Program-made: the position numbers and the translations under genes
Assembly (NCBI GenBank): GCA_963576565.1
Contig: OY755038.1
Coordinates: 178,487,138 to 178,551,137, forward strand
Source of the DNA: Aspidapion aeneum
Lineage: Eukaryota; Arthropoda; Insecta; Coleoptera; Brentidae
Length of the DNA: 64,000 nucleotides
Direction of reading: 5' to 3'
Part shown: positions 1 to 64,000 of the stretch, one piece after another
How the letters are laid out: every line of letters begins with the position of its first letter
Position numbering within the stretch: the first letter of the stretch is position 1
The notes under the pieces: model-generated
The model's input: only the letters and a program-made list of their open reading frames with translations
Told to the model about the DNA's origin: nothing
Databases searched by the model: none

Positions 1-785
1 TTTGCTGGTTTTAAAAACAAATATCTAATAAAAATTTCCCTTCGTATTTATCTATTAATTGGACTTATTTTCTTTAAATCATCTTGTTACTTTCTCCTTT
101 TTTGAGCCTTTATTTCCTATGACTCCTCTTTCCCTACGTTTTTCCGACTTAATCTTTTTCTGCTAAATCTATTATAAACCACTTTTAACACTTATGCGCA
201 ACCAACGTTATGACTTTCGCAATTTTTGGGCGCTAAACTACTTTTCTTTTTTAAACGTCTTCAATTTTAACATTCCCATTGTAAAGCACGGAAAACACCT
301 TTTATTAATAATAATTTACACATAGACCACACCCTTTATTTATTCTTAGAAAATATTTTTAACCTAACTCGGTTAAGTCGTTAAAAGGAATGCGCGAGTC
401 AATCTGCAGACATACATCAGACTTTATCAAATGAGTGCGTACACTAAATAAAGCCCTCTTAACCCTTTATCTTCTTCTTGCCAACTATATTTGACTTAAA
501 ACGATTGATATAAGTAAAATACTTAACTTTAGTTTATTTCAGTCCTGCTATTGTCTCACTCTTCTCAGAACTGTTTTTATTCGTAGGTAGCTCTTCTTTA
601 GTCTGCATTGTACATATATCAATCTCCTTATTGTCTTATTCTTGTATTACTGTACTTTTTTTGTATTGTGGGTACCCAACAATTGACGTATTACAATAAC
701 TTTTATTTGCAGTGGATCCAATCTAAAAGCTAAAACATACAAAGAAAGAAAAAATGTTAGTATAATATAATACAAGTTTTGCCCT
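1..785. other. Non-coding flank 3' of the gypsy integrase
   Basis: AT-rich sequence beyond the integrase end of the minus-strand gypsy element, where its 3' untranslated region and 3' LTR would be expected. I compared it by eye with 13276-13990, where the other LTR should lie, and found no convincing shared block, so no LTR is called. No coding feature is seen. Confidence 0.5.
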
Positions 786-1136
786 TTAGATTTCGTACTC
801 TACGTTGGGCGACCAGGGGTCATGATATGGGAGGATGCGGCTGACATGGACCACGTCAGTTTTGTCTTTTCTGTCTAGACCCAGACGAACTTCGTAGTTT
901 ACTGGCCCACTTTTCCTAATAATCTCATCGGGACCAAAGTACCGAAGTAATAACTTTTCCGAACGTCCAATCTTTCTCACTGGAGTAAAAACTTTTACTT
1001 TGTCCCCAGTTTTGTATTCTACATGACGTCTACTTTGGTCATATCTCTCCTTGCCCTTCACTTGGCGTCTCTCTAATTTTTCGACGGCATAGTTGCGAAC
1101 TGCTAGGGCCCTCTCGCAACTTACCAATATCTTCAA
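786..1136 (-). pseudogene. Gypsy integrase C-terminal domain
   Basis: 116 codons that continue the integrase frame after a frameshift near 1137-1151. The segment RYFGPDEIIRKSGPVNYEV resembles the GPY/F-type module at the C-terminus of many gypsy integrases, which binds DNA and multimerises. It is basic, rich in Lys and Arg, and ends at a stop codon close to the expected end of Pol. Identity is inferred from position and this motif. Confidence 0.75.
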
Positions 1137-1151
1137 ATTTTACATTTTGGT

Positions 1152-2603
1152 TTAACGATGCTTCAGAGGGAATACTGGGTGTCTTGCATGCAACAAAAAG
1201 GAAGGACTTACGCCTAAGGTACTTTGTACACTAGTGTTGTACGCAAACTGTACATGGTCAACCCATAAATCCCAGTCTTCCTGGTTCTCTGAAATATACA
1301 TGCTTAACATGGCTGCAATAGTCGCGTTCATTTTTTCTGTTGCCCCATTGCATTGGGGGTGGTATGACGTCGTTTGTTGCTTCAATATACCCATTATTCT
1401 TAACAATTCATTAAAAAACTCAGATCTAAACTGACTTCCTCTGTCTGATAGTATTTCTCTTGGACACGAATGATTCTTTATAATATTCTTAAAAATAAAT
1501 TCGGCAACTGTTTCTGCCCTTGAATTTGGCAAAGCAGCTATTTCGCAATAACGAGTTGCGTAATCTGTGGCACAAACTATAAATGTATTGCCTCTGTCCT
1601 TTGACTTCTTAAATGGGCCTAATAAGTCTATACCAATTTTTTGGAAAGGCAACCCTACTTCGATGGGTTTTAAATGACCTATTGGTTTTTTACTTGATTG
1701 TGCTTTCCTTGCCTGGCATAATCTACAGCCTTTCAAATATTTTTCTACATCTTTGTACATTCCATCCCAAAAATATCTCCCTTTGATTCTGTTTACCGTC
1801 TTTGCAATACCTAAATAACCGGCCAGTAGCTCGTTATGATTTGAAAATAATATCTCTGAAACTAAGTGCTGGGGAATAACTAAGAGTTTTTCGTTTACTG
1901 TAATTTTCGGATTTTTCTTATATAACATACCCTGTTCCACTTCAAAATTTTTTGCCCTTTTTCTTAGACTTATATCCACACTGTTATGACTTGGGTCCAA
2001 TACTGCTTGTTTAAGCTTTCTTAATTTAGGGTCCTTATTTTGCTCTTCTTCGATTTTTATGTGAGTCAATAAAAATGTAGGCACCTCAAAAGCATCCAAA
2101 TTTTCTTTTTTTGGTGACCCCACCGGATATCTTGAGAGACAGTCAACGTCTTTGTGTTTAGCCCCTGATTTATAAATAACTTCGTAATCAAACTCGCTTA
2201 ATTTTATAACCCATCTCGCCAATCTTCCTGATAAATGCTCTGAACTTTTTAAATAACACAGGCTGCAATGGTCCGTTTTTATAACAATCTTACGCCCAAA
2301 AAGTATATGTCGAAAGATAGACAATCCGTAAATAACAGCCAAAGCTTCTAGTTCGGATACCGTATAATTTTTCTCGGCCTTAGTAAGCGTTCTACTTCCA
2401 TATCCTATAGGGTGCATGTGACCATTTGCTTCTTGTAACACAATCACACCGAGACCATCTTTAGAAGCATCAGTTCTTACTTCGCAGCCTAAGTTGGGAT
2501 TAAAGTGAGATAACACGGGTGCCTCTGAAAGTTTCTGTTTTAACTGTTGGAATGCCACTTCTTGTTCCCATTCCCATTTATAACCTGGGTCATTTTTTGT
2601 CAC
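1152..2603 (-). pseudogene. Gypsy RNase H and integrase
   Basis: 483 codons. The first ~150 residues are RNase H: VRTDASKDGLG holds the first catalytic Asp, SELEALAV the Glu and IKTDHCSL the next Asp. The integrase follows, with Asp in IGIDLLGPF, Asp in LSDRGSQF and Glu in NGATEKMN forming the D,D,E triad. It would insert the element cDNA into the genome. The N-terminal HHCC zinc finger looks damaged: the usual AGHLG is AGYLG here, so the second His is Tyr, while CRLCQ keeps both cysteines. This is the longest surviving open stretch of the element. Confidence 0.9.
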
Positions 2604-3388
2604 TTCGTATAGAGGTTGTGCTATACGTGAAAAAATTGCTATAAATTTTCTATAATAATAGTCCTAAGAAACTTTGTACAGCCCTTTTTGTTTTTGGAGT
2701 AGGGAATGACTGGACTGCCATTATTTTTTCTGGATCTGGAGCGATGTGGTCTTTATTTACAATGTGACCGAGTATTTTGAGGCTTTCAAAGTTAGTCCAG
2801 CACTTCGTAGTCTTTCAAAGACTTGTAGATGTTTCTGGAAAGTTCTGCTGAATATAATGGTGTCATCCAAATATTGGAGTAGTGTGGACCATTTCAGACC
2901 TTTAAAGACTCTGTCAACCAAATCAGAAAATGTACTAGGGACGTTACATAGCCCAAAAGGCATCCTGTTAAATTCAAATAGACCATAACCTGAGGTAACA
3001 AAGGCTGTATGTTCTTTTGATGACTCTTCCATCTCCACTTGCCAATATCCACTAAATAAATCTAGAATTGAAAAATATTTAGAGTCTCCAAAGTAAGTTA
3101 ACATTTCTTCTATATTACTTAATGGGTAACTTGATTTTTTTGTAAAAAGGTTAATTTTTGAATAATTTACACAAAATCTTGTTTTTTCCGCCCCTTGATC
3201 CCCCTTATTCTTTACGAGGACAATAGGGCTGGAAAAGGGTGAACTTGAAGGCCGAATATATTGGCCTCTAACATTTCGTTAACCTGTTTTTCAATTATTT
3301 CTCTCTCTTTTGGGGAAACTTTATACGGTTTACTCCTGAATGGCTTGTAGTCGGTAAGCTCTATTTTGTGTTTAACAATATTTGTAGC
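2604..3388 (-). pseudogene. Gypsy reverse transcriptase, broken
   Basis: RT domain spread over at least three frames. The intact core is 2757-3104 and contains FSILDLFSGYWQVEM (first catalytic Asp) and LLQYLDDTIIFS, the YxDD box as YLDD. Upstream, KTRFCVNYSKIN and YPLSNIEEML are typical gypsy RT blocks and sit in the same frame as the core. The fingers start (KPYKVSPKEREIIEKQV) is in another frame, after a shift near 3250. The thumb at 2604-2757 is also shifted and has a stop. The enzyme would copy element RNA into cDNA, but this copy cannot. Confidence 0.88.
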
Positions 3389-3930
3389 TCATATGTTTCT
3401 TGAGTCTGTTGAAAAAACATCGCTGTATTCTTTAATTAACTGCTTAAGTTGCATTTCCTCGCTTTTTGTTAATTCCGCACCCATTTTGTACAAGCTTTCC
3501 AATAACGTTTCTTCACCCGGCCCTTTTTTAATTATGAATAACTCCTTTTTAAGACAATTATCTTCTTTTAAAAATGCAATAGTAGTTCCTTCATACACCA
3601 TCTGCGGTAAACTCGACCTGTTTGTTATTGAAACCATGTCCTTTTCTTTGCACTCCTGTAATGGTGGTTGTAAAAATAATCCTCTTTTTATCAAAAATTC
3701 TTCATTTGGACAAAATACATTTTTAAGTGGCCGCTGTTCCTTATTTTGTATGGACACAGTAAACTTTTTCTCCTCGAATGGCATTAAAAAATCTGTTTGT
3801 GACACACCAACTTTAGAGTACCTACACTGATTATCTTCATACAGTTTCTCTTGTTGAATGTAAAACATCTCTTCCAAGTTCTTTCTTTTAACTGCTTGAC
3901 TTTTGTCTTCATCTAAGAAATTGAGTCTTT
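3389..3930 (-). pseudogene. Gypsy Pol segment between OTU and RT
   Basis: Continues the frame that begins with the OTU catalytic His and runs toward RT. The C-terminal part (LKQLIKEYSDVFSTD) matches the acidic, aromatic segment that normally just precedes RT in gypsy Pol proteins. The middle (~120 residues) has no motif I recognise. The frame ends at about 3389, and RT resumes in a different frame. Confidence 0.7.
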
Positions 3931-4360
3931 CAATTAACTCATAGTGCCCATTTTTTGGGTCTCCACTAAATAGCAGGTTTACAGTATTGGCGTGATCCTT
4001 CGTGGATATCAAAATTGGCTTTTTTCTTAAAATTTCGGATAAAGAGATTCTTTTTTTCAGAAACGAAAATTTTTAAGTTAATATGGTATATTTCTCCCAA
4101 AGCTACACATTCCACATAGGTCCCATAAACGCCATCTTTCGTAATATTTCTGCAATATTCTTCTTTAGAAGGGTATATTATTTTATCTAAGATGGGGCTT
4201 TCTTCAAAAATATATGGTTGAAATTTTTCCCAATTTTTTAAAATATGCGCCGACGTAGCTCTTCTCAAAAGTCTATGTTTTTCCTGAGTTTAAAAAAAAG
4301 CAAGACTAACAGCGCGGTATAAACAGTTTCCATCTTTTTTAATTTCGTATTTTTCATAAT
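3930..4360 (-). pseudogene. OTU-like cysteine protease domain in gypsy Pol
   Basis: OTU-family proteases cut ubiquitin and its relatives with a Cys/His/Asp centre. Here KKDGNCLYRA carries the DGNC signature, with the Cys codon at 4323-4325 and the Asp codon at 4332-4334. GHYELI provides the terminal catalytic His at 3944-3946, in the NGHY context expected of OTU domains. The spacing of about 125 codons is normal for the fold. An in-frame TAA (4290-4292) lies just after SLAFF, and a frameshift between about 4012 and 3966 puts the His in another frame. The domain directly follows the macrodomain in the same frame. The assignment rests on motifs and has not been tested by a profile search. Confidence 0.75.
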
Positions 4361-4399
4361 CTTTATTTTTATGTAATAGCCGTTTTTCTTTTTGTGCCT

Positions 4400-4860
4400 T
4401 TTCTTTTTGAGGGTTAAACGTGCCTACTAATATTTCTATCTCTATGTCCTTGAAAATAAACAAAATCATATTTTTAACGATGCTCCATTCCAAACCATCC
4501 AAGCCGCTACCCATTCTCGGAATCGCCAGTTTATTAACTTTATGCAGTTTGATCTGATTACGTAATTTAATAAGTGCGTACCATAATATTTCATAACTTG
4601 GCTTGTCAAAAAATCTTTCTTTTGTTACTAAATAATAGATAAAACGACTTTTTTTATTTAAAAATGTAAGCCCCCCTGTTAATTGCTTTTGATTCACCAA
4701 TTTATCAATGTCTCCAGAGCTATTTCTAAAATGTAAAGCTATTCCCCTCGACATGACCATGTCTTCCGACACACAGTGAGCCAGAGAGTACTGCGAGTCA
4801 CATGTAAATATGTCCTTATATTGCTCCCAAAGTTTAATTTTTAAGTTTCGTTTTGTAAAT
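4400..4860 (-). pseudogene. TARG1/OARD1-like macrodomain in gypsy Pol
   Basis: About 150 codons resembling the TARG1 (OARD1, C6orf130) class of macrodomains, which remove ADP-ribose from acidic residues of proteins and deacylate O-acetyl-ADP-ribose. Visible hallmarks: SLAHCVSEDMVMSRGIA near the start, RFIYYLVTKERFF in the middle, and IPRMGSGLDGLEW. The Lys of VTKE (4620-4622) and the Asp of GLDG (4497-4499) fall where TARG1 has its catalytic Lys and Asp, so the active centre looks preserved. The domain runs upstream of the first available start: the reading frame is open back to a TAA at 4872-4874 and needs no start of its own, which fits a Pol-internal domain. Continuous with the OTU domain downstream. 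Confidence 0.82.
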
Positions 4861-4871
4861 TTATAATTACT

Positions 4872-5339
4872 TTATTGAAACTGCTCAAAGCTCTCTGTTC
4901 TTTTATATGCAAGCTGGCTTTTTGTTGTTTCCATAAATTCTTTATTTTTTAAATCTACCAAATTGCAAACCTTAGATTTCATCTGCAAAAATACTTGCCT
5001 GTTTTCAACACTACCCCCATTAATTAAAGACTTCTTTTGAAAATTAAATTTTTTTGATTGAATAAACTTTCTATTTTTTGAGTCAACTAATTCGCTTACC
5101 CTAGACTTAAATTTTAAAAATCTGTTTAAGCTCTCCTTGTGATTAGGAGTTTTGCGGCAATTATTCATATTTTTTGGGTACCTATTTTTAAACTTATTAG
5201 TTAAAAACGGCTTAGAGTACAGCGTATGCCTACCATTTTTAAAAATCCCGTCTTTCATATTATGTGATTGTCTACTGAACTTACTGCTTCTTTGAATGTG
5301 TAGGGGCAGAGTATGTCTCTGCGCATTTTGTTGCGACAT
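4872..5339 (-). pseudogene. Basic linker region upstream of the macrodomain
   Basis: 155 codons starting with a true ATG (5337-5339), very rich in Lys, Arg, Asn and Gln, with no recognised domain. A loosely repeated motif occurs twice: SRVSELVDSKNRKF and SKVCNLVDLKNKEF, each following a phrase that ends FLK or FLQM. It is in the same frame as the macro and OTU domains and is separated from them only by a TAA at 4872-4874. It could be an RNA-binding nucleocapsid-like segment or a linker; the function is unknown. Confidence 0.5.
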
Positions 5340-5440
5340 ACCATTATGAGAATCTCTTGTAAATAAACAGTAGTTTTTTAAATTTTTGATTTAAATTTGA
5401 TACCACTGTTTTTGTTTAATCTTTAAAAATCTTTAAAAAT

Positions 5441-5930
5441 CTAATCTAATTTTTGAAAATTAATAAGTACTCTATGTGACAGAAGAAATTTCATCCCCAA
5501 AATGATGTCTACCGATAGCTGATTGGCCACCAAGGCCTCGCAAGAAGTCTTTAAATTACCTATGTTTAAGAGTAATTTAGTTTTTCCAAGAAGCGGTATT
5601 TTTGCACCCCCTGCCCCTATTAAATGACTTGTGATAGAGCCCCCTTCGTAGTTTTCCAAAAAATTCAAATTTACTATATTTTCGCTTGACCCAGTATCAA
5701 TAACAATTTCAGACCATTTGTAATTTACAGAACCCCCAATCCTTAAAATGTTTCCTTGAGATCCCATATTAAAAGTGCTTAAAGGGGTTAATTCTGACCT
5801 TGCTTCCTTATAATAATTAACAGAACTGACTGGGGCATTATCGATTATTTTTGAAAACTTTTGAAAATCGCTTAAGTCACATATTTCTTTAGAACAAGTT
5901 AACCAATAGAAGTGATATTTATTTATATCT
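5441..5930 (-). pseudogene. Gypsy aspartic protease
   Basis: Retropepsin-type domain. IVIDTGSSENIVN holds the DTG active site, LLGKTKLLLNIG the flap region, and SVDIILGMKFL the C-terminal ILG hydrophobic motif. The enzyme would process the Gag-Pol polyprotein in the particle. The ATG at 5765-5767 is probably internal, because the same frame is open upstream to the BEL insertion (5934) and presumably joined Gag before it. A shift between about 5441 and 5339 separates it from the basic linker. Confidence 0.85.
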
Positions 5931-5933
5931 AAC
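5928..5933. repeat. Target site duplication of BEL-1, left
   Basis: TCTAAC here is repeated at 12767-12772 immediately after the 3' LTR. If the T after each LTR belongs to the LTR, the duplication is the 5-bp CTAAC. BEL/Pao integrases usually make 4-6 bp duplications, so either reading is normal. Confidence 0.85.
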
Positions 5934-6403
5934 TGTTAGCTCCCGCTAAATTTCGCGGTTGTTTATATATATTTTTAAAAACACACAACTGTATGAAGGA
6001 CAAAGCGCATTCCGCGTATTTGGACATGCGCACCAACATCCGGTGAGATCCTTGTCAATCGCCTAGAGAAAAAGGCGTGTTAATTTCGTTCTCCAACTAT
6101 TTCAAATATCTACACCTGAAAGTGCTCGATTTTTGTGTACTGAAGCATAGAACTAGAAACTTCAACCCTTCAGCTACGTGGTGACATCATTAGATCCATC
6201 AGGGGCCCCTTGGAAGTGGAGAATTTGGCTGCAAAAGTGGTGAGTGCATTTGTCTGATTACCGTTGTGTGCCACCAATATTTTTCCTATGGACGTTTTGA
6301 TTATTTCGTAAATTCATATCAATATTTATGTTTGTTCGCGCTATCATCAATTGAAATTTATACAGTCCATTGCCTTTAACGTTTTTCTAACCGTGGACTA
6401 ACA
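5934..6403 (+). repeat. BEL-1 5' LTR
   Basis: 470 bp with TGTTAG/CTAACA inverted ends. It matches the 3' LTR at 12297-12766 except for two substitutions that I can see (ATC versus AAC in CACCAAC..CGG, and TTG versus TTA near the end). A TATA-like GTTTATATATATTT lies about 20 bp in. A good splice-donor match, AAGTGGTGAGTGC, lies near 6238-6246. Confidence 0.95.
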
Positions 6404-6406
6404 TAA

Positions 6407-6427
6407 AGTGTTCCTTCCGAGCCGAAT
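6407..6427 (+). promoter_or_regulatory. Probable BEL-1 tRNA primer binding site
   Basis: Five bases after the LTR comes TGTTCCTTCCGAGCCGAAT. This is close to the complement of an animal tRNA-Tyr 3' end (CGAAGGACCA preceded by GGCT), with one mismatch and one extra C. It would prime minus-strand cDNA synthesis. The tRNA comparison is from memory, so the tRNA identity is tentative. Confidence 0.5.
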
Positions 6428-6793
6428 TATTTTAAATAATAAATCCATACGACGGTATTAATAATTATTTTCACGCAGAGCCAAACAAGGCGGCCGTGAA
6501 TTTTCGCATCGTAGTGAACGAGAGAAAATCGTGTTCGCACCGAAGGTCGGTGTGGTATGTGCAGGACACGTGTCTGGAGCGTGGTCATTCAGTAAACAAA
6601 GCGAGTAGGAATCAAAACAAACAAAACAAAAGTTCAGTGGTGTACCATATCATTTCGATATTTAAAACAATTTTCATCAATTGCGATAAATTAGTGCATA
6701 TTTTCGACAATTCGTCATTTTTCTATTTCAGAAGCATTAATTTAGCGTTAATTGTATATTTACCGACAATTTCGTCATTTCAAAGGTAAAATC

Positions 6794-9700
6794 ATGTCTG
6801 TCAAAAAAGCCGTACAAAAACGCAAGGGTTTTTTATCTGCGCTCACCGAGTGTTATGTGTTGTCAAAGACCGCGGAAAAGGATGAAAGAGCGAGAAACGA
6901 GTTTCAAGTGAGGTATTCCGATTTGGATGAAACCTTCGATAAATGCATGCTGGCGCATAATGACGTCATTATATTGATAGACGACACGGACGACGAAAAG
7001 TTTAAAACGCAGGATGCGATCCTTTCAGAAGCTCGTAAATATTTTTATGCGTGTAAGGGGGTTTACTCTAAAATATTTCCGGTTGAGGCCCCATCCTTTT
7101 CGGGATCATATGTTCGACAAAACGAATCTGAAACTCCAAAATTCAAAGAGTTAGGTATTCCCATATTCCGAGGTGATAAAAAATTATGGCCAAGCTTTTT
7201 CGATCTTTTTAATAACATTATAGATCAAAATCAAAGTCTAAGTAACGTTCGAAAACTTCAATATTTATTTTCATATCTCGAGGATGAGCCTTTAAAATTG
7301 ATATCAGGGATTAGCTTATCTGATCAAAATTATAAAATTGCTTATGACAAATTAGTCAATAGATATCAAAACAAGCGAGACCTCGCAAATGATGCTTTAA
7401 GCTCAATTATGAACTCCACCTTAAAAAACGAGTCAGCTAAAGAATTGCGTAATTTAATTGACACCTTTTCTGAATCCCTAGAAATTTTAAAATCACTTAG
7501 CTTTGACGTTGACAGTTGGGACTTTATTATTTTTTTCATTTTATTAGAAAAATTGGATATTCCAACGCGTTCAAATTTCGAAATGAGTCACGCCAATACT
7601 AATACCGAAATTCCCACTTTTCAGTCACTTTTTCAATTTCTAGAAAAAAGATGTAAAGTTTTGGAATCACTTCCTCAATCAACAGCACCCAAAAAGGTGC
7701 CTATATATCAAAAATCAAATTCTATGCAAAGTCAGTCTGGGCAAAAGCCTACCTATCAAAATTCAAATTCTATGCGAAATCAGTTTGGGCAAAAGCCTAC
7801 CTATAAATCATCCAATTCGCCTTTTATAGGACTGGCTGGCACCTCAACTAATTCGAGTACGGGAATAAAATGTTTCCGGTGTAATCAAGGTCACGTGCTT
7901 TCGAAATGTCAAACATTTCTTGATCTCTCACCTATCGATCGCCTATCTTTCGTCAAACAGAAAAAATTATGTCTAGCGTGTTTTCATCCCTTGCATAATG
8001 TAGATAGGTGCAAATCAAAATATTCATGCAGGACTTGCAATAGTAAAAGGCACCACACTTTAACTCATATCTTAGAAACTAATCAAGAGTCTGGAAGCCA
8101 AGATACTAGTCCTGTCATTCACACACCACCTGTCAATAATCTTCATGTGTCATTAAATGCCTCAGGACCTTCAGGTACCTTTCTTTTATGCACCGCCATA
8201 ATAGATGTTATGGACGGTTGCGGAAATTTTCAACCTGTAAGGGCACTGCTTGATTCTGGATCACAGACAGGATTCATCAGTGAAAAGTGTATTCAGCGTC
8301 TTAATCTTCCTAGGCGAAGTTACACCACTGAAATATTCGGATTAAATCAGATGTCTTCTTTCACTTCCAAAGGGCTCGTTCAATGTCACATTAAGCCACA
8401 AGGACAAGTCACTCCTTTACTTAATTTCGAAGCAATTGTTGTTCCACAACTATGTTCCAATATGCCTACATTCTCTTTGAACGATAATCATTGGAAACAC
8501 TTGCAAAACCTTAAACTTGCCGACCCATCTTATTTCAAATCTAGACCTGTGGACCTGGTTATTGGTTGCGAGCTATTCGCACAGATATTCAAGGAGGGCA
8601 GGGTTCTTGGACAGGTAGGGCAGCCTTCAGCCCTTGAAACTATCTTTGGCTGGGTCGTTATGGGAAAGGTTGACGAAGTGGGTAGTCTTACGGAACGAAC
8701 CAGTTGTTTTTTAACGAGTCATTCACCTCCTTTAGAGGTCATTCTCCCTAGGTTTTGGGAAATCGAACATTTGCCTAAAAAACAAATCTTATCAAAGGAA
8801 GAAAAACAGGCAGAATCAATTTTTACTGCTAGTGTAGTACGGCAACCGAGCGGTAGATTCATGGTAGATCTTCCGTTTAAAGACAAAATAAACCCTGACC
8901 TAGGAAATACTTATCCGCAAGCTTATCGTAGATTTTTACTTCTAGAAAATAGATTAATCAAAAATCCTGATCTGTACACTGCCTATTCAAGTTTCATGCA
9001 AGACTATATCGATTCTAATCATATGAGTTTAGTTTTATCTAGTCAACCAAAGGTCGACGTGTCGTGTTTTTTAGCACATCATTGCGTACTAAAGCCGGAA
9101 AGCTTAAGTACAAAATTAAGGGTAGTCTGGGATTGTTCGGCAGTCACCCCAAAAAATATTAGTCTCAATGACACATTGTTATCTGGACCGAAACTTCAAA
9201 AGGATATTGCTTCTTTACTCCTTACGTTTCGTCTTAATCCTATTGCCTACATTGCTGACATCAAACAGATGTTCCGTCAAGTCCTTATCAATCCTTATCA
9301 CCGTCCTTATCAAAGGATATTGTGGAGGTTTTCTCCACAGGACCCACTTTCAGTGTGGGAACTTTCTACTGTCACTTTTGGCATGACATGCTCACCTTTT
9401 CTAGCCATGCGTACCTTAAATGAGCTGGCAGAGAGACAAAAGGAACGTTTTCTTATGGCTAGTACTGTTCTAAAAACGTCAATCTATATCGACGATATCT
9501 TGGGAACTAGCCCTTCGCTTTCTGAAGCTCTCTCCCTTCAAACAGAACTCAATGATTTGTTGAAGTCGGGAGGATTTGAACTTAAAAAATGGGCAAGCAA
9601 TTGTCCTGAGTTATTGGCAACATTGCCAGAGTCCGATCGTCAAATGCATCTCTCTTTCGACAAGGAGGAACCCCACTTTATCAAAGTTTTAGGACTTCAA

Positions 9701-12064
9701 TGGCATCCAAAAAACGACATTTTTTCTTATCAATGCCGAATGAAGGACAAACCCCCAACCAAACGTTCTATTTTATCTATCATAGGGACAATCTTCGATC
9801 CCTTAGGTTTTCTTTGTCCCTTGTTGCTACAAGCAAAATTTATTTTGCAACAGTTGTGGATATCGAAAATAGGCTGGGACGAAGAACCAGATTCTTCTAT
9901 CATCGACTCTTGGAACAAACTTCGTTCTGAATTCCCGCTTCTTTCCAATTTTCAATTACCCCGACAAATCAAACTGTCAAAAACCAATACCTGTCAAATC
10001 ATCGGCTTCTGTGACGCTTCAATTCGAGGCTACGCAGGCGTCGTATATTTTCGTGTAGAAGAGGAAAACAATATATCTGTTTCTCTCATATCTGCAAAAT
10101 CTAGGGTCGCGCCTATAAAGTCACAAACTTTGGCTAGGCTAGAACTCCTAGGCGCATTTCTTTTAAGCGAATTAATTGACTTCGTTTTATCTAGCTATGA
10201 AGGAAAAATGACTTTTACAAATATCGTTACTTTCTGCGATTCGCAAGTCGTATTGCACTGGCTTTCATCCCCTCCTAATCGCTGGCAAACCTTTGTTGGA
10301 AATCGAGTCAGTAGAATCCAAGAAATCATTCCCTCAAACTCGTGGCGCTACATTCCTTCTGCTTTGAATGCAGCCGATATTGCGTCACGAGGGGCCACCC
10401 CTTCACAGCTCATGTCACATGACATGTGGTGGAACGCACCGTCGTTTTTGTGGTCTCCCGAAAACGAATGGCCCGATTTTCATAAACCAAAAATGCCGAT
10501 TGATTTCGGAGATATTAATCTGGAGGAAAAGCCAAAAGTCTGTTGCAATGCGATAATTGATGTCAACTTCTTAGATCAGCTTCTTATCAAATATTCCTCT
10601 ATATCAAAAATTCAACGTATCATTTGTTATGTCCTTCGAATAGTTAACCTTTTTCAAAACCATTCCTATCAAAAACCCACTAAGCCGCCGGACCAAAAAG
10701 TTATTTTTGAGAATATTGTTTTTCCTACCACCGGTGAGATGCAAAGTGCGTTACACCTTCTTATCAAACGCGTGCAAGGTTCTTGTTTTTCTGAGCTTTT
10801 TTCCGCGTTATCTAAGGATAAACCAATACCGAAACCTTTGCGAAAACTTTCACCTTTTCTTGATGATAATAATATCATTAGAGTCGGTGGCAGATTACAA
10901 AAATCTGACCTTTTGTCTTATTCTGCAAAACACCCCGTCTTACTTTCGAGTGACCATCGTTTAACTACTCTTCTTATCGAGTCCGCTCATCGACAATTTC
11001 TTCATCCTGGGTTTAAAACATTACATAATCTGCTTTTACAGCAATTTTGGATATTATCTGCCAGACGGGCAATTCAAAGAACCATATCCAAGTGCTTGCA
11101 ATGTTTTAGAATCAACCCTAAACCCTATAGACCGCCCATAATGAGTTCACTTCCCGCTCATCGAATCAATCAACTAAAACCTTTTTCGAGTGTAGCTATC
11201 GACTTTTGTGGACCTTTCTTTGTGATTCCTCATCGTTACCGTGGTTGTAAAGCTTTCAAATCGTATGTCTGTGTGTTTGTCTGTACGGCCACACATTGCG
11301 TGCATTTGGAATTAACCATGGAACTGTCCACCGAAGGGTTCGTAGGTGCATTCCATCGATTCATTTCCAGACGCGGAAGCGTGACGCAATGCTGGTCAGA
11401 TCAAGGCAGTAATTTTATAGGGTTTCGTAACCAATTACTGGATTACGCAAGAAGTGCTGCCACCAGACTTTCTATTCGTTGGCATCTGGGACCTCCTCTC
11501 AGTCCACATTTCAATGGCCTGGCAGAAGCTGGCGTTAAAAGTTTTAAAACTCACTTTGTACGAGTTGTCGGCGACCAGAAGTTGTCTATCATGGAGATGT
11601 CCACCCTTACCTGTCGCATAGAAGCCGTACTGAATAGTCGCCCTTTATCTCCTGCCTCTTCAGACCCACACGATCTTCAACGTCTTACCCCTGGGCATTT
11701 TTTGACACTTGAACCCCTTAATTCAGAAATTCCGGAGTCACATTTGTCCGAGGTTCCTCTAAATCGGCTCTCGAGATGGCAACTAATCCAAAAACTACAT
11801 AATGATTTTTGGAAACGGTATTCTATAGAGTATTTGCATACGCTACAACAGCGACACAAGTGGACTGATTTGTCCCCAAATATCAAATTAAATGATTTGG
11901 TTATCATAACAAGTGATCACATTCAATCGCCTTTGAAATGGCCGGTCGGTCGGGTCATCGAACTGCATCCCGGCGGGGACGGTCAGGTGCGTGTTGCGAC
12001 GGTACAAACGGTTACCGGTGTTTATAAGCGGCCAGTTGTAAAACTGTGCCTCTTGCCAAATTAA
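6794..12064 (+). CDS. BEL/Pao Gag-Pol polyprotein
   Basis: 1756 residues from ATG 6794 (MSVKKAVQKR, which aligns with the start of the second BEL Gag); an in-frame ATG lies 42 bp upstream at 6752. In order: coiled-coil-like Gag and DUF1759-type capsid (to ~residue 290), a 16-residue repeated linker (~305-340), three Cys/His knuckles (CFRCNQGHVLSKC ~360; CLACFHPLHNVDRC; CRTCNSKRHH ~412), DUF1758-type aspartic protease with LLDSGSQTGF (~482), RT with YIDDIL (~897), RNase H with GFCDASIRG (~1070), integrase zinc finger (~1400-1440), D,D,E in AIDFCGPF, WSDQGSNF and GLAEAGVKS (~1468, 1534, 1576), and a C-terminal DUF5641-like end (WPVGRVIELHPG). All catalytic motifs look intact. Confidence 0.96.
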   Translation: MSVKKAVQKRKGFLSALTECYVLSKTAEKDERARNEFQVRYSDLDETFDKCMLAHNDVIILIDDTDDEKFKTQDAILSEARKYFYACKGVYSKIFPVEAPSFSGSYVRQNESETPKFKELGIPIFRGDKKLWPSFFDLFNNIIDQNQSLSNVRKLQYLFSYLEDEPLKLISGISLSDQNYKIAYDKLVNRYQNKRDLANDALSSIMNSTLKNESAKELRNLIDTFSESLEILKSLSFDVDSWDFIIFFILLEKLDIPTRSNFEMSHANTNTEIPTFQSLFQFLEKRCKVLESLPQSTAPKKVPIYQKSNSMQSQSGQKPTYQNSNSMRNQFGQKPTYKSSNSPFIGLAGTSTNSSTGIKCFRCNQGHVLSKCQTFLDLSPIDRLSFVKQKKLCLACFHPLHNVDRCKSKYSCRTCNSKRHHTLTHILETNQESGSQDTSPVIHTPPVNNLHVSLNASGPSGTFLLCTAIIDVMDGCGNFQPVRALLDSGSQTGFISEKCIQRLNLPRRSYTTEIFGLNQMSSFTSKGLVQCHIKPQGQVTPLLNFEAIVVPQLCSNMPTFSLNDNHWKHLQNLKLADPSYFKSRPVDLVIGCELFAQIFKEGRVLGQVGQPSALETIFGWVVMGKVDEVGSLTERTSCFLTSHSPPLEVILPRFWEIEHLPKKQILSKEEKQAESIFTASVVRQPSGRFMVDLPFKDKINPDLGNTYPQAYRRFLLLENRLIKNPDLYTAYSSFMQDYIDSNHMSLVLSSQPKVDVSCFLAHHCVLKPESLSTKLRVVWDCSAVTPKNISLNDTLLSGPKLQKDIASLLLTFRLNPIAYIADIKQMFRQVLINPYHRPYQRILWRFSPQDPLSVWELSTVTFGMTCSPFLAMRTLNELAERQKERFLMASTVLKTSIYIDDILGTSPSLSEALSLQTELNDLLKSGGFELKKWASNCPELLATLPESDRQMHLSFDKEEPHFIKVLGLQWHPKNDIFSYQCRMKDKPPTKRSILSIIGTIFDPLGFLCPLLLQAKFILQQLWISKIGWDEEPDSSIIDSWNKLRSEFPLLSNFQLPRQIKLSKTNTCQIIGFCDASIRGYAGVVYFRVEEENNISVSLISAKSRVAPIKSQTLARLELLGAFLLSELIDFVLSSYEGKMTFTNIVTFCDSQVVLHWLSSPPNRWQTFVGNRVSRIQEIIPSNSWRYIPSALNAADIASRGATPSQLMSHDMWWNAPSFLWSPENEWPDFHKPKMPIDFGDINLEEKPKVCCNAIIDVNFLDQLLIKYSSISKIQRIICYVLRIVNLFQNHSYQKPTKPPDQKVIFENIVFPTTGEMQSALHLLIKRVQGSCFSELFSALSKDKPIPKPLRKLSPFLDDNNIIRVGGRLQKSDLLSYSAKHPVLLSSDHRLTTLLIESAHRQFLHPGFKTLHNLLLQQFWILSARRAIQRTISKCLQCFRINPKPYRPPIMSSLPAHRINQLKPFSSVAIDFCGPFFVIPHRYRGCKAFKSYVCVFVCTATHCVHLELTMELSTEGFVGAFHRFISRRGSVTQCWSDQGSNFIGFRNQLLDYARSAATRLSIRWHLGPPLSPHFNGLAEAGVKSFKTHFVRVVGDQKLSIMEMSTLTCRIEAVLNSRPLSPASSDPHDLQRLTPGHFLTLEPLNSEIPESHLSEVPLNRLSRWQLIQKLHNDFWKRYSIEYLHTLQQRHKWTDLSPNIKLNDLVIITSDHIQSPLKWPVGRVIELHPGGDGQVRVATVQTVTGVYKRPVVKLCLLPN
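7706..7801 (+). repeat. 48-bp in-frame tandem repeat in BEL-1 gag
   Basis: Two 48-bp units (7706-7753 and 7754-7801), each encoding a 16-residue module of the form YQ-x-SNSM-x2-Q-x-GQKPT, followed by a partial third. They sit in the flexible linker between the capsid-like region and the zinc knuckles. They preserve the frame and probably arose by slippage or unequal exchange. Confidence 0.9.
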
Positions 12065-12279
12065 AAGTAATTTTAATTTTCTACCTTTTACCGGGTATTA
12101 CAATAGGTTTTTTATTTTTAATTTTTTTTGAATTTTTTGCTTGTTTGTTTTGCCTTTTTTCGGGATTTCGTTATATCTAAATAAACTTACGATACTTATC
12201 TGTTTTCATTCATTTATATTTATCGGTCGATTCTTTTTCTTATATCTATATCTGTCCGGTTGAGATTCTAAATTTGTGT

Positions 12280-12296
12280 GTTTTGGAGGGCAGTTA
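12280..12296 (+). promoter_or_regulatory. BEL-1 polypurine tract region
   Basis: GGAGGGCAGTTA immediately precedes the 3' LTR. A short purine-rich run at this place normally primes plus-strand synthesis. The second BEL element has a comparable GGGCGGCCGGGAAAA at the same position. Confidence 0.6.
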
Positions 12297-12766
12297 TGTT
12301 AGCTCCCGCTAAATTTCGCGGTTGTTTATATATATTTTTAAAAACACACAACTGTATGAAGGACAAAGCGCATTCCGCGTATTTGGACATGCGCACCAAC
12401 AACCGGTGAGATCCTTGTCAATCGCCTAGAGAAAAAGGCGTGTTAATTTCGTTCTCCAACTATTTCAAATATCTACACCTGAAAGTGCTCGATTTTTGTG
12501 TACTGAAGCATAGAACTAGAAACTTCAACCCTTCAGCTACGTGGTGACATCATTAGATCCATCAGGGGCCCCTTGGAAGTGGAGAATTTGGCTGCAAAAG
12601 TGGTGAGTGCATTTGTCTGATTACCGTTGTGTGCCACCAATATTTTTCCTATGGACGTTTTGATTATTTCGTAAATTCATATCAATATTTATGTTTGTTC
12701 GCGCTATCATCAATTAAAATTTATACAGTCCATTGCCTTTAACGTTTTTCTAACCGTGGACTAACA
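12297..12766 (+). repeat. BEL-1 3' LTR
   Basis: 470-bp copy of the 5' LTR with two substitutions, about 99.6% identical. It is followed by TCTAAC (12767-12772), the target duplication, and then by the interrupted gypsy gag. Confidence 0.95.
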
Positions 12767-12772
12767 TCTAAC

Positions 12773-13275
12773 AACCCCTTTTCAAAGTAGTATTTAAAAT
12801 CATTAATGTCAAAATTAGGGTAAATTTCCCTGTAAAGAGACTGTAATTCATAAAAATAGACAATCACAGACTCGTCATGTGACTGGTTAAAATGTGCAAG
12901 TCTTTTGCGCAAACATTTTCGGTAAGCTTTTATGTCAAAAAATTCCGTTAAAAAATCTTCTTTTACTTGATCCCAACTTTTACTAAGGTTTTGTATATTT
13001 TTTGCGTAAATTTCAAACCATTTAAGTGAGGCACAGTGTAAGGCAGTTTGTAACAATTGGTCCATCTAGTTTGGTGAGCCACTTGTTCGTAATGCTCTAA
13101 AAACCCTTGGGCACTTATACTTTGAAAGGGGTAAAAAGTACAAGGTGATTTATAGGGAGGTAAAATGGCACATTTGTCACTCGCAAGTGACGTCCTAATT
13201 GTTGCCTGCATATCTTTTTTTATATCGTAGTTAATTTTTTGACACTCAGTATACCAATCAGCTGTTTTAAAATTA
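12773..13275 (-). pseudogene. Gypsy Gag fragment
   Basis: Retrotrans_gag-like capsid sequence in two frames. The first frame holds FQSISAQGFLEHYEQVA; after a shift near 13060-13075 the second holds SLKWFEIYAKNI, SWDQVKEDFLTEFF and YFYELQSLYREIYP, the Trp/Phe-rich helical pattern of gypsy capsids. It is cut at 12772 by the BEL element and resumes at 5933 and below. A stop lies upstream near 13275, so the true N-terminus is not visible. No CCHC knuckle is seen on either side of the break. Confidence 0.75.
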
Positions 13276-14127
13276 ATTTAAATTTAACGAAACTAGAATA
13301 AATTCCTGTAATAAAATATGTATGGTAATTTACCTTTCGCAACTACACAGACAACTTTTGGCTGAATCGGCAAAAAAATTAACTCTAATAACCTAGCAAA
13401 TGCCTAACAAACTTCACTTATTTAATTTAATATGAACTCTATAAACAAACAATACTTCTGAGACTATAGCGACAAATTAAAAATGTATGTGAAAAATCAT
13501 TTAAAACTTGTAAATTTTGACGAATTTACTAAAAGCAATCGATACAAAACGGCGACTTCCACCACTTTTGTCGTGATTTATTTTATCCGCAGGCTTAAAA
13601 CCTAATTTTTGCCTCTAAAAGGATTCAAAAATAGATTTTATCCCCGATAAAACAAATCAACAACTATTTACGTTTAAGGGGGTAAACTCAGATGGAAGGT
13701 AAGCCAACAAGAGGTCGGACCAGTCTTCTTTATTGATTACTCTCGCAAGCGATTGTTATGACAGGGAAACTACAATCAATTCTACTTGCGTAAGTAACCC
13801 CGAAAACTGGTTTCCCTCCTTAATCAGTTTTCTTGTATCTTAAAAGTTTTTATTTCAAACAAGCAATAAATGTTGTACATGTTGGCCTGAAAAATAATTA
13901 AAGCCACCCTAACCTTGTCTGTGTAGCCTGAACTAATTTTATTAAATACTACTTACATTATTCAACTTGGAGGGAGCACTTTCGGCTCCCATCACATGTA
14001 ACTTTCACCAAAACCAAAAAAAAACTCCCCGGTCGAGGCTCCCATTTGCCCTGTCCTCGATTTTAATTTTATTATTTAAACAATTAATGTTTTTACAAGC
14101 TTGCAAATTATTATTAAATTGATCATA
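13276..14127. other. Non-coding stretch, probable gypsy 5' UTR/LTR
   Basis: No ORF is convincing. It lies upstream of gypsy gag on the minus strand, so it should contain that element's leader and 5' LTR, but I could not define boundaries or a primer site. A short C/T-rich inverted motif occurs twice near 13970-14035 (GAGGGAGC..GGCTCCC and CCGGTCGAGGCTCCC). Confidence 0.4.
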
Positions 14128-14882
14128 CAGGGTGCTTCATAACAATATATCCATATACGGTTGTCTTCGTTCGGGATACCTTTGAATATATAAGTTTCCA
14201 GCGCCCTGTCAATTATCATTATTTTCCCAGTAACATTTTAACATGTCATACTTTTCATCGTTTTGATACATATTTCAAATTAAAATTAAAAACGCTTTTG
14301 TGCAAAATAATTTCATATCAAAGCGTAATGTCTAATTGTTTAAACAATTAAAAACAATGACAAGACGCCAAAACGCAAGGCCAACTTGATTTGCATAGTA
14401 TCAGACAACAAAATTATAGGAGTAGTTAACGTTAACAGTAGGATTTGACCGCAAGGCTTTCATGTCAATGGCGCATGACGTCATTCAACGCATCTAGACA
14501 AAAATAAAAAACTTTAATTATCTCCGAAACCGCTCAATAAATGACATATGATACATCATTTTGATAAGAATTCAATGACGAATTCGAAAATAAATTAAAA
14601 TATACGCCATTCCATAAGAAAAAATAAAACTTTATGTCATATCTCAAAAAATAAAAGTGACAGTTAAATTTTAATTTAGCGGGTGAATTCCTCGTGACAA
14701 AGTCTATAAAATTGCAATTTACTCTAAATCAAAATTTCCACTAATAACGAAGTTATAGACGAGACGATATTTCAAAATGCGGTTTTCACTATAAGTCTTC
14801 TCTTGAAATTTGAGCCTCGCAATGCGTGGTTCCCCTGGAAGTACCTTAAATCCCCTAAAAGTGCCCAATTTGGGACACCCTG
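14128..14882. mobile_element. TA-flanked MITE-like repeat, CAGGGTG ends
   Basis: Begins CAGGGTGCTTC and ends TTTGGGACACCCTG, each flanked by TA. The right ~110 bp resembles the right arm of the element at 34201-34978 (TGAAATTTGAG..CTCGCAA and the terminal block). The left arm is different or decayed. Probably a non-autonomous Tc1/mariner-type element. Confidence 0.6.
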
Positions 14883-15017
14883 TACCTGGGGTATAGGCCA
14901 ATTTAGTGGTTTTTTGAGTGTAACTCGAGAACCGCTTAATCTACAGCAAATATTAGACCCACTATGAATACATCTTAACAATCTGCATATTTTTTATATT
15001 TTATGTTTTTTTTGTCT

Positions 15018-17080
15018 TAAATCAATCATTGATTATGCTATAGGTGAACAACACTCGCAATTAAAGTGGTATGATGTGCGAGCACTTCGTGGTGTTACCT
15101 GTGGATCTGACCACCATCTGGTAAAAGCAAAAATATTATTCCCTTTAAGAAAAACAAATAAGGACGAAAGTATTAGAGAAAATGAAAACCTAGAAAGCAT
15201 CGAAGACAATCAAAAATACAACTTTAGAAGTCTAGAAATCGAAAGTACTCAAATATTGTATCAGAACCGATTACAAAATACAGGAAATGGTCAAAGAAAA
15301 AAAACGTACATACTTGAAATGGCTCAGTACTAAGGAGCAAAGAGACCTAGAAATCTACAGGGAAACCAGAAGACTGCTAAGAAATTTGATACGCACAGAA
15401 AAAATGAAATGTTCGAGCGCAAGTGCCACGACATAAATACACACGTAGGAGGTAGGTAGAGTTCTGAAGTATGGAAATTCATTTCTACAGTAAAAAACCC
15501 AATAAAGGACTGCTGCAGGAGACGAGACCCGAATATCTGGCAGCCTCTCCGAGAAGAGACATAGAAGTACATGGAGAGGAAGTAATCATCGAAAAAGAAA
15601 TGATAAAGAATAATATTAAAAAGCTTAAATCCGGAAAAGTTAGCGGACCTGTGGGAATATATGCTGAAATGCTCAAATATGGATCAGAGAAACTACTCGA
15701 AAATCTCACATATATTATTAACCAATGCATAAACTGACATCCAGTACCTAATGATTGGAAAATTGGATTCATATTCTCAATACATAAAAAAGGAAACAAG
15801 CTGGATTGCAACAATTACAGAGGAATTTCAGTAACCAGTACTCTAAGTAGATTGTACGGTAGGATTGTTAGAGATCTAATAGAGAATGATTTTCATGAAC
15901 AAGAAGAAGAAGAGCAAAGTGGGTTTCGCGCAGGCAGATCTTGTAGTGATATTGTTTTTTGTCTTAAGCAAGTAATTGAGAAAAGGAGCGCCAGAAATAT
16001 AGAGACTCATGTTACCTTTGTGGACCTACAAAAAGCATATGATACCGTTCCAGTAGAAAAATTATGGACAGTGTTAGAGCAAACTAATATCAATCAAACA
16101 TACATAAAAGCGATAAAAGAACTATACAAAGTGTCAAAATCTATAATTAAAATTGGAAATAGACTTTCAAGAGTAACAAAAGGCTTAAGACAGGGATGTT
16201 GTATCTCCCCAACTCTTTTTAAAATATATATCGCAGTAGCTCTAAAAAACTGGAAACGTAAAGTGCACGGCATGGGAATACAACTTAACGACCGATTTAC
16301 CATATACACAACACAGTTTGCTGACGACCAAGTAATTGTGGCTAATGATAAAGAAGACATGGAGTATATGATGAGAAAGTTGACAGAAGAATACCAAAAG
16401 TAGGGATTATCAGTGAGCGTGGACAAGACACAGTACTTATGTATTGGAAATGAATCCAGTGAGTTAGTACTAGAAAATGGTCAAACAATATTTCCATGCA
16501 ATGAGTATGTATACTTGGGTGTCACATTTGATAAAACAGGTACAGACTGTAAAGAATTGGAAAAAAGAATAGTAAAAGCAAAAAAAGTTATTGGATGTCT
16601 TAACAGTATTTTATGCAGCAGAGAGATAAAAAAGAATGTAAAATTTAACATATATGAAACAATGGTCAAAAGCACGCTGTTGTATGGAATAGAGACTTGT
16701 CGCGTAACAGAAAAACACAAAACAAAAATGGAAAGTGTCGAAATGGATGCAATAAGAAGATCAATGAGAATATCTAGAATAGATCACATAAGAAATGAGA
16801 TCATAAAAGAAAGAATGGGAATCGAAGGAAGCATAACGGATGACATCACTAGAAGGCAACTGATATGGTACGACCATGTACAACGGATGAACGACGAAAG
16901 ATTGCCAAAGCAGGTCCTAGAATGGCAACCAATAGGGCGTCCTAGAATGGCAACAGTCAATCCAAAGATCAATGAGTCAAAAAAATCTGACAGAGGATGA
17001 TTGTCAGGATCGAAGGAGGTGGAGAATAGGCGTCGGAAACGTAGAAAAATGTTCTGAACCGACATAGTAGTAGTAGTAGT
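15018..17080 (+). pseudogene. 5'-truncated RTE-like LINE, copy A
   Basis: Starts inside the APE-type endonuclease: LKWYDVRALRGVTCGSDHHL has the C-terminal SDHH motif. The RT follows, with NNYRGISV, EEEQSGFRAGRS, VTFVDLQKAYDTV (catalytic Asp), GLRQGCCISP and TQFADDQVIVA (FADD box). The C-terminal region (STLLYGIETCRV, RQLIWYDHVQRM, RLPKQVLEW) is typical of insect RTE-type LINEs. The 3' end is a (TAG)n tail at 17065-17080. Stops at about 15735 and 16401 and frameshifts near 15450-15750 make it dead. A short deletion removes the KRGRPK segment that copies C and D keep. Confidence 0.88.
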
Positions 17081-17553
17081 TTTTTTTGTAAAACCAGTAG
17101 TTTTCTTGAAAAAATCAAAAAACCTAAAAATAAAATAGCGTATTTGAGGAACTTACAGAATTTATAGTATAGAGACACATAAAAAACAAAGTATTGATAG
17201 TGATTTGGAGAGGCCATTATAGTAGAAGCTAATCACAATTTGTTTGAGTAAAATCGATGTCATAATAAAAAAGTTTCGTACATTTGATTCAAACTCCTTT
17301 TCGCCATCTTTAAACAAAGATGGCGGGTTGTTTATGCAGGATTTTCGCAGGTATCTCCATTTTTTTTGGGACATGGTCTTATGACGAATCGATTAAAATA
17401 TATGAGTATCGGTTTGCAATTCAAGCCCAAAATCCTACTGGGCTCTTAGACTAAATTGATCCCATTAGCTGTGTCAACTTAGATAGGATGACAATTTGTT
17501 GTATCGTTTAAGCATTATGCCAATAATAATCACAAAATACCATTCTGGACTTA
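17081..17553. other. Non-coding flank of LINE copy A
   Basis: AT-rich, with no ORF I support. It holds a small hairpin around CCATCTTTAAACAAAGATGG. The same sequence is present at 19068-19540 through the tandem duplication. Confidence 0.5.
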
Positions 17554-17825
17554 CGGGGTGGGCCAAAAAAAAACAGTCAATTTTTTTTTCATGATCACTT
17601 TTGAAATGTACAATCGATTTGAGTTTTGACTATATATATTTTTAGCGACTATATATATTTATATAGATAATGGACGAAATTAAAACGTATCCTTCAAATA
17701 TGCTCGTTTATTCTTGTGTTGCGAATATGTTTTAATGATTTTTTTAAATCAGTAAAAAACCTGCATTCTTGCCACGCACAGCAAGATACGAACCAGCAAA
17801 ATCGGTTTGGTGGTTCTACAAAAAA
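17554..17825 (+). mobile_element. Truncated fold-back element (left end only)
   Basis: First 272 bp of the element that is complete at 19541-21362, cut inside a poly-A run where duplication unit 2 begins. It is preceded by TA, like the full copy. Confidence 0.85.
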
Positions 17826-19068
17826 ACTCTAAGTAGATTGTACGGTAGGATTGTTAGAGATCTAATAGAGAATGATTTTCATGAACAAGAAGAAGAAGAG
17901 CAAAGTGGGTTTCGCGCAGGCAGATCTTGTAGTGATATTGTTTTTTGTCTTAAGCAAGTAATTGAGAAAAGGAGCGCCAGAAATATAGAGACTCATGTTA
18001 CCTTTGTGGACCTACAAAAAGCATATGATACCGTTCCAGTAGAAAAATTATGGACAGTGTTAGAGCAAACTAATATCAATCAAACATACATAAAAGCGAT
18101 AAAAGAACTATACAAAGTGTCAAAATCTATAATTAAAATTGGAAATAGACTTTCAAGAGTAACAAAAGGCTTAAGACAGGGATGTTGTATCTCCCCAACT
18201 CTTTTTAAAATATATATCGCAGTAGCTCTAAAAAACTGGAAACGTAAAGTGCACGGCATGGGAATACAACTTAACGACCGATTTACCATATACACAACAC
18301 AGTTTGCTGACGACCAAGTAATTGTGGCTAATGATAAAGAAGACATGGAGTATATGATGAGAAAGTTGACAGAAGAATACCAAAAGTAGGGATTATCAGT
18401 GAGCGTGGACAAGACACAGTACTTATGTATTGGAAATGAATCCAGTGAGTTAGTACTAGAAAATGGTCAAACAATATTTCCATGCAATGAGTATGTATAC
18501 TTGGGTGTCACATTTGATAAAACAGGTACAGACTGTAAAGAATTGGAAAAAAGAATAGTAAAAGCAAAAAAAGTTATTGGATGTCTTAACAGTATTTTAT
18601 GCAGCAGAGAGATAAAAAAGAATGTAAAATTTAACATATATGAAACAATGGTCAAAAGCACGCTGTTGTATGGAATAGAGACTTGTCGCGTAACAGAAAA
18701 ACACAAAACAAAAATGGAAAGTGTCGAAATGGATGCAATAAGAAGATCAATGAGAATATCTAGAATAGATCACATAAGAAATGAGATCATAAAAGAAAGA
18801 ATGGGAATCGAAGGAAGCATAACGGATGACATCACTAGAAGGCAACTGATATGGTACGACCATGTACAACGGATGAACGACGAAAGATTGCCAAAGCAGG
18901 TCCTAGAATGGCAACCAATAGGGCGTCCTAGAATGGCAACAGTCAATCCAAAGATCAATGAGTCAAAAAAATCTGACAGAGGATGATTGTCAGGATCGAA
19001 GGAGGTGGAGAATAGGCGTCGGACAACGTAGAAAAATGTTCTGAACCGACATAGTAGTAGTAGTAGTT
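17826..19068 (+). pseudogene. RTE-like LINE fragment, copy B
   Basis: Duplicate of the RT C-terminal half and 3' tail of copy A. It keeps the same TAG stop (18387-18389), FADD box and KRGRPK deletion, so it arose by segmental duplication, not by a separate insertion. The (TAG)n tail ends near 19068. Confidence 0.92.
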
Positions 19069-19814
19069 TTTTTTGTAAAACCAGTAGTTTTCTTGAAAAA
19101 ATCAAAAAACCTAAAAATAAAATAGCGTATTTGAGGAACTTACAGAATTTATAGTATAGAGACACATAAAAAACAAAGTATTGATAGTGATTTGGAGAGG
19201 CCATTATAGTAGAAGCTAATCACAATTTGTTTGAGTAAAATCGATGTCATAATAAAAAAGTTTCGTACATTTGATTCAAACTCCTTTTCGCCATCTTTAA
19301 ACAAAGATGGCGGGTTGTTTATGCAGGATTTTCGCAGGTATCTCCATTTTTTTTGGGACATGGTCTTATGACGAATCGATTAAAATATATGAGTATCGGT
19401 TTGCAATTCAAGCCCAAAATCCTACTGGGCTCATAGACTAAATTGATCCCATTAGCTGTGTCAACTTAGATAGGATGACAATTTGTTGTATCGTTTAAGC
19501 ATTATGCCAATAATAATCACAAAATACCATTCTGGACTTACGGGGTGGGCCAAAAAAAAAACAGTCAATTTTTTTTTCATGATCACTTTTGAAATGTACA
19601 ATCGATTTGAGTTTTGACTATATATATTTTTAGCGACTATATATATTTATATAGATAATGGACGAAATTAAAACGTATCCTTCAAATATGCTCGTTTATT
19701 CTTGTGTTGCGAATATGTTTTAATGATTTTTTTAAATCAGTAAAAAACCTGCATTCTTGCCACGCACAGCAAGATACGAACCAGCAAAATCGGTTTGGTG
19801 GTTCTACAAAAAAA
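17826..19814 (+). repeat. Tandem duplication, unit 2
   Basis: Second copy of 15840-17825. The junction is AAAAAAA followed by CTCTAAGTAG, joining the poly-A of the fold-back element to the middle of the LINE RT. It looks like a short-homology, A-rich junction with no added element. Confidence 0.93.
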
Positions 19815-21362
19815 AAATTGTTTCAACCATTGTTTTGCATATTATTCGATTGCCTTGCCAATCATATCTGCATTTATTTCCTTATAAATTCTTTACTACT
19901 AAACCGATTTTAATAAAATAAAAAATATCCTGGTGAGAATCGATTGCTTTTTTAAGATCATGATCAAAATATATCGCCATCTTAAAATTTAAGATAGCGG
20001 ACAGAATCATACTTGATTCTTCAAAATGGCGTGTTTTTTCTTAATTTCTAAACATGTTTTTGTTTTTATTTTAATTTATAGAAAAGCACTACTTTTCCCC
20101 CGCACAACGAGGTACATACAAATTTGTAAAATCGGTGTTGTGTTTCTCAAAAAATCTAGTTTTATTTTAGCCATTATTTTATACATTATACGATTGCATT
20201 GCCAATCCTGTCTGCCTTCATTTCCTTATAAACTTATTACTAGTCAACCGATCTTAGTGAAATCATTAAACCGTAGTGAGAATTGATTGTTCTTTAAAGA
20301 TTATAATGGAAATTTGCCGCCATCTTAAAAGTTAAGATGTCGGACAAAATCATACTTGACCTTTCAAAGAGGGATCTTATTTTCCGATAATATTTTTTTT
20401 TATATATATATAGAAAAACACTACTTTTCTCCCTCTTAAGAAGGTACAAAGCAATAAAATCGGTAAAGTGGTTCTCACAAAATCTACCATTTTTTTACAA
20501 ATTATACGGTTGCATTGCCAATCCTGTCAGCATTCGTTTCTTTATAAACTCATTATTACTGAACCGATTTTAGTCAAATAAAAAACATCATAGTGCAAAC
20601 TGATTGATCTTTAAAGATCAATTCTCAACCATGATATTTTTGTTTTACTAAAATCGGTTGAGTAATAACGAATTTATAAGGAAATTAATGCAGACAAGAT
20701 TGGCAATGCAATCGTATAAATCTGTAAAACAAAGGTTGAAAAAAAAAATAGTTTTTTTGGGAACCATCACACCGATTTTACTAATTTGTACCTTTTTGTG
20801 TGAAGAAAAGTAGCGATTTTCTATAAATTAAAAAAAAAAAACTAAACCGTTTTCGGAAAAGAAGAATAAACACGCCATTTTGAAGAATCAAGTATGATTC
20901 TGTCCACCATCTTAAATTTTAAGATGGCAATAAACTTTGATTATGATCCTTAAAAAGAATTCAATTCTTACCATGATGTTTTTTATTTCATTAAAACTGG
21001 TTCAGTAGTAATGAATTTATTAGGAAATAAATGCAGACATGATTGGCAAGGTAATCGTATAATATGCAAAACAATAATCGAAACAAAAATATTTTTTTTA
21101 GAACCACTAAACCTGTTTTGCTGAGTCGTACCTTGTTGTGCGTGGCAAGAATGCAGCTTTTTTACTAATTTAAAAAAAGAATGTAAACATGTTCGCAACA
21201 CAAGAATAAACAAGCATCTTTGAAGGATACATTTTAATTTCGTCCGTCATCTTGAATTTTGCGATGACGGACAAAAAAGTATATACAGTAACAAGTTTGA
21301 TTAACTCTGCCAAGTGCAGTGTGTCAAAAAAAAAATTGTCCGGTTTTTTTTGGCCCACCCGG
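19541..21362. mobile_element. Long fold-back element with GGGTGGGCC ends
   Basis: 1822 bp with inverted ends CGGGGTGGGCCAAAAAAAA and TTTTTTTTGGCCCACCCGG, each flanked by TA. Inside are about five ~300-bp diverged subunits, three forward (from ~19700, 20030 and 20390) and two reversed (~20630 and 20940). Each carries blocks such as TTGCCAATC.TGTCTGCATT, ACTGAACCGATTTTA and GCCATCTTAAAATTTAAGAT. No transposase is visible. Likely a composite, non-autonomous Tc1/mariner-type element. Confidence 0.82.
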
Positions 21363-21607
21363 TAAACAGGTTTAGCTTAAAATTATTTCGCTATACGCTT
21401 ACATACAACTATTTGTTTGCAGGTCGTGAGTTACGCTCTCCGGTTTTAACATTATACTTAATTTTATTATTATACAATTATATTTAACTTCCAAGTAAGA
21501 GCAAAATTTGTTTCTCGAGGAAATATAATTTTTAACCCTTTAGTAACAAGGCCTTTGTATGTACCTGCTCTAAAGTCCTATGGAAGTGCTGATATAAGAG
21601 TTTTATC

Positions 21608-22074
21608 TGTACGTGCAAGACAAATAATGATTAGTTAATTTTCCTAACTATTAATTATTCCGTTGCACTGAGCCATACAGGTTGTCACGTGACACCGCAA
21701 AGTGCGCGGATAGACAGTGCGCAACCCACCGGCGCGATGACGAGAGAGAGATCATCGTAGCCTCCATATTGAAACCGGCGTGTTTACTCGGTTTTTCCAA
21801 AACTACAATTCAATCAATTACAATTAGTGCCAATCAATTCTAAAATCATTCCAATCCGTTACCTCAACTCCTCACAGTGATTTCGATCAACTCAAGAACT
21901 CTGGTAGAAGCCTGGGCGCCCAGTGAATGGAATTTGTACCGCCGAGAAAAAACCAAGGTAGGTGTCAATCGACATTTTGTATGGTTCTCGCGTTATTTTC
22001 CATTTTTATCCTTAATGCGTAAAAGTTTAACCAGTGCCTAAAGCTATCGAACGGGTGTATGTCTTGCGCATACA
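21608..22074 (+). repeat. BEL-2 5' LTR
   Basis: 467 bp starting TGTACG and ending ATACA (TGTA/TACA ends). It differs from the 3' LTR at one site that I can see (GTGCGCGGATAG versus GTGCGCGTATAG). A strong splice-donor match, CCAAGGTAGGTGTC, lies near 21952-21965. Confidence 0.95.
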
Positions 22075-22080
22075 TTTTTA

Positions 22081-22095
22081 TGGTCCTTCTATCCA
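22081..22095 (+). promoter_or_regulatory. Probable BEL-2 tRNA primer binding site
   Basis: TGGTCCTTCTATCC lies six bases after the 5' LTR. The first nine bases complement an animal tRNA-Tyr 3' end (GAAGGACCA); the rest does not fit well. The comparison is from memory. Confidence 0.55.
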
Positions 22096-22404
22096 AATTC
22101 AAAAAAATACAACAAAAATCAAAATTCATTTTTCTTAAACCAAAAATCTAAAAATTTTAAGACGCCATTAAGGACCAACCCAAAAGGGGCAGGCTTTATC
22201 AGTGACGAAGCGACACGCCTTTCCAAACACATGTTTAAAAATTTTATCGATTTCTGCAGTTGAAATTTAAAGGTCGCGGTCGACAAAAACAACTGTTTTT
22301 TGTTTACCTACGAACGAAGGTACAAAATAAAATAAAATAATAAGAAATTCTGAAAAACGTTTTAGTGTTCAGTGATAATATTTATTACTAATTAATCAAT
22401 TAAA

Positions 22405-23376
22405 ATGACTAAAACCGGCCTGGATAAGGCAGTGCAAAAACGTACAGTTTATGTTACGAGGATTACCGAGACATACACTGCAGCCATAAAGGCCCAGACT
22501 GATTCAAATGTAAAATCTATTTTCAAAACAAGGTATGAGAACTTGGAAGAATTTTATGATGAGTTTAAAAAACTGCACAATGACGTTATTAGCCTAGTGG
22601 AGAACGATAACGAATATAAAGTGCAAGACAAGGTGCGAGAAGATACAGACAATTTTTATTTTCAAACTAAAAGTATTTTCAATCAACTTTTTCCAGAACA
22701 AAATATTTTACAAGGCAATTTTGTATCTCTTCAAAATCAAACAAACAGTCATGAATACAAGGATCTATTAAAATTAGATGTTCCTTGTTACGATGGCACT
22801 TTATTAAAGTGGGTTACTTTTTATGATATGTTTTGCTCATTAGTGCATAACACTAATATGCCTCCAGTAAGGAAATTTACACATTTAATTTCATATTTAA
22901 GAGGTGAACCACTCAGTTTAATAAAACACTTGCCTATTAATGATAATAATTACAATATTGCTTTTCAAACACTAGTAGATCGATACCAAAACAAAAGACT
23001 TTTGGCAACAAGCTACTGGAACACCGTAAATAGTACGGTTCCCTTAAAAAATAATTGCTCTTCCAAGGATCTTAGAACTTTACTCGATAGTTTTAATGAA
23101 AATATCTCTGCTTTAGAGTTATTAGGTTTTCCAACTCAACATTGGGATTTCATACTTTTCAACATGCTTCTTTCGCGTTTAACTACCTCAATACGAACTT
23201 CTTTTGAGATAGAATATAGTAAAATGGAGCTTCCTACCTACGAAAACCTTACAGAGTTCCTCAAAAATCATTGTAGGGCCTTAGAATCAGTTCAACTCAT
23301 GCAAAATATTTCTTATTCAACTATGCAATCAGACAATTTACAAAATTCAAATCCAAAACCACCTAAGCGACAATGA
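22405..23376 (+). CDS. BEL-2 Gag (truncated)
   Basis: 323 residues beginning MTKTGLDKAVQKRTVYVTR, clearly related to the start of BEL-1 Gag. It has the same N-terminal helical region (ITETY.AAIKA, FYDEFKKLHNDVI) and a DUF1759-type capsid (VPCYDGTLLKWVTFYDMF, YLRGEPLSLIKHL, LVDRYQNKRLLA). It stops at TGA 23374-23376 after KPPKRQ, before any zinc knuckle. BEL-1 has about 100 more residues here with three Cys/His knuckles. Without them the protein should package RNA poorly or not at all. It could act only in trans or as a Gag-only product. Confidence 0.9.
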   Translation: MTKTGLDKAVQKRTVYVTRITETYTAAIKAQTDSNVKSIFKTRYENLEEFYDEFKKLHNDVISLVENDNEYKVQDKVREDTDNFYFQTKSIFNQLFPEQNILQGNFVSLQNQTNSHEYKDLLKLDVPCYDGTLLKWVTFYDMFCSLVHNTNMPPVRKFTHLISYLRGEPLSLIKHLPINDNNYNIAFQTLVDRYQNKRLLATSYWNTVNSTVPLKNNCSSKDLRTLLDSFNENISALELLGFPTQHWDFILFNMLLSRLTTSIRTSFEIEYSKMELPTYENLTEFLKNHCRALESVQLMQNISYSTMQSDNLQNSNPKPPKRQ

Positions 23377-26300
23377 TTACATTAATTGTGGGTGCACCTC
23401 ACTCACTACTCAAAAACCTCAAAGTACTATTTTACTTTCTACAACAAAAGTAGACATCCTAGATAGTCGTGGATACTATCAAACTATACGGGTTGTCCTC
23501 GACAATGCGTCAGAGGCCAATTTTATTTCTGAAAATTGTCTTAATCGCCTAGGATTATCTAGAAAAAAATTCATAGTTCCCATACGAGGCATCAATCAAT
23601 CTACTTCAACCACCAATGGCATAACAAATTGCACAATTAAGCCTGTTGGCCGAAATAATCCAACGCTTTCTCTTGATGTCTATGTTTTGCCAAAGGTAAG
23701 TGCAAATTTGCCATCTTTTCAAGTTAATCCTCACAATTGGCATCATATCTCTAATTTAAATTTAGGAGATAATACTTTCAATATTCCCGCACCTGTAGAC
23801 ATGCTTTTAGGAGCACATGTTTATTCTCAAATAATTCAACCTAACATTATTCCTGGAGAACCGGGGCAGCCAATAGCACTTGAAAACTTGTTCGGCTGGG
23901 TGCTCCTGGGAAATACGGAAATATCAAATCAACCTACATACAATTCAACTTCATATTCATGTCACTTTACTTCTTTACAAAATAATTCACTAGATCAAAC
24001 GATGATCAAGTTTTGGGAAGTTGAGTCTCTCCCAACAAAGAAGTTCCTCTCTCCTGATGAGGAAAAATGTGAATCATTTTATCAAAAAACTGTCACGAGA
24101 GATAGTTCGGGACGTTTTCAAGTTTCATTGCCATTTCGTCACTCTAGACCTATTTTAGGAGATACCTACTCACATGCTTACAAATGTTTTTTATCTCTTG
24201 AGTCTAGACTGATAAAAAATCCCGAACTATATTCACAGTATTCCGAATTTATGAATAACTACTTAAAAAACGATCATATGAGTTTAATTCGAGAATCAGA
24301 ATCAAAAAATCAATTCATAAATTATTTACCCCACCACTGCGTTGTACGCCCCGATAAATCAAGTTCACGCGTTCGAGTAGTTTTTAATGGCTCGGCAACA
24401 GCGGGTTCAAAGGGTATATCCCTTAATTCTACCCTTCTCCCAGGGCCCAAATTACAAACTGACATCAACTCAATTCTGTTAAAATTCCGATTTCATGAAA
24501 TAATCATGCTCTCGGATATTACACAAATGTTTTTACAAATAAAATTAGCTCCGGAAGATCGTGATTATCAACGTCTTCTGTGGCGTTTCACTTCAAGCGA
24601 TCCTATTCAAGAATACAGACTTAATACTGTCACGTTTGGTATCACATCTAGTCCTTTTTTGGCCATCAGAACTATTCAAGAGTTAGCCAAAATCCAAAAA
24701 AAAAACTACCCAGAAGCTTCTAGAGTGCTCCTAGAAGACATTTTTGTCGATGATATCTGCGCAGGCGCAAACTCTATAGAGTCGGCTCTAGCTCTACAGC
24801 GAGATTTAATCGCTCTTCTAAAATCAGGCTGTTTTGAGCTTAAAAAATGGGCTAGTAATCACCCAAAACTACTATCCTCTCTATCACCAGACGAATGCCA
24901 AATTCCCTTTTCTTTTGACAAGGAAAATCCTATATCCATAAAGGTTCTTGGACTCCAGTGGGACCCAAAATCAGACAATATGTTTTTCTCTTGTCAGCCA
25001 TCGGAAAAACGATGCACAAAAAGAAATATTCTAAGCGCTATTGCTTCTATTTTTGATCCTTTAGGGATGCTTTCTCCCATTTCATTTTTTGCAAAATGTC
25101 TTATGCAAAAATTATGGATTTCCAAGATAGGATGGGACGATCCCGTGGACAAATCTATTCTTCAGCATTGGACACAATTTCAAAATGAACTTAAGTGCTT
25201 ATCAGATATTAAATTTCCTAGGCACATTTTTTCTAAAGATATAATATCTTGTCAACTGCATGCTTTTTCGGACGCATCAGAATTAGGCTACGCAGCTTGC
25301 GTTTATTTACGTATCGAGCTGTCAGATCAAAGCATAAAAACTTCCTTAATTATGGGCAAATCAAGGGTCAGTCCCTTAAAAACTATTAGTCTCCCGAGAC
25401 TAGAACTTTTAGGTACTGTTCTTCTTACTGAACTTCTTAGTTTTGTTATAAAAACTTATTCCCCTTTAATTTCAATAGATAAAACTTACGCTTATACAGA
25501 TTCTCAAGTCGTCCTCTTTTGGCTTTGTAGCTCACCTCATAGATGGCGCTCTTTTGTTGCCAACAGAGTTAGCCAAGTACAAGAAAAACTCTCTAATGTT
25601 AACTGGTATCATGTAAAATCACAAGAAAACCCTGCGGATGTCGCCAGTCGTGGCACAACTCCTTCTAATTTTATAAACCACCCCTTGTGGTTTACAGGGC
25701 CTTCCTGGCTTAGTCAACCATGTACTACATGGAACTTAAAAAATCCCGCATTACTCCAAAACTCAGAAACCGATTTTCAGCAAATTTTAAATGAAGAAAA
25801 GCCTGAAAAAATAACACTTACTACAAACATCGATTATCATATTCTAGACTTCCTTGTAAATAAATATTCATCCCTTTTTCACATTCAAAAATTAATTTGT
25901 CAGATTCGACGAATATTTTATAATTTTAAAAACAAAAAGGAACCACTTACAGGTCCTATTTCTGTTTTTGAAATTCAGTATGCTTTAACACTCTTGGTTC
26001 GAAGAAGCCAAGAATTACATTTCTCTGACCTCCTAAAACAACTAAAAAACAACGAACTTTTACCCAAGGCTTTTCGAAAAATTGCACCCTTTTTGGACAC
26101 TACCGGACTGATAAGGGTAGGTGGTCGTCTTAGGCATACGAATTCTATACCTTTTGATGCAAAACATCCTCTATTGCTTCCCAGATCAGGCAGGTTGTCT
26201 GACCTTATCATTAAACATATTCATAAGGTAAATAGCCATCCAGGGCTAAATACAGTTCAGTACTTACTAAGACAACAATTCTGGATCTTAGCATCCCGCA

Positions 26301-27295
26301 GAGCTATTCAGTCAGTTTTATCTCGATGCATAAGATGTTATCGCCTTAGACCAAAGGCTTACATCCCTTATCAAGGTGACTTACCTTATTTTAGAATTTC
26401 ACAACTAAAGTGCTTTTCTCATGCAACTTTGGACTATGCTGGTCCTATAAAACTTTCACCAGGTCGTTGGTACCGGGGTACCAAAGAATTAAAAGCCTAT
26501 ATCTGCATTTTCGTGTGCGCAAGTACGCGCGCTATCCACACAGAAGTTGCGTCAGACCTTACTTCTGAATGCTTTATAGCCGCATTCAGAAGGTTTGTAG
26601 CTAGAGGGGGTCGTTGTAATTTTTTATACAGCGACAGAGGCTCCAATTTTCAAGGAGCAAACTCTGAGCTTAAAAAGCTCTTCGAAGCTTCCTCTGAACA
26701 TCTTCAGATCAAATGGCATTTTTTTCCTAGTGCTAGTCCTCATTTCAATGGCTTATCAGAGGCTGGTGTTAAATCAGTAAAAACACATCTTTACCGAGTG
26801 ATCGGAAATCAGAAGCTTACATACGAAGAACTAAATACTTTGCTTGTGCAGATCGAGGCATTGCTAAATAGTCGCCCAATCTCTGCGCAATCATCCGATC
26901 CCAATGATTTTTGTCCACTCACTCCCGGACATTTCCTTACCATGGAACCTTTAAACTCTGTCCCAGACCCAGACTTATCACAATTAAAACTAAACACTCT
27001 TTCTCGGTGGCAACTTGTTCAGCGATTGAACACTGATTTTTGGTCCCGATGGAAAGAGGAGTACCTACATACTCTACAGCAGAGGTCCAAGTGGACAGAA
27101 AAACCTACTAAAGTCGAGTTAAATACTTTAGTAGTCATAAAAAATGAAAACAAACCACCCTTGCAGTGGTCTTTAGGCAGGATTGTAGAATTGCATCCTG
27201 GTTCAGATGGACATGTTAGAGTTGTCACGATTAGGACTCAACAAGGGCTATTTAAACGTCCAATTGTTAAATTGTGCCCTTTGCCTTTTAACTGA
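23372..27295 (+). CDS. BEL-2 Pol
   Basis: The frame opens before 23372, +1 relative to Gag, and has no good ATG. It starts with the tail of a Cys-rich segment (INCGC), then DUF1758-type protease with VVLDNASEANFISENC, where D-N-A replaces the D-S-G of BEL-1. RT follows, with IFVDDICAGA near 24745. RNase H has AFSDASELGYA near 25265. The integrase zinc finger lies at ~26215-26340, with D,D,E in LDYAGPI, YSDRGSNF and GLSEAGVKS (~26431, 26630, 26755). It ends with a DUF5641-like WSLGRIVELHPG. From the protease on, the frame is intact for about 1300 codons. Confidence 0.92.
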   Translation, partial: NDYINCGCTSLTTQKPQSTILLSTTKVDILDSRGYYQTIRVVLDNASEANFISENCLNRLGLSRKKFIVPIRGINQSTSTTNGITNCTIKPVGRNNPTLSLDVYVLPKVSANLPSFQVNPHNWHHISNLNLGDNTFNIPAPVDMLLGAHVYSQIIQPNIIPGEPGQPIALENLFGWVLLGNTEISNQPTYNSTSYSCHFTSLQNNSLDQTMIKFWEVESLPTKKFLSPDEEKCESFYQKTVTRDSSGRFQVSLPFRHSRPILGDTYSHAYKCFLSLESRLIKNPELYSQYSEFMNNYLKNDHMSLIRESESKNQFINYLPHHCVVRPDKSSSRVRVVFNGSATAGSKGISLNSTLLPGPKLQTDINSILLKFRFHEIIMLSDITQMFLQIKLAPEDRDYQRLLWRFTSSDPIQEYRLNTVTFGITSSPFLAIRTIQELAKIQKKNYPEASRVLLEDIFVDDICAGANSIESALALQRDLIALLKSGCFELKKWASNHPKLLSSLSPDECQIPFSFDKENPISIKVLGLQWDPKSDNMFFSCQPSEKRCTKRNILSAIASIFDPLGMLSPISFFAKCLMQKLWISKIGWDDPVDKSILQHWTQFQNELKCLSDIKFPRHIFSKDIISCQLHAFSDASELGYAACVYLRIELSDQSIKTSLIMGKSRVSPLKTISLPRLELLGTVLLTELLSFVIKTYSPLISIDKTYAYTDSQVVLFWLCSSPHRWRSFVANRVSQVQEKLSNVNWYHVKSQENPADVASRGTTPSNFINHPLWFTGPSWLSQPCTTWNLKNPALLQNSETDFQQILNEEKPEKITLTTNIDYHILDFLVNKYSSLFHIQKLICQIRRIFYNFKNKKEPLTGPISVFEIQYALTLLVRRSQELHFSDLLKQLKNNELLPKAFRKIAPFLDTTGLIRVGGRLRHTNSIPFDAKHPLLLPRSGRLSDLIIKHIHKVNSHPGLNTVQYLLRQQFWILASRRAIQSVLSRCIRCYRLRPKAYIPYQGDLPYFRISQLKCFSHATLDYAGPIKLSPGRWYRGTKELKAYICIFVCASTRAIHTEVASDLTSECFIAAFRRFVARGGRCNFLYSDRGSNFQGANSELKKLFEASSEHLQIKWHFFPSASPHFNGLSEAGVKSVKTHLYRVIGNQKLTYEELNTLLVQIEALLNSRPISAQSSDPNDFCPLTPGHFLTMEPLNSVPDPDLSQLKLNTLSRWQLVQRLNTDFWSRWKEEYLHTLQQRSKWTEKPTKVELNTLVVIKNENKPPLQWSLGRIVELHPGSDGHVRVVTIRTQQGLFKRPIVKLCPLPFN

Positions 27296-27524
27296 ACACT
27301 CAAGCAATGTTCATTCTATGTCAGTGTCGTCATAGAATTATTCTTTTTTTAAAATTTTATTCCTTTTCGGGAAATATTTTTTTTGTTTTATCGCGGCAAA
27401 AAATAGAATAACATTTTGTCGCAATTTTTTAATTTTTTTTTGGAAATAATAATTGTTATTCCCTAGTTATAATACATATTATTTTTCCTGGTTCTAAAAT
27501 AGTATTTTAGGGCGGCCGGGAAAA

Positions 27525-27991
27525 TGTACGTGCAAGACAAATAATGATTAGTTAATTTTCCTAACTATTAATTATTCCGTTGCACTGAGCCATACAGGTT
27601 GTCACGTGACACCGCAAAGTGCGCGTATAGACAGTGCGCAACCCACCGGCGCGATGACGAGAGAGAGATCATCGTAGCCTCCATATTGAAACCGGCGTGT
27701 TTACTCGGTTTTTCCAAAACTACAATTCAATCAATTACAATTAGTGCCAATCAATTCTAAAATCATTCCAATCCGTTACCTCAACTCCTCACAGTGATTT
27801 CGATCAACTCAAGAACTCTGGTAGAAGCCTGGGCGCCCAGTGAATGGAATTTGTACCGCCGAGAAAAAACCAAGGTAGGTGTCAATCGACATTTTGTATG
27901 GTTCTCGCGTTATTTTCCATTTTTATCCTTAATGCGTAAAAGTTTAACCAGTGCCTAAAGCTATCGAACGGGTGTATGTCTTGCGCATACA
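27525..27991 (+). repeat. BEL-2 3' LTR
   Basis: 467-bp copy of the 5' LTR with a single visible substitution. It is preceded by the purine-rich GGGCGGCCGGGAAAA and followed by the TTATC target duplication. Confidence 0.95.
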
Positions 27992-27996
27992 TTATC

Positions 27997-30066
27997 TACA
28001 GACTTTTTCCGTACATTTTTACCAACCAACGTAAGAGTTTTTCAAATAGATTACAGTATTTTCAGATATAACGCAACAATAACATAAATAATGCATTTAT
28101 CACAGCGTCTGTATTATAAAGACCTTAGGTTATTAATGGGTAATAAAACAATGAAACCCAATGATTTTTTTACGTTTCTTGTTCAAATGCTCTCCTTTAG
28201 ATTCTCGCGTTTAAGGAAAGAGAACGAATAACCGGACGAACCATCGCTAATTATAATTGGCTTTATTGTTTCATAAAATTACAAACGATCAAAACCGTAA
28301 AAATTGTTTTGGTGAAGCAGAAAAACAACTATTTTTTATGTCTATCTGTTAAAACTAGAAGTCAAATATATTATATTTTAATTAATAACTTTCCAATATT
28401 GAAGTATACATGTTAATAGGACCTCTCCTTAGCATATTTTCTGAGTATCGGACCCTGTAATAAAATCTTTTGGCCTTGGTTTCACTTTAGTGTTAAAAAC
28501 AACGGATAGCCTAAGATTAGCGCCGAATCTCCATTTAAATTAATGGTTCGTCTAGCAAGATAACTTCTTAATCATGATAAATGAAGCCTAGATGATTTTC
28601 CCGAAACTCTCTTGAGTAGCCGGAAAGTAAGTGTTGGTTGAGTTTCTCCAAATTTCGTCGCACAGTAATCTGGTTTTCCCGAAAAGCGATGGTCAGATTC
28701 GAAATTCTCATATCATTTTTAAAATCTGTTAAAATGAAAATTATAATTATAAAAAGTAAATTTGTAAGTTTATTGTTCAAATGGTTATCAAGGTATAGTC
28801 TAAATATTGTACGTATAAAAGGTTGACTGCCAGCCTTTTTTTTCTTACATTTTCAGAGTCATTTGGGTACCAACATTGTAGTGAGTTTAAATGATAAATC
28901 TGGAGAATGAGACACCGGAGGTCACCAAAGGTGTAAGACCATATAATATTACGTATATACGTAAGACCACCGAAAGTTTAAGGGAAAAATTTATTTTGCC
29001 GTCAATTTCTGCACAAGTGGATTGCATAGTCTCTCCCAAGCACCCTATCTTCCCCTTACGACCGCCAGCGTCGGTGGAATGAGGACAAAGCCTGTTGCTT
29101 ATTATAACTATAGAAAAAATAGCTATACTAGCTGAGCTATAGTTTTTCTGTGGTACCGGGCGTAGAAAACAAAACACTTGCCAAACATACGTAGACTGGT
29201 GGAACGGAAAAAAATTAAAATCCACCATTTTATCACAGATGGAGCAAGGCCACCTTTGACAGGCACGATTTCAAAAACGGCGGCATTGATCTAAGCCGGT
29301 ACCTGCAAAAAGAAGATCTGTCGACGACGTGAGAGGAGCGTGGCGCACTGTGGGGTATTGGGACTTAAAACCGGGTCAATAATATTTTAAAGGTTTTTTG
29401 CATTCTGCAAGATGAATAAATACATGAAATGTATAATAAATTTTTATTATATATGTTATTGTGTAGATTATGTGCATTTAGTTTATACAAAATATGCAAA
29501 AAAAAATTTTGGGGGTTTTTGGACGAAAAATTTAATTTTTTTAAAAATTTTTTTGAGATGTATTGTGGAGGGCGCTCTCTGCGTTAATCTAATTACACTA
29601 AAAGATATGCAACTTTTTTTTATTTCGTATTGGATTTACATATATGTTTTTAAAAAAGTGTGTTGAGATTCTTGAGGTTATTACTTTTATACTAGGAATT
29701 AAAACTTTTATTAAATATATAATTTTATTTTATAAACAATTATTTTATTTTACTGCTTTGTTTAAGCTTTTCCCAACAGTTAACTAGTTTTAATCCAAGG
29801 AAAGTCAAATTAACATTTTTATTCGAAGACAAATTTAAAACATACTAAGTATCTACATTAGATTATTAACTTATTGAGGTTTCAAGTAAAATTTTACTCG
29901 AAAATTTTTTGGGAATCGGTTTGATGGTTTAAGAGCTATCGTAGTAATGAGACACATAAACAAACAAACGAACAAACAGATGTAGTGACCCGAAACACAT
30001 ACAGATAGACAGAACGATAAAATCTGGATGAGAAACACCTAATAAAATATTATTTTGCTTATATAA
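27997..30066. other. Non-coding, AT-rich interval
   Basis: No supported gene. The first part is the pre-insertion continuation of 21363-21607. Short ORFs at 28887-29228 and 29412-29666 show no motif or homology I recognise. A run of ACAAACAAACGAACAAACA lies near 29958. Confidence 0.5.
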
Positions 30067-30665
30067 TATTTTTATATCATTTTTCGCTCGCAGGTATACT
30101 ATAAGTAGTGTGGGCTATGGTGATCATGTCAAAAATTAGACAAAAAAGGTTGCTCCGATTTCGAAAAAATTGTGTGTTTCAGATGATTTTAAAACTTTTT
30201 TGTCGCGCCGTTTGTCAGTCTGCATGTCTGTGTATTTCTGTCTGTAACGACCAACACGCATAACTCAAAAACTGATAGTCCGATTTTAATAAAATTTCGT
30301 ACCTAGCTTGGGTTTGGGTTCTAGATGGTCCCTTTTAAAAATTAATAAAATCCATTGGACATAAAAAAATGGGTGATGGTTGATTTCAAAATTTATGGTT
30401 TTGCAAAAAGTAAGACTTGTATGTACTATATTAAAATACTATTCATGAAGATAAAACAAGTTCATTAAGGTCTGTTTTATTCAGTAATGTTACACTGGAG
30501 GGTTATTTTTTATTTAAAATGAGTAAAAATTACTTCATGTTTCAAAAAATTTGGTACAGCAGATTCCGCGAACTTGGCGGCACACTGCCATGCCCCCAGA
30601 TACACTTATCGTGTGAGCTTAGCTGTCCATAAATTGGCAGAGTATTTTACAATTTGTTACTACAA
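30067..30665 (-). repeat. Dispersed repeat, reverse copy of 50430-51170
   Basis: Shares, in opposite orientation, the blocks AACGACCAACACGCATAACT, CAGATGATTTTAAAACTTTT, GGTTGCTCCGATTTCGAAAA, GTGTGAGCTTAG and ATTGGCAGAGTATTTT with 50430-51170. This copy has GT/TCTG-rich degenerate sequence where the other has a GACA microsatellite. The family is not identified. Confidence 0.7.
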
Positions 30666-31659
30666 AAAATCTCTGTTTTGTTACAGACTTACCGGTATGT
30701 CCAAAGATTTTGCTTTCGACACACTTAAAGTAAAATTCTTTCCCTTCCTGAAACCAACGTTCATTAGAGTCAAGGATCTCGAGTCCCATTAACTTGTCTG
30801 GAGTTTTCTTCATTAACGATATTTTAGACATTTTTGAGAGGTCTGCCTCGGAAAATAATTAACAAAAATGTAAGGATTATTATTTCACAGCCAGTAGCGT
30901 TCACTGGAAGTTTCTTTTACTTTAACCTAAATAATAATAGAATAAAGCATTCTTTTCTTTCTTTTTTAAACTCCTACTTTTGCACAACCAACAATAATAG
31001 TAATATATGCATAAGTATATGCATCATTCTGGTGTTTAAAAGCTTATTGTGCTAAGTTTTCAAAATGAGCGACAAAGTAGCACATGGACAAAATAGCTCG
31101 TAACCAAATAGCGCATAAGAAAATAGTGCATGGACAAAATAGGGCGCGACAAAAAAAACCCACCATGTCGAATGGACAGGGCAATTCGAGGTGAAACTGG
31201 GTGCGATGATGGTTGACTTGGTTAGGTTAGTATCCTAACCTGAACCGGTTAGGCTATTATAGAAAAAAACCTATTCTTTATATACTAACCTAACCAGGTC
31301 AGGTTAAGATACTGACCTGACCTGGGTAGGAATAGAAATAACAGTAAGTGTGTATGTTTAAAAATGTGTAAACCTAAATTCAAAAAGCATAGGACAATAC
31401 GGCAAATTTAATTTATGAGCCAACTTTCGATTTTAAAAAATCAATTAAAACAACCATTAGAAAGATTGAATAAAAAAACAATCAAGCTTCAGCATTCTTA
31501 CGAACAAGCGAGAAAAAAGTGTAAAGAAAGTTCTTGTAAATAGTATATATTGAAATATATATTTTTTTCATCTGAGCACGATCTATTTATAGTTGAGTTG
31601 CCTATGGTATCCCGTGGGATAGTTGTCGAAGATTTTTTATAGATAGATAGATAGATGAC
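30666..31659. other. Non-coding interval with a hairpin
   Basis: No gene. 31060-31150 holds a few degenerate ACAAAATAGCGC-type units like those at 41.2 kb. 31203-31310 is an inverted arrangement of GGTTAGGTTAG and CTAACCTAACC blocks. A short ATAGATAGATAG run lies near 31640-31656. Confidence 0.5.
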
Positions 31660-32100
31660 ACAGTTTGTCACCGGGCGTTTGCCTTCAATTTGAGTAGAAG
31701 GGCCTGTGTGACGTCACAAATTCAAGATGGCGGCGTTATTCATGTTTTTTCAGAAACTCTAGCTTATAACTTTTGAAAATTAGTTTTACAGTAAAACTAT
31801 TTTTTATTTGTTATTGAATAACAATTAAGACTGTAACGAAAATAACAATATAACTTAAAAACTAACAAAAATATTAATTAAAAAAAATTACCCAAAACAA
31901 AAACTTAGGAAGAAAAGTTTTGACTACACCACTTAAGTTTGGGTCACCAGGTTTTTGCCTTAAATTTAAGTAACAGCGCCAGTGTGACGTCATAAAGCCA
32001 AGAATGCGATTTTGTTCATGTTTATCCTCACACTTTTGCTCTTAACTTTTTCTTATGATTTTTTTGCAATAGAACAGCAATTTATATGTGATTCATGCCA
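31660..32100. repeat. Dispersed GTCACCGGG repeats (two copies)
   Basis: Two related copies (~31660-31800 and ~31944-32060) of a repeat opening GTCACC(G/A)GG.GTTTGCCT, followed by AAATTTGAGT-like sequence, GTGTGACGTCA and TTATAACTTTT. A third copy is at 40509-40690. No inverted ends or ORF are seen; it may be a SINE or a MITE fragment. Confidence 0.6.
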
Positions 32101-32383
32101 AATGCCGCTGTTCCTGCAGCTTGTCAGGACGTATTCCAAACAATGAAGATTCATGTCCTTGTAATCGACGTTGGAGAAAGTGAAAACCACAATATTTGTT
32201 TTAGGAAATACTCGTATTAAGAATAAATTTATGGAACAGCATTTTATATTAAAGGATATGATGATAAATAAATATTGAGAGTAAGAATTAATATTTTAAT
32301 ATTAATAATTCCTGTAATCGGCAACATCCGCCTCCACTATAGGCGAAGGAAAAATGGAGTAATAGCTACTAGCTATGTTATAT

Positions 32384-32664
32384 TAGGGACCTATTGCAAT
32401 AAAGCCAGGCACAAATTGTGCCGGGCACTATATTGACAGTTTCGCATTAAAAACTGACAGTTGATCTTTCAAAATTGACATACCAAAGTCGAATTTAGAA
32501 ATCCAGTTGTTTATTTATCCATTAATAGTGGAGTCACTATTAATTCCGGCTCTTATAATACACAATGACCTAAGTTTGAAAGAAGACAGCTGTTCTTATA
32601 ATGTGAAACTGTCAATATAGTGCCCGGCACAATTATTGCCTGGCTTTATTACAATAGGTCCCTA
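32384..32664. mobile_element. 281-bp MITE with long inverted repeats
   Basis: The ends TAGGGACCTATTG.AATAAAG and their reverse complement continue inward for about 60-75 bp (GTGCCGGGCACTATATTGAC, AGTTTC.CATT) with few mismatches. No coding capacity. TA at each end fits a TA target duplication. Confidence 0.88.
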
Positions 32665-33637
32665 TTAAGAAACTTGGTATTTAATTTATCATCATAATTT
32701 ACCCAACGAGGTTCAAAAAGGGGGGAGGCGTCATGCCTGTTTTCAAAACGGTTTCACTTCGGCCATATTTGTGCTAGCTTTACGTCGAGTCATCTGTTCG
32801 AGTTTTGTGTGCGGTTCTTGTTGCGTTTTAGGACTTTTCTTGAAATATTTTGGATATTTTTGAAAAAAAATGTGAAGTTTAAGAATAGCTTTGTATGCAA
32901 TAACTACAGCGAGCACTGCCAAATGAATTTGCCTCCTTTTTTATTTTAAAGAATTTGTTTTCTCATGGGGTTAGCACCAGCTTATAGGCATAAAATATTG
33001 TGTTAATGTATTCCTTTTTTAGAAATGAAATTTTGGACGAAAATATTTCCTGAACAGAAAGAGGAACTTTTTTAGCAAAATTGCCAAAAAAAGAGATGTT
33101 TTACCTAAGACGCTATAAGAAACAGAAAATCGAAGGGTTGCAAGAACAGCATTTGCAACTGCACAGGTTAGAAATTTCAATTAAAACCGGAGAAATTAAA
33201 ATCCCACTACCATTGGCCCTTTTTTCTAGCCGCAGTGGCTAGTTGACCAAATTTTCAGGGGATTTACCTTTTCATACTTTTGCAAACAAAACGAAAAAGA
33301 AAAAGTTTTTTCGATATGTACATATATACATTCAAGTTCTATTTATATTTATCTTTCTCAGCACGGCACTAGTCTTTGTGCAGCGCATCGATATACAGAA
33401 TGGCAATTTTAAATGGAACTTTGCCTCTAGCCTCGAGTTAATATGTGTTGCAAAAAAATCAAAAACTGACGTAACAAAAGTAGAAATACTAACTTTTTTT
33501 GACTTTTCAAAAAAAAATATATGTTGTTATTTTAATTCTTTCATAAGCTTTTGAATAAGATACCAAGTAAAAAAATATAAAAAAAATTGACATAGGTATT
33601 TGCAAAAAATATACATTGTTGTTTTTATTTTTTTATA
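32665..33637. other. Non-coding interval
   Basis: No ORF is supported. 32755-32830 is locally GC-richer (TTTCACTTCGGCCATATTTG, TTACGTCGAGTCATCTG) and could be a promoter or an element leader, but nothing downstream confirms a gene. Confidence 0.4.
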
Positions 33638-33837
33638 TGCTTTCGAATACTACTACTACTATGTCGGTTTAGAACGTTTTTCTACGTTGTCCAACGCCTA
33701 TTCTCACGAGTCGTTAAATACCGAGATGAATTCCAAGACGTGCGCAAGCGTTGATCTGTCACTTCTGCCAACCAATCAACTGAGAGATATTTCAGTATGG
33801 TTTTATACAGCAACACTTTAATAATTCCCAGTTCTTT

Positions 33838-34140
33838 TTGATGAAAATTCCTCGTTTTTGTTCTGTGAAAATACCGGTGACGTGCAAGTTGTGTGACAAA
33901 TTATTTAGTGCCCAATTTAATTTGAATAAACACTGTCATCGGGGTTCTACTGTATGTCTATGCTACGATAAACATTTTTTAAAAAGATTTAGCGCATTTA
34001 AATTTGTCAATACTCCCATGGCAAAACAAAATAAACGTGAAATGCATATAGAAGAAATACTGCATATACCTCAAAAAATATTAATCGCAGCATATAGATA
34101 TTGTATATGTTTGAAATCAAAAAGAAAAGACGAATCTTAA
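33838..34140 (+). other. Small ORF with a C2H2-like motif
   Basis: 101 codons with one CKLCDKLFSAQFNLNKHCH motif (CX2CX12HXH, with the His spacing shorter than a standard C2H2 finger). It lies wholly inside the 33706-35314 TIR element. It may be a remnant of that element's protein or chance. No start context or splice site supports it. Confidence 0.25.
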
Positions 34141-34154
34141 AATGCAAAAATATA

Positions 34155-34198
34155 CAGGGTGTTCCCTCTCAAAAAATCGACTTTATTGTCACACCCTG
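34155..34198. mobile_element. Minimal 44-bp CAGGGTG repeat
   Basis: CAGGGTGTTCC at the left and CACACCCTG at the right, with TA on both sides. The right TA is shared with the next element (34201). It looks like an internally deleted MITE, or one broken by the neighbour's insertion. Confidence 0.6.
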
Positions 34199-34200
34199 TA

Positions 34201-34978
34201 CAGGGTGTCCCAAATTCGTTGTTTTTTTGTGGTGTCGGGTATTTCTAGGGGAGAAAGAAAAAAACTGAGCCCCCTAGCCTAAGGTGAAAACTACATTTAG
34301 ATATAGCAAGCCGTTTTTAAGCTACGGAGTGTTTTTGTCTGCATTTTGCTTTTGTGTAAATAGCTTTCTTATAGATCTTTTCTTGAAGAATTGACAGATG
34401 TCAACGGTTTTTATTTATCTCTTTTGGTTTTTAAAATATTGCATAAAGTTGTTATTTTTCTTACAGAATAACTCTAAAACTCTCTCTAAAATTTCCTTTA
34501 AAATGATGTATCACACTCAATATTTTAATTTTTAATTTTTTTTATTGTTTTCTTTATTTTTATTTTTTAATCACCTCTTTATTATTTTTTAATATTAAGC
34601 AAACTAAAATATGTGGTAAAAAAAAAAACAAAAATATAAAGAAATCCCACTAATCCCATAAAGAAAAATTAATTTTATGTGATATCTCAAAAACTAAACG
34701 TGACAAATGAAATTTAATTTAACAGTTGAATTCCTCTTAAAAAAGTGTCTATTTCACAGAAATAAAAATATTAATAAATAAACAAGTTATAGACTCCTTC
34801 CCAAAATGCAGACTTTTTAAAAACACCCCGTAGTTTAAAAACGGCTTGCTATATCAAAATGCGATTTTCACCTTTAAGGTTCTTTTGAAATTTGAGTGTC
34901 GCAAAGGTTGATGAGGTTTTTTTAGTTCCTCTAGAAATACCCGAAACTCCCCAAAAACATCGAATTTGGGACACCCTG
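34201..34978. mobile_element. 778-bp fold-back MITE, CAGGGTG ends
   Basis: CAGGGTGTCCCAAATTCG and its reverse complement at the right end begin inverted arms of about 170 bp (shared blocks TCGGGTATTTCTAG, GGTGAAAA, ATAGCAAGCCGTTTTTAA). It is flanked by TA. No transposase. Confidence 0.88.
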
Positions 34979-35794
34979 TACATGGTGACGGATAGAAAAA
35001 AATTATGTTGGCTTTTAAAGTTCATCATCATCATAATTAACCAAAAAAAATCTACAATTTATTATAGCCCTTTATTTTCAATGATAAAGTTGCTGAGTGC
35101 TCCGGTTATAAAAAACCACCCGGTACCTACATAAAATCATACCTAAAAATTAGAATTGACCATTATTTTATACCTTGAATTTTTTATTATACGTTAAGCT
35201 CTTCGATCTCGCGCCAATCCCGGTATTCGCGCCAATAATTTAAATTAGACATTTTGACGTTAATTTTGGCGCATGCTCCTTTGATGGAATTCATCTCGGT
35301 ATTTAACGACTCGTCTATTCTCCACCTCCTTCGATCCTGACAGTCATCTTCTGTCAGATTTTTTTGACTCATTGATCTTTGGATTGATTGTTACCATTCT
35401 AGTTTAGGACGCCCTCTTTTTCTGCGCCCTATTGGTTGCCATTCTAGGACCTGCTTTGGTAATCTTTCGTCGTTCATCCGTTGTACATGGCCGTACCATA
35501 TCAGTTGCCTTTTAGTGATGTCATCCGTTATGCTTCCCTCGATTCCCATTCTTTCTTTTATGATCTCATTTCTTATGTGATCTATTCTAGATATTCTCAT
35601 TGATCTTCTTATTGCATCCATTTCGACCCTTTCCATTTTTGTTTTGTATTTTTCTGTTACGCGACAAGTCTCTATTCCATACAACAGTGTGCTTTTCACC
35701 ATTGTTTCATATATGTTAAATTTTACATTCTTTTTTATTTCTCTGCTCCATAAATTACTGTTAAGACATCCAATAACCTTTTTTGCTTTCGAAT

Positions 35795-38616
35795 CACCTT
35801 AAAAAATAAAAATTGTTATTATAGACTCATTTGCGGGGGTCCAACCAAACATTCTTTGCCTGTGCCAAATGGCAGCGTTCTATTTACATTCGCTACCTAC
35901 ATAATATGATTTGTAATCAAAAAATTAGTTTAATTTTTAACTAGTAGTTAGTAATTTAACTACTTTTTTGAATGAAGTAGTTAGTAGTTATACACTACTA
36001 CTTCTTTCAAGTAATCTGCCCAACTCTGCTTACGTTTAAACTCCAGTTTGTGTAAAATGCTTTATTGGTTTTATCTGCCGGGAGTAAACAGGAACAAAAT
36101 AAAATAATCTAAGTTTATTTTCGCCAAACTAAACGTTACGTTAGTCCATGCCAGTGCTCGCTGTTCCCAAAAATACTGAATATTTCTAAAAGCTTTCGTG
36201 CTAAATGGTGCGAATGAAAACAATGGTAAGCAAATTTTATTTTAAAGTATTTAATTTTAAAAATTTAAACAACTTTTAAAACCTAAAGCAATGCTGAATG
36301 AAGAGTAAAGTGGTGATATGATCACAAAAATCTTAACCCTTAATATTATTATTTTTATACTCTATTGGCTTAGAGGGCTTCATGTACAAAATTACACATG
36401 ATGGACATCTGTCAAACTCATGCCAAATACAACATGGCGCCTAAAAAATGAAAAACAGAAGAGTTTTGTAATACTCACAATGTTTGTATTTCTTAATTGA
36501 TTTTATTTTATTTGGTTTATAGTGCACGTTTATAAAAACTATTAATCGCCTGAATTTTAAGTGTTTTTTTTTCCAATAAATATATTCTTCAACATTGTTT
36601 TGTGTTTTTGCGTTTTATAAAAGAAAAAACAGATTTAGAGATGTGTATTGACAAGTCGCTTTTACAGCGGGATTCATTTTTCCCACAAGCTAAAAAAACC
36701 ACGAAATTGGCCAGAGAGAAATTTTGCTTTTTCATGAAAATTTCAAATCTGTAAAAAAAGCTTTAAAAATTAAAAGGCTCGCATTCTAAAATTTTTAAGG
36801 GGTCCGGCCTAGCTTGTGACGTTCACCTAAAGAAAAGCGGTTCTGATATTACTATGCAATTGAAGCGTCCTTCACTGGAAGCTCTTTACTGCCATGCCTA
36901 AAGAAAACGATTGTATCTAAGTAGGAATTGCCATGGCACATACAACATTTTCATTAACCAAGACCCATCCTTATAAAGGCGTTGGATCCTAGATTAGGAT
37001 TTATCTGCAATTGGTTGACCAAGAGGTTCGGTTCGGTTCGGTTAATACTGAATTTGACCTCTTAAAAGAAGGACAGGTAAGCTAATTTAAGGAAAAAAAA
37101 CAGACATTTTAATTTTTTATTTATTTTTGGGTCCAAAAACCACAACATTTTGTATTCCCGAATTAAATTTGTCGCCGAACTTCCATGAGACCGATTTGTA
37201 TGAGAGGAAAGATATTTGCTCATGCAAGGGCCGGCCCCTTTTTATGATTTTGTTCTTTTTGATTTTGTCATGTTTTGATAAAAGACTTTATACTAAATTT
37301 CGATTTTGCTCTTGTCTTGTTTTAATGAATTACGTTTTTATTTACTCCGGGTATTAAGAATTCCGTTTTTTTCCATTGGAATGTTATAACATTTTAATTT
37401 ATGATCTTGGACAGTTTTGTTTTTGTCATTTACGACGATGAATAGGGATTTCCTTAGAGCAACCGCTAGGAACCTAAAGTGTACATTGTTGGATAGGTTA
37501 CTTAAAGCTCTGCAAAAACTACAAAACCATTTTTGTCGAAAAGTGTTTTCTGTACTTTTATAGAAATCAAATTTTTGAGACAGTTCTTTACCGTGCGATG
37601 AATACATATTTCTTTAATCGAATTTTCGAAATTCAGAAACGCGCTTTATGTGAGTTTGTTGATAGAGCAATTTTCGCTTAGCAGTTCTATTGTTGGGTAG
37701 ATGACTCGCGATTTGACGTCAATACTGAAGTAACATTTAAATGCAGGAAAATTACTTTCCGGTAATAAACGCGGGAAATTAGATTTCCAGCACTGACTGT
37801 GGGAAAGTGACACTTTCTGAATTAAAATGAGTGCGGAAAAGTGAGTAAAATCGCACGATCGTTAAATATAGCTATTTTCTTAACAAGTGCGGAAAATTGC
37901 GAGTTTCGACAAGCATTTATGTGCGGAAAAATTGGTTTCTGCAAGCGTTAGGACCAATTGTTTTTGGAGTGTTAGGAAAACATCAGAAAAAATAAAATTA
38001 TCAGAAAAATAAACCAAAACACATCTAGACTACATCACGCTACTTCTTATAAAAAACAAGTGTTTTAACGAAATTTTACATCTTATTATTACACCATAGC
38101 AATCAAGAGGCAATATTATCAATAGAATCTTCAAATCTATACAGGTTTTTTAAAATTTGACATTTTTCCACACTAGTGCTGCATAGTAGAATTATCTGTC
38201 CTAAAAATAGTGTGGAAAATAACATTTTCCACACGCTCGTAGAAAAATTATTTATTTGATAGATTTGTGTATCGTTGTTAAGCCAGGCACCTAGTAAAAA
38301 ATAAACTAATGATGTGTCAGACCCTATAGCGGGTGGAAAATGGTTTTGAATATCTGCATTGCATTTGGATATGCGAATAATAGATTCGTATGCTTGTTTA
38401 AAAAGCCTTTGAGTATGGTTGAAAAATGAATGTTCTATTTTAACTTTATAAAATTGTTTCCTACGGGAATATGACGTATTTTTCCTATGGAGCAATATTA
38501 AAAATGTTAAAGAATTTATTTGCTTAAAAAGTGATTTAGGTTTGAATAGTAGGCATGTAAAAACGAATTGGTTAGATTAAACTTAGTCTTCCTGATTTCG
38601 GTTGTCTTACTTTAAA
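35795..38616. other. Non-coding interval
   Basis: No gene supported. GGTTCGGTTCGGTTCGGTT near 37026 matches the core motif of the 41.2-42.3 kb fold-back. 37740-37960 and 38150-38240 contain GTGCGGAAAA and TTTTCCACACGCTCG blocks that recur at 49800-50200. The 130-codon minus ORF at 38103-38495 overlaps this repeat and has no domain I recognise. Confidence 0.5.
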
Positions 38617-38932
38617 GTGCCCCCGAGACGATCAATTAAACTGACAATCACGATTGATGCGATTGTTTAATGGATTGACGACGATTGAAGGATTTTTAAT
38701 TGAAGCACATTGAGAGGTCTGATTGACGCACATAGAGAGGTCTGATTGACGCTCGCAATTGATCGTCTAATCGAGCGATTGACAATCGTTCGGCCAGTTG
38801 CTTGACAGCCACAATAATGGATACCTTGTGGAGCCCCGTCGTTCCCGAAAACATCACGGATAAAGACTTTGTTGTGCTTTTAATAGCGCTGTATCGCGAT
38901 CACCCAGAGCTGTGGAAAGTAAAATCTAAAAA
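38617..38932 (+). mobile_element. Outer TIR element (Harbinger-like?), left end
   Basis: GTGCCCCCGAGACGATCAAT opens a 200-bp subterminal region full of GATTGA/TCAATC and CGATTG motifs, then an ATG at 38817. The block is repeated in direct orientation at 38933-39185. It is interrupted at 38932 and its right part resumes at 45672. A MADF-type second protein is known in PIF/Harbinger elements, hence the tentative class. Confidence 0.65.
38817..38930 (+). pseudogene. MADF-domain protein start, interrupted
   Basis: ATG 38817 opens about 38 codons ending LIALYRDHPELWKVKSK, the N-terminal half of a MADF (Myb/SANT-like, DNA-binding) domain: hydrophobic LI.LY followed by HP.LW. It is broken by the inner element at 38933. 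The expected continuation (DYMDKNKKK) appears just beyond that element at 45680-45706, followed by stops, so the outer element is an internally deleted derivative. Confidence 0.6.
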
Positions 38933-39185
38933 GCACCCCCGAGACGATCAATTAAATTGACAATCGTTCTCATTGATGCATTGATTGATCGTTTCGGAAA
39001 CGATTGATGCGATTGATCAATGGATTGACGACGATTGAAGGATTTTTGATTGAAGCACATTGAGGGGTCTGATTGACGCTCGCAATTGATCGTCTAATCG
39101 AGCGATTGACAATCGTTCCGCCAGTTGCTTGACAGCCACGAGATTGTATACCTCGTTGAGCCCCGTGGACTCCGAAAGGATCGCG

Positions 39186-40085
39186 GATAATAATGCTACA
39201 TTGAAAAAAAAAACGATTTTATTATTAACAAATATTTGGTAAACCTGATTTTTGTTGTGCTCATTAAAAAATATTAAAAGCAAATATCATTAATTATTGG
39301 TAACAAACCTTTTTTAAAGTGTTTAGTTATAAATAATATATCATTTGTTTCTTTAATAATTTGATGTTTTTGTAAATATTAATTGCCTTATATTAACCAT
39401 AACCAAAACACTCTTTCTTTTAAGGTAACAGAACATCTTTGCTATTAATACTTAAAATTTCCTAAATATAAATAAACTCTTAATATTGGCAAATATTTCT
39501 TTGTGTTTATTACAACAAACATTTTTTTGTATAATTTTATAGCGTGATTTTGTTATTATAACGGTCTGAATTGGTTTCTATTAATTACTTCGTAAAGTTC
39601 AAACAAATTTGGTTATTATTAACAAGCGATATTATCGAGCAATATAACTTTGTACCGTCTCGGCCACAGAACACCAGTCTCGGCTCGGGCCTTGTCGCGC
39701 GAGATCGTGACGTTTCGGTTGACATTTTGTAGGGGCGAGCGGGGCTAGTTGAGCCACTTTTTACATAAATGTAAATAAAAGCATTGCTATATTACTTACA
39801 GTTTTACAATTATAATATGTTTAAGGCAAATATTGGTTTTTAAAACTATGCATTCAAACTTAAAAAACACTTTTTTCTAGCACCCTTGCAAACGGTCCAA
39901 CTAACCCCACCCACGGAGTAAGTTGGGCCATACGATGGGGCAAGTTCGGCATGGTTGAATAATTAGGAACTGTATATATATGCAACATAAAATAACAGGA
40001 AATTCTTAGATTATTTCTATTGATAATCATAAAATAATAAACTTTAAATTTCTTAAAAAACAAACAATATAAAGTAACCTAATTC
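39186..40085. other. Non-coding interval
   Basis: AT-rich with a GC-richer patch at 39655-39760. GGGGCAAGTT and AAGTTGGGCC-like motifs occur at 39735, 39900-39950 and 40995. No gene called. Confidence 0.4.
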
Positions 40086-40089
40086 TTGC

Positions 40090-40505
40090 TCTAGTCTGAT
40101 TCGGAATTACGGTTTTAGCAAACATAAGTAAACCCTGCATCAGCACATGTTTCATGGGCCCAAAACTTGTAAGTTAAACATTGTACCCATTTTTCTTTTG
40201 GTTTGCTGTTTGAGAATGGTTCCATGCAGACTAGACAAAATGTTTCCTCTTCATCATCGCTGTCATCTTTCAGTGTCCTTTTCTGAGTAGTTTTTCTATG
40301 CTTCTTTTCCTTGAAGACATTTTTGGTTACAGATTTTTCTTTTTTTTACTTTTTTCACGTTCCAACTCTTCTTTAACCGGAGTTTCAGTTAGTATAGCTG
40401 TTGACCATATTCTTCGGTTGATATTCTTGGTCTTTCTTTCGCCAGCTTTCGGAAAAGCACGAATTTTTAAAATTTCCCCAGATCGATTGGTAATAATAGA
40501 TCACA
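40090..40505 (-). pseudogene. Pogo/Tigger-like transposase C-terminal remnant
   Basis: Minus-strand reading gives AFPKAGERKTKNINRR and LTETPVKEELEREKSKKKK, then, after a stop or shift, CLVCMEPFSNSKPKEKWVQC and WAHETCADAGFTYVC. A Lys-rich stretch followed by a C-terminal Cys/His zinc motif of the form CLxC..EP...KWxxC...WxHxxC..YxC is found at the end of many insect pogo/Tigger-family transposases. The catalytic DDE domain is not visible. It lies inside the 38933-45671 element. Confidence 0.6.
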
Positions 40506-40508
40506 CAA

Positions 40509-40690
40509 TTTTAAGTCACCGGGTGTTTGCCTCAAATTTGAGTTGAAGGGTCTGTGTGATGTCATAAATAAATAAATGGCGGCTTTTTTACTGCTTTTTC
40601 ACAATTTTTGGCTTATAACTTCTGCCAATAACTTAGTTTTACAGAAAAACTAATCGTTTTTTGTTTGCAAGAGAACACCAATCAAGATAC
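40509..40690. repeat. Dispersed GTCACCGGG repeat, third copy
   Basis: GTCACCGGGTGTTTGCCTC, AAATTTGAGTTGAAGGG, GTGTGATGTCATAAA and TTATAACTTCT match the copies at 31660-32100 in order and orientation. Confidence 0.65.
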
Positions 40691-41220
40691 CGCGTGAACA
40701 AGTCCACATCTAGGGGGCCTAATTTCCATAAGAGGGTAAAAAACAGATAGAATATAGCATATATTAATAAGAGACCGCAATATGCCCGATTCCAGTCGAA
40801 AGCGTTTCAGCGTTGCCAAAGGTAACTTTGATAAATAACTACAGGCGCAAGTCGTAGCAGTCTTCAAGAGGCGGACAATCTAAAACATTTGTTTAGGGCG
40901 AGAATTATTACATGACGTGATTTTTAGTCCATCATACGTACGCATGCTGATTTTAACCTTAAAATAAAAAAAACATGTTTTTAGAAAATGTATGGGGTTA
41001 GCTGGGCCGGCACACCTACATACAAAATTGAGAGAGTCGGCAATCATGTTTGCGTAAATATTAGCATCGTTATAATTTCATTAAACTCTGTCTAAATATG
41101 TAAAGTTAACTATAAAAAACCGAATGGGGGCATGCAGGTGTAATAAAACAGTCTGTAAAATGTTTTCCGAAATAACAAAAAGTTACTTACGTGGTCCAAA
41201 AAAAAAATGCCTCTGTAGTG

Positions 41221-42300
41221 AAATAGCGCGTATCAAAATAGCGCGTATCAAAATAGCGCGTATCAAAATAGCGCGTATCAAAATAGCGCGTATCAAAATA
41301 GCGCGCTCATTTGAGCGCGTGTTCAAAATAGCGCGTATCAAAATAGCGCGTGATCAAAATAGCGCGTATCACAACGGCGCTTGATCAAAATAGCGCGTGT
41401 TCAAAATAACGCGTATCAAAATAGCGCGTATCAAAACAGCGCGTATCAAAATGGCGCGTGTTCAAAATAGCGCGTATCAAAATAGAGCGTATCAAAATAG
41501 CGCGTGTTTAAAATAGCGTGTGTTCAAAATAGCGCGTCTTAAAATCGCGCATCTAAAAATACCGCGTTTTGAAAGATCGCCATTACAAACGTCGCTGTTA
41601 CAAAATAGTTCGATTTCTAACATATTTAAAAAAAAAACTTTCCTGACTTTTTTCCCGGGATCCTATAGGGTGTAACCCGACCGAACCGAACCGAACCGAT
41701 TCAAACCGCACCGAACTGAAATGAACCGAACCAAACCGAAACATTTTTTCAAAAAATTATTTCCCTAAATTAGCTTCCCGATCCTTATTTTGGTAGGTTT
41801 CTATTCTGACCTGTGACTTGGTGACATTATTTTTTGGTGGAAAAAGGTCAGGGAGTTACTTGAAAAAATTTTTGGGTTTGGTTCGATTCGGTTCCGTCCG
41901 GTTCGGTTCAGTTTGGTTACACACCCTCTAGGATCCCGAAAAAGAAGCCAGGGAAGTTTTTTTTTGAAAAAAATATGTTAGAAAGAGACTATATGAGTTG
42001 TGTTAAGTATAGCAAGCCATCGGTTTATTTAACGGTTAAGTAAGTATAACTTATCTGACCTTGCTCAAACTGTTTAGGTGAATATACCTAAGCAGACCTG
42101 ATACGCGCTATTTTTTACACGCGCTATTTTGATACGCGTTATTCTGATCACGCGCTATTTTGATACGCGCTATTTTGATACGCGCTATTTTGAACACCCG
42201 CTATTTGGATACGCGCTATTTTGAACGCGCGCTATTCTGAAAACTCGCTGTTTTGAAAAGCGCTGTTTTGATACGCGCTATTTTGATACGCGCTATTTCG
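41221..42300. repeat. Fold-back minisatellite, AAATAGCGCGTATCA units
   Basis: The left arm (41221-41570) is about 22 units of a 15-16 bp repeat, AAATAGCGCGTATCA with variants such as AAATAGCGCGTGTTCA. The right arm (42098-42300) is the same repeat inverted. Between them a second inverted pair continues the symmetry: CCGAACCGAACCGAACCGAT (41683) against GGTTCGGTTCAGTTTGGTT (41898), with GGGATCCTA flanking both. The whole ~1.1 kb could fold into one long imperfect hairpin. No protein. Confidence 0.9.
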
Positions 42301-42359
42301 TTCGAGCCAATAAAAATAGGTCAAAATCTGTTCCTTGGAGGTACACTCATCACAGATTC

Positions 42360-42745
42360 TCACTGCGGACTAATGCATGAGCAAAGGCGACTTTGCCACG
42401 TGGGTGGCGCTGGCAGCTGACGTCTAATTGTCGAGTTAATAGGGGTTTCTCAACGTGCCCCTATGCCCAACGATCCCCGCTCTCCCCTACGTGTAACCCG
42501 CGGTCTAGACCGAACCGACCGGACGCCCTACGTAGCATTGTATTACAGACAGTCGCGTCGCAGACCCTCATAGAGTAATGTCTCTGTAGACACTGTGCCC
42601 AAAAATCAAGGGGACGCCATGTTTTGAGAAGAACATTGACCAAACACACAGACCTAAATACGCGGGTATTTTTATGGCATCATAATGGTGTTTTGGTTGC
42701 AAGAGTCGAAGTGAACAAAAACTCATCAGGACTAACGTTTTAAAG
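42360..42745 (+). promoter_or_regulatory. CpG-rich candidate promoter and leader exon
   Basis: Distinctly GC/CpG-richer than its surroundings (42390-42560). It ends with TTTAAAG followed by GTAAAT, a reasonable splice donor at 42746. It might be the promoter and 5' untranslated exon of the gene model at 42975-44281. No TATA box was identified. Confidence 0.3.
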
Positions 42746-42974
42746 GTAAATATTTAAACGTAGAAATATAGCTTCAAGAAAAAAAAACGTATTCATTGTA
42801 TAAACTTTTTGTTCTGTGGAAACTGATTGCTTATAAACAAACAGTAAATAGGATTGATTTTTAATTAACTGATTTATGTGCTAATTGACGACAAGTATCC
42901 ACAGGCGTAGGCTTTATTTGTTTTTAATATAAAATTTATATTCTTTTTTTTTTGTTTCAGATTTCCGCTTAAAA

Positions 42975-44281
42975 ATGGAAACAATCTGGCTTTGGTCGTC
43001 CACAATAACATAGTAAGTGTTATTTATAATTTTTTTTAGAATGCTTTATATTTGTATTTTGTGATTTTAATAATTTTAAATCAGGTAGGTATTCGTGGGT
43101 AGAGGACAGACCAAAAGGAAACTTAGGTACCTTTGGCAACGTTTGGGATTTAATTAATTTTTTTTCAAGCCCTAAAAACAATGAACAGGTTCTATAGTTT
43201 TACATGGAAAAGAAATGTAACAAAATCTAATAACATTTTTTTGTCTTGAATTTTTTTTTTATGTTTATTCATATGTTCAACCTAGGATTATTCTCTATTA
43301 TCTATCTATAGTCCAAAGTAAACTTACTCAGATAGAAATGTTTCTTGGGTCCATAAGTACAGCGAACAGGGGTGAGTGTTGATCGAAGAACATTTTACTT
43401 TAAAATTTTATAAACAAATCAATTGTTATTATTATAAAAATATAAGGTTAAAATTTACTACCATCTAAATGACAATAATCTTTAACCTGTCGAATCTAAC
43501 AAAACATAAAAATAAAAATAAACAAAATACTACACTTATGGTACCAATAAACATGTAAGGTTAAAACTATCATTCATAAAATACTTTTGCTAAAAAAACA
43601 AAAATTTAAACTACCCACGAATACCTACCTGATTCTATAATAGGACACAAAATGCACACAAATAATTTTAAATTTGATGTCTTTGAATTAATTATTAAAG
43701 ATTTTTAAGCAAAGAGCCTTTAGTATGAAAATGTGAAGTTTAAACCTTTTAACTTAAAGCAAACATTTAATTCTCTGCACAGTGGCATATATAGAAAAAA
43801 AATTCGGGGGGGGGGGGGGAGGCGAGACGGTTTCGGGGGGGGGGGGCGAGACCTCATGAGGCAGTATTTTAGGCTATTTTATGTTTATATTCATAAAATA
43901 TGTGGAAAATATCTAAAAAAACTTTAAAGGGGGGCCCAGGCCCTCCTTATATACGCCACTGGTTCTGTATTAAATTTACAAATATATAAAATTTATTTTC
44001 TTTTTCAGGTCAGCACTGACTTGAAGGTGGAGGAAGTAATTGAACAAAGGAGAAACATTTTTAAAAAACACGGGCTACCCATGCGGCCTTTCATAGTCCA
44101 CCACTCGACCCGAACTTATAGTGAGGTAAAATCAGTTTATGTCAGATTTGACAAAATTTTGTGTGCATCTCACATGGAACAAACGTGTGTATATTTCATT
44201 AATCAACCTTTCCAAAAAAAACAAAGATTACCAGCCACTATAAAAAAATTTGACTCCACTTTTATAATAAAATACAAATAA
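42975..44281 (+). CDS. Possible small spliced gene, unknown product
   Basis: Exon 42961-43012 follows a pyrimidine-rich acceptor (TTTTTTTTTGTTTCAG), holds ATG 42975 and ends at the donor TA/GTAAGTG. The next exon opens at 44014 if the second AG (GGTCAG) is used, which keeps the frame; the first AG (44008) would create a stop. The open frame then runs to TAA 44279-44281, with AATAAA at 44266 and 44277. Coding length is about 101 residues, including EEVIEQRRNIFKKHGLPMRP and FDKILCASHMEQTCVYF. I recognise no domain. It could be a gene of the surrounding element or a host gene. Splicing is inferred only. Confidence 0.3.
43780..43961. mobile_element. Short CAGTGGC-ended repeat
   Basis: CAGTGGCATATATAG at the left and TATATACGCCACTG at the right are imperfect inverted ends. 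The flanks TTCTCTGCA and GTTCTGTA may be a decayed 8-bp duplication. It contains two G-runs (43807-43819 and 43835-43846). Single CAGTGGCG-type ends also occur near 47670 (reverse) and 53941. It is hAT-like, but this is uncertain. Confidence 0.5.
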
Positions 44282-44525
44282 ATATTTTTCATCAAAACAA
44301 CTTGCTTTTTATTATTATTAAAATTCTTTTATTATTCTATACCTTATTCATTTCTATAGGGTTAATGGGAAAAAAGACACCAATTTTGATCACACAACTT
44401 TATTTCTTTTCGACGATCCATTTTCGTCTCCCTAAGGCTAAAGTGTGTAGCCTGAGGAAGACGAAGAAATACAGGTGTGTGATCAAAAGTAGTGTCCTCA
44501 TTTTCATTAACCCTATAGAAATATA

Positions 44526-44948
44526 CAGGGTGTTCATTTTGAAACTTCCCAACCAAGATTTCTCGAAAATGATTTTTTTTTTGAGAAAAAGTCAAAACGT
44601 CAATTAATTTATTAAGGAGGACACATTTTGGCTATCTTATAGTTTTTGTAGTAAACACCCCCTTTGAAAAATAAGTGAATATGTCAAAAACAAATTGATA
44701 GATTTTCAAAATTTCTACACCTTTGTAAAGATATTTAAGAAACCTTCAAAAAAAAGTCTCAATTGACCCACTTTCCATATTCAAAATATAGGGGTAAAAT
44801 GTACCCCTCAAAGGGGGTGTGTACTACAAAAATTTTAAGATAGCCAGAATGTGTCCTCCTTAATAAATTAATTGACGTGTTTTTGCTTTTTAAAAAAAAA
44901 ATCATTTTCGAGAAATCTGGGGTGGGAAGTTTTAAAATGAACACCCTG
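44526..44948. mobile_element. 423-bp fold-back MITE, CAGGGTGTTC ends
   Basis: TA-flanked. Inverted arms of about 140 bp share CAGGGTGTTCATTTT, AGATTTCTCGAAAATGATTT and AATTTATTAAGGAGGACACA with few mismatches. No coding capacity. Confidence 0.9.
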
Positions 44949-44950
44949 TA

Positions 44951-45529
44951 TATTAAACAGAACGTGAAACCTACAAATACGTTATTAATGCAAAATAACT
45001 AAATATAATTACAGCTACTAATTATATAATAACCCATAATTAATTAATTTAATATTAAAAAAGAATGATCCTTATAATAATTATACAGTATATTAATAAT
45101 TAAACTCACATATATTTTTAAATACCAACAATATATTAGTGCTTAATGTAGCTTTTTTTTAAATATTACCAGACGATTTTGTTTTTATTAACAAATATTT
45201 GTTACAATTCTTGAAATTTCTGAATTGTTACCTGCAAACAAATATCTAATAAGCCAAATATGGGCAACGCATTTGGTAACAGTTACAAACTGTTTGTTAT
45301 TGTTACAAAATTCTTCTCTCAGTGTAATAATGTATTAGAACTGTTCTGAACCATTCGAAGAAAATTTTTGTAATCATCTGGTTCAGTATCTCGCAGAACT
45401 TAGTTAACAAATGTTCTTGAGTAAAGCGGCTTCTCAGTTTATACCACACTTTCGACCAGCGTCACCTCTTTTCTTTTGTCTTGTCTTTTTTTTTGGCTCT
45501 ATACCCCCAAAGTTAAAGCCAAAAAGCCC
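44951..45529. other. Non-coding, very AT-rich interval
   Basis: No gene supported. The right portion leads into the right subterminal region of the inner TIR element (from ~45530). Confidence 0.4.
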
Positions 45530-45671
45530 AAATCGACATTGGAAACCATACCGTTCACAAACAATAAACGACTCGAGAAATTCACTAACCTGACGATTGA
45601 TAAAACATTGAAGTGTTCATTGAAGTCACTTTAATCGCGATTGTCAATTTAATTAATCGTCTCGGGGGTGC

Positions 45672-45820
45672 TTAATACAGATTATATGGATAAAAATAAA
45701 AAAAAGTAATAACAACTTAAATCGACATTGGAAACCATACCGTTCACAAACAATAAACGACTCGACAGATTCACTTAACTGTCGATTGATAAAACATTGA
45801 AGTGTTTATTGAAGCCCCAT
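45672..45820 (+). mobile_element. Outer TIR element, right part
   Basis: Begins with the resumed MADF codons (45680-45706) and two stops. It then repeats the inner element's right subterminal block (AAATCGACATTGGAAACCAT, TTGATAAAACATTGAAGTGT). The last ~40 bp of the element, including the CTCGGGGGTGC end, are diverged or missing. Confidence 0.65.
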
Positions 45821-45839
45821 CAATTGTCAACTGCGAAAT

Positions 45840-46270
45840 TTTATTATTAGTATTTATGAACAATTTCCGCTGCTTGAGTGTTTCCGATATTAAATTTTTC
45901 AACGATCTTTCGTGCTGTTAGAGATTCCTTCACGAAAACGTTACCAACTTCAATTTTTTCACGTAAACTAAGATGTTTGTTACTACTTAGGCGCCATTTC
46001 AAAGAGATCTATTACTACCTAACTGAACAATAAAAATAAAACATAGCACTCCCGCCGAATTATGTTGTAAATACGATAGAAGTATTCAGTCACCGCATTA
46101 AAACGGAAAGAGGTAATTCCCCGGCTGCAGTGTGCCTTGTTATTAGAGTGTCTCGTTATAGGAGTAAATTTCATATGCAAAGAAATAGGGAAAAGCTTGG
46201 TTTCAACAAATTTGTTCGCCTATAGGGGGTGTCCATTTAATAGAGGTGTCCGCAAGGAGAGGTTTCACTG
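45840..46270 (-). pseudogene. Tigger/pogo-like element, 5' end and HTH
   Basis: The plus-strand right edge reads GGTTTCACTG followed by TA, the reverse complement of a CAGTGAAACC pogo/Tigger-type terminus. Inward on the minus strand a fragment (45850-45985) reads LSLREKIEVGN and ARKIVEKFNIGNTQAAEIV, a CENP-B/pipsqueak-type helix-turn-helix that binds the terminal repeats. It ends in stops. The other end of the element is not seen here. Confidence 0.6.
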
Positions 46271-46272
46271 TA

Positions 46273-46782
46273 CTTAATTGGGCGCTGACTCGTGACGTCA
46301 CTAAAAAACTACGCCCCGACATAAATTGTAATTTTGGAACATACTCATTTGAATCTCTTTTTAAAGCATTCGATCATTATAAAATTGCAAATTTCAAACC
46401 TATCGTAAATTTGATGAAAAGTGGCAAGCAACATTGCTAATCTAGGCGAAGACGGGAACAAAGAAGGAACAACGATCGGAACGAACAATCGATATTCGAT
46501 AGTCGAATTATTGCAATTGCATCGTAGCTTTCGCGTGTTTTGGTTTGTCTCTGGCCTCTGCTCTTCTGCTTTGTTTACTCAGTCATTTGGACGTGGAAGG
46601 ACACGATTCGTACTGCCCACTTCACTGTGTACGCGACCGCTACATCGGTGTTCATCAGGTGATTTGATTGAATTATAATTCGGTAGTCTGTTGTAAGTGC
46701 AAATTTTGAATATTGCATTTTAAGCCTAAATTTTAAATTGCACCCAATTTTATTATTGTCTTGTCTGATTCTTACAATTCCA
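46273..46782. other. Unassigned single-copy-looking interval
   Basis: Comparatively balanced base composition (46440-46660), with several CpGs and no repeat match elsewhere in the window. Short ORFs (46246-46440, 46421-46678) lack motifs. It could be host regulatory or exon sequence; nothing decides. Confidence 0.3.
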
Positions 46783-46790
46783 TCTCTGAG

Positions 46791-47281
46791 CAGGGTTCCG
46801 CGGATATATATCAAGTGATATATATCATGATATATATCACGATATATATCAACATATATATATAGCTTGATATATATCCGATATATTCAATAATTTTACT
46901 TATTAAACTAAAAATGTTTTCTACCACTCTAAATATCAGAAAATTTGTCAGTACGCCCCTGTACAAAAGTATGAGCATCGCTCGATTCGGCTGCCGCATA
47001 GGCATAGCGGAGCTGACTGGGAATCCCCTGTTTCACATTTGGTAGATCCCCGACGCGACGATTTCTTTTGTTTTCTATTTTCCCAGGTTAGAGCACTTAC
47101 TTACGTGTTTTCGATCTGTGTGTACTTTTGATTTATTAGGAAGTAGTGATTTTTATTTAATATGCCAAAACCAAAGCATCCAGTTTGATAATGATGTATA
47201 TCAGATATATATCTGATATATATCCGATATATATCATCTGATATGATCTTTATATAAATATCATGATATTTTCGAACCCTG
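46791..47281. mobile_element. hAT-type MITE with TSD TCTCTGAG
   Basis: 491 bp with ends CAGGGTTCCG and CGAACCCTG and a perfect 8-bp duplication, TCTCTGAG (46783-46790 and 47282-47289), the hAT signature. Subterminal regions are GATATATATC-type repeats. The interior ATGCCAAAACCAAAGCATCC encodes MPKPKHPV and then a stop, like the first codons of a BED-finger hAT transposase, so it is probably an internal deletion derivative. Confidence 0.9.
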
Positions 47282-47289
47282 TCTCTGAG

Positions 47290-50269
47290 TGTGTCGCTTG
47301 AGAGAATTTTTTTTATGTTTGAAAAGGTTAAAACATATATTAGAACTTATTGCCAAAATATTTTTTTTATAATAAGGATGTCATGGACAAGTTTGCCTCC
47401 CTAAAGGACCGAAGAATTGAGTTGCTGAACAATCTTTGAAACGTAATACGTTCTAACAATACTTTGATCTAAGTGATTATAATCTGTAGCCATTATAAAT
47501 AGGTATAATGTTTGAATGTTTTTTCCACTGTATTTTCGCGAGGTACCTATAATTAATAGTTTTATTATTATGTTGACAAAATGGTGAATGCGACCAAAAA
47601 AATGTTGCTGTTGCCCCGCTAGCGCAATTGGGTTCTGGGGCTCAAGCCCCTTCAAAGTTGGAGAGCTAACTTCGCCACTGTAGAGCTGCACAATGGGTTC
47701 CCGGACCTAATTTTTTACTAAAATTAGAAAAATAGGTTTTGTAACAATATTTTGTTTTAAAATGAGAAAAATGGAGCACGTTTACATTTAAGAACCGATA
47801 CGTATTAAATTTGGAACTCTACGTTATTTAACGTCGCTTATTATAATTTTTTACTCAAACAAACAAAACTAGCACGACGGACCCAAAATCCTTATCCAAT
47901 AAACTATCCTATTTATAAACCGATTTATGTAAAACTTGGTACTTGGGGTTATTTAAGGTTACATTGATCTCATCGAAAAATGCGTAACATTGCATTGGAA
48001 AGGATGAAAAGTTTCCAAAATAATAAATTTAAAAACCAAAGTAAAAATTTTAAAAAAAGAGTTAGTTAAACAATATTATTCTTTGGCTGTACCAAAAACT
48101 AGAAAATAGTACGAACTTTACCCTGACTTTGTAGCGGATAAGATCCTGCAAGTTTAACCACTGCATAATTAATTAAGAATGATTTTTCTAAAAAAATTTG
48201 TTTTTAAGTCCGCCAAAATAAATATTTTTAATTTTTATATTAGTTTATTAAAAGTCAGGTTTGGTAAACTGCAGATGATTCAAAATAGAACCGTTTACCT
48301 GAAAAGTTTTTTTACCTTTTTTTCATAAACAATCCACCTGTGAAAGTTCACTTCATCTGTAACTTTTGGTTTTTGAGATTTTTTAGTTTGTATTTTTTAT
48401 GCAGTGACCTTCTTTTTATTTGATTTTTGAACATTTCAATTTTTTAATTTTTAACTTTTTATTTTTTGAATATTTTTATTTTTATTTGTTTAAGTTAGCC
48501 TAAAGTGTTTTAAAAATAATAAGCTTGCACTTTTGTTAAGACTGGCTATATATAACTTTTTCTCGAAGAAATCCGTTTTTAGCAAATTAATAATATCTTT
48601 CATATGGGCAGCTTGTGGCAGCAGATTTTAAACTATAATTTGTGAAAGATATGTACTCTTTAGGAAAATAAAAATTTCAAGAAAACGGTTGATGACTGAA
48701 GCAAAATTTTTGTCCAACATTTATAAGAAATCTATATATTTATAGAATTTCAGAAATCCTAAGCAAAAACCTGTCTATACAAACATCAGAATTGAAATTA
48801 AAATGTACAGGGATACAATCTACTTACCTCCCTCTACAAGACTTATTTTGTGAGAATTTTATACAACATAAAATATTGTCGCAAAATGGCTTTAAATTCC
48901 TTTTTATACGACTGTCTTATAAAAGGGGGTTTTGCGCACGGAGAACACGATCTGAAAATGGCATTTTGCGCACGCTATGTGCAAAACGTTTTGCACACGC
49001 TTATGTCATTTTTGCGCACGCCTATGTCTTTTCTGTATACAGGTCTCCCGTCATTGTGATTTTTGTTGTTGTCACCCATCAATATAAGTTGGCTTAGTTC
49101 CGTAGCAACCGTCACTGCTCGTATGTTTTGTTGATTAGATACGTCAAAAAATTGTTGAATTTTTAAAGTTTTGTTGTACAAATGTCGGAAATAAAAGCAA
49201 GTTAAATTAAAATTTGATTTTTCTTTCTTTATTAGCAGTCGTATAAAAAATATTGTAAAAAACTCGTTTGATAACCTCTTTGCACACTCCCTCGACTTGT
49301 AGACCTCGCCTTCGGCTCGGTCTACCAAACTGTCTCGATCGTGTGCAAAGAATCCTTTTCAAACCTTGTTGTTTAAATAACTATTAACGCGTTCCGTTGA
49401 AAGAAAACATGACACTTCTGAAAGTTGCGTCAATCAAATAATAGTTTTTTTAAGGCCTACTGGACTATCTACTCTTTTTAGTAAAGATGTTCAGAAGTTT
49501 CAGTATGTATTTAATTTAACCCTTTTTATCGAAAAATCAGGTCCGCGAGCCCACTGCGTGCTGATGGAAGAACGTCGATTGAAATTGATTGTCAAAATGA
49601 CATCTTATAAATACTTCTATTTGCAAACTAATCCCAAGGCTGTTTTAGATTGGGTGCGCCTATCCCACTAATTTGAGTTAAAAAGAGAGAGTAAGTAGCT
49701 GGATGGCAATGTGTGAGTTTAGTAAATAAAACGAGTAGACCACTGTTTATTTATTGATATCATGTAGTATTAGGCGCCCTTACTAATACATTAATTTACG
49801 AGCGTGCGGAAAGTGTCACTTTTTCTTACGCATTTTAGTTTTAAAGGATATACAAAAGTACTTTTCCGCACTACTTCTCCGCACGCTTTTAAAAATGTAA
49901 GAATCGGTACCTTAATATTACTTTTTTCGGTGTCCTTAACTGTCTAAACTATCAAATGGTTTTCAAAAACCGGCCATGTCAATGTGTTAATGTTTTAAAT
50001 AAACATTTTCTTATTATTTTGTTTTTATTTTATTTTTATTCCACACGCTCGAAGAAAAACTAATGTTTCTAACTCTTGTGGAATTTTTTTTTTCCGCACT
50101 TGATTGCTAGCCGAACTCGCGATGCATCGTTTGGTAAACTGCAATTGCGAGCGGGAAAGTCACACTTTCCACACTTATTGAGAAATATACCATTATTTAA
50201 TACGCGCTCTTTTGGACACGGTTTGGTTCGGTTCTGTTTTGGCTCTTTTTAAGGTGCCAATTTAAACAG
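47290..50269. other. Non-coding interval with repeat fragments
   Basis: No gene supported. 47600-47690 (reverse) carries GCTCTACAGTGGCGAAGTTA and GGGGCTTGAGCCCC, resembling the end of a dispersed insect repeat. 48925-49030 repeats TTTTGCGCACGC and TTTTGCACACGC. 49265-49345 has a TGCACAC..GTGTGCA pair around CTCGCCTTCGGCTCGG. 49800-50170 contains CCGCAC and CCACACGCTCG blocks shared with 37.7-38.2 kb. Confidence 0.45.
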
Positions 50270-50429
50270 GCGCTGAAATGAATGCTTATATAGGGCGTAA
50301 ATGTGTGTGTGTATATTATTTCTATCCGCAACACGATAGCTCCTAAACCGTTGAATCGAAATTTTTAGGTAAAATAGTGTTCGACACTCTTACGAGGTGG
50401 TCAAAATCCATTAATGCTAATGACAATTA

Positions 50430-50952
50430 AAATACTCTGCCAATATATCGGCCCCTAAGCTCACACTAGGTACTATAGTTATAGTGTACGTGTGAGCTAT
50501 AACTAAAAACTGAAATATATTTTATTCAACTCCAGACTAAATTACCTTTTGTTTGATGTGACTTAAACTCAAATTTTTGAAATCTACCCCCACCCTTAAA
50601 AAAACAAAAAACTAAAATGTATTTTGTTAAACTCCGGACTCAATTACCTTTCGTTTGATATCACACACGCCATATTTTCACTTAAACTCTAATTTTTAAA
50701 ATATACCCCCACCCTTTTTTTTTAAATAAATTAAAATGTATTTTGTTTAACTGCAGACTCAATTACCTTTCGTTTGATATCACACACGCCATATTTTCAC
50801 ATAAACTCTAATTTTTGAAATCTACCCCCACCCTTTTATTTGGTTTCTGTTCGGTGGATTTTGTTCATGACCCAAGACCCAGCCTAGGTACCAAATTTCA
50901 TTAAAATCGGCCAAGCGGTTTTTGAGTTATGCGCGTTGGTCGTTACAGGCAT

Positions 50953-51003
<51 letters not shown>

Positions 51004-51175
51004 TACAGACAGACCGACAGACAGACAGACAGACGGCGCAACAAAAAAGTTTCAAAATCATCTGAAACGCAAAGATATATAAAAATTTTTGAAATCGGAG
51101 CAACTTTTTTTTTCTCGAAAAAATTAGGATCACCATAGCTCACACTACTATAGTATAGTATATGTGTGAGCTATA
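50430..51175 (+). repeat. Dispersed repeat with GACA microsatellite
   Basis: Partner of the reverse copy at 30067-30665. GTGTGAGCTATAA-type blocks at both edges (~50495 and ~51160) suggest terminal repeats. 50540-50840 contains two or three copies of a block ending CTACCCCCACCCTT or similar. 50952-51034 is a (CAGA)n tract of about 80 bp with few interruptions. Confidence 0.75.
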
Positions 51176-51627
51176 ATTTAAAAAATGCTTTTTAATGCAG
51201 CGTCGTCAATACGCGGTTTTCGGAATATAGTAGACTATATTTTGCTCAATAATTTGTGTTATAACCAAAACTTCTTAAGAGCTTTCGTTTCTAAGATATT
51301 TATAAAAAAACTGTTTTTAAGGCTGATATATCATGGCTTTACTTGAAGCTTGCTAATAGGCTAGCTAGGGAGGTATCCGATCCGTCCACGGTGGATCCAC
51401 TTATTTCTAATTTTTGACACGATCACCATAGTTCACAACACTGTATAACTATACGTATACTATATCGTATGAGCAAATAGAGTGTAATAGTTGGTTTTAT
51501 ACAATAGTTTTATACTGAGGGTAGAATCTCCAATCAGACGCATCTCTGGGTGGTGGATAGAGGGTTATTTTGGCAGATCAAAATGGGAAAGAATATTTTT
51601 AGTAGTATTTTTATTAATAAAAAACTA
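51176..51627. other. Non-coding interval
   Basis: No gene. 51415-51475 has another GATCACCATAG..CTATAC block like the edge of the preceding repeat. Confidence 0.4.
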
Positions 51628-51814
51628 CAGTCGAACCTCTATAACTCGAACCTGAAGGGACAACCAAAATAGTTCGAGTTATGGAGAGAGTTCGAGTTAT
51701 AGAAACTCGAGTTACATAGGTTAAAATACATGTAAAAAGTGCAGGGACCACTTAAAAGGTTCGAGTTATAGAGGGATTCGAGTTATAGAGGTTCGAGTTA
51801 GAGAGGTTCGACTG
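51628..51814. mobile_element. Tigger/pogo-type MITE
   Basis: 187 bp with CAGTCGAACCTCTATAACTC at one end, its near reverse complement at the other, and TA on both sides. Internal sequence is repeated TTCGAGTTATAGAG. These are typical pogo/Tigger-derived MITE features. Confidence 0.9.
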
Positions 51815-51895
51815 TAATTTGAAAGTTTACAAATAAACAAATTTTAATTTTAAAGGCGATTTCAAATTTCCGCTTTTTTCAACAAATATAAGCAT

Positions 51896-52203
51896 GGTGG
51901 GCTGACGGCTTGCCACCTCCAGCGTCTAGAGTGGTACCGGCGGCAATCCAACTAAAGGCGCCGCGGTAATCATTACGCTCGTAATAGCGACGGGTATTTA
52001 GCCGCAAAACGATTTCGTTTAGTTGAAGGCAAGAAAAAACTATGAGCGTAAGAGCGCTGGAGGTAAACCCTCTAATAATCTACTGTTTGTCAAAAGACTA
52101 TATTAAAAGTCTTTTGAAAAAACAGTAGAATATTAGTGGTCTTACCTACCAACGCGCCCTTACGACTCAGAGGAATTCCGCCAGTGCCAGCTTGCGGCCC
52201 ACC
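51896..52203. mobile_element. 308-bp inverted-repeat element
   Basis: GGTGGGCTGACGGCTTG and CAGCTTGCGGCCCACC are imperfect inverted ends. The centre is a strong hairpin: CTACTGTTTGTCAAAAGACT, then ATATT, then AGTCTTTTGAAAAAACAGTAG-like sequence. No target duplication was defined. Confidence 0.65.
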
Positions 52204-52426
52204 GTAACTCGTTTCTTGTGTTTGTTAAGGTCGTTTTAGTTTGCAGTACAGCTCAATAGAGTGCACCACAGAGCTACCGTACCTTAAACAACCGAAAATG
52301 CCTATCTAAAAATTAACCTAACGAACGTGCAAAAATAGTTTATATGCGGTACCACCCCACATTATCATCAAAGGCCGGCTAAACATTACTGCAAACTGAG
52401 GAAAACGTAGCTTTGGCCCCCGTTAA

Positions 52427-52713
52427 CTTTTTGATGAAGATTTTATGACACCTGCTTTAATCGATTACTAATGTTCCCCCAATATTGCCTGACCTGTTAA
52501 CAGACCCAAAAATCGCTCAATCAAAAGGTAAGGTTAGAGTATCAAAACATATTTTCAACCCTTGCTCTAGCTAAACCGTTCAGAATTTAAAAAATATTTT
52601 ATCACCCTAACATTACTTTTTGACTGAGACATTTTTGGGTCCGTTAACAGGTAAGGTTGGTGTTATTATAAGTAATCGATTAAAACAGGTGTCATAAAAT
52701 CTTCATCAAAAAG
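52427..52713. mobile_element. 287-bp fold-back element
   Basis: CTTTTTGATGAAGATTTTAT and its reverse complement at the right begin inverted arms of about 120 bp (GACACCTG.TTTAATCGATTA, ACCTGTTAAC.GACCCAAAAA). No coding capacity. Confidence 0.85.
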
Positions 52714-53428
52714 CCTACGAAAGACGCAATGGCCCGGGACTACCCAGCAAGCACAAACGTTAATAGGCGGTCCTGCGATGTTCTTTTTATATCAACTTTT
52801 TGACATAACTAATTTTCATTGGGTCAATATGACACAAACAGCCTATCGTGAGTTTGAAAAGTACTGCAAAAATAGCAGTTCGATGTTTTTGTAAAAAATC
52901 GCGGTAATATCAAAGTTTTATAACTCAAAGATGTACTTTGTAAATTACGAGGCACTTACATGTAAAGCCAAATGTCCGCAACATAGCGGTAGGCAGAAAC
53001 ATCTTTACAACATATCATTGAGACTTTATTTTTTTTCATTAAATAACATTAGGGAGAAGATATGTTGATTATCTATTGCGATGTATTTTTTGCATTATGT
53101 AAGACGTACATGTAAAGCCATATATCCGCAACGTAGCGTTAGGCAGAGATCTTTACAACATATCATTGAGACTTTAGTTTTGTCATAAAAAAACGTCTCC
53201 AAAATGTTTCGTTTAGATCAACTTGAGATGTCGCATGTAAACATATTTGTTTCATGACAGAGAAGAAGAAAGTGGTATTAACCCCACTTTTTTTTAACCT
53301 CGGCGTCTTTTTTGTGTGTTCTTTCATGGGGCTTCGTGTTTTTGGCAGGTTGCTTGGTCTTCTGTGGAAGCTGCCGTGATTTTTTTTAATCGTCTCGTCC
53401 ATCTGTAAGTGGTAAGTGTTTTTTTCTA

Positions 53429-53892
53429 ATGTATAAGGCATTTAAAAATGTTTCGACTAGGCATCGCCGAAGATTAAAGCAAAAGATTTGGGCTGGGGTT
53501 ATTTCAAAGGGTTTTTACAAAGGTTCAGCATTCATGAAATCAAAAACTTCTGAAGTAAGCTCTAAGCAAGCAGAAGAAAAACGATATGTTCCTAATGCAA
53601 GTTTGGGGCTTAATTTAGATGGTTTTGATGATCATGTGCACATGGAATTAGGAGGGTCTCTGAGATTTTCCAAGGGGTTGTGGATAAGGATAGGCAAGGG
53701 GTGGCCGGTGATAAGCAAGGGGTGACTAACAAAGAGCAAAGTGTGTCTGATAGTTGGCGAGAGGGGGTAAACAATAATTGTTGTTGTCTTGAATGTAATG
53801 ATCAAAGTTTTGTTAATAAAAATTTGTTTGTAAGCGATTTAAGATCATGGGCTATTGATTTTCATGTACTGTTAAACTCTATACCTATGTAA
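53429..53892 (+). pseudogene. Unrecognised ORF inside the TIR element
   Basis: ATG 53429 opens a frame with a basic start (STRHRRRLKQKIWAGVI). It shifts near 53680 into the frame that reads NNCCCLECNDQSF and LFVSDLRSWAIDFHVLLNSIP. The combination of a basic N-terminus and a C-terminal LRxWAI segment recalls uncharacterised proteins carried by arthropod transposons, but I cannot name the family. The frame ends at 53892; more exons may follow. The frameshift suggests decay. Confidence 0.45.
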
Positions 53893-54099
53893 GTTGTTTT
53901 TCAGACTAAGAATCTACTAAGGACAAGAAAGTCCAAGACCCAGTGGCGTATCCAGGTGTATCAGAGTTTTGCATATTCATTCATTAACTTAAGGCAGCTA
54001 CTCCAAAATGAAATCAATGACAACAGACTGGAAGCAGCTCTCAATGGTTGACTCGTGTGGTAGATTGGTAATAATGACGCCGTTTACGATGGTGAAATC

Positions 54100-54500
54100 A
54101 AAAAAACAATCAAACATCACATTTTCGAGTTTTTTCAAAAATACATCATTTTTTAAAAAAAATTAACACCCTGTATTTTATTTTTTTTATTGGTCTTTAA
54201 ATTCTATACAAAAATAGTTTTTGAATTTTTTTCCCAAAGCCAAAAATAATGAAGATATTTAAAATTAAAAATTATGCAAGTATTGAAATTTTATTTGGTA
54301 GAAAACAGTCCAAGTGTAATTTTGAATTTGGAATATCTTTGTTATTTTTATTTAACTTTATGAAAAACATTCAAACACTATTTTTGTTTGGAATTGAAAG
54401 GCCCTTACAAAAAAAAAATAAAATACAGGATGCTCTATTTAAAAAATAAATAAATATGTTTTTTGAAAAACTCGAAAACGCGATGCTCGAATTTTTATTT
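54100..54500. repeat. 400-bp palindromic repeat
   Basis: ATTTTCGAGTTTTTTCAAAA, ACACCCTGTATTTTATTTTT and TATACAAAAATAGTTTTTGA on the left recur inverted on the right. CACCCTGTA faces inward, so this is either two MITE arms in inverted order or a MITE insertion rearranged. No coding. Confidence 0.75.
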
Positions 54501-54618
54501 TAATTTGGCCATCTTAAAGAGCAGCAAAAGTTCTACTAGTTTGCCAGTTTAAACTTTTTTTTTATCTTTAATAATATATTTAGCAATGGTGGACACTTAA
54601 CTTGGAACGCCCTATATA

Positions 54619-55568
54619 CAGGGTGTCCCGAAATTAGACGTCATTATTTTAACCACGTATTTTACAACTAAAATAGAGAAAAAAGTTTTAAAATATTATG
54701 AAGTTTTTAAACTTATTATTTTCAAATTTATTAGCCAAGGGTTTTTTGGGATGCAAAACTCGAATATGGAAACCTATTTAGTATGGCCGTTAGAGGGCAC
54801 TTCACACTGCAGTTCTGTTTACTTAAAAGGACCATAACTTTTTTTTCAGTGTAATTTTTATTTTTTTGTTAAAAACATAATTTTTTAAGCATTTGACATC
54901 AAAAAAAGTACTCTTCTTAAAATTCGCTAAAGTAAGCCGATGTTCGTTGCCGCATCGGAATAATCAAATTATTTTAAATAAAAAAATTAAAAAATTTAAA
55001 ACAATAAAAATATTAAATTATTATTTTAGAATAATAGATTGAGCACTATTAGTTAACTGACCAAATTTCATCCTTAAATGTCACAAAAAATAATTTTTGC
55101 CAAATTCATTAGAAATATTCCAGTGCAGGATCGAATACTAAAAACCTAAATATCTCGAAACGGGCTAATTTTTGCAGATTTTAAGAAGTGCACCTTCTTA
55201 GCTGAATATTGTTTACGAAATTACTTTCTTAACAAAAAACGGAAGAAAGTACACTGAGAAAACAGTCATTTTAAACCATTAAAAGTACAGTGTGAAGCGC
55301 CCTCTAACGGCTGTAGTAAAAATGTGTCCACATTCGGATTTCGCATCTTAAAGAATCCCCATACAGGTATCAATTTTGAAAACAATACATTGAAAACTGT
55401 GCATAATATTTAAAAAAATCGATTTTATTTTTTTAAATTTAACACCCTGTATCTCGGAAACGAAGCAATTTTGGAACATAGCTTATATAAAATTTATTAT
55501 CTATTATCTTTATTTTTGGACATAGAATACATGGTTAAAATATTGACGTCTAATTTTGAGACACTTTA
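54619..55568. mobile_element. About 950-bp fold-back MITE, CAGGGTGTCC end
   Basis: The left end CAGGGTGTCCCGAAATTAGA is intact; the right end has decayed to TAATTTTGAGACACTTTA. Arms of about 300 bp share AGACGTCA.TATTTTAACC, GCCGTTAGAGGGC.CTTCACA and CTTCTTAAAAT. A TACAGGGTG-type end near 55445 may mark a further nested fragment. Confidence 0.75.
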
Positions 55569-56456
55569 AATGTATCTCATACGCCGGTGCACAACCGTTA
55601 TTATAATTTGACCAAAGACTGATTAATTCTATTTTATTATTAAAACTATAAAAAGTACAAAACTGCCCTACTTTTGGTAACTTTTCAGGAGAGCGTTTTC
55701 TCTAAAATATTTTGCCATTTAGCTAATGGGAAATAATAAAAATGCGTAGGCTATTATCGCGAAACCGTAACCGTTTCAAAAATGCAATAATTTTTTAAAA
55801 CCTAGTAACGTTGCTAGATTTTGCAAAACTAGCGCAGAAAAGTAAAAGTCATTAATGTTAAGTATTAATTTATTAAATTTATATTTTTAACGTTCCAAAG
55901 TTAATGTGGCACTATGTTACACGACAGGTAACAAAGGACTCATAATCCATATTTTTGAGAAGAATTAAAAACCTATATTTTTCAAAACTTTGTTTTTAAG
56001 CTTGTATATATTTTAAATGCATAATGAAGACAAATAAACAGTTAAATAATAAAGAACTTTTTTGAAACTAAATTAACTTTTTGGGTGGGAGTAAGAGGCC
56101 ATATAAGTATATTACAGTTCATATCATTATTTTTCAGACAACTTTTTACAACTTTTTTTCGTTGGCCTATGCTATATCTTATGGCAAACAGCTGATAACT
56201 GTCAAAAAGTTATCTCAAAAATTATGATATGGAGTTTAAATCTGGAATGTTAATACCAAATAAAAGTAGTTAAAAATTTTGATTAGATAAAGTTTATTTG
56301 TTTCTGTTCAAGTTAATATATATATTATTAATAAATACAATTTATTAAAAGTTTACTTGTGGTGTATTTATTTTAAAAACACTGACTGGGACGATTCGTC
56401 ACGGCTGATTTGTCGCGAAGGACTGCTCTGGGACCAACCGGCCCAGGTTTTGCTGC

Positions 56457-56633
56457 GAATCAGCCGCGGAGAATCATGTTTGCCAACGCTTTTTAATGAA
56501 ATATATATTTTATAAGTAAATAAAATAAATATTTAGGTATTTATAAATATAAATATTTATTTTATATATTAATAAAATAAATATTTATTTTAATAAAAAG
56601 CATAGGCAAACATGATTCTTCGCGGCTGATTCG
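56457..56633. repeat. Hairpin with AT-rich loop
   Basis: CGAATCAGCCGCGGAGAATC pairs with the near reverse complement at 56612-56633, and the stem continues through ATGTTTGCC..GCTTTTTA. The loop is repeated TAAATATTTATTTTAT. No ORF. Confidence 0.8.
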
Positions 56634-56698
56634 CAGTCAGAACTTTTCGCCTCCAAGCCGTTTGGTACAGAAAATTCCTTCGAAGGCAACGTGGCAGA

Positions 56699-56740
56699 CA
56701 CGTTCTTGAGAATATCCTATAGGATATTCTCGGGAACGTG
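56699..56740. repeat. 42-bp palindrome with a 24-bp perfect core
   Basis: The core at 56706-56729 (GAGAATATCCTA and its complement) is perfect; the outer CACGTTC and GAACGTG extend it with two mismatched pairs. It is followed at 56754-56822 by three 23-24-bp tandem copies of TTTTAACGTTGATG.., each ending in ACGTTGCC or similar. Confidence 0.85.
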
Positions 56741-57407
56741 TATGTCATGATGCTTTTTAACGTTGATGTTACGTTGCCTTTTAACGTTGATGCCACGTTG
56801 CCTCTTAACGTTGATGTTACATCTAGAGAAAGTACCATGTTAACTTCTTTGCGACGTTATTTAGTAATATTGCACTGTTTCATCATATCAACTTCTTTGT
56901 TATGTTATTTATGGAGAAAATAAATGCAGAAATGAACTTTAAATCGCGTCAACGTCTCTATAATGTTATTTAGTGATAAAATTAATAACGGTGGCAATAA
57001 TATATCATATCAACTTCCATGTAATGTTATTTGGCGATAAAGTATTGCAACTAGCAATTTTATATCATATAAACTTCTTCATAATGTTAACTGGTGAAAA
57101 ATAATTTGATTAATAATGTTACGTAGCTGGGATGTTATAGAGCACTGCTGTGTTGCGGACATTTGGCGTTACATGTAAGTCTTGCATAACGCAAAAAGTA
57201 CATCGCAGTAGACAATCAATGTAACTTCTCCCTATATTTAATGACAAACCTATATTGTCTCAATGATATGTTGTACAAATATTTCACCCTAACGCTTTGT
57301 TGCGGACATTTGGCTTTACATGTAAGTGCCCAGTAATTTACAAAGTACATCGCTGAGTACATTTTATATCTCGCATATTACTGTAATCTTGTTGTGCTTG
57401 CTGGGTA

Positions 57408-59929
57408 TTAATTAAGTTAGTCTTTCCGATCATAAAATCATAAAATATAGCGTCGGCGAAATCCGAAAAGTGTGTAACTCCAATTTGACAAAAATTATAG
57501 GAGAGACCAAAAACACTTTTTTTACAAACTGGATAACAGCTGACTCGAGCTAGTTTTCTTCTGTAATAATTTTAAAAAATCCGCTTTCCTAGGACATAAA
57601 TTTTCTATAATAATAGCTTTCGATTTTAGTTAATAACAAACACGATAATCTAAAATTCGACCTAATGTGGAGTTACACATTTTTCGGGTTTCGCCATAGG
57701 TCTTCCGTCCGCTCTTGCTTTATGGCGATATACGAAAAATTAATTAAACTACATATACAGGGTAAGTCATAAGTAGATGGACAAATGACGGATAAATCTT
57801 TGGCTTATTTTAGGACTAAAAGTGTATATAAACATAGGTCTGCAAACGCTTAGTTAAAGAGCTACGTGGCGTTAAAATTTTCCTTGATCCTTATGATATG
57901 CCGCTGGTGGGTTCTAAAATACAAAAAAAAATAATCCTGCTTTGTGATAAAATTGTTTGATTTCCATGATTTTTTGCTTCTAATTTGCAATAATTTTACA
58001 AAAAAACTATACAACTCCAAAAAGTTTGTAAATAAAACAAAGAATGCATTTTGTATTTTAAATTTAACCAGTAGCGGAGCGCAAAAAAGTCCTGGGATGA
58101 AAACGGACACAACCCCTAAAAAATATCAACCTGTAGAATTTTTAAAGCAGTTAGCTTGTTGGGTCTTGTGAACTTTAGGAGTAATTAAAAAACTAAAAAT
58201 CTCTAAAACTTCAACACTTGTAGCTCCGTAGTTAGTCAAGGAATTGTTTTTTTTCTACGTTTTCACGTAGAAATGAATATGTTTTAAATACGATTCCCTT
58301 TTCGGTCTTTATGAAGCGATTTAAACAACTGAATTGAAGTTTGTAGAAATTGGTGTTATCGTGTTAAAGTTCTGTTGGTTGTTTCTAATTAAAATGTGTG
58401 ATATTTATTTTTTGTTCCAGTGTTAATCGATTTCTAGTTTCAACCGTTTTACTAAAAAGAAGTTAGTTTTAGTGGTTGATTTGTAATAGAAACTATCCCA
58501 AAAAAAGGCTGCATGTTTTAAATTGGGTTTTATTTTTAGTTTAGGATAGATTTTATAATTAGTTAAGTTAATATTTGTTTCTACTTCCATAACATTCGTT
58601 TTTAAAAAGAAAAAAGAATTGCAGCAATTATATTCACAAATAAAATTTCGAACTTCCAGTGTCTTTATTCATATTAAACACGGCGTCTCGGTTAGTAAGT
58701 AGTGTCTCTTGCCGTTTCTAAGTGTACACTAAACAATCCATTTTACAGGCTACTTTTTATACTGCTTGGTGTATATCCAGGTGTGCCGGCTCGCCCCGTT
58801 AATCCTAAGATGCTTGTTTTCCATAAGGGGTGGTTTATATATCGCACCCTCAAAAGAACAAAGACGTTTCAGGAAACGCAAATAACTGATGATAGGTTTC
58901 TTGTACCTTTTGTTTATGTTTATATATAAATCTTGTTTCAAAGATGACTGAACAATTTTTTTGGGGATGCTTGTTAAGAAATCTTTGTGCTAAGAAAATT
59001 ATCAACGATTTTTTGTCTACATTGAAAATAGCTAGGATATTTTTAACGTAAAAAAATGTTAGACTCTAGTGGTTAGAGTGACTTAGTTAAGCACTTTACG
59101 GTCAAAAAATCGAAATTTTGCTTTTATTTCCATACTATTCAATAGGTAGCTATTTTTAAGTCAGATTGTCATAAATCAACTCGATTTATGTCTTTGTGTT
59201 TTGGGGGTGCGATATGTAGTATGTGCTTGATTGACTGAAAACTCACTTTGTTCTGCATTATAAATGCAGATTCAATAAACTTTAATTTTCGCGAATGCGA
59301 CTGCTTACGCAAAACTTTAGCTTCTGGATATTGACTCCTCTGAACAGTTGACTTATCCGCTACGTTGGATTTTTCAATGTCCCCTATTTCAGTACTTTTT
59401 TGATGTTTCTTTAATTTAGTCTTTTGTCTTTTTGTCTATTCGTCTTATGTTTTTTGAAACCCCTTGAACGTGTGGAATGTTAATAATAACACACAACGAA
59501 TTATTATTTTGAGAATTTGCTATGCTTCGTTAGTTCTTAATTTTAGAGATCATTGACTAATAATTTTATGGGATAATTAATCTGTTGTATTTAATTTTTA
59601 TTTTTGTAGATTTCCGTGGTTAATTCTTTATTAATACTAGAAATATTTACAGCTATTAAATACTCTATAACTCCTTGTTTCGTTGCAACAGAATGATTAG
59701 ACTTAAAGTTTAGATACTGTCCCGTGTGTGTAGGTTTTCTAGATATAGTAGTTTAAATATTTCTTTCTATTCTTTTGGCAAGAACAATTAAAAAAGTAGG
59801 TCCAAATGTTTTCAATTTCCATTATGCACTTGATTGTTGGTCGAATACAGTTAAGCTGATAAGAGTTACAAAGACAGAGTATCATCTGATTCTAATTTGT
59901 TTTTGATGATACTGAATGACTTATTTATT
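57408..59929. other. Non-coding interval
   Basis: No gene supported. A lone TATACAGGGTAAGTC near 57753 may be a degraded CAGGGT-family end. ORFs near 57862-58171 and 58702-58941 show no motif. The part after ~59300 may be degraded Penelope-element sequence, but I cannot show it. Confidence 0.4.
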
Positions 59930-60600
59930 GGCACGTTGGTGTTAACATCAAAACTTACAAATCTATCGCCGGGATTTAATCCAGTCCTTGGTAAAACTTC
60001 GACAAAATTAGTTTTTGTTACGAGCTATAAATATTTGTAGTAATAATGAATCATTAACCAGGGAAATCTACAGCATTAAAAAGGACTTACAACAGTTTGG
60101 TTATGCCAAAAACCTTATAAACTCTATAATCTCTTAAATTAAAAATAAATCAAACGAGGAAAATATTAACATTCCATATATTCAATATGTTTTAGAAAAC
60201 ATAAGACTGATAGACAAACTTCATAAAATTAACAGGGTATATTTATTGGGAAATACAATAAGCAGTTTTGTAACTAAAACAAAACCAGAAAGTCCCTTGA
60301 ATAATAAGGAATGTCAGTGTGAGAGATCATAAGTAGGAGAAACGAGACGCCCTCTTCAAGTTAGAGTAACAGAACGTAAAAAAATTACTCACTAGGAGAT
60401 ATTGAAAGATCCAGTTCAGCGGATAATGATTGGTCAAATGATCATAGAATTCAATGGTCTAAAGTAAAATTTTGCTCGCATTGGCGAAAAAGAAAGTTTA
60501 TTGAAGCTGCACTTATAATGTAGAATAAACGAGTTTTTAGTCAACCGAGCACGTAGATACCAAAGAAATGGAAACTACTACTTATGGAGAACAAGCATCG
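59930..60600 (+). pseudogene. Penelope-like element, GIY-YIG end
   Basis: Plus-strand remnant of the region between RT and GIY-YIG endonuclease and of the endonuclease itself. ECQCER, a stop, then VGETRRPLQVRVTER resembles the C-C-x..YIGET.RPL..R..EH block, and HRIQWSKVKFCSHWRKRKF with IEAALI matches the downstream block of Penelope-like elements. The Tyr-Ile of the motif is lost to a stop, and other stops occur at ~60035 and 60140. Dead copy; the RT core was not located. Confidence 0.7.
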
Positions 60601-61610
60601 TAGAATTAAGATGACGGGTTTACAAGTTTTAGACAATGAATTACTTATCTCTGTAATATAATGACGTCCTCTATTTTTATGGCAGGCGAGTTTTAATACA
60701 ATCCCATAAAAATCGGGCTTGATAAACTTGAATGCTAACCATATTTAGTTTCACATAACAACGTAGTAATAGTTTCAATTGCAGACAGTGTTTTGCATTA
60801 ATCATAATAATAGCGACCCGACAAGAAAACTTATCTTACGACTCGACGCCATACCATGCCAACTTCATTCCATATCGTATCGCACCACGAATGTAAAGTA
60901 ATAAGTACCAAATTACATTTTAAACTTAACCCACCCTCACAGTTGAGGAGAAATAAACACAACAGTTAAATAATTATGTTTTATGGGCGAGATAAAACAT
61001 TTATAACATTTTGTTTTCCAATGATTATTTTATATAAATTATTTTTAAATAGACTACTAGGCTCTGTTGGGTCTAGTCTAGAACTTTACCTGTTGCTGAA
61101 TATGTGACTTGACAGGAACGTATTACTATACAGGAACGGTACTTTAAATTAGGCAAATGTTAGGTAATACTACTATTAAAGAAAAACGAAGGAGCCTTAT
61201 TTCAAGACAGGACCTCTTAGCCAGTATACGGCACAGGTCTTGCAATAACGGGAATTTGTAGGACCTTATTACCAGACAGGACCTCTTAACCAGTATACGG
61301 CACTGGTAATAAATATAATGGTAATTGCCCACATGCAGTCTCACCCTCTGCTAGCAGGTATGCTAGACCAAATGTAGACTCGGACACAATAGTGAAAAAC
61401 AATTTAATTTGTTTCAGTTTATGGCATAATGTAGTTGTCGTCATTCATAATTAAAAGTATTATGTTTGCAATAAACCGACGTATATCCTACATAATTTGG
61501 ATATATCTAAAAGTAAAGAAAATATAAAAAATATTTCAGGATGGATAGTGCATGTCTTCTAATAAGTAAAAAGAATAAATAAATAAGAATATTCCCAGGG
61601 TTAAGAGTAG
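60601..61610. other. Non-coding interval with a short duplication
   Basis: No gene. 61190-61320 contains a diverged direct repeat of CAGGACCTCTTA.CCAGTATACGGCAC. The rest shows nothing I can name. Confidence 0.5.
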
Positions 61611-61629
61611 TTTTTTAGGATGCAAAAAA

Positions 61630-62228
61630 ATCAACAAAAGGCTTAAGACAGGGGTGTTGTATCTCTCCAACTCTTTTTAAAATATATATCGCAGTAGCTT
61701 TAAAAAACTGGAAACGAATCCAGTGAGTTAGCACTAGACAATGGACAAGTAATATCTCCATGCAATGAGTATGTATACTTGGGTGTCACATTTGATAAGA
61801 CAGGAACAGACTGTAAAGAACTGAAAAAAAGAATAGTAAAAGCAAAAAGGGTTATTGGATGTCTTAACGGTATTTTATGGAGCAGAGAGATAAAAAAGAA
61901 TGTAAAATTTAACATATGTATATGAAACAATAGTGAAAAGCACGCTGTTGTATGGAATAGAGACTTGTCGCGTAACAGAAAAATACAAAACAAAAATGGA
62001 AAATTGTCGAAATAGATGCAATAAGAAGATCAATGAGAATATCTAGAACAGATCATATAAGAAATAAGATCATAAAAGAAAGAATGGGAATCGAGGGAAG
62101 CATAACGGATGACATCACTAAAAGGCAACTGATATGGTACGGCCATGTACAACGGATGAGCGACGAAAGATTACCAAAGCAGGTCCTAGAATGGCAACCA
62201 CTAGGGCGCAGAAAAAGAGGGCGTCCTA
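61630..62228 (+). pseudogene. RTE-like LINE fragment, copy D
   Basis: Starts in RT at GLRQGCCISP and jumps, by an internal deletion near 61712, to the region encoding ..SSELAL. It then runs in several frames through YLGVTF, STLLYGIETCRV and RQLIWYGHVQRM to RRKRGRPKL. It stops where the opposite-strand copy E begins, without a (TAG)n tail. Confidence 0.85.
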
Positions 62229-64000
62229 AACTTATTGTATCCATTTCGACACTTTCCATTTAGCTTTGTATTTTTCTGTTACGCGACAAGTCTCTATTCC
62301 ATACAACAGCGTGCTTTTGACCATGGTTTCATATATGTTAAATTTTACATTCTTATTTATCTCTCTGCTCGATAAAATACTGTTAAGACAACCAATAACC
62401 TTTTTTGCTTTTACTATTCTTTTTTCCAGTTCTTTACAGTCTATTCCTGTCTTATCAAATGTGACACCCAAGTATACATACTCATTACATGGAAATATTG
62501 TTTGTCCTTTTTCTAGTTCTAATTCACTTGATTCCTTTCCAATACATAAGTACTGTGTCTTGTCCACGTTCACTGTTAACTTTCTCATCATATAATTCAT
62601 GTCTTCTTTATCATTAGCTACAATTACTTGGTCGTCAGCAAACTGTAGTGTGTATATGGTAAATCGGTCGTTAAGTTGTATTCCCATGCCGTGTACTTTG
62701 CGTTTCCAGCTTTTTAGAGCTACTGCGATATATGTTTTAAAAAGAGTTGGAGAGATACAACATCCCTGTCTTAAGCCTTTCGTTACCAGGAATTCTTGTG
62801 AAAGTCGATTTCCAATTTTAATTTTAGATTTTGACCCTTTGTATAGTTCTTTTATCGCTTTTATGTATGTATGATTGATATTAGTCTGCCCTAACACTGT
62901 CCATAATTTTTCTAATGAAACGGTATCATATGCTTTTTGTAGCTCCACAAAGGTAACATGAGTCTCTATATTTCTGGCGCTCCTTTTCTCAATTACTTGT
63001 TTAAGACAAAAACAATATCACTACAAGATCTGCCTGCATGAAACCCACTTTGCTCTTCTTCTTCTTGTTCATGAAAATCATTCTCTATAAGATCTCTAAG
63101 AATCCTACCGTACAATCTACTTAGAGTACTGGTTACTGAAATTCCTCTGTAATTGTTGCAATCCAGCTTGTTTCCTTTTTTATGTATTGAGGATATGATT
63201 GCAATTTTCCAATCATCAGGTACTGGATGTCCGTTTATGCATTGATTGATAATATATGTGAGATTTTCGAGTAGTTTCTCTGATCCATATTTGAGCATTT
63301 CAGCATATATTCCCCCAGGTCCGCTAGCTTTTCCGGATCTAAGCTTTTTAATACTATTCCTTATCATTTCTTTTTCGATGATTACTTTCTCTCCATGTAC
63401 TTCTATGAATCTCCTCGGAGAGGCTGCCAGAACTTCGGGTCTCCTCTCCTGCAGCAGTCTCTTATAGTGTTCTGTCCATTGTTCTGCTTTGATGATCTGG
63501 ATGTTTACTTTTTTTTGTTGGGTTTTTTACTGTAGAAATAAATTTCCATACTTCAGAACTCTGCCCACCTCCTACGTGTGTATTTATATTGTGGCATTTG
63601 CGCTCGAACATTTCATTCTTTTCTGTGCGTATCAAATTTCTTAGCTGTCTTCTGGTATTTCTAGGTCTCTTTGCTCTTTAGTACTAAGCCATTTCAAGTA
63701 TGTGCTTTTTTTCTCCCTGACTGTTTCCTGTATTTCTTCCGTCCAACACATCTTATTGTTATTTCTATTATCTTGGTATCCAACAGCTTCTTTGCTTGCT
63801 TCCTTCAAGCTTTTTACTATGTTTGTATATTTCTCTTCAAATGAGTGATCTGTGTTTATTAATTTTTCATCTAATCGGTTCTGAGACAATCTTTGAGTAC
63901 TTTCAATTTCTATACTTCTAAAGTTGTATTTTTGATTGTCCTCGATGCATTTTGGATTTTCATTTTCTCTAATACTTTCGTCCTTATTTGTTTTTCTTAC
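62229..64000 (-). pseudogene. RTE-like LINE, copy E, runs off the window
   Basis: Minus-strand copy from the EN-RT linker (63641-63889, with KMCWTEEIQETV) through RT: GPGGIYAEMLKYGSE, NNYRGISVTSTLS, EEEQSGFHAGRS, ELQKAYDTV, GLRQGCCISP, LQFADDQVIVA (FADD box) and STLLYGIETCRV. It ends abruptly at KVSKWIQ, about 110 codons before the normal C-terminus. Frameshifts lie near 62990 and 63370-63640. Its 5' part lies beyond 64000. Confidence 0.88.

What the first reader, a model, noticed from the sequence alone, without database searches (positions are those of the whole stretch)
3930..4860. A gypsy Pol carrying a TARG1-like macrodomain fused to an OTU protease
Seen: between aspartic protease and RT on the minus strand there is a macrodomain with the HCVSED, YYLVTK and GSGLDGLEW motifs, including the Lys and Asp expected at a TARG1 active site, then DGNC and GHYE motifs of an OTU cysteine protease. 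Known: TARG1-class macrodomains reverse ADP-ribosylation and OTU domains reverse ubiquitination; unrelated RNA viruses carry macro or OTU-type domains against host defence. Inferred: the retroelement acquired an ADP-ribosyl hydrolase plus deubiquitinase module, perhaps to counter PARP- or ubiquitin-based restriction or protect its own proteins. I do not know a described gypsy lineage with this pair.
Basis: partly seen in the sequence, partly recalled or inferred. Interest (0 to 1): 0.87.

Follow-up and report, generated by a model that had tools for sequence, protein, structure and literature searches.

The report
Retrotransposon carrying ADP-ribose and ubiquitin erasers
A decayed copy of a jumping gene (a Ty3/gypsy retrotransposon) carries, inside its replication polyprotein, a domain of an ADP-ribose-stripping enzyme family and a broken domain that looks like a ubiquitin-removing protease; other elements of that kind carry the first domain too, which suggests that such genomic parasites take it up to undo host marks.

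Summary
Between PR and RT of a minus-strand Ty3/gypsy copy lies a TARG1/OARD1-class macrodomain (phmmer 4e-28 to human TARG1; fold nearest TARG1, then DarG), then an OTU domain (middle piece Pfam OTU 4.2e-6; DGNC before it, GHYE after it). The copy is dead: a stop and a frame change break the OTU, other lesions break pol, and a younger BEL/Pao element splits gag from PR. The macrodomain is not confined to this copy. Five other gypsy-type sequences carry one: L022 in the same PR-macro-RT order, P0030 before PR, P0032 between RNase H and integrase, P0033 at the end of Gag, P0031 scrambled. All six keep the catalytic Lys and conserved Asp (L022 by eye). The OTU was seen in this element alone (1 of 6). 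Macro domains in fish retroviruses and OTU in DNA transposons are in print; I found no report of TARG1 in gypsy in ten searches of open-access papers, most hits unread. Most likely a particle-borne module that erases ADP-ribose, and here ubiquitin, from the element or host factors. Function is inferred.

The parts
12768..13065 (-). gag fragment of the gypsy copy, cut off from the rest by the BEL element
   Evidence: Pfam Retrotrans_gag 6.2e-8 for ORF 12739-13065; the last bases of that ORF run into the BEL LTR
5934..12767 (+). younger BEL/Pao element nested in the gypsy copy (not part of the finding; interrupts it)
   Evidence: 471-bp LTRs 5934-6404 and 12297-12767, 99.6% identical; CTAAC on both outer sides; Peptidase_A17, DUF1759, RVT_1
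5444..5933 (-). aspartic protease (PR), DTGSSENIV motif
   Evidence: gag-asp_proteas 1.3e-4, 22.9 bits, below its cut-off of 28.2; open stretch 5935-5444
4875..5390 (-). linker between PR and macrodomain, no known domain
   Evidence: no Pfam match at E <= 1
4419..4817 (-). TARG1/OARD1-class macrodomain (open stretch 4293-4871)
   Evidence: phmmer 4e-28 to 4j5r; Foldseek TARG1 2.8e-16; no Pfam Macro match
4620..4622 (-). codon of the Lys that aligns with what I take to be TARG1 catalytic Lys84
   Evidence: K84A is the dead mutant in PMC8501950
4497..4499 (-). codon of the invariant Asp of GSGLDGLEW
4296..4442 (-). OTU N-terminal part with DGNC (Cys codon 4323-4325)
   Evidence: Peptidase_C65 0.00036, 20.5 bits against cut-off 24.3
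4032..4286 (-). OTU middle part, after an in-frame stop
   Evidence: Pfam OTU 4.2e-6, 27.7 bits against cut-off 23.3
3938..3949 (-). GHYE, candidate OTU catalytic His, in another frame
   Evidence: motif position; no OTU profile match of its own
3392..3937 (-). linker between OTU and RT
   Evidence: open stretch 3392-4072; no Pfam match above a cut-off
2760..3278 (-). reverse transcriptase
   Evidence: RVT_1 9.2e-21
1155..2663 (-). RNase H and integrase (H2C2, rve)
   Evidence: RT_RNaseH 3e-32, Integrase_H2C2 6.7e-19, rve 4.3e-9
789..1139 (-). integrase C-terminal SH3-like domain
   Evidence: SH3_Tf2-1 3.2e-9, Integrase_p58_C 4.3e-8

Best explanation
This is a decayed copy of a Ty3/gypsy retrotransposon whose lineage built a TARG1-class ADP-ribosyl hydrolase domain and an OTU-type cysteine protease domain into Pol between PR and RT. 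SHOWN: the two domains, their order and strand, the retained macrodomain catalytic residues, and macrodomains at several places in Pol or Gag of other gypsy-type elements. INFERRED: that the module belongs to the lineage and not to this copy alone; that it is made as part of Gag-Pol, packed in the virus-like particle and freed by PR; that the macrodomain removes ADP-ribose from element proteins, cDNA or RNA, or from host factors such as silencing complexes; that the OTU removes ubiquitin from Gag/Pol or the integration complex. Both would erase host marks that silence, degrade or mis-repair the integrating element.
For: Domain identity. Gypsy setting on one strand with gag beyond the nested BEL. 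Same PR-macro-RT order in one 1019-residue frame of L022. Macrodomain in P0030, P0031, P0032 and P0033. TARG1 is the best PDB match of P0030 (7.8e-38), P0032 (9.8e-37), L022 (3e-28) and P0033 (1.2e-22) (P0031 not run). Lys and Asp kept in six of six (five by alignment; L022 by eye), which points to an enzyme and not only a reader of ADP-ribose. The nearest fold among viral proteins is in Kadipiro virus VP8 (44% identity), then an unnamed entry (33%) and a Cressdnaviricota protein (34%); more distant macro folds are in thrips flavi-, negev- and virga-like viruses, iridoviruses, an entomopoxvirus and phages. 17 phage records, some of them duplicates, encode relatives. TARG1 undoes ADP-ribosylation of protein (PMC4695847, passages) and of thymidine in DNA (PMC8501950, passages). 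SIRT6 ADP-ribosylates KAP1 to silence L1 (PMC4695847, passage). OTU domains recur in Ginger1 and Helitron transposons (PMC2836005, passages).
Against: The copy is broken and cannot show activity or present selection. The OTU was found in no other element. Pfam Macro matches neither the window piece (E <= 1) nor P0030 (E <= 0.1). No activity, packaging or cleavage was shown. No second copy of this family was seen. Macrodomain trees are poorly resolved, so the number of captures is unknown.
Confidence: 0.55

Rival explanations
1. The domains serve integration and DNA repair, not defence: they tune PARP and ubiquitin signalling at the integration break so that the gap is repaired in the element's favour.
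For: TARG1 acts in DNA-damage signalling (PMC4695847, passage); the Ginger authors propose that OTU/Ulp1 act on repair during transposition (PMC2836005, passage); in P0032 the macrodomain lies directly before the integrase.
Against: In P0033 the macrodomain is at the end of Gag and in P0030 before PR, away from integrase. A TARG1-like domain also sits in Kadipiro virus VP8, an RNA virus (recalled) that does not integrate.
Confidence: 0.25
2. Passenger capture: host OARD1-like and OTU transcripts were copied into the element by chance and carried without benefit.
For: Capture of host sequence by retroelements is known (for example PMC5408684, passages, which also reports no clear departure from neutrality); the OTU is seen in one element only; the copy is dead.
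Against: Six gypsy-type sequences with the macrodomain at several places, all with Lys and Asp; open 1234-, 1258- and 1019-residue frames through the macrodomain in P0030, P0032 and L022.
Confidence: 0.12
3. A local insertion: a host retrogene with macro and OTU landed in this one copy.
For: No second copy of this family could be examined (own-genome search unanswered); the macro-OTU pair is unique to it so far.
Against: L022 has the macrodomain at the same place in one open frame with PR and RT. The stretch has the strand of the element and lies between PR and RT.
Confidence: 0.06

Closest known systems
TARG1/OARD1 (C6orf130) terminal ADP-ribose protein glycohydrolase
   Same: Macrodomain sequence (4e-28), fold, the Lys that is catalytic in TARG1 and the Asp
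   Different: Embedded in a retrotransposon Pol and followed by OTU; activity untested
DarG antitoxin (DNA ADP-ribosyl glycohydrolase)
   Same: Second closest fold (5m3e); NCBIfam DarG model matches at 4e-14
   Different: Far below the DarG curated cut-off (52.6 against 250 bits)
Teleost epsilon-like endogenous retroviruses with macro-domain ORFs (Basta et al. 2009, cited in PMC4977317)
   Same: Retroelements that carry a macro domain
   Different: Retroviruses, additional ORFs; the passage seen mentions neither gypsy Pol nor OTU (the original paper is not held)
Ginger1 DNA transposons and Helitrons with OTU (PMC2836005)
   Same: Mobile elements with OTU; Ginger1 has a gypsy-like integrase
   Different: DNA transposons; OTU C-terminal of the Ginger1 transposase; no macrodomain in the passages seen
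Orchid Ty3/Gypsy elements with an m6A demethylase domain (PMC9289625)
   Same: Gypsy element that acquired an enzyme which erases a mark
   Different: Another enzyme class (2-ODD), plant host (search listing and one passage)
Macrodomain of Kadipiro virus VP8 and of other viruses in BFVD
   Same: Macro fold in unrelated viruses; Kadipiro VP8 44% identical
   Different: Not retroelements; most of the others are 13-34% identical, so their class is not settled

Membership tests
Ty3/gypsy LTR retrotransposon | Order Gag-PR-RT-RNase H-INT on one strand, INT after RNase H | tested here: met
   PR by a match below cut-off; gag lies beyond the nested BEL
Ty3/gypsy LTR retrotransposon | Flanking LTRs | tested here: inconclusive
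   No LTR pair between 1-900 and 12768-16000; the 3' end may lie outside the window
TARG1/OARD1 macrodomain | Full-length match closer to TARG1 than to other macrodomain classes | tested here: met
   TARG1 4e-28 against 0.0016 for the next, DarG; same order by fold
TARG1/OARD1 macrodomain | Pfam Macro (PF01661) match | tested here: not met
   not listed at E <= 1; P0030, with TARG1 at 7.8e-38, is not matched either, so this is a weak criterion for the class
TARG1/OARD1 macrodomain | Catalytic Lys and conserved Asp | tested here: met
   Lys role from PMC8501950; Asp role recalled
TARG1/OARD1 macrodomain | ADP-ribosyl hydrolase activity | not testable with these tools
   needs protein
OTU cysteine protease | Profile match above gathering score | tested here: met
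   PF02338 27.7 bits, cut-off 23.3, for the middle piece
OTU cysteine protease | Catalytic Cys (DGNC) and His in order | tested here: inconclusive
   DGNC and GHYE in order, but over three broken pieces; the His piece has no OTU profile match
OTU cysteine protease | Deubiquitinase activity | not testable with these tools
   needs protein
DarG | NCBIfam equivalog cut-off | tested here: not met
   52.6 bits against 250
DarG | Neighbouring darT | not tested
   no search for DarT was made

The most novel reading that the evidence does not exclude
Ty3/gypsy elements recurrently take up a TARG1/DarG-class enzyme because animals mark retroelement nucleic acid (single-stranded cDNA or RNA) with ADP-ribose as a defence. 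The captured domain is a cDNA/RNA de-ADP-ribosylase carried in the particle, as phages carry relatives, and this lineage added an OTU to erase ubiquitin as well.
Probability: 0.15. Interest if true: 0.95.

Novelty: new variant of a known kind. Interest (0 to 1): 0.74.

Why it matters
If the domains are active, retrotransposons face ADP-ribosylation-based (and perhaps ubiquitin-based) restriction strong enough to select for counter-enzymes. That would tie retroelements to the conflict in which viruses with macrodomains are engaged, and would make testable which host PARP or sirtuin marks retroelements. It also supplies compact natural fusions of an ADP-ribose eraser with RT/integrase proteins.

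Tried and rejected
Rejected: chance motif match. Unlikely for the macrodomain: a feature of this one copy only. Left open: one capture or several. The six retro macrodomains do not form one clade in the best tree (two pairs, WINDOW+P0030 at 98/86 and P0033+L022 at 98/94), but the AU test does not reject one clade (p 0.151 with five rows, 0.236 with four; 0.0996 with six), and the bootstraps had not settled. Rows left out: alignment A1 took 18 of the 29 hits; the trees left out P0029 (too short) and the second tree also P0027 (long branch); 9 of the 19 viral loci went in; L020 and L021 did not.

Led nowhere: OTU search of long proteins (16 candidates, none at E <= 1); viral contigs with the macro piece, the RNase H-integrase piece, P0030 and P0033 (no relatives); no tblastn match at 1e-3 of the window's other pieces (PR, linkers, OTU middle, RT, RNase H-integrase) in the 19 loci L001-L019; LTRs of the gypsy copy; OTU middle piece against PDB (best 0.067, an L protein; OTUD2 at 0.5). 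The two macro searches admitted candidates of about 106-337 aa and 600-1907 aa only, so proteins between and beyond were not seen.

Literature searches, all ten: searches gave 0 papers; others gave 5, 1, 11, 23 (8 listed) and 13. Of the listed papers, passages of seven were seen; the others by title and start of abstract only.

Full report
What is there. The minus strand holds one Ty3/gypsy copy between about 789 and 13065 (outer limits not found): SH3-like integrase end (1139-789), integrase and RNase H (2663-1155), RT (3278-2760), a linker, then the stretch in question, a further linker (5390-4875) and PR (5935-5444), by Pfam or reading frame (PR below its cut-off). A BEL/Pao element lies on the other strand at 5934-12767. 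Its 471-bp LTRs are 99.6% identical and it has CTAAC on both outer sides, so it probably jumped into the gypsy copy recently; gag continues beyond it (Retrotrans_gag 6.2e-8 at 12739-13065). The gypsy copy is dead: pol changes frame several times and has stops.

The macrodomain. The open stretch 4871-4293 matches human TARG1/OARD1 at 4e-28; the next class, DarG, comes at 0.0016. An AlphaFold model made with 18 relatives (mean pLDDT 85.4) is nearest to TARG1 (Foldseek 2.8e-16, 39% identity), then DarG. Against: Pfam's Macro model does not list this piece at E <= 1, nor P0030 at E <= 0.1, although P0030 matches TARG1 at 7.8e-38; I take this as a weakness of that model for the class. The Lys and Asp of the active site are invariant in the 19-row alignment and in the five retro macrodomains plus human TARG1 aligned.

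The OTU domain. DGNC stands at the end of the same open stretch (Peptidase_C65 0.00036 and OTU 0.058, both below cut-off). After one in-frame stop, Pfam OTU matches at 4.2e-6, above its cut-off. GHYE follows in another frame, without a profile match. The OTU-profile matches are in order (positions 2-15, weak, then 24-99). By the patterns used, DGNC-type and HY-type motifs occur 1 and 2 times in the six frames of the whole window. I accept an OTU domain that is broken in this copy. PDB sequence matches of the middle piece are weak (best 0.067).

Other elements. Searching proteins of gypsy-Pol length with the macro piece gave 4 proteins at E <= 0.001 among 245 candidates, and all four have retroelement domains. 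P0030 is macro-PR-RT-RNase H-INT. P0032 is RT-RNase H-macro-INT, with a weak PR before RT. P0033 is Gag-macro. P0031 has zinc knuckle, PR and the H2C2 integrase finger, then a C-terminal macro, and looks scrambled (by eye). A scan of prokaryote genome contigs gave 3 loci among 157 pattern matches. Two are Paenibacillus. The third, L022 (JAAXHO010000208.1, 3274 bp, filed under a Poribacteria bin), encodes PR (below cut-off), macro (at cut-off), RT and RNase H in one frame of 1019 residues; I read it as eukaryotic contamination of the bin, which is inference. TARG1 is the best PDB match of P0030, P0032, P0033 and L022 (P0031 not run). None of the five has a Pfam OTU at E <= 0.1.

Evolution. RT identity of the window copy to P0032, P0030 and L022 is 42, 40 and 27%, which suggests separate lineages; no RT tree with named references was built. 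In the macrodomain tree WINDOW pairs with P0030 (98/86) and P0033 with L022 (98/94), although within each pair the domain sits at different places; P0032 goes with P0006, a 141-residue protein (89/94). This suggests repeated capture or exchange between elements, but a single origin is not rejected (p-AU 0.151 and 0.236, 0.0996), several branches are long and the bootstraps had not settled.

Wider setting. The nearest folds among viral proteins are Kadipiro virus VP8 (44% identity), an unnamed entry (33%) and a Cressdnaviricota protein (34%); more distant macro folds occur in thrips flavi-, negev- and virga-like viruses, iridoviruses, an entomopoxvirus and phages. Seventeen phage records, some duplicates, encode relatives, as do 19 viral-contig loci. 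So relatives of this domain are found in many genetic parasites.

Mechanism. TARG1 reverses thymidine-linked DNA ADP-ribosylation and needs Lys84 for it (PMC8501950, passages); it also acts on protein (PMC4695847, passages). The latter review reports that SIRT6 silences L1 by ADP-ribosylating KAP1. The Ginger paper proposes that OTU/Ulp1 domains act in transposition and repair (PMC2836005, passages). I therefore favour a particle-borne eraser of host ADP-ribose and ubiquitin marks. Delivery, substrate and benefit are inferred, not shown.

Novelty. Macro domains in fish endogenous retroviruses are in print (passage in PMC4977317), and so are OTU domains in DNA transposons (passages). Ten searches of the open-access library brought up no report of TARG1 in Ty3/gypsy, alone or with OTU, in the listings or in the passages seen of seven papers; most listed papers were not opened. 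Subscription papers and Repbase reports were not searchable, so it may be recorded there. I rate it a new variant of a known kind.

Noticed in passing
window 5934-12767 (+): BEL/Pao element with one 1770-residue ORF and LTRs 99.6% identical, nested in the gypsy copy with CTAAC on both sides: likely a recent insertion.
   Followed up: partly
window 21608-27993 (+): Second BEL/Pao element; 469-bp LTR-like repeats 99.8% identical; gag and pol in separate frames.
   Followed up: partly
window 15840-17826 and 17826-19814: Head-to-tail duplication of about 1.99 kb, 99.8% identical, holding what looks by eye like part of a non-LTR reverse transcriptase; could be real or an assembly artefact.
   Followed up: no
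L022 (JAAXHO010000208.1): A gypsy-like retroelement contig filed in a Poribacteria genome bin, probably eukaryotic contamination.
   Followed up: partly
L002-L019 and phage records: TARG1-like macrodomains in viral contigs, presumably phages, and in phage records; five of five loci tried match phrog_335, named phosphatase. Candidates for countering ADP-ribosylation-based defence.
   Followed up: partly
P0001: Protein with two tandem TARG1-like macrodomains that are nearly identical to each other.
   Followed up: no
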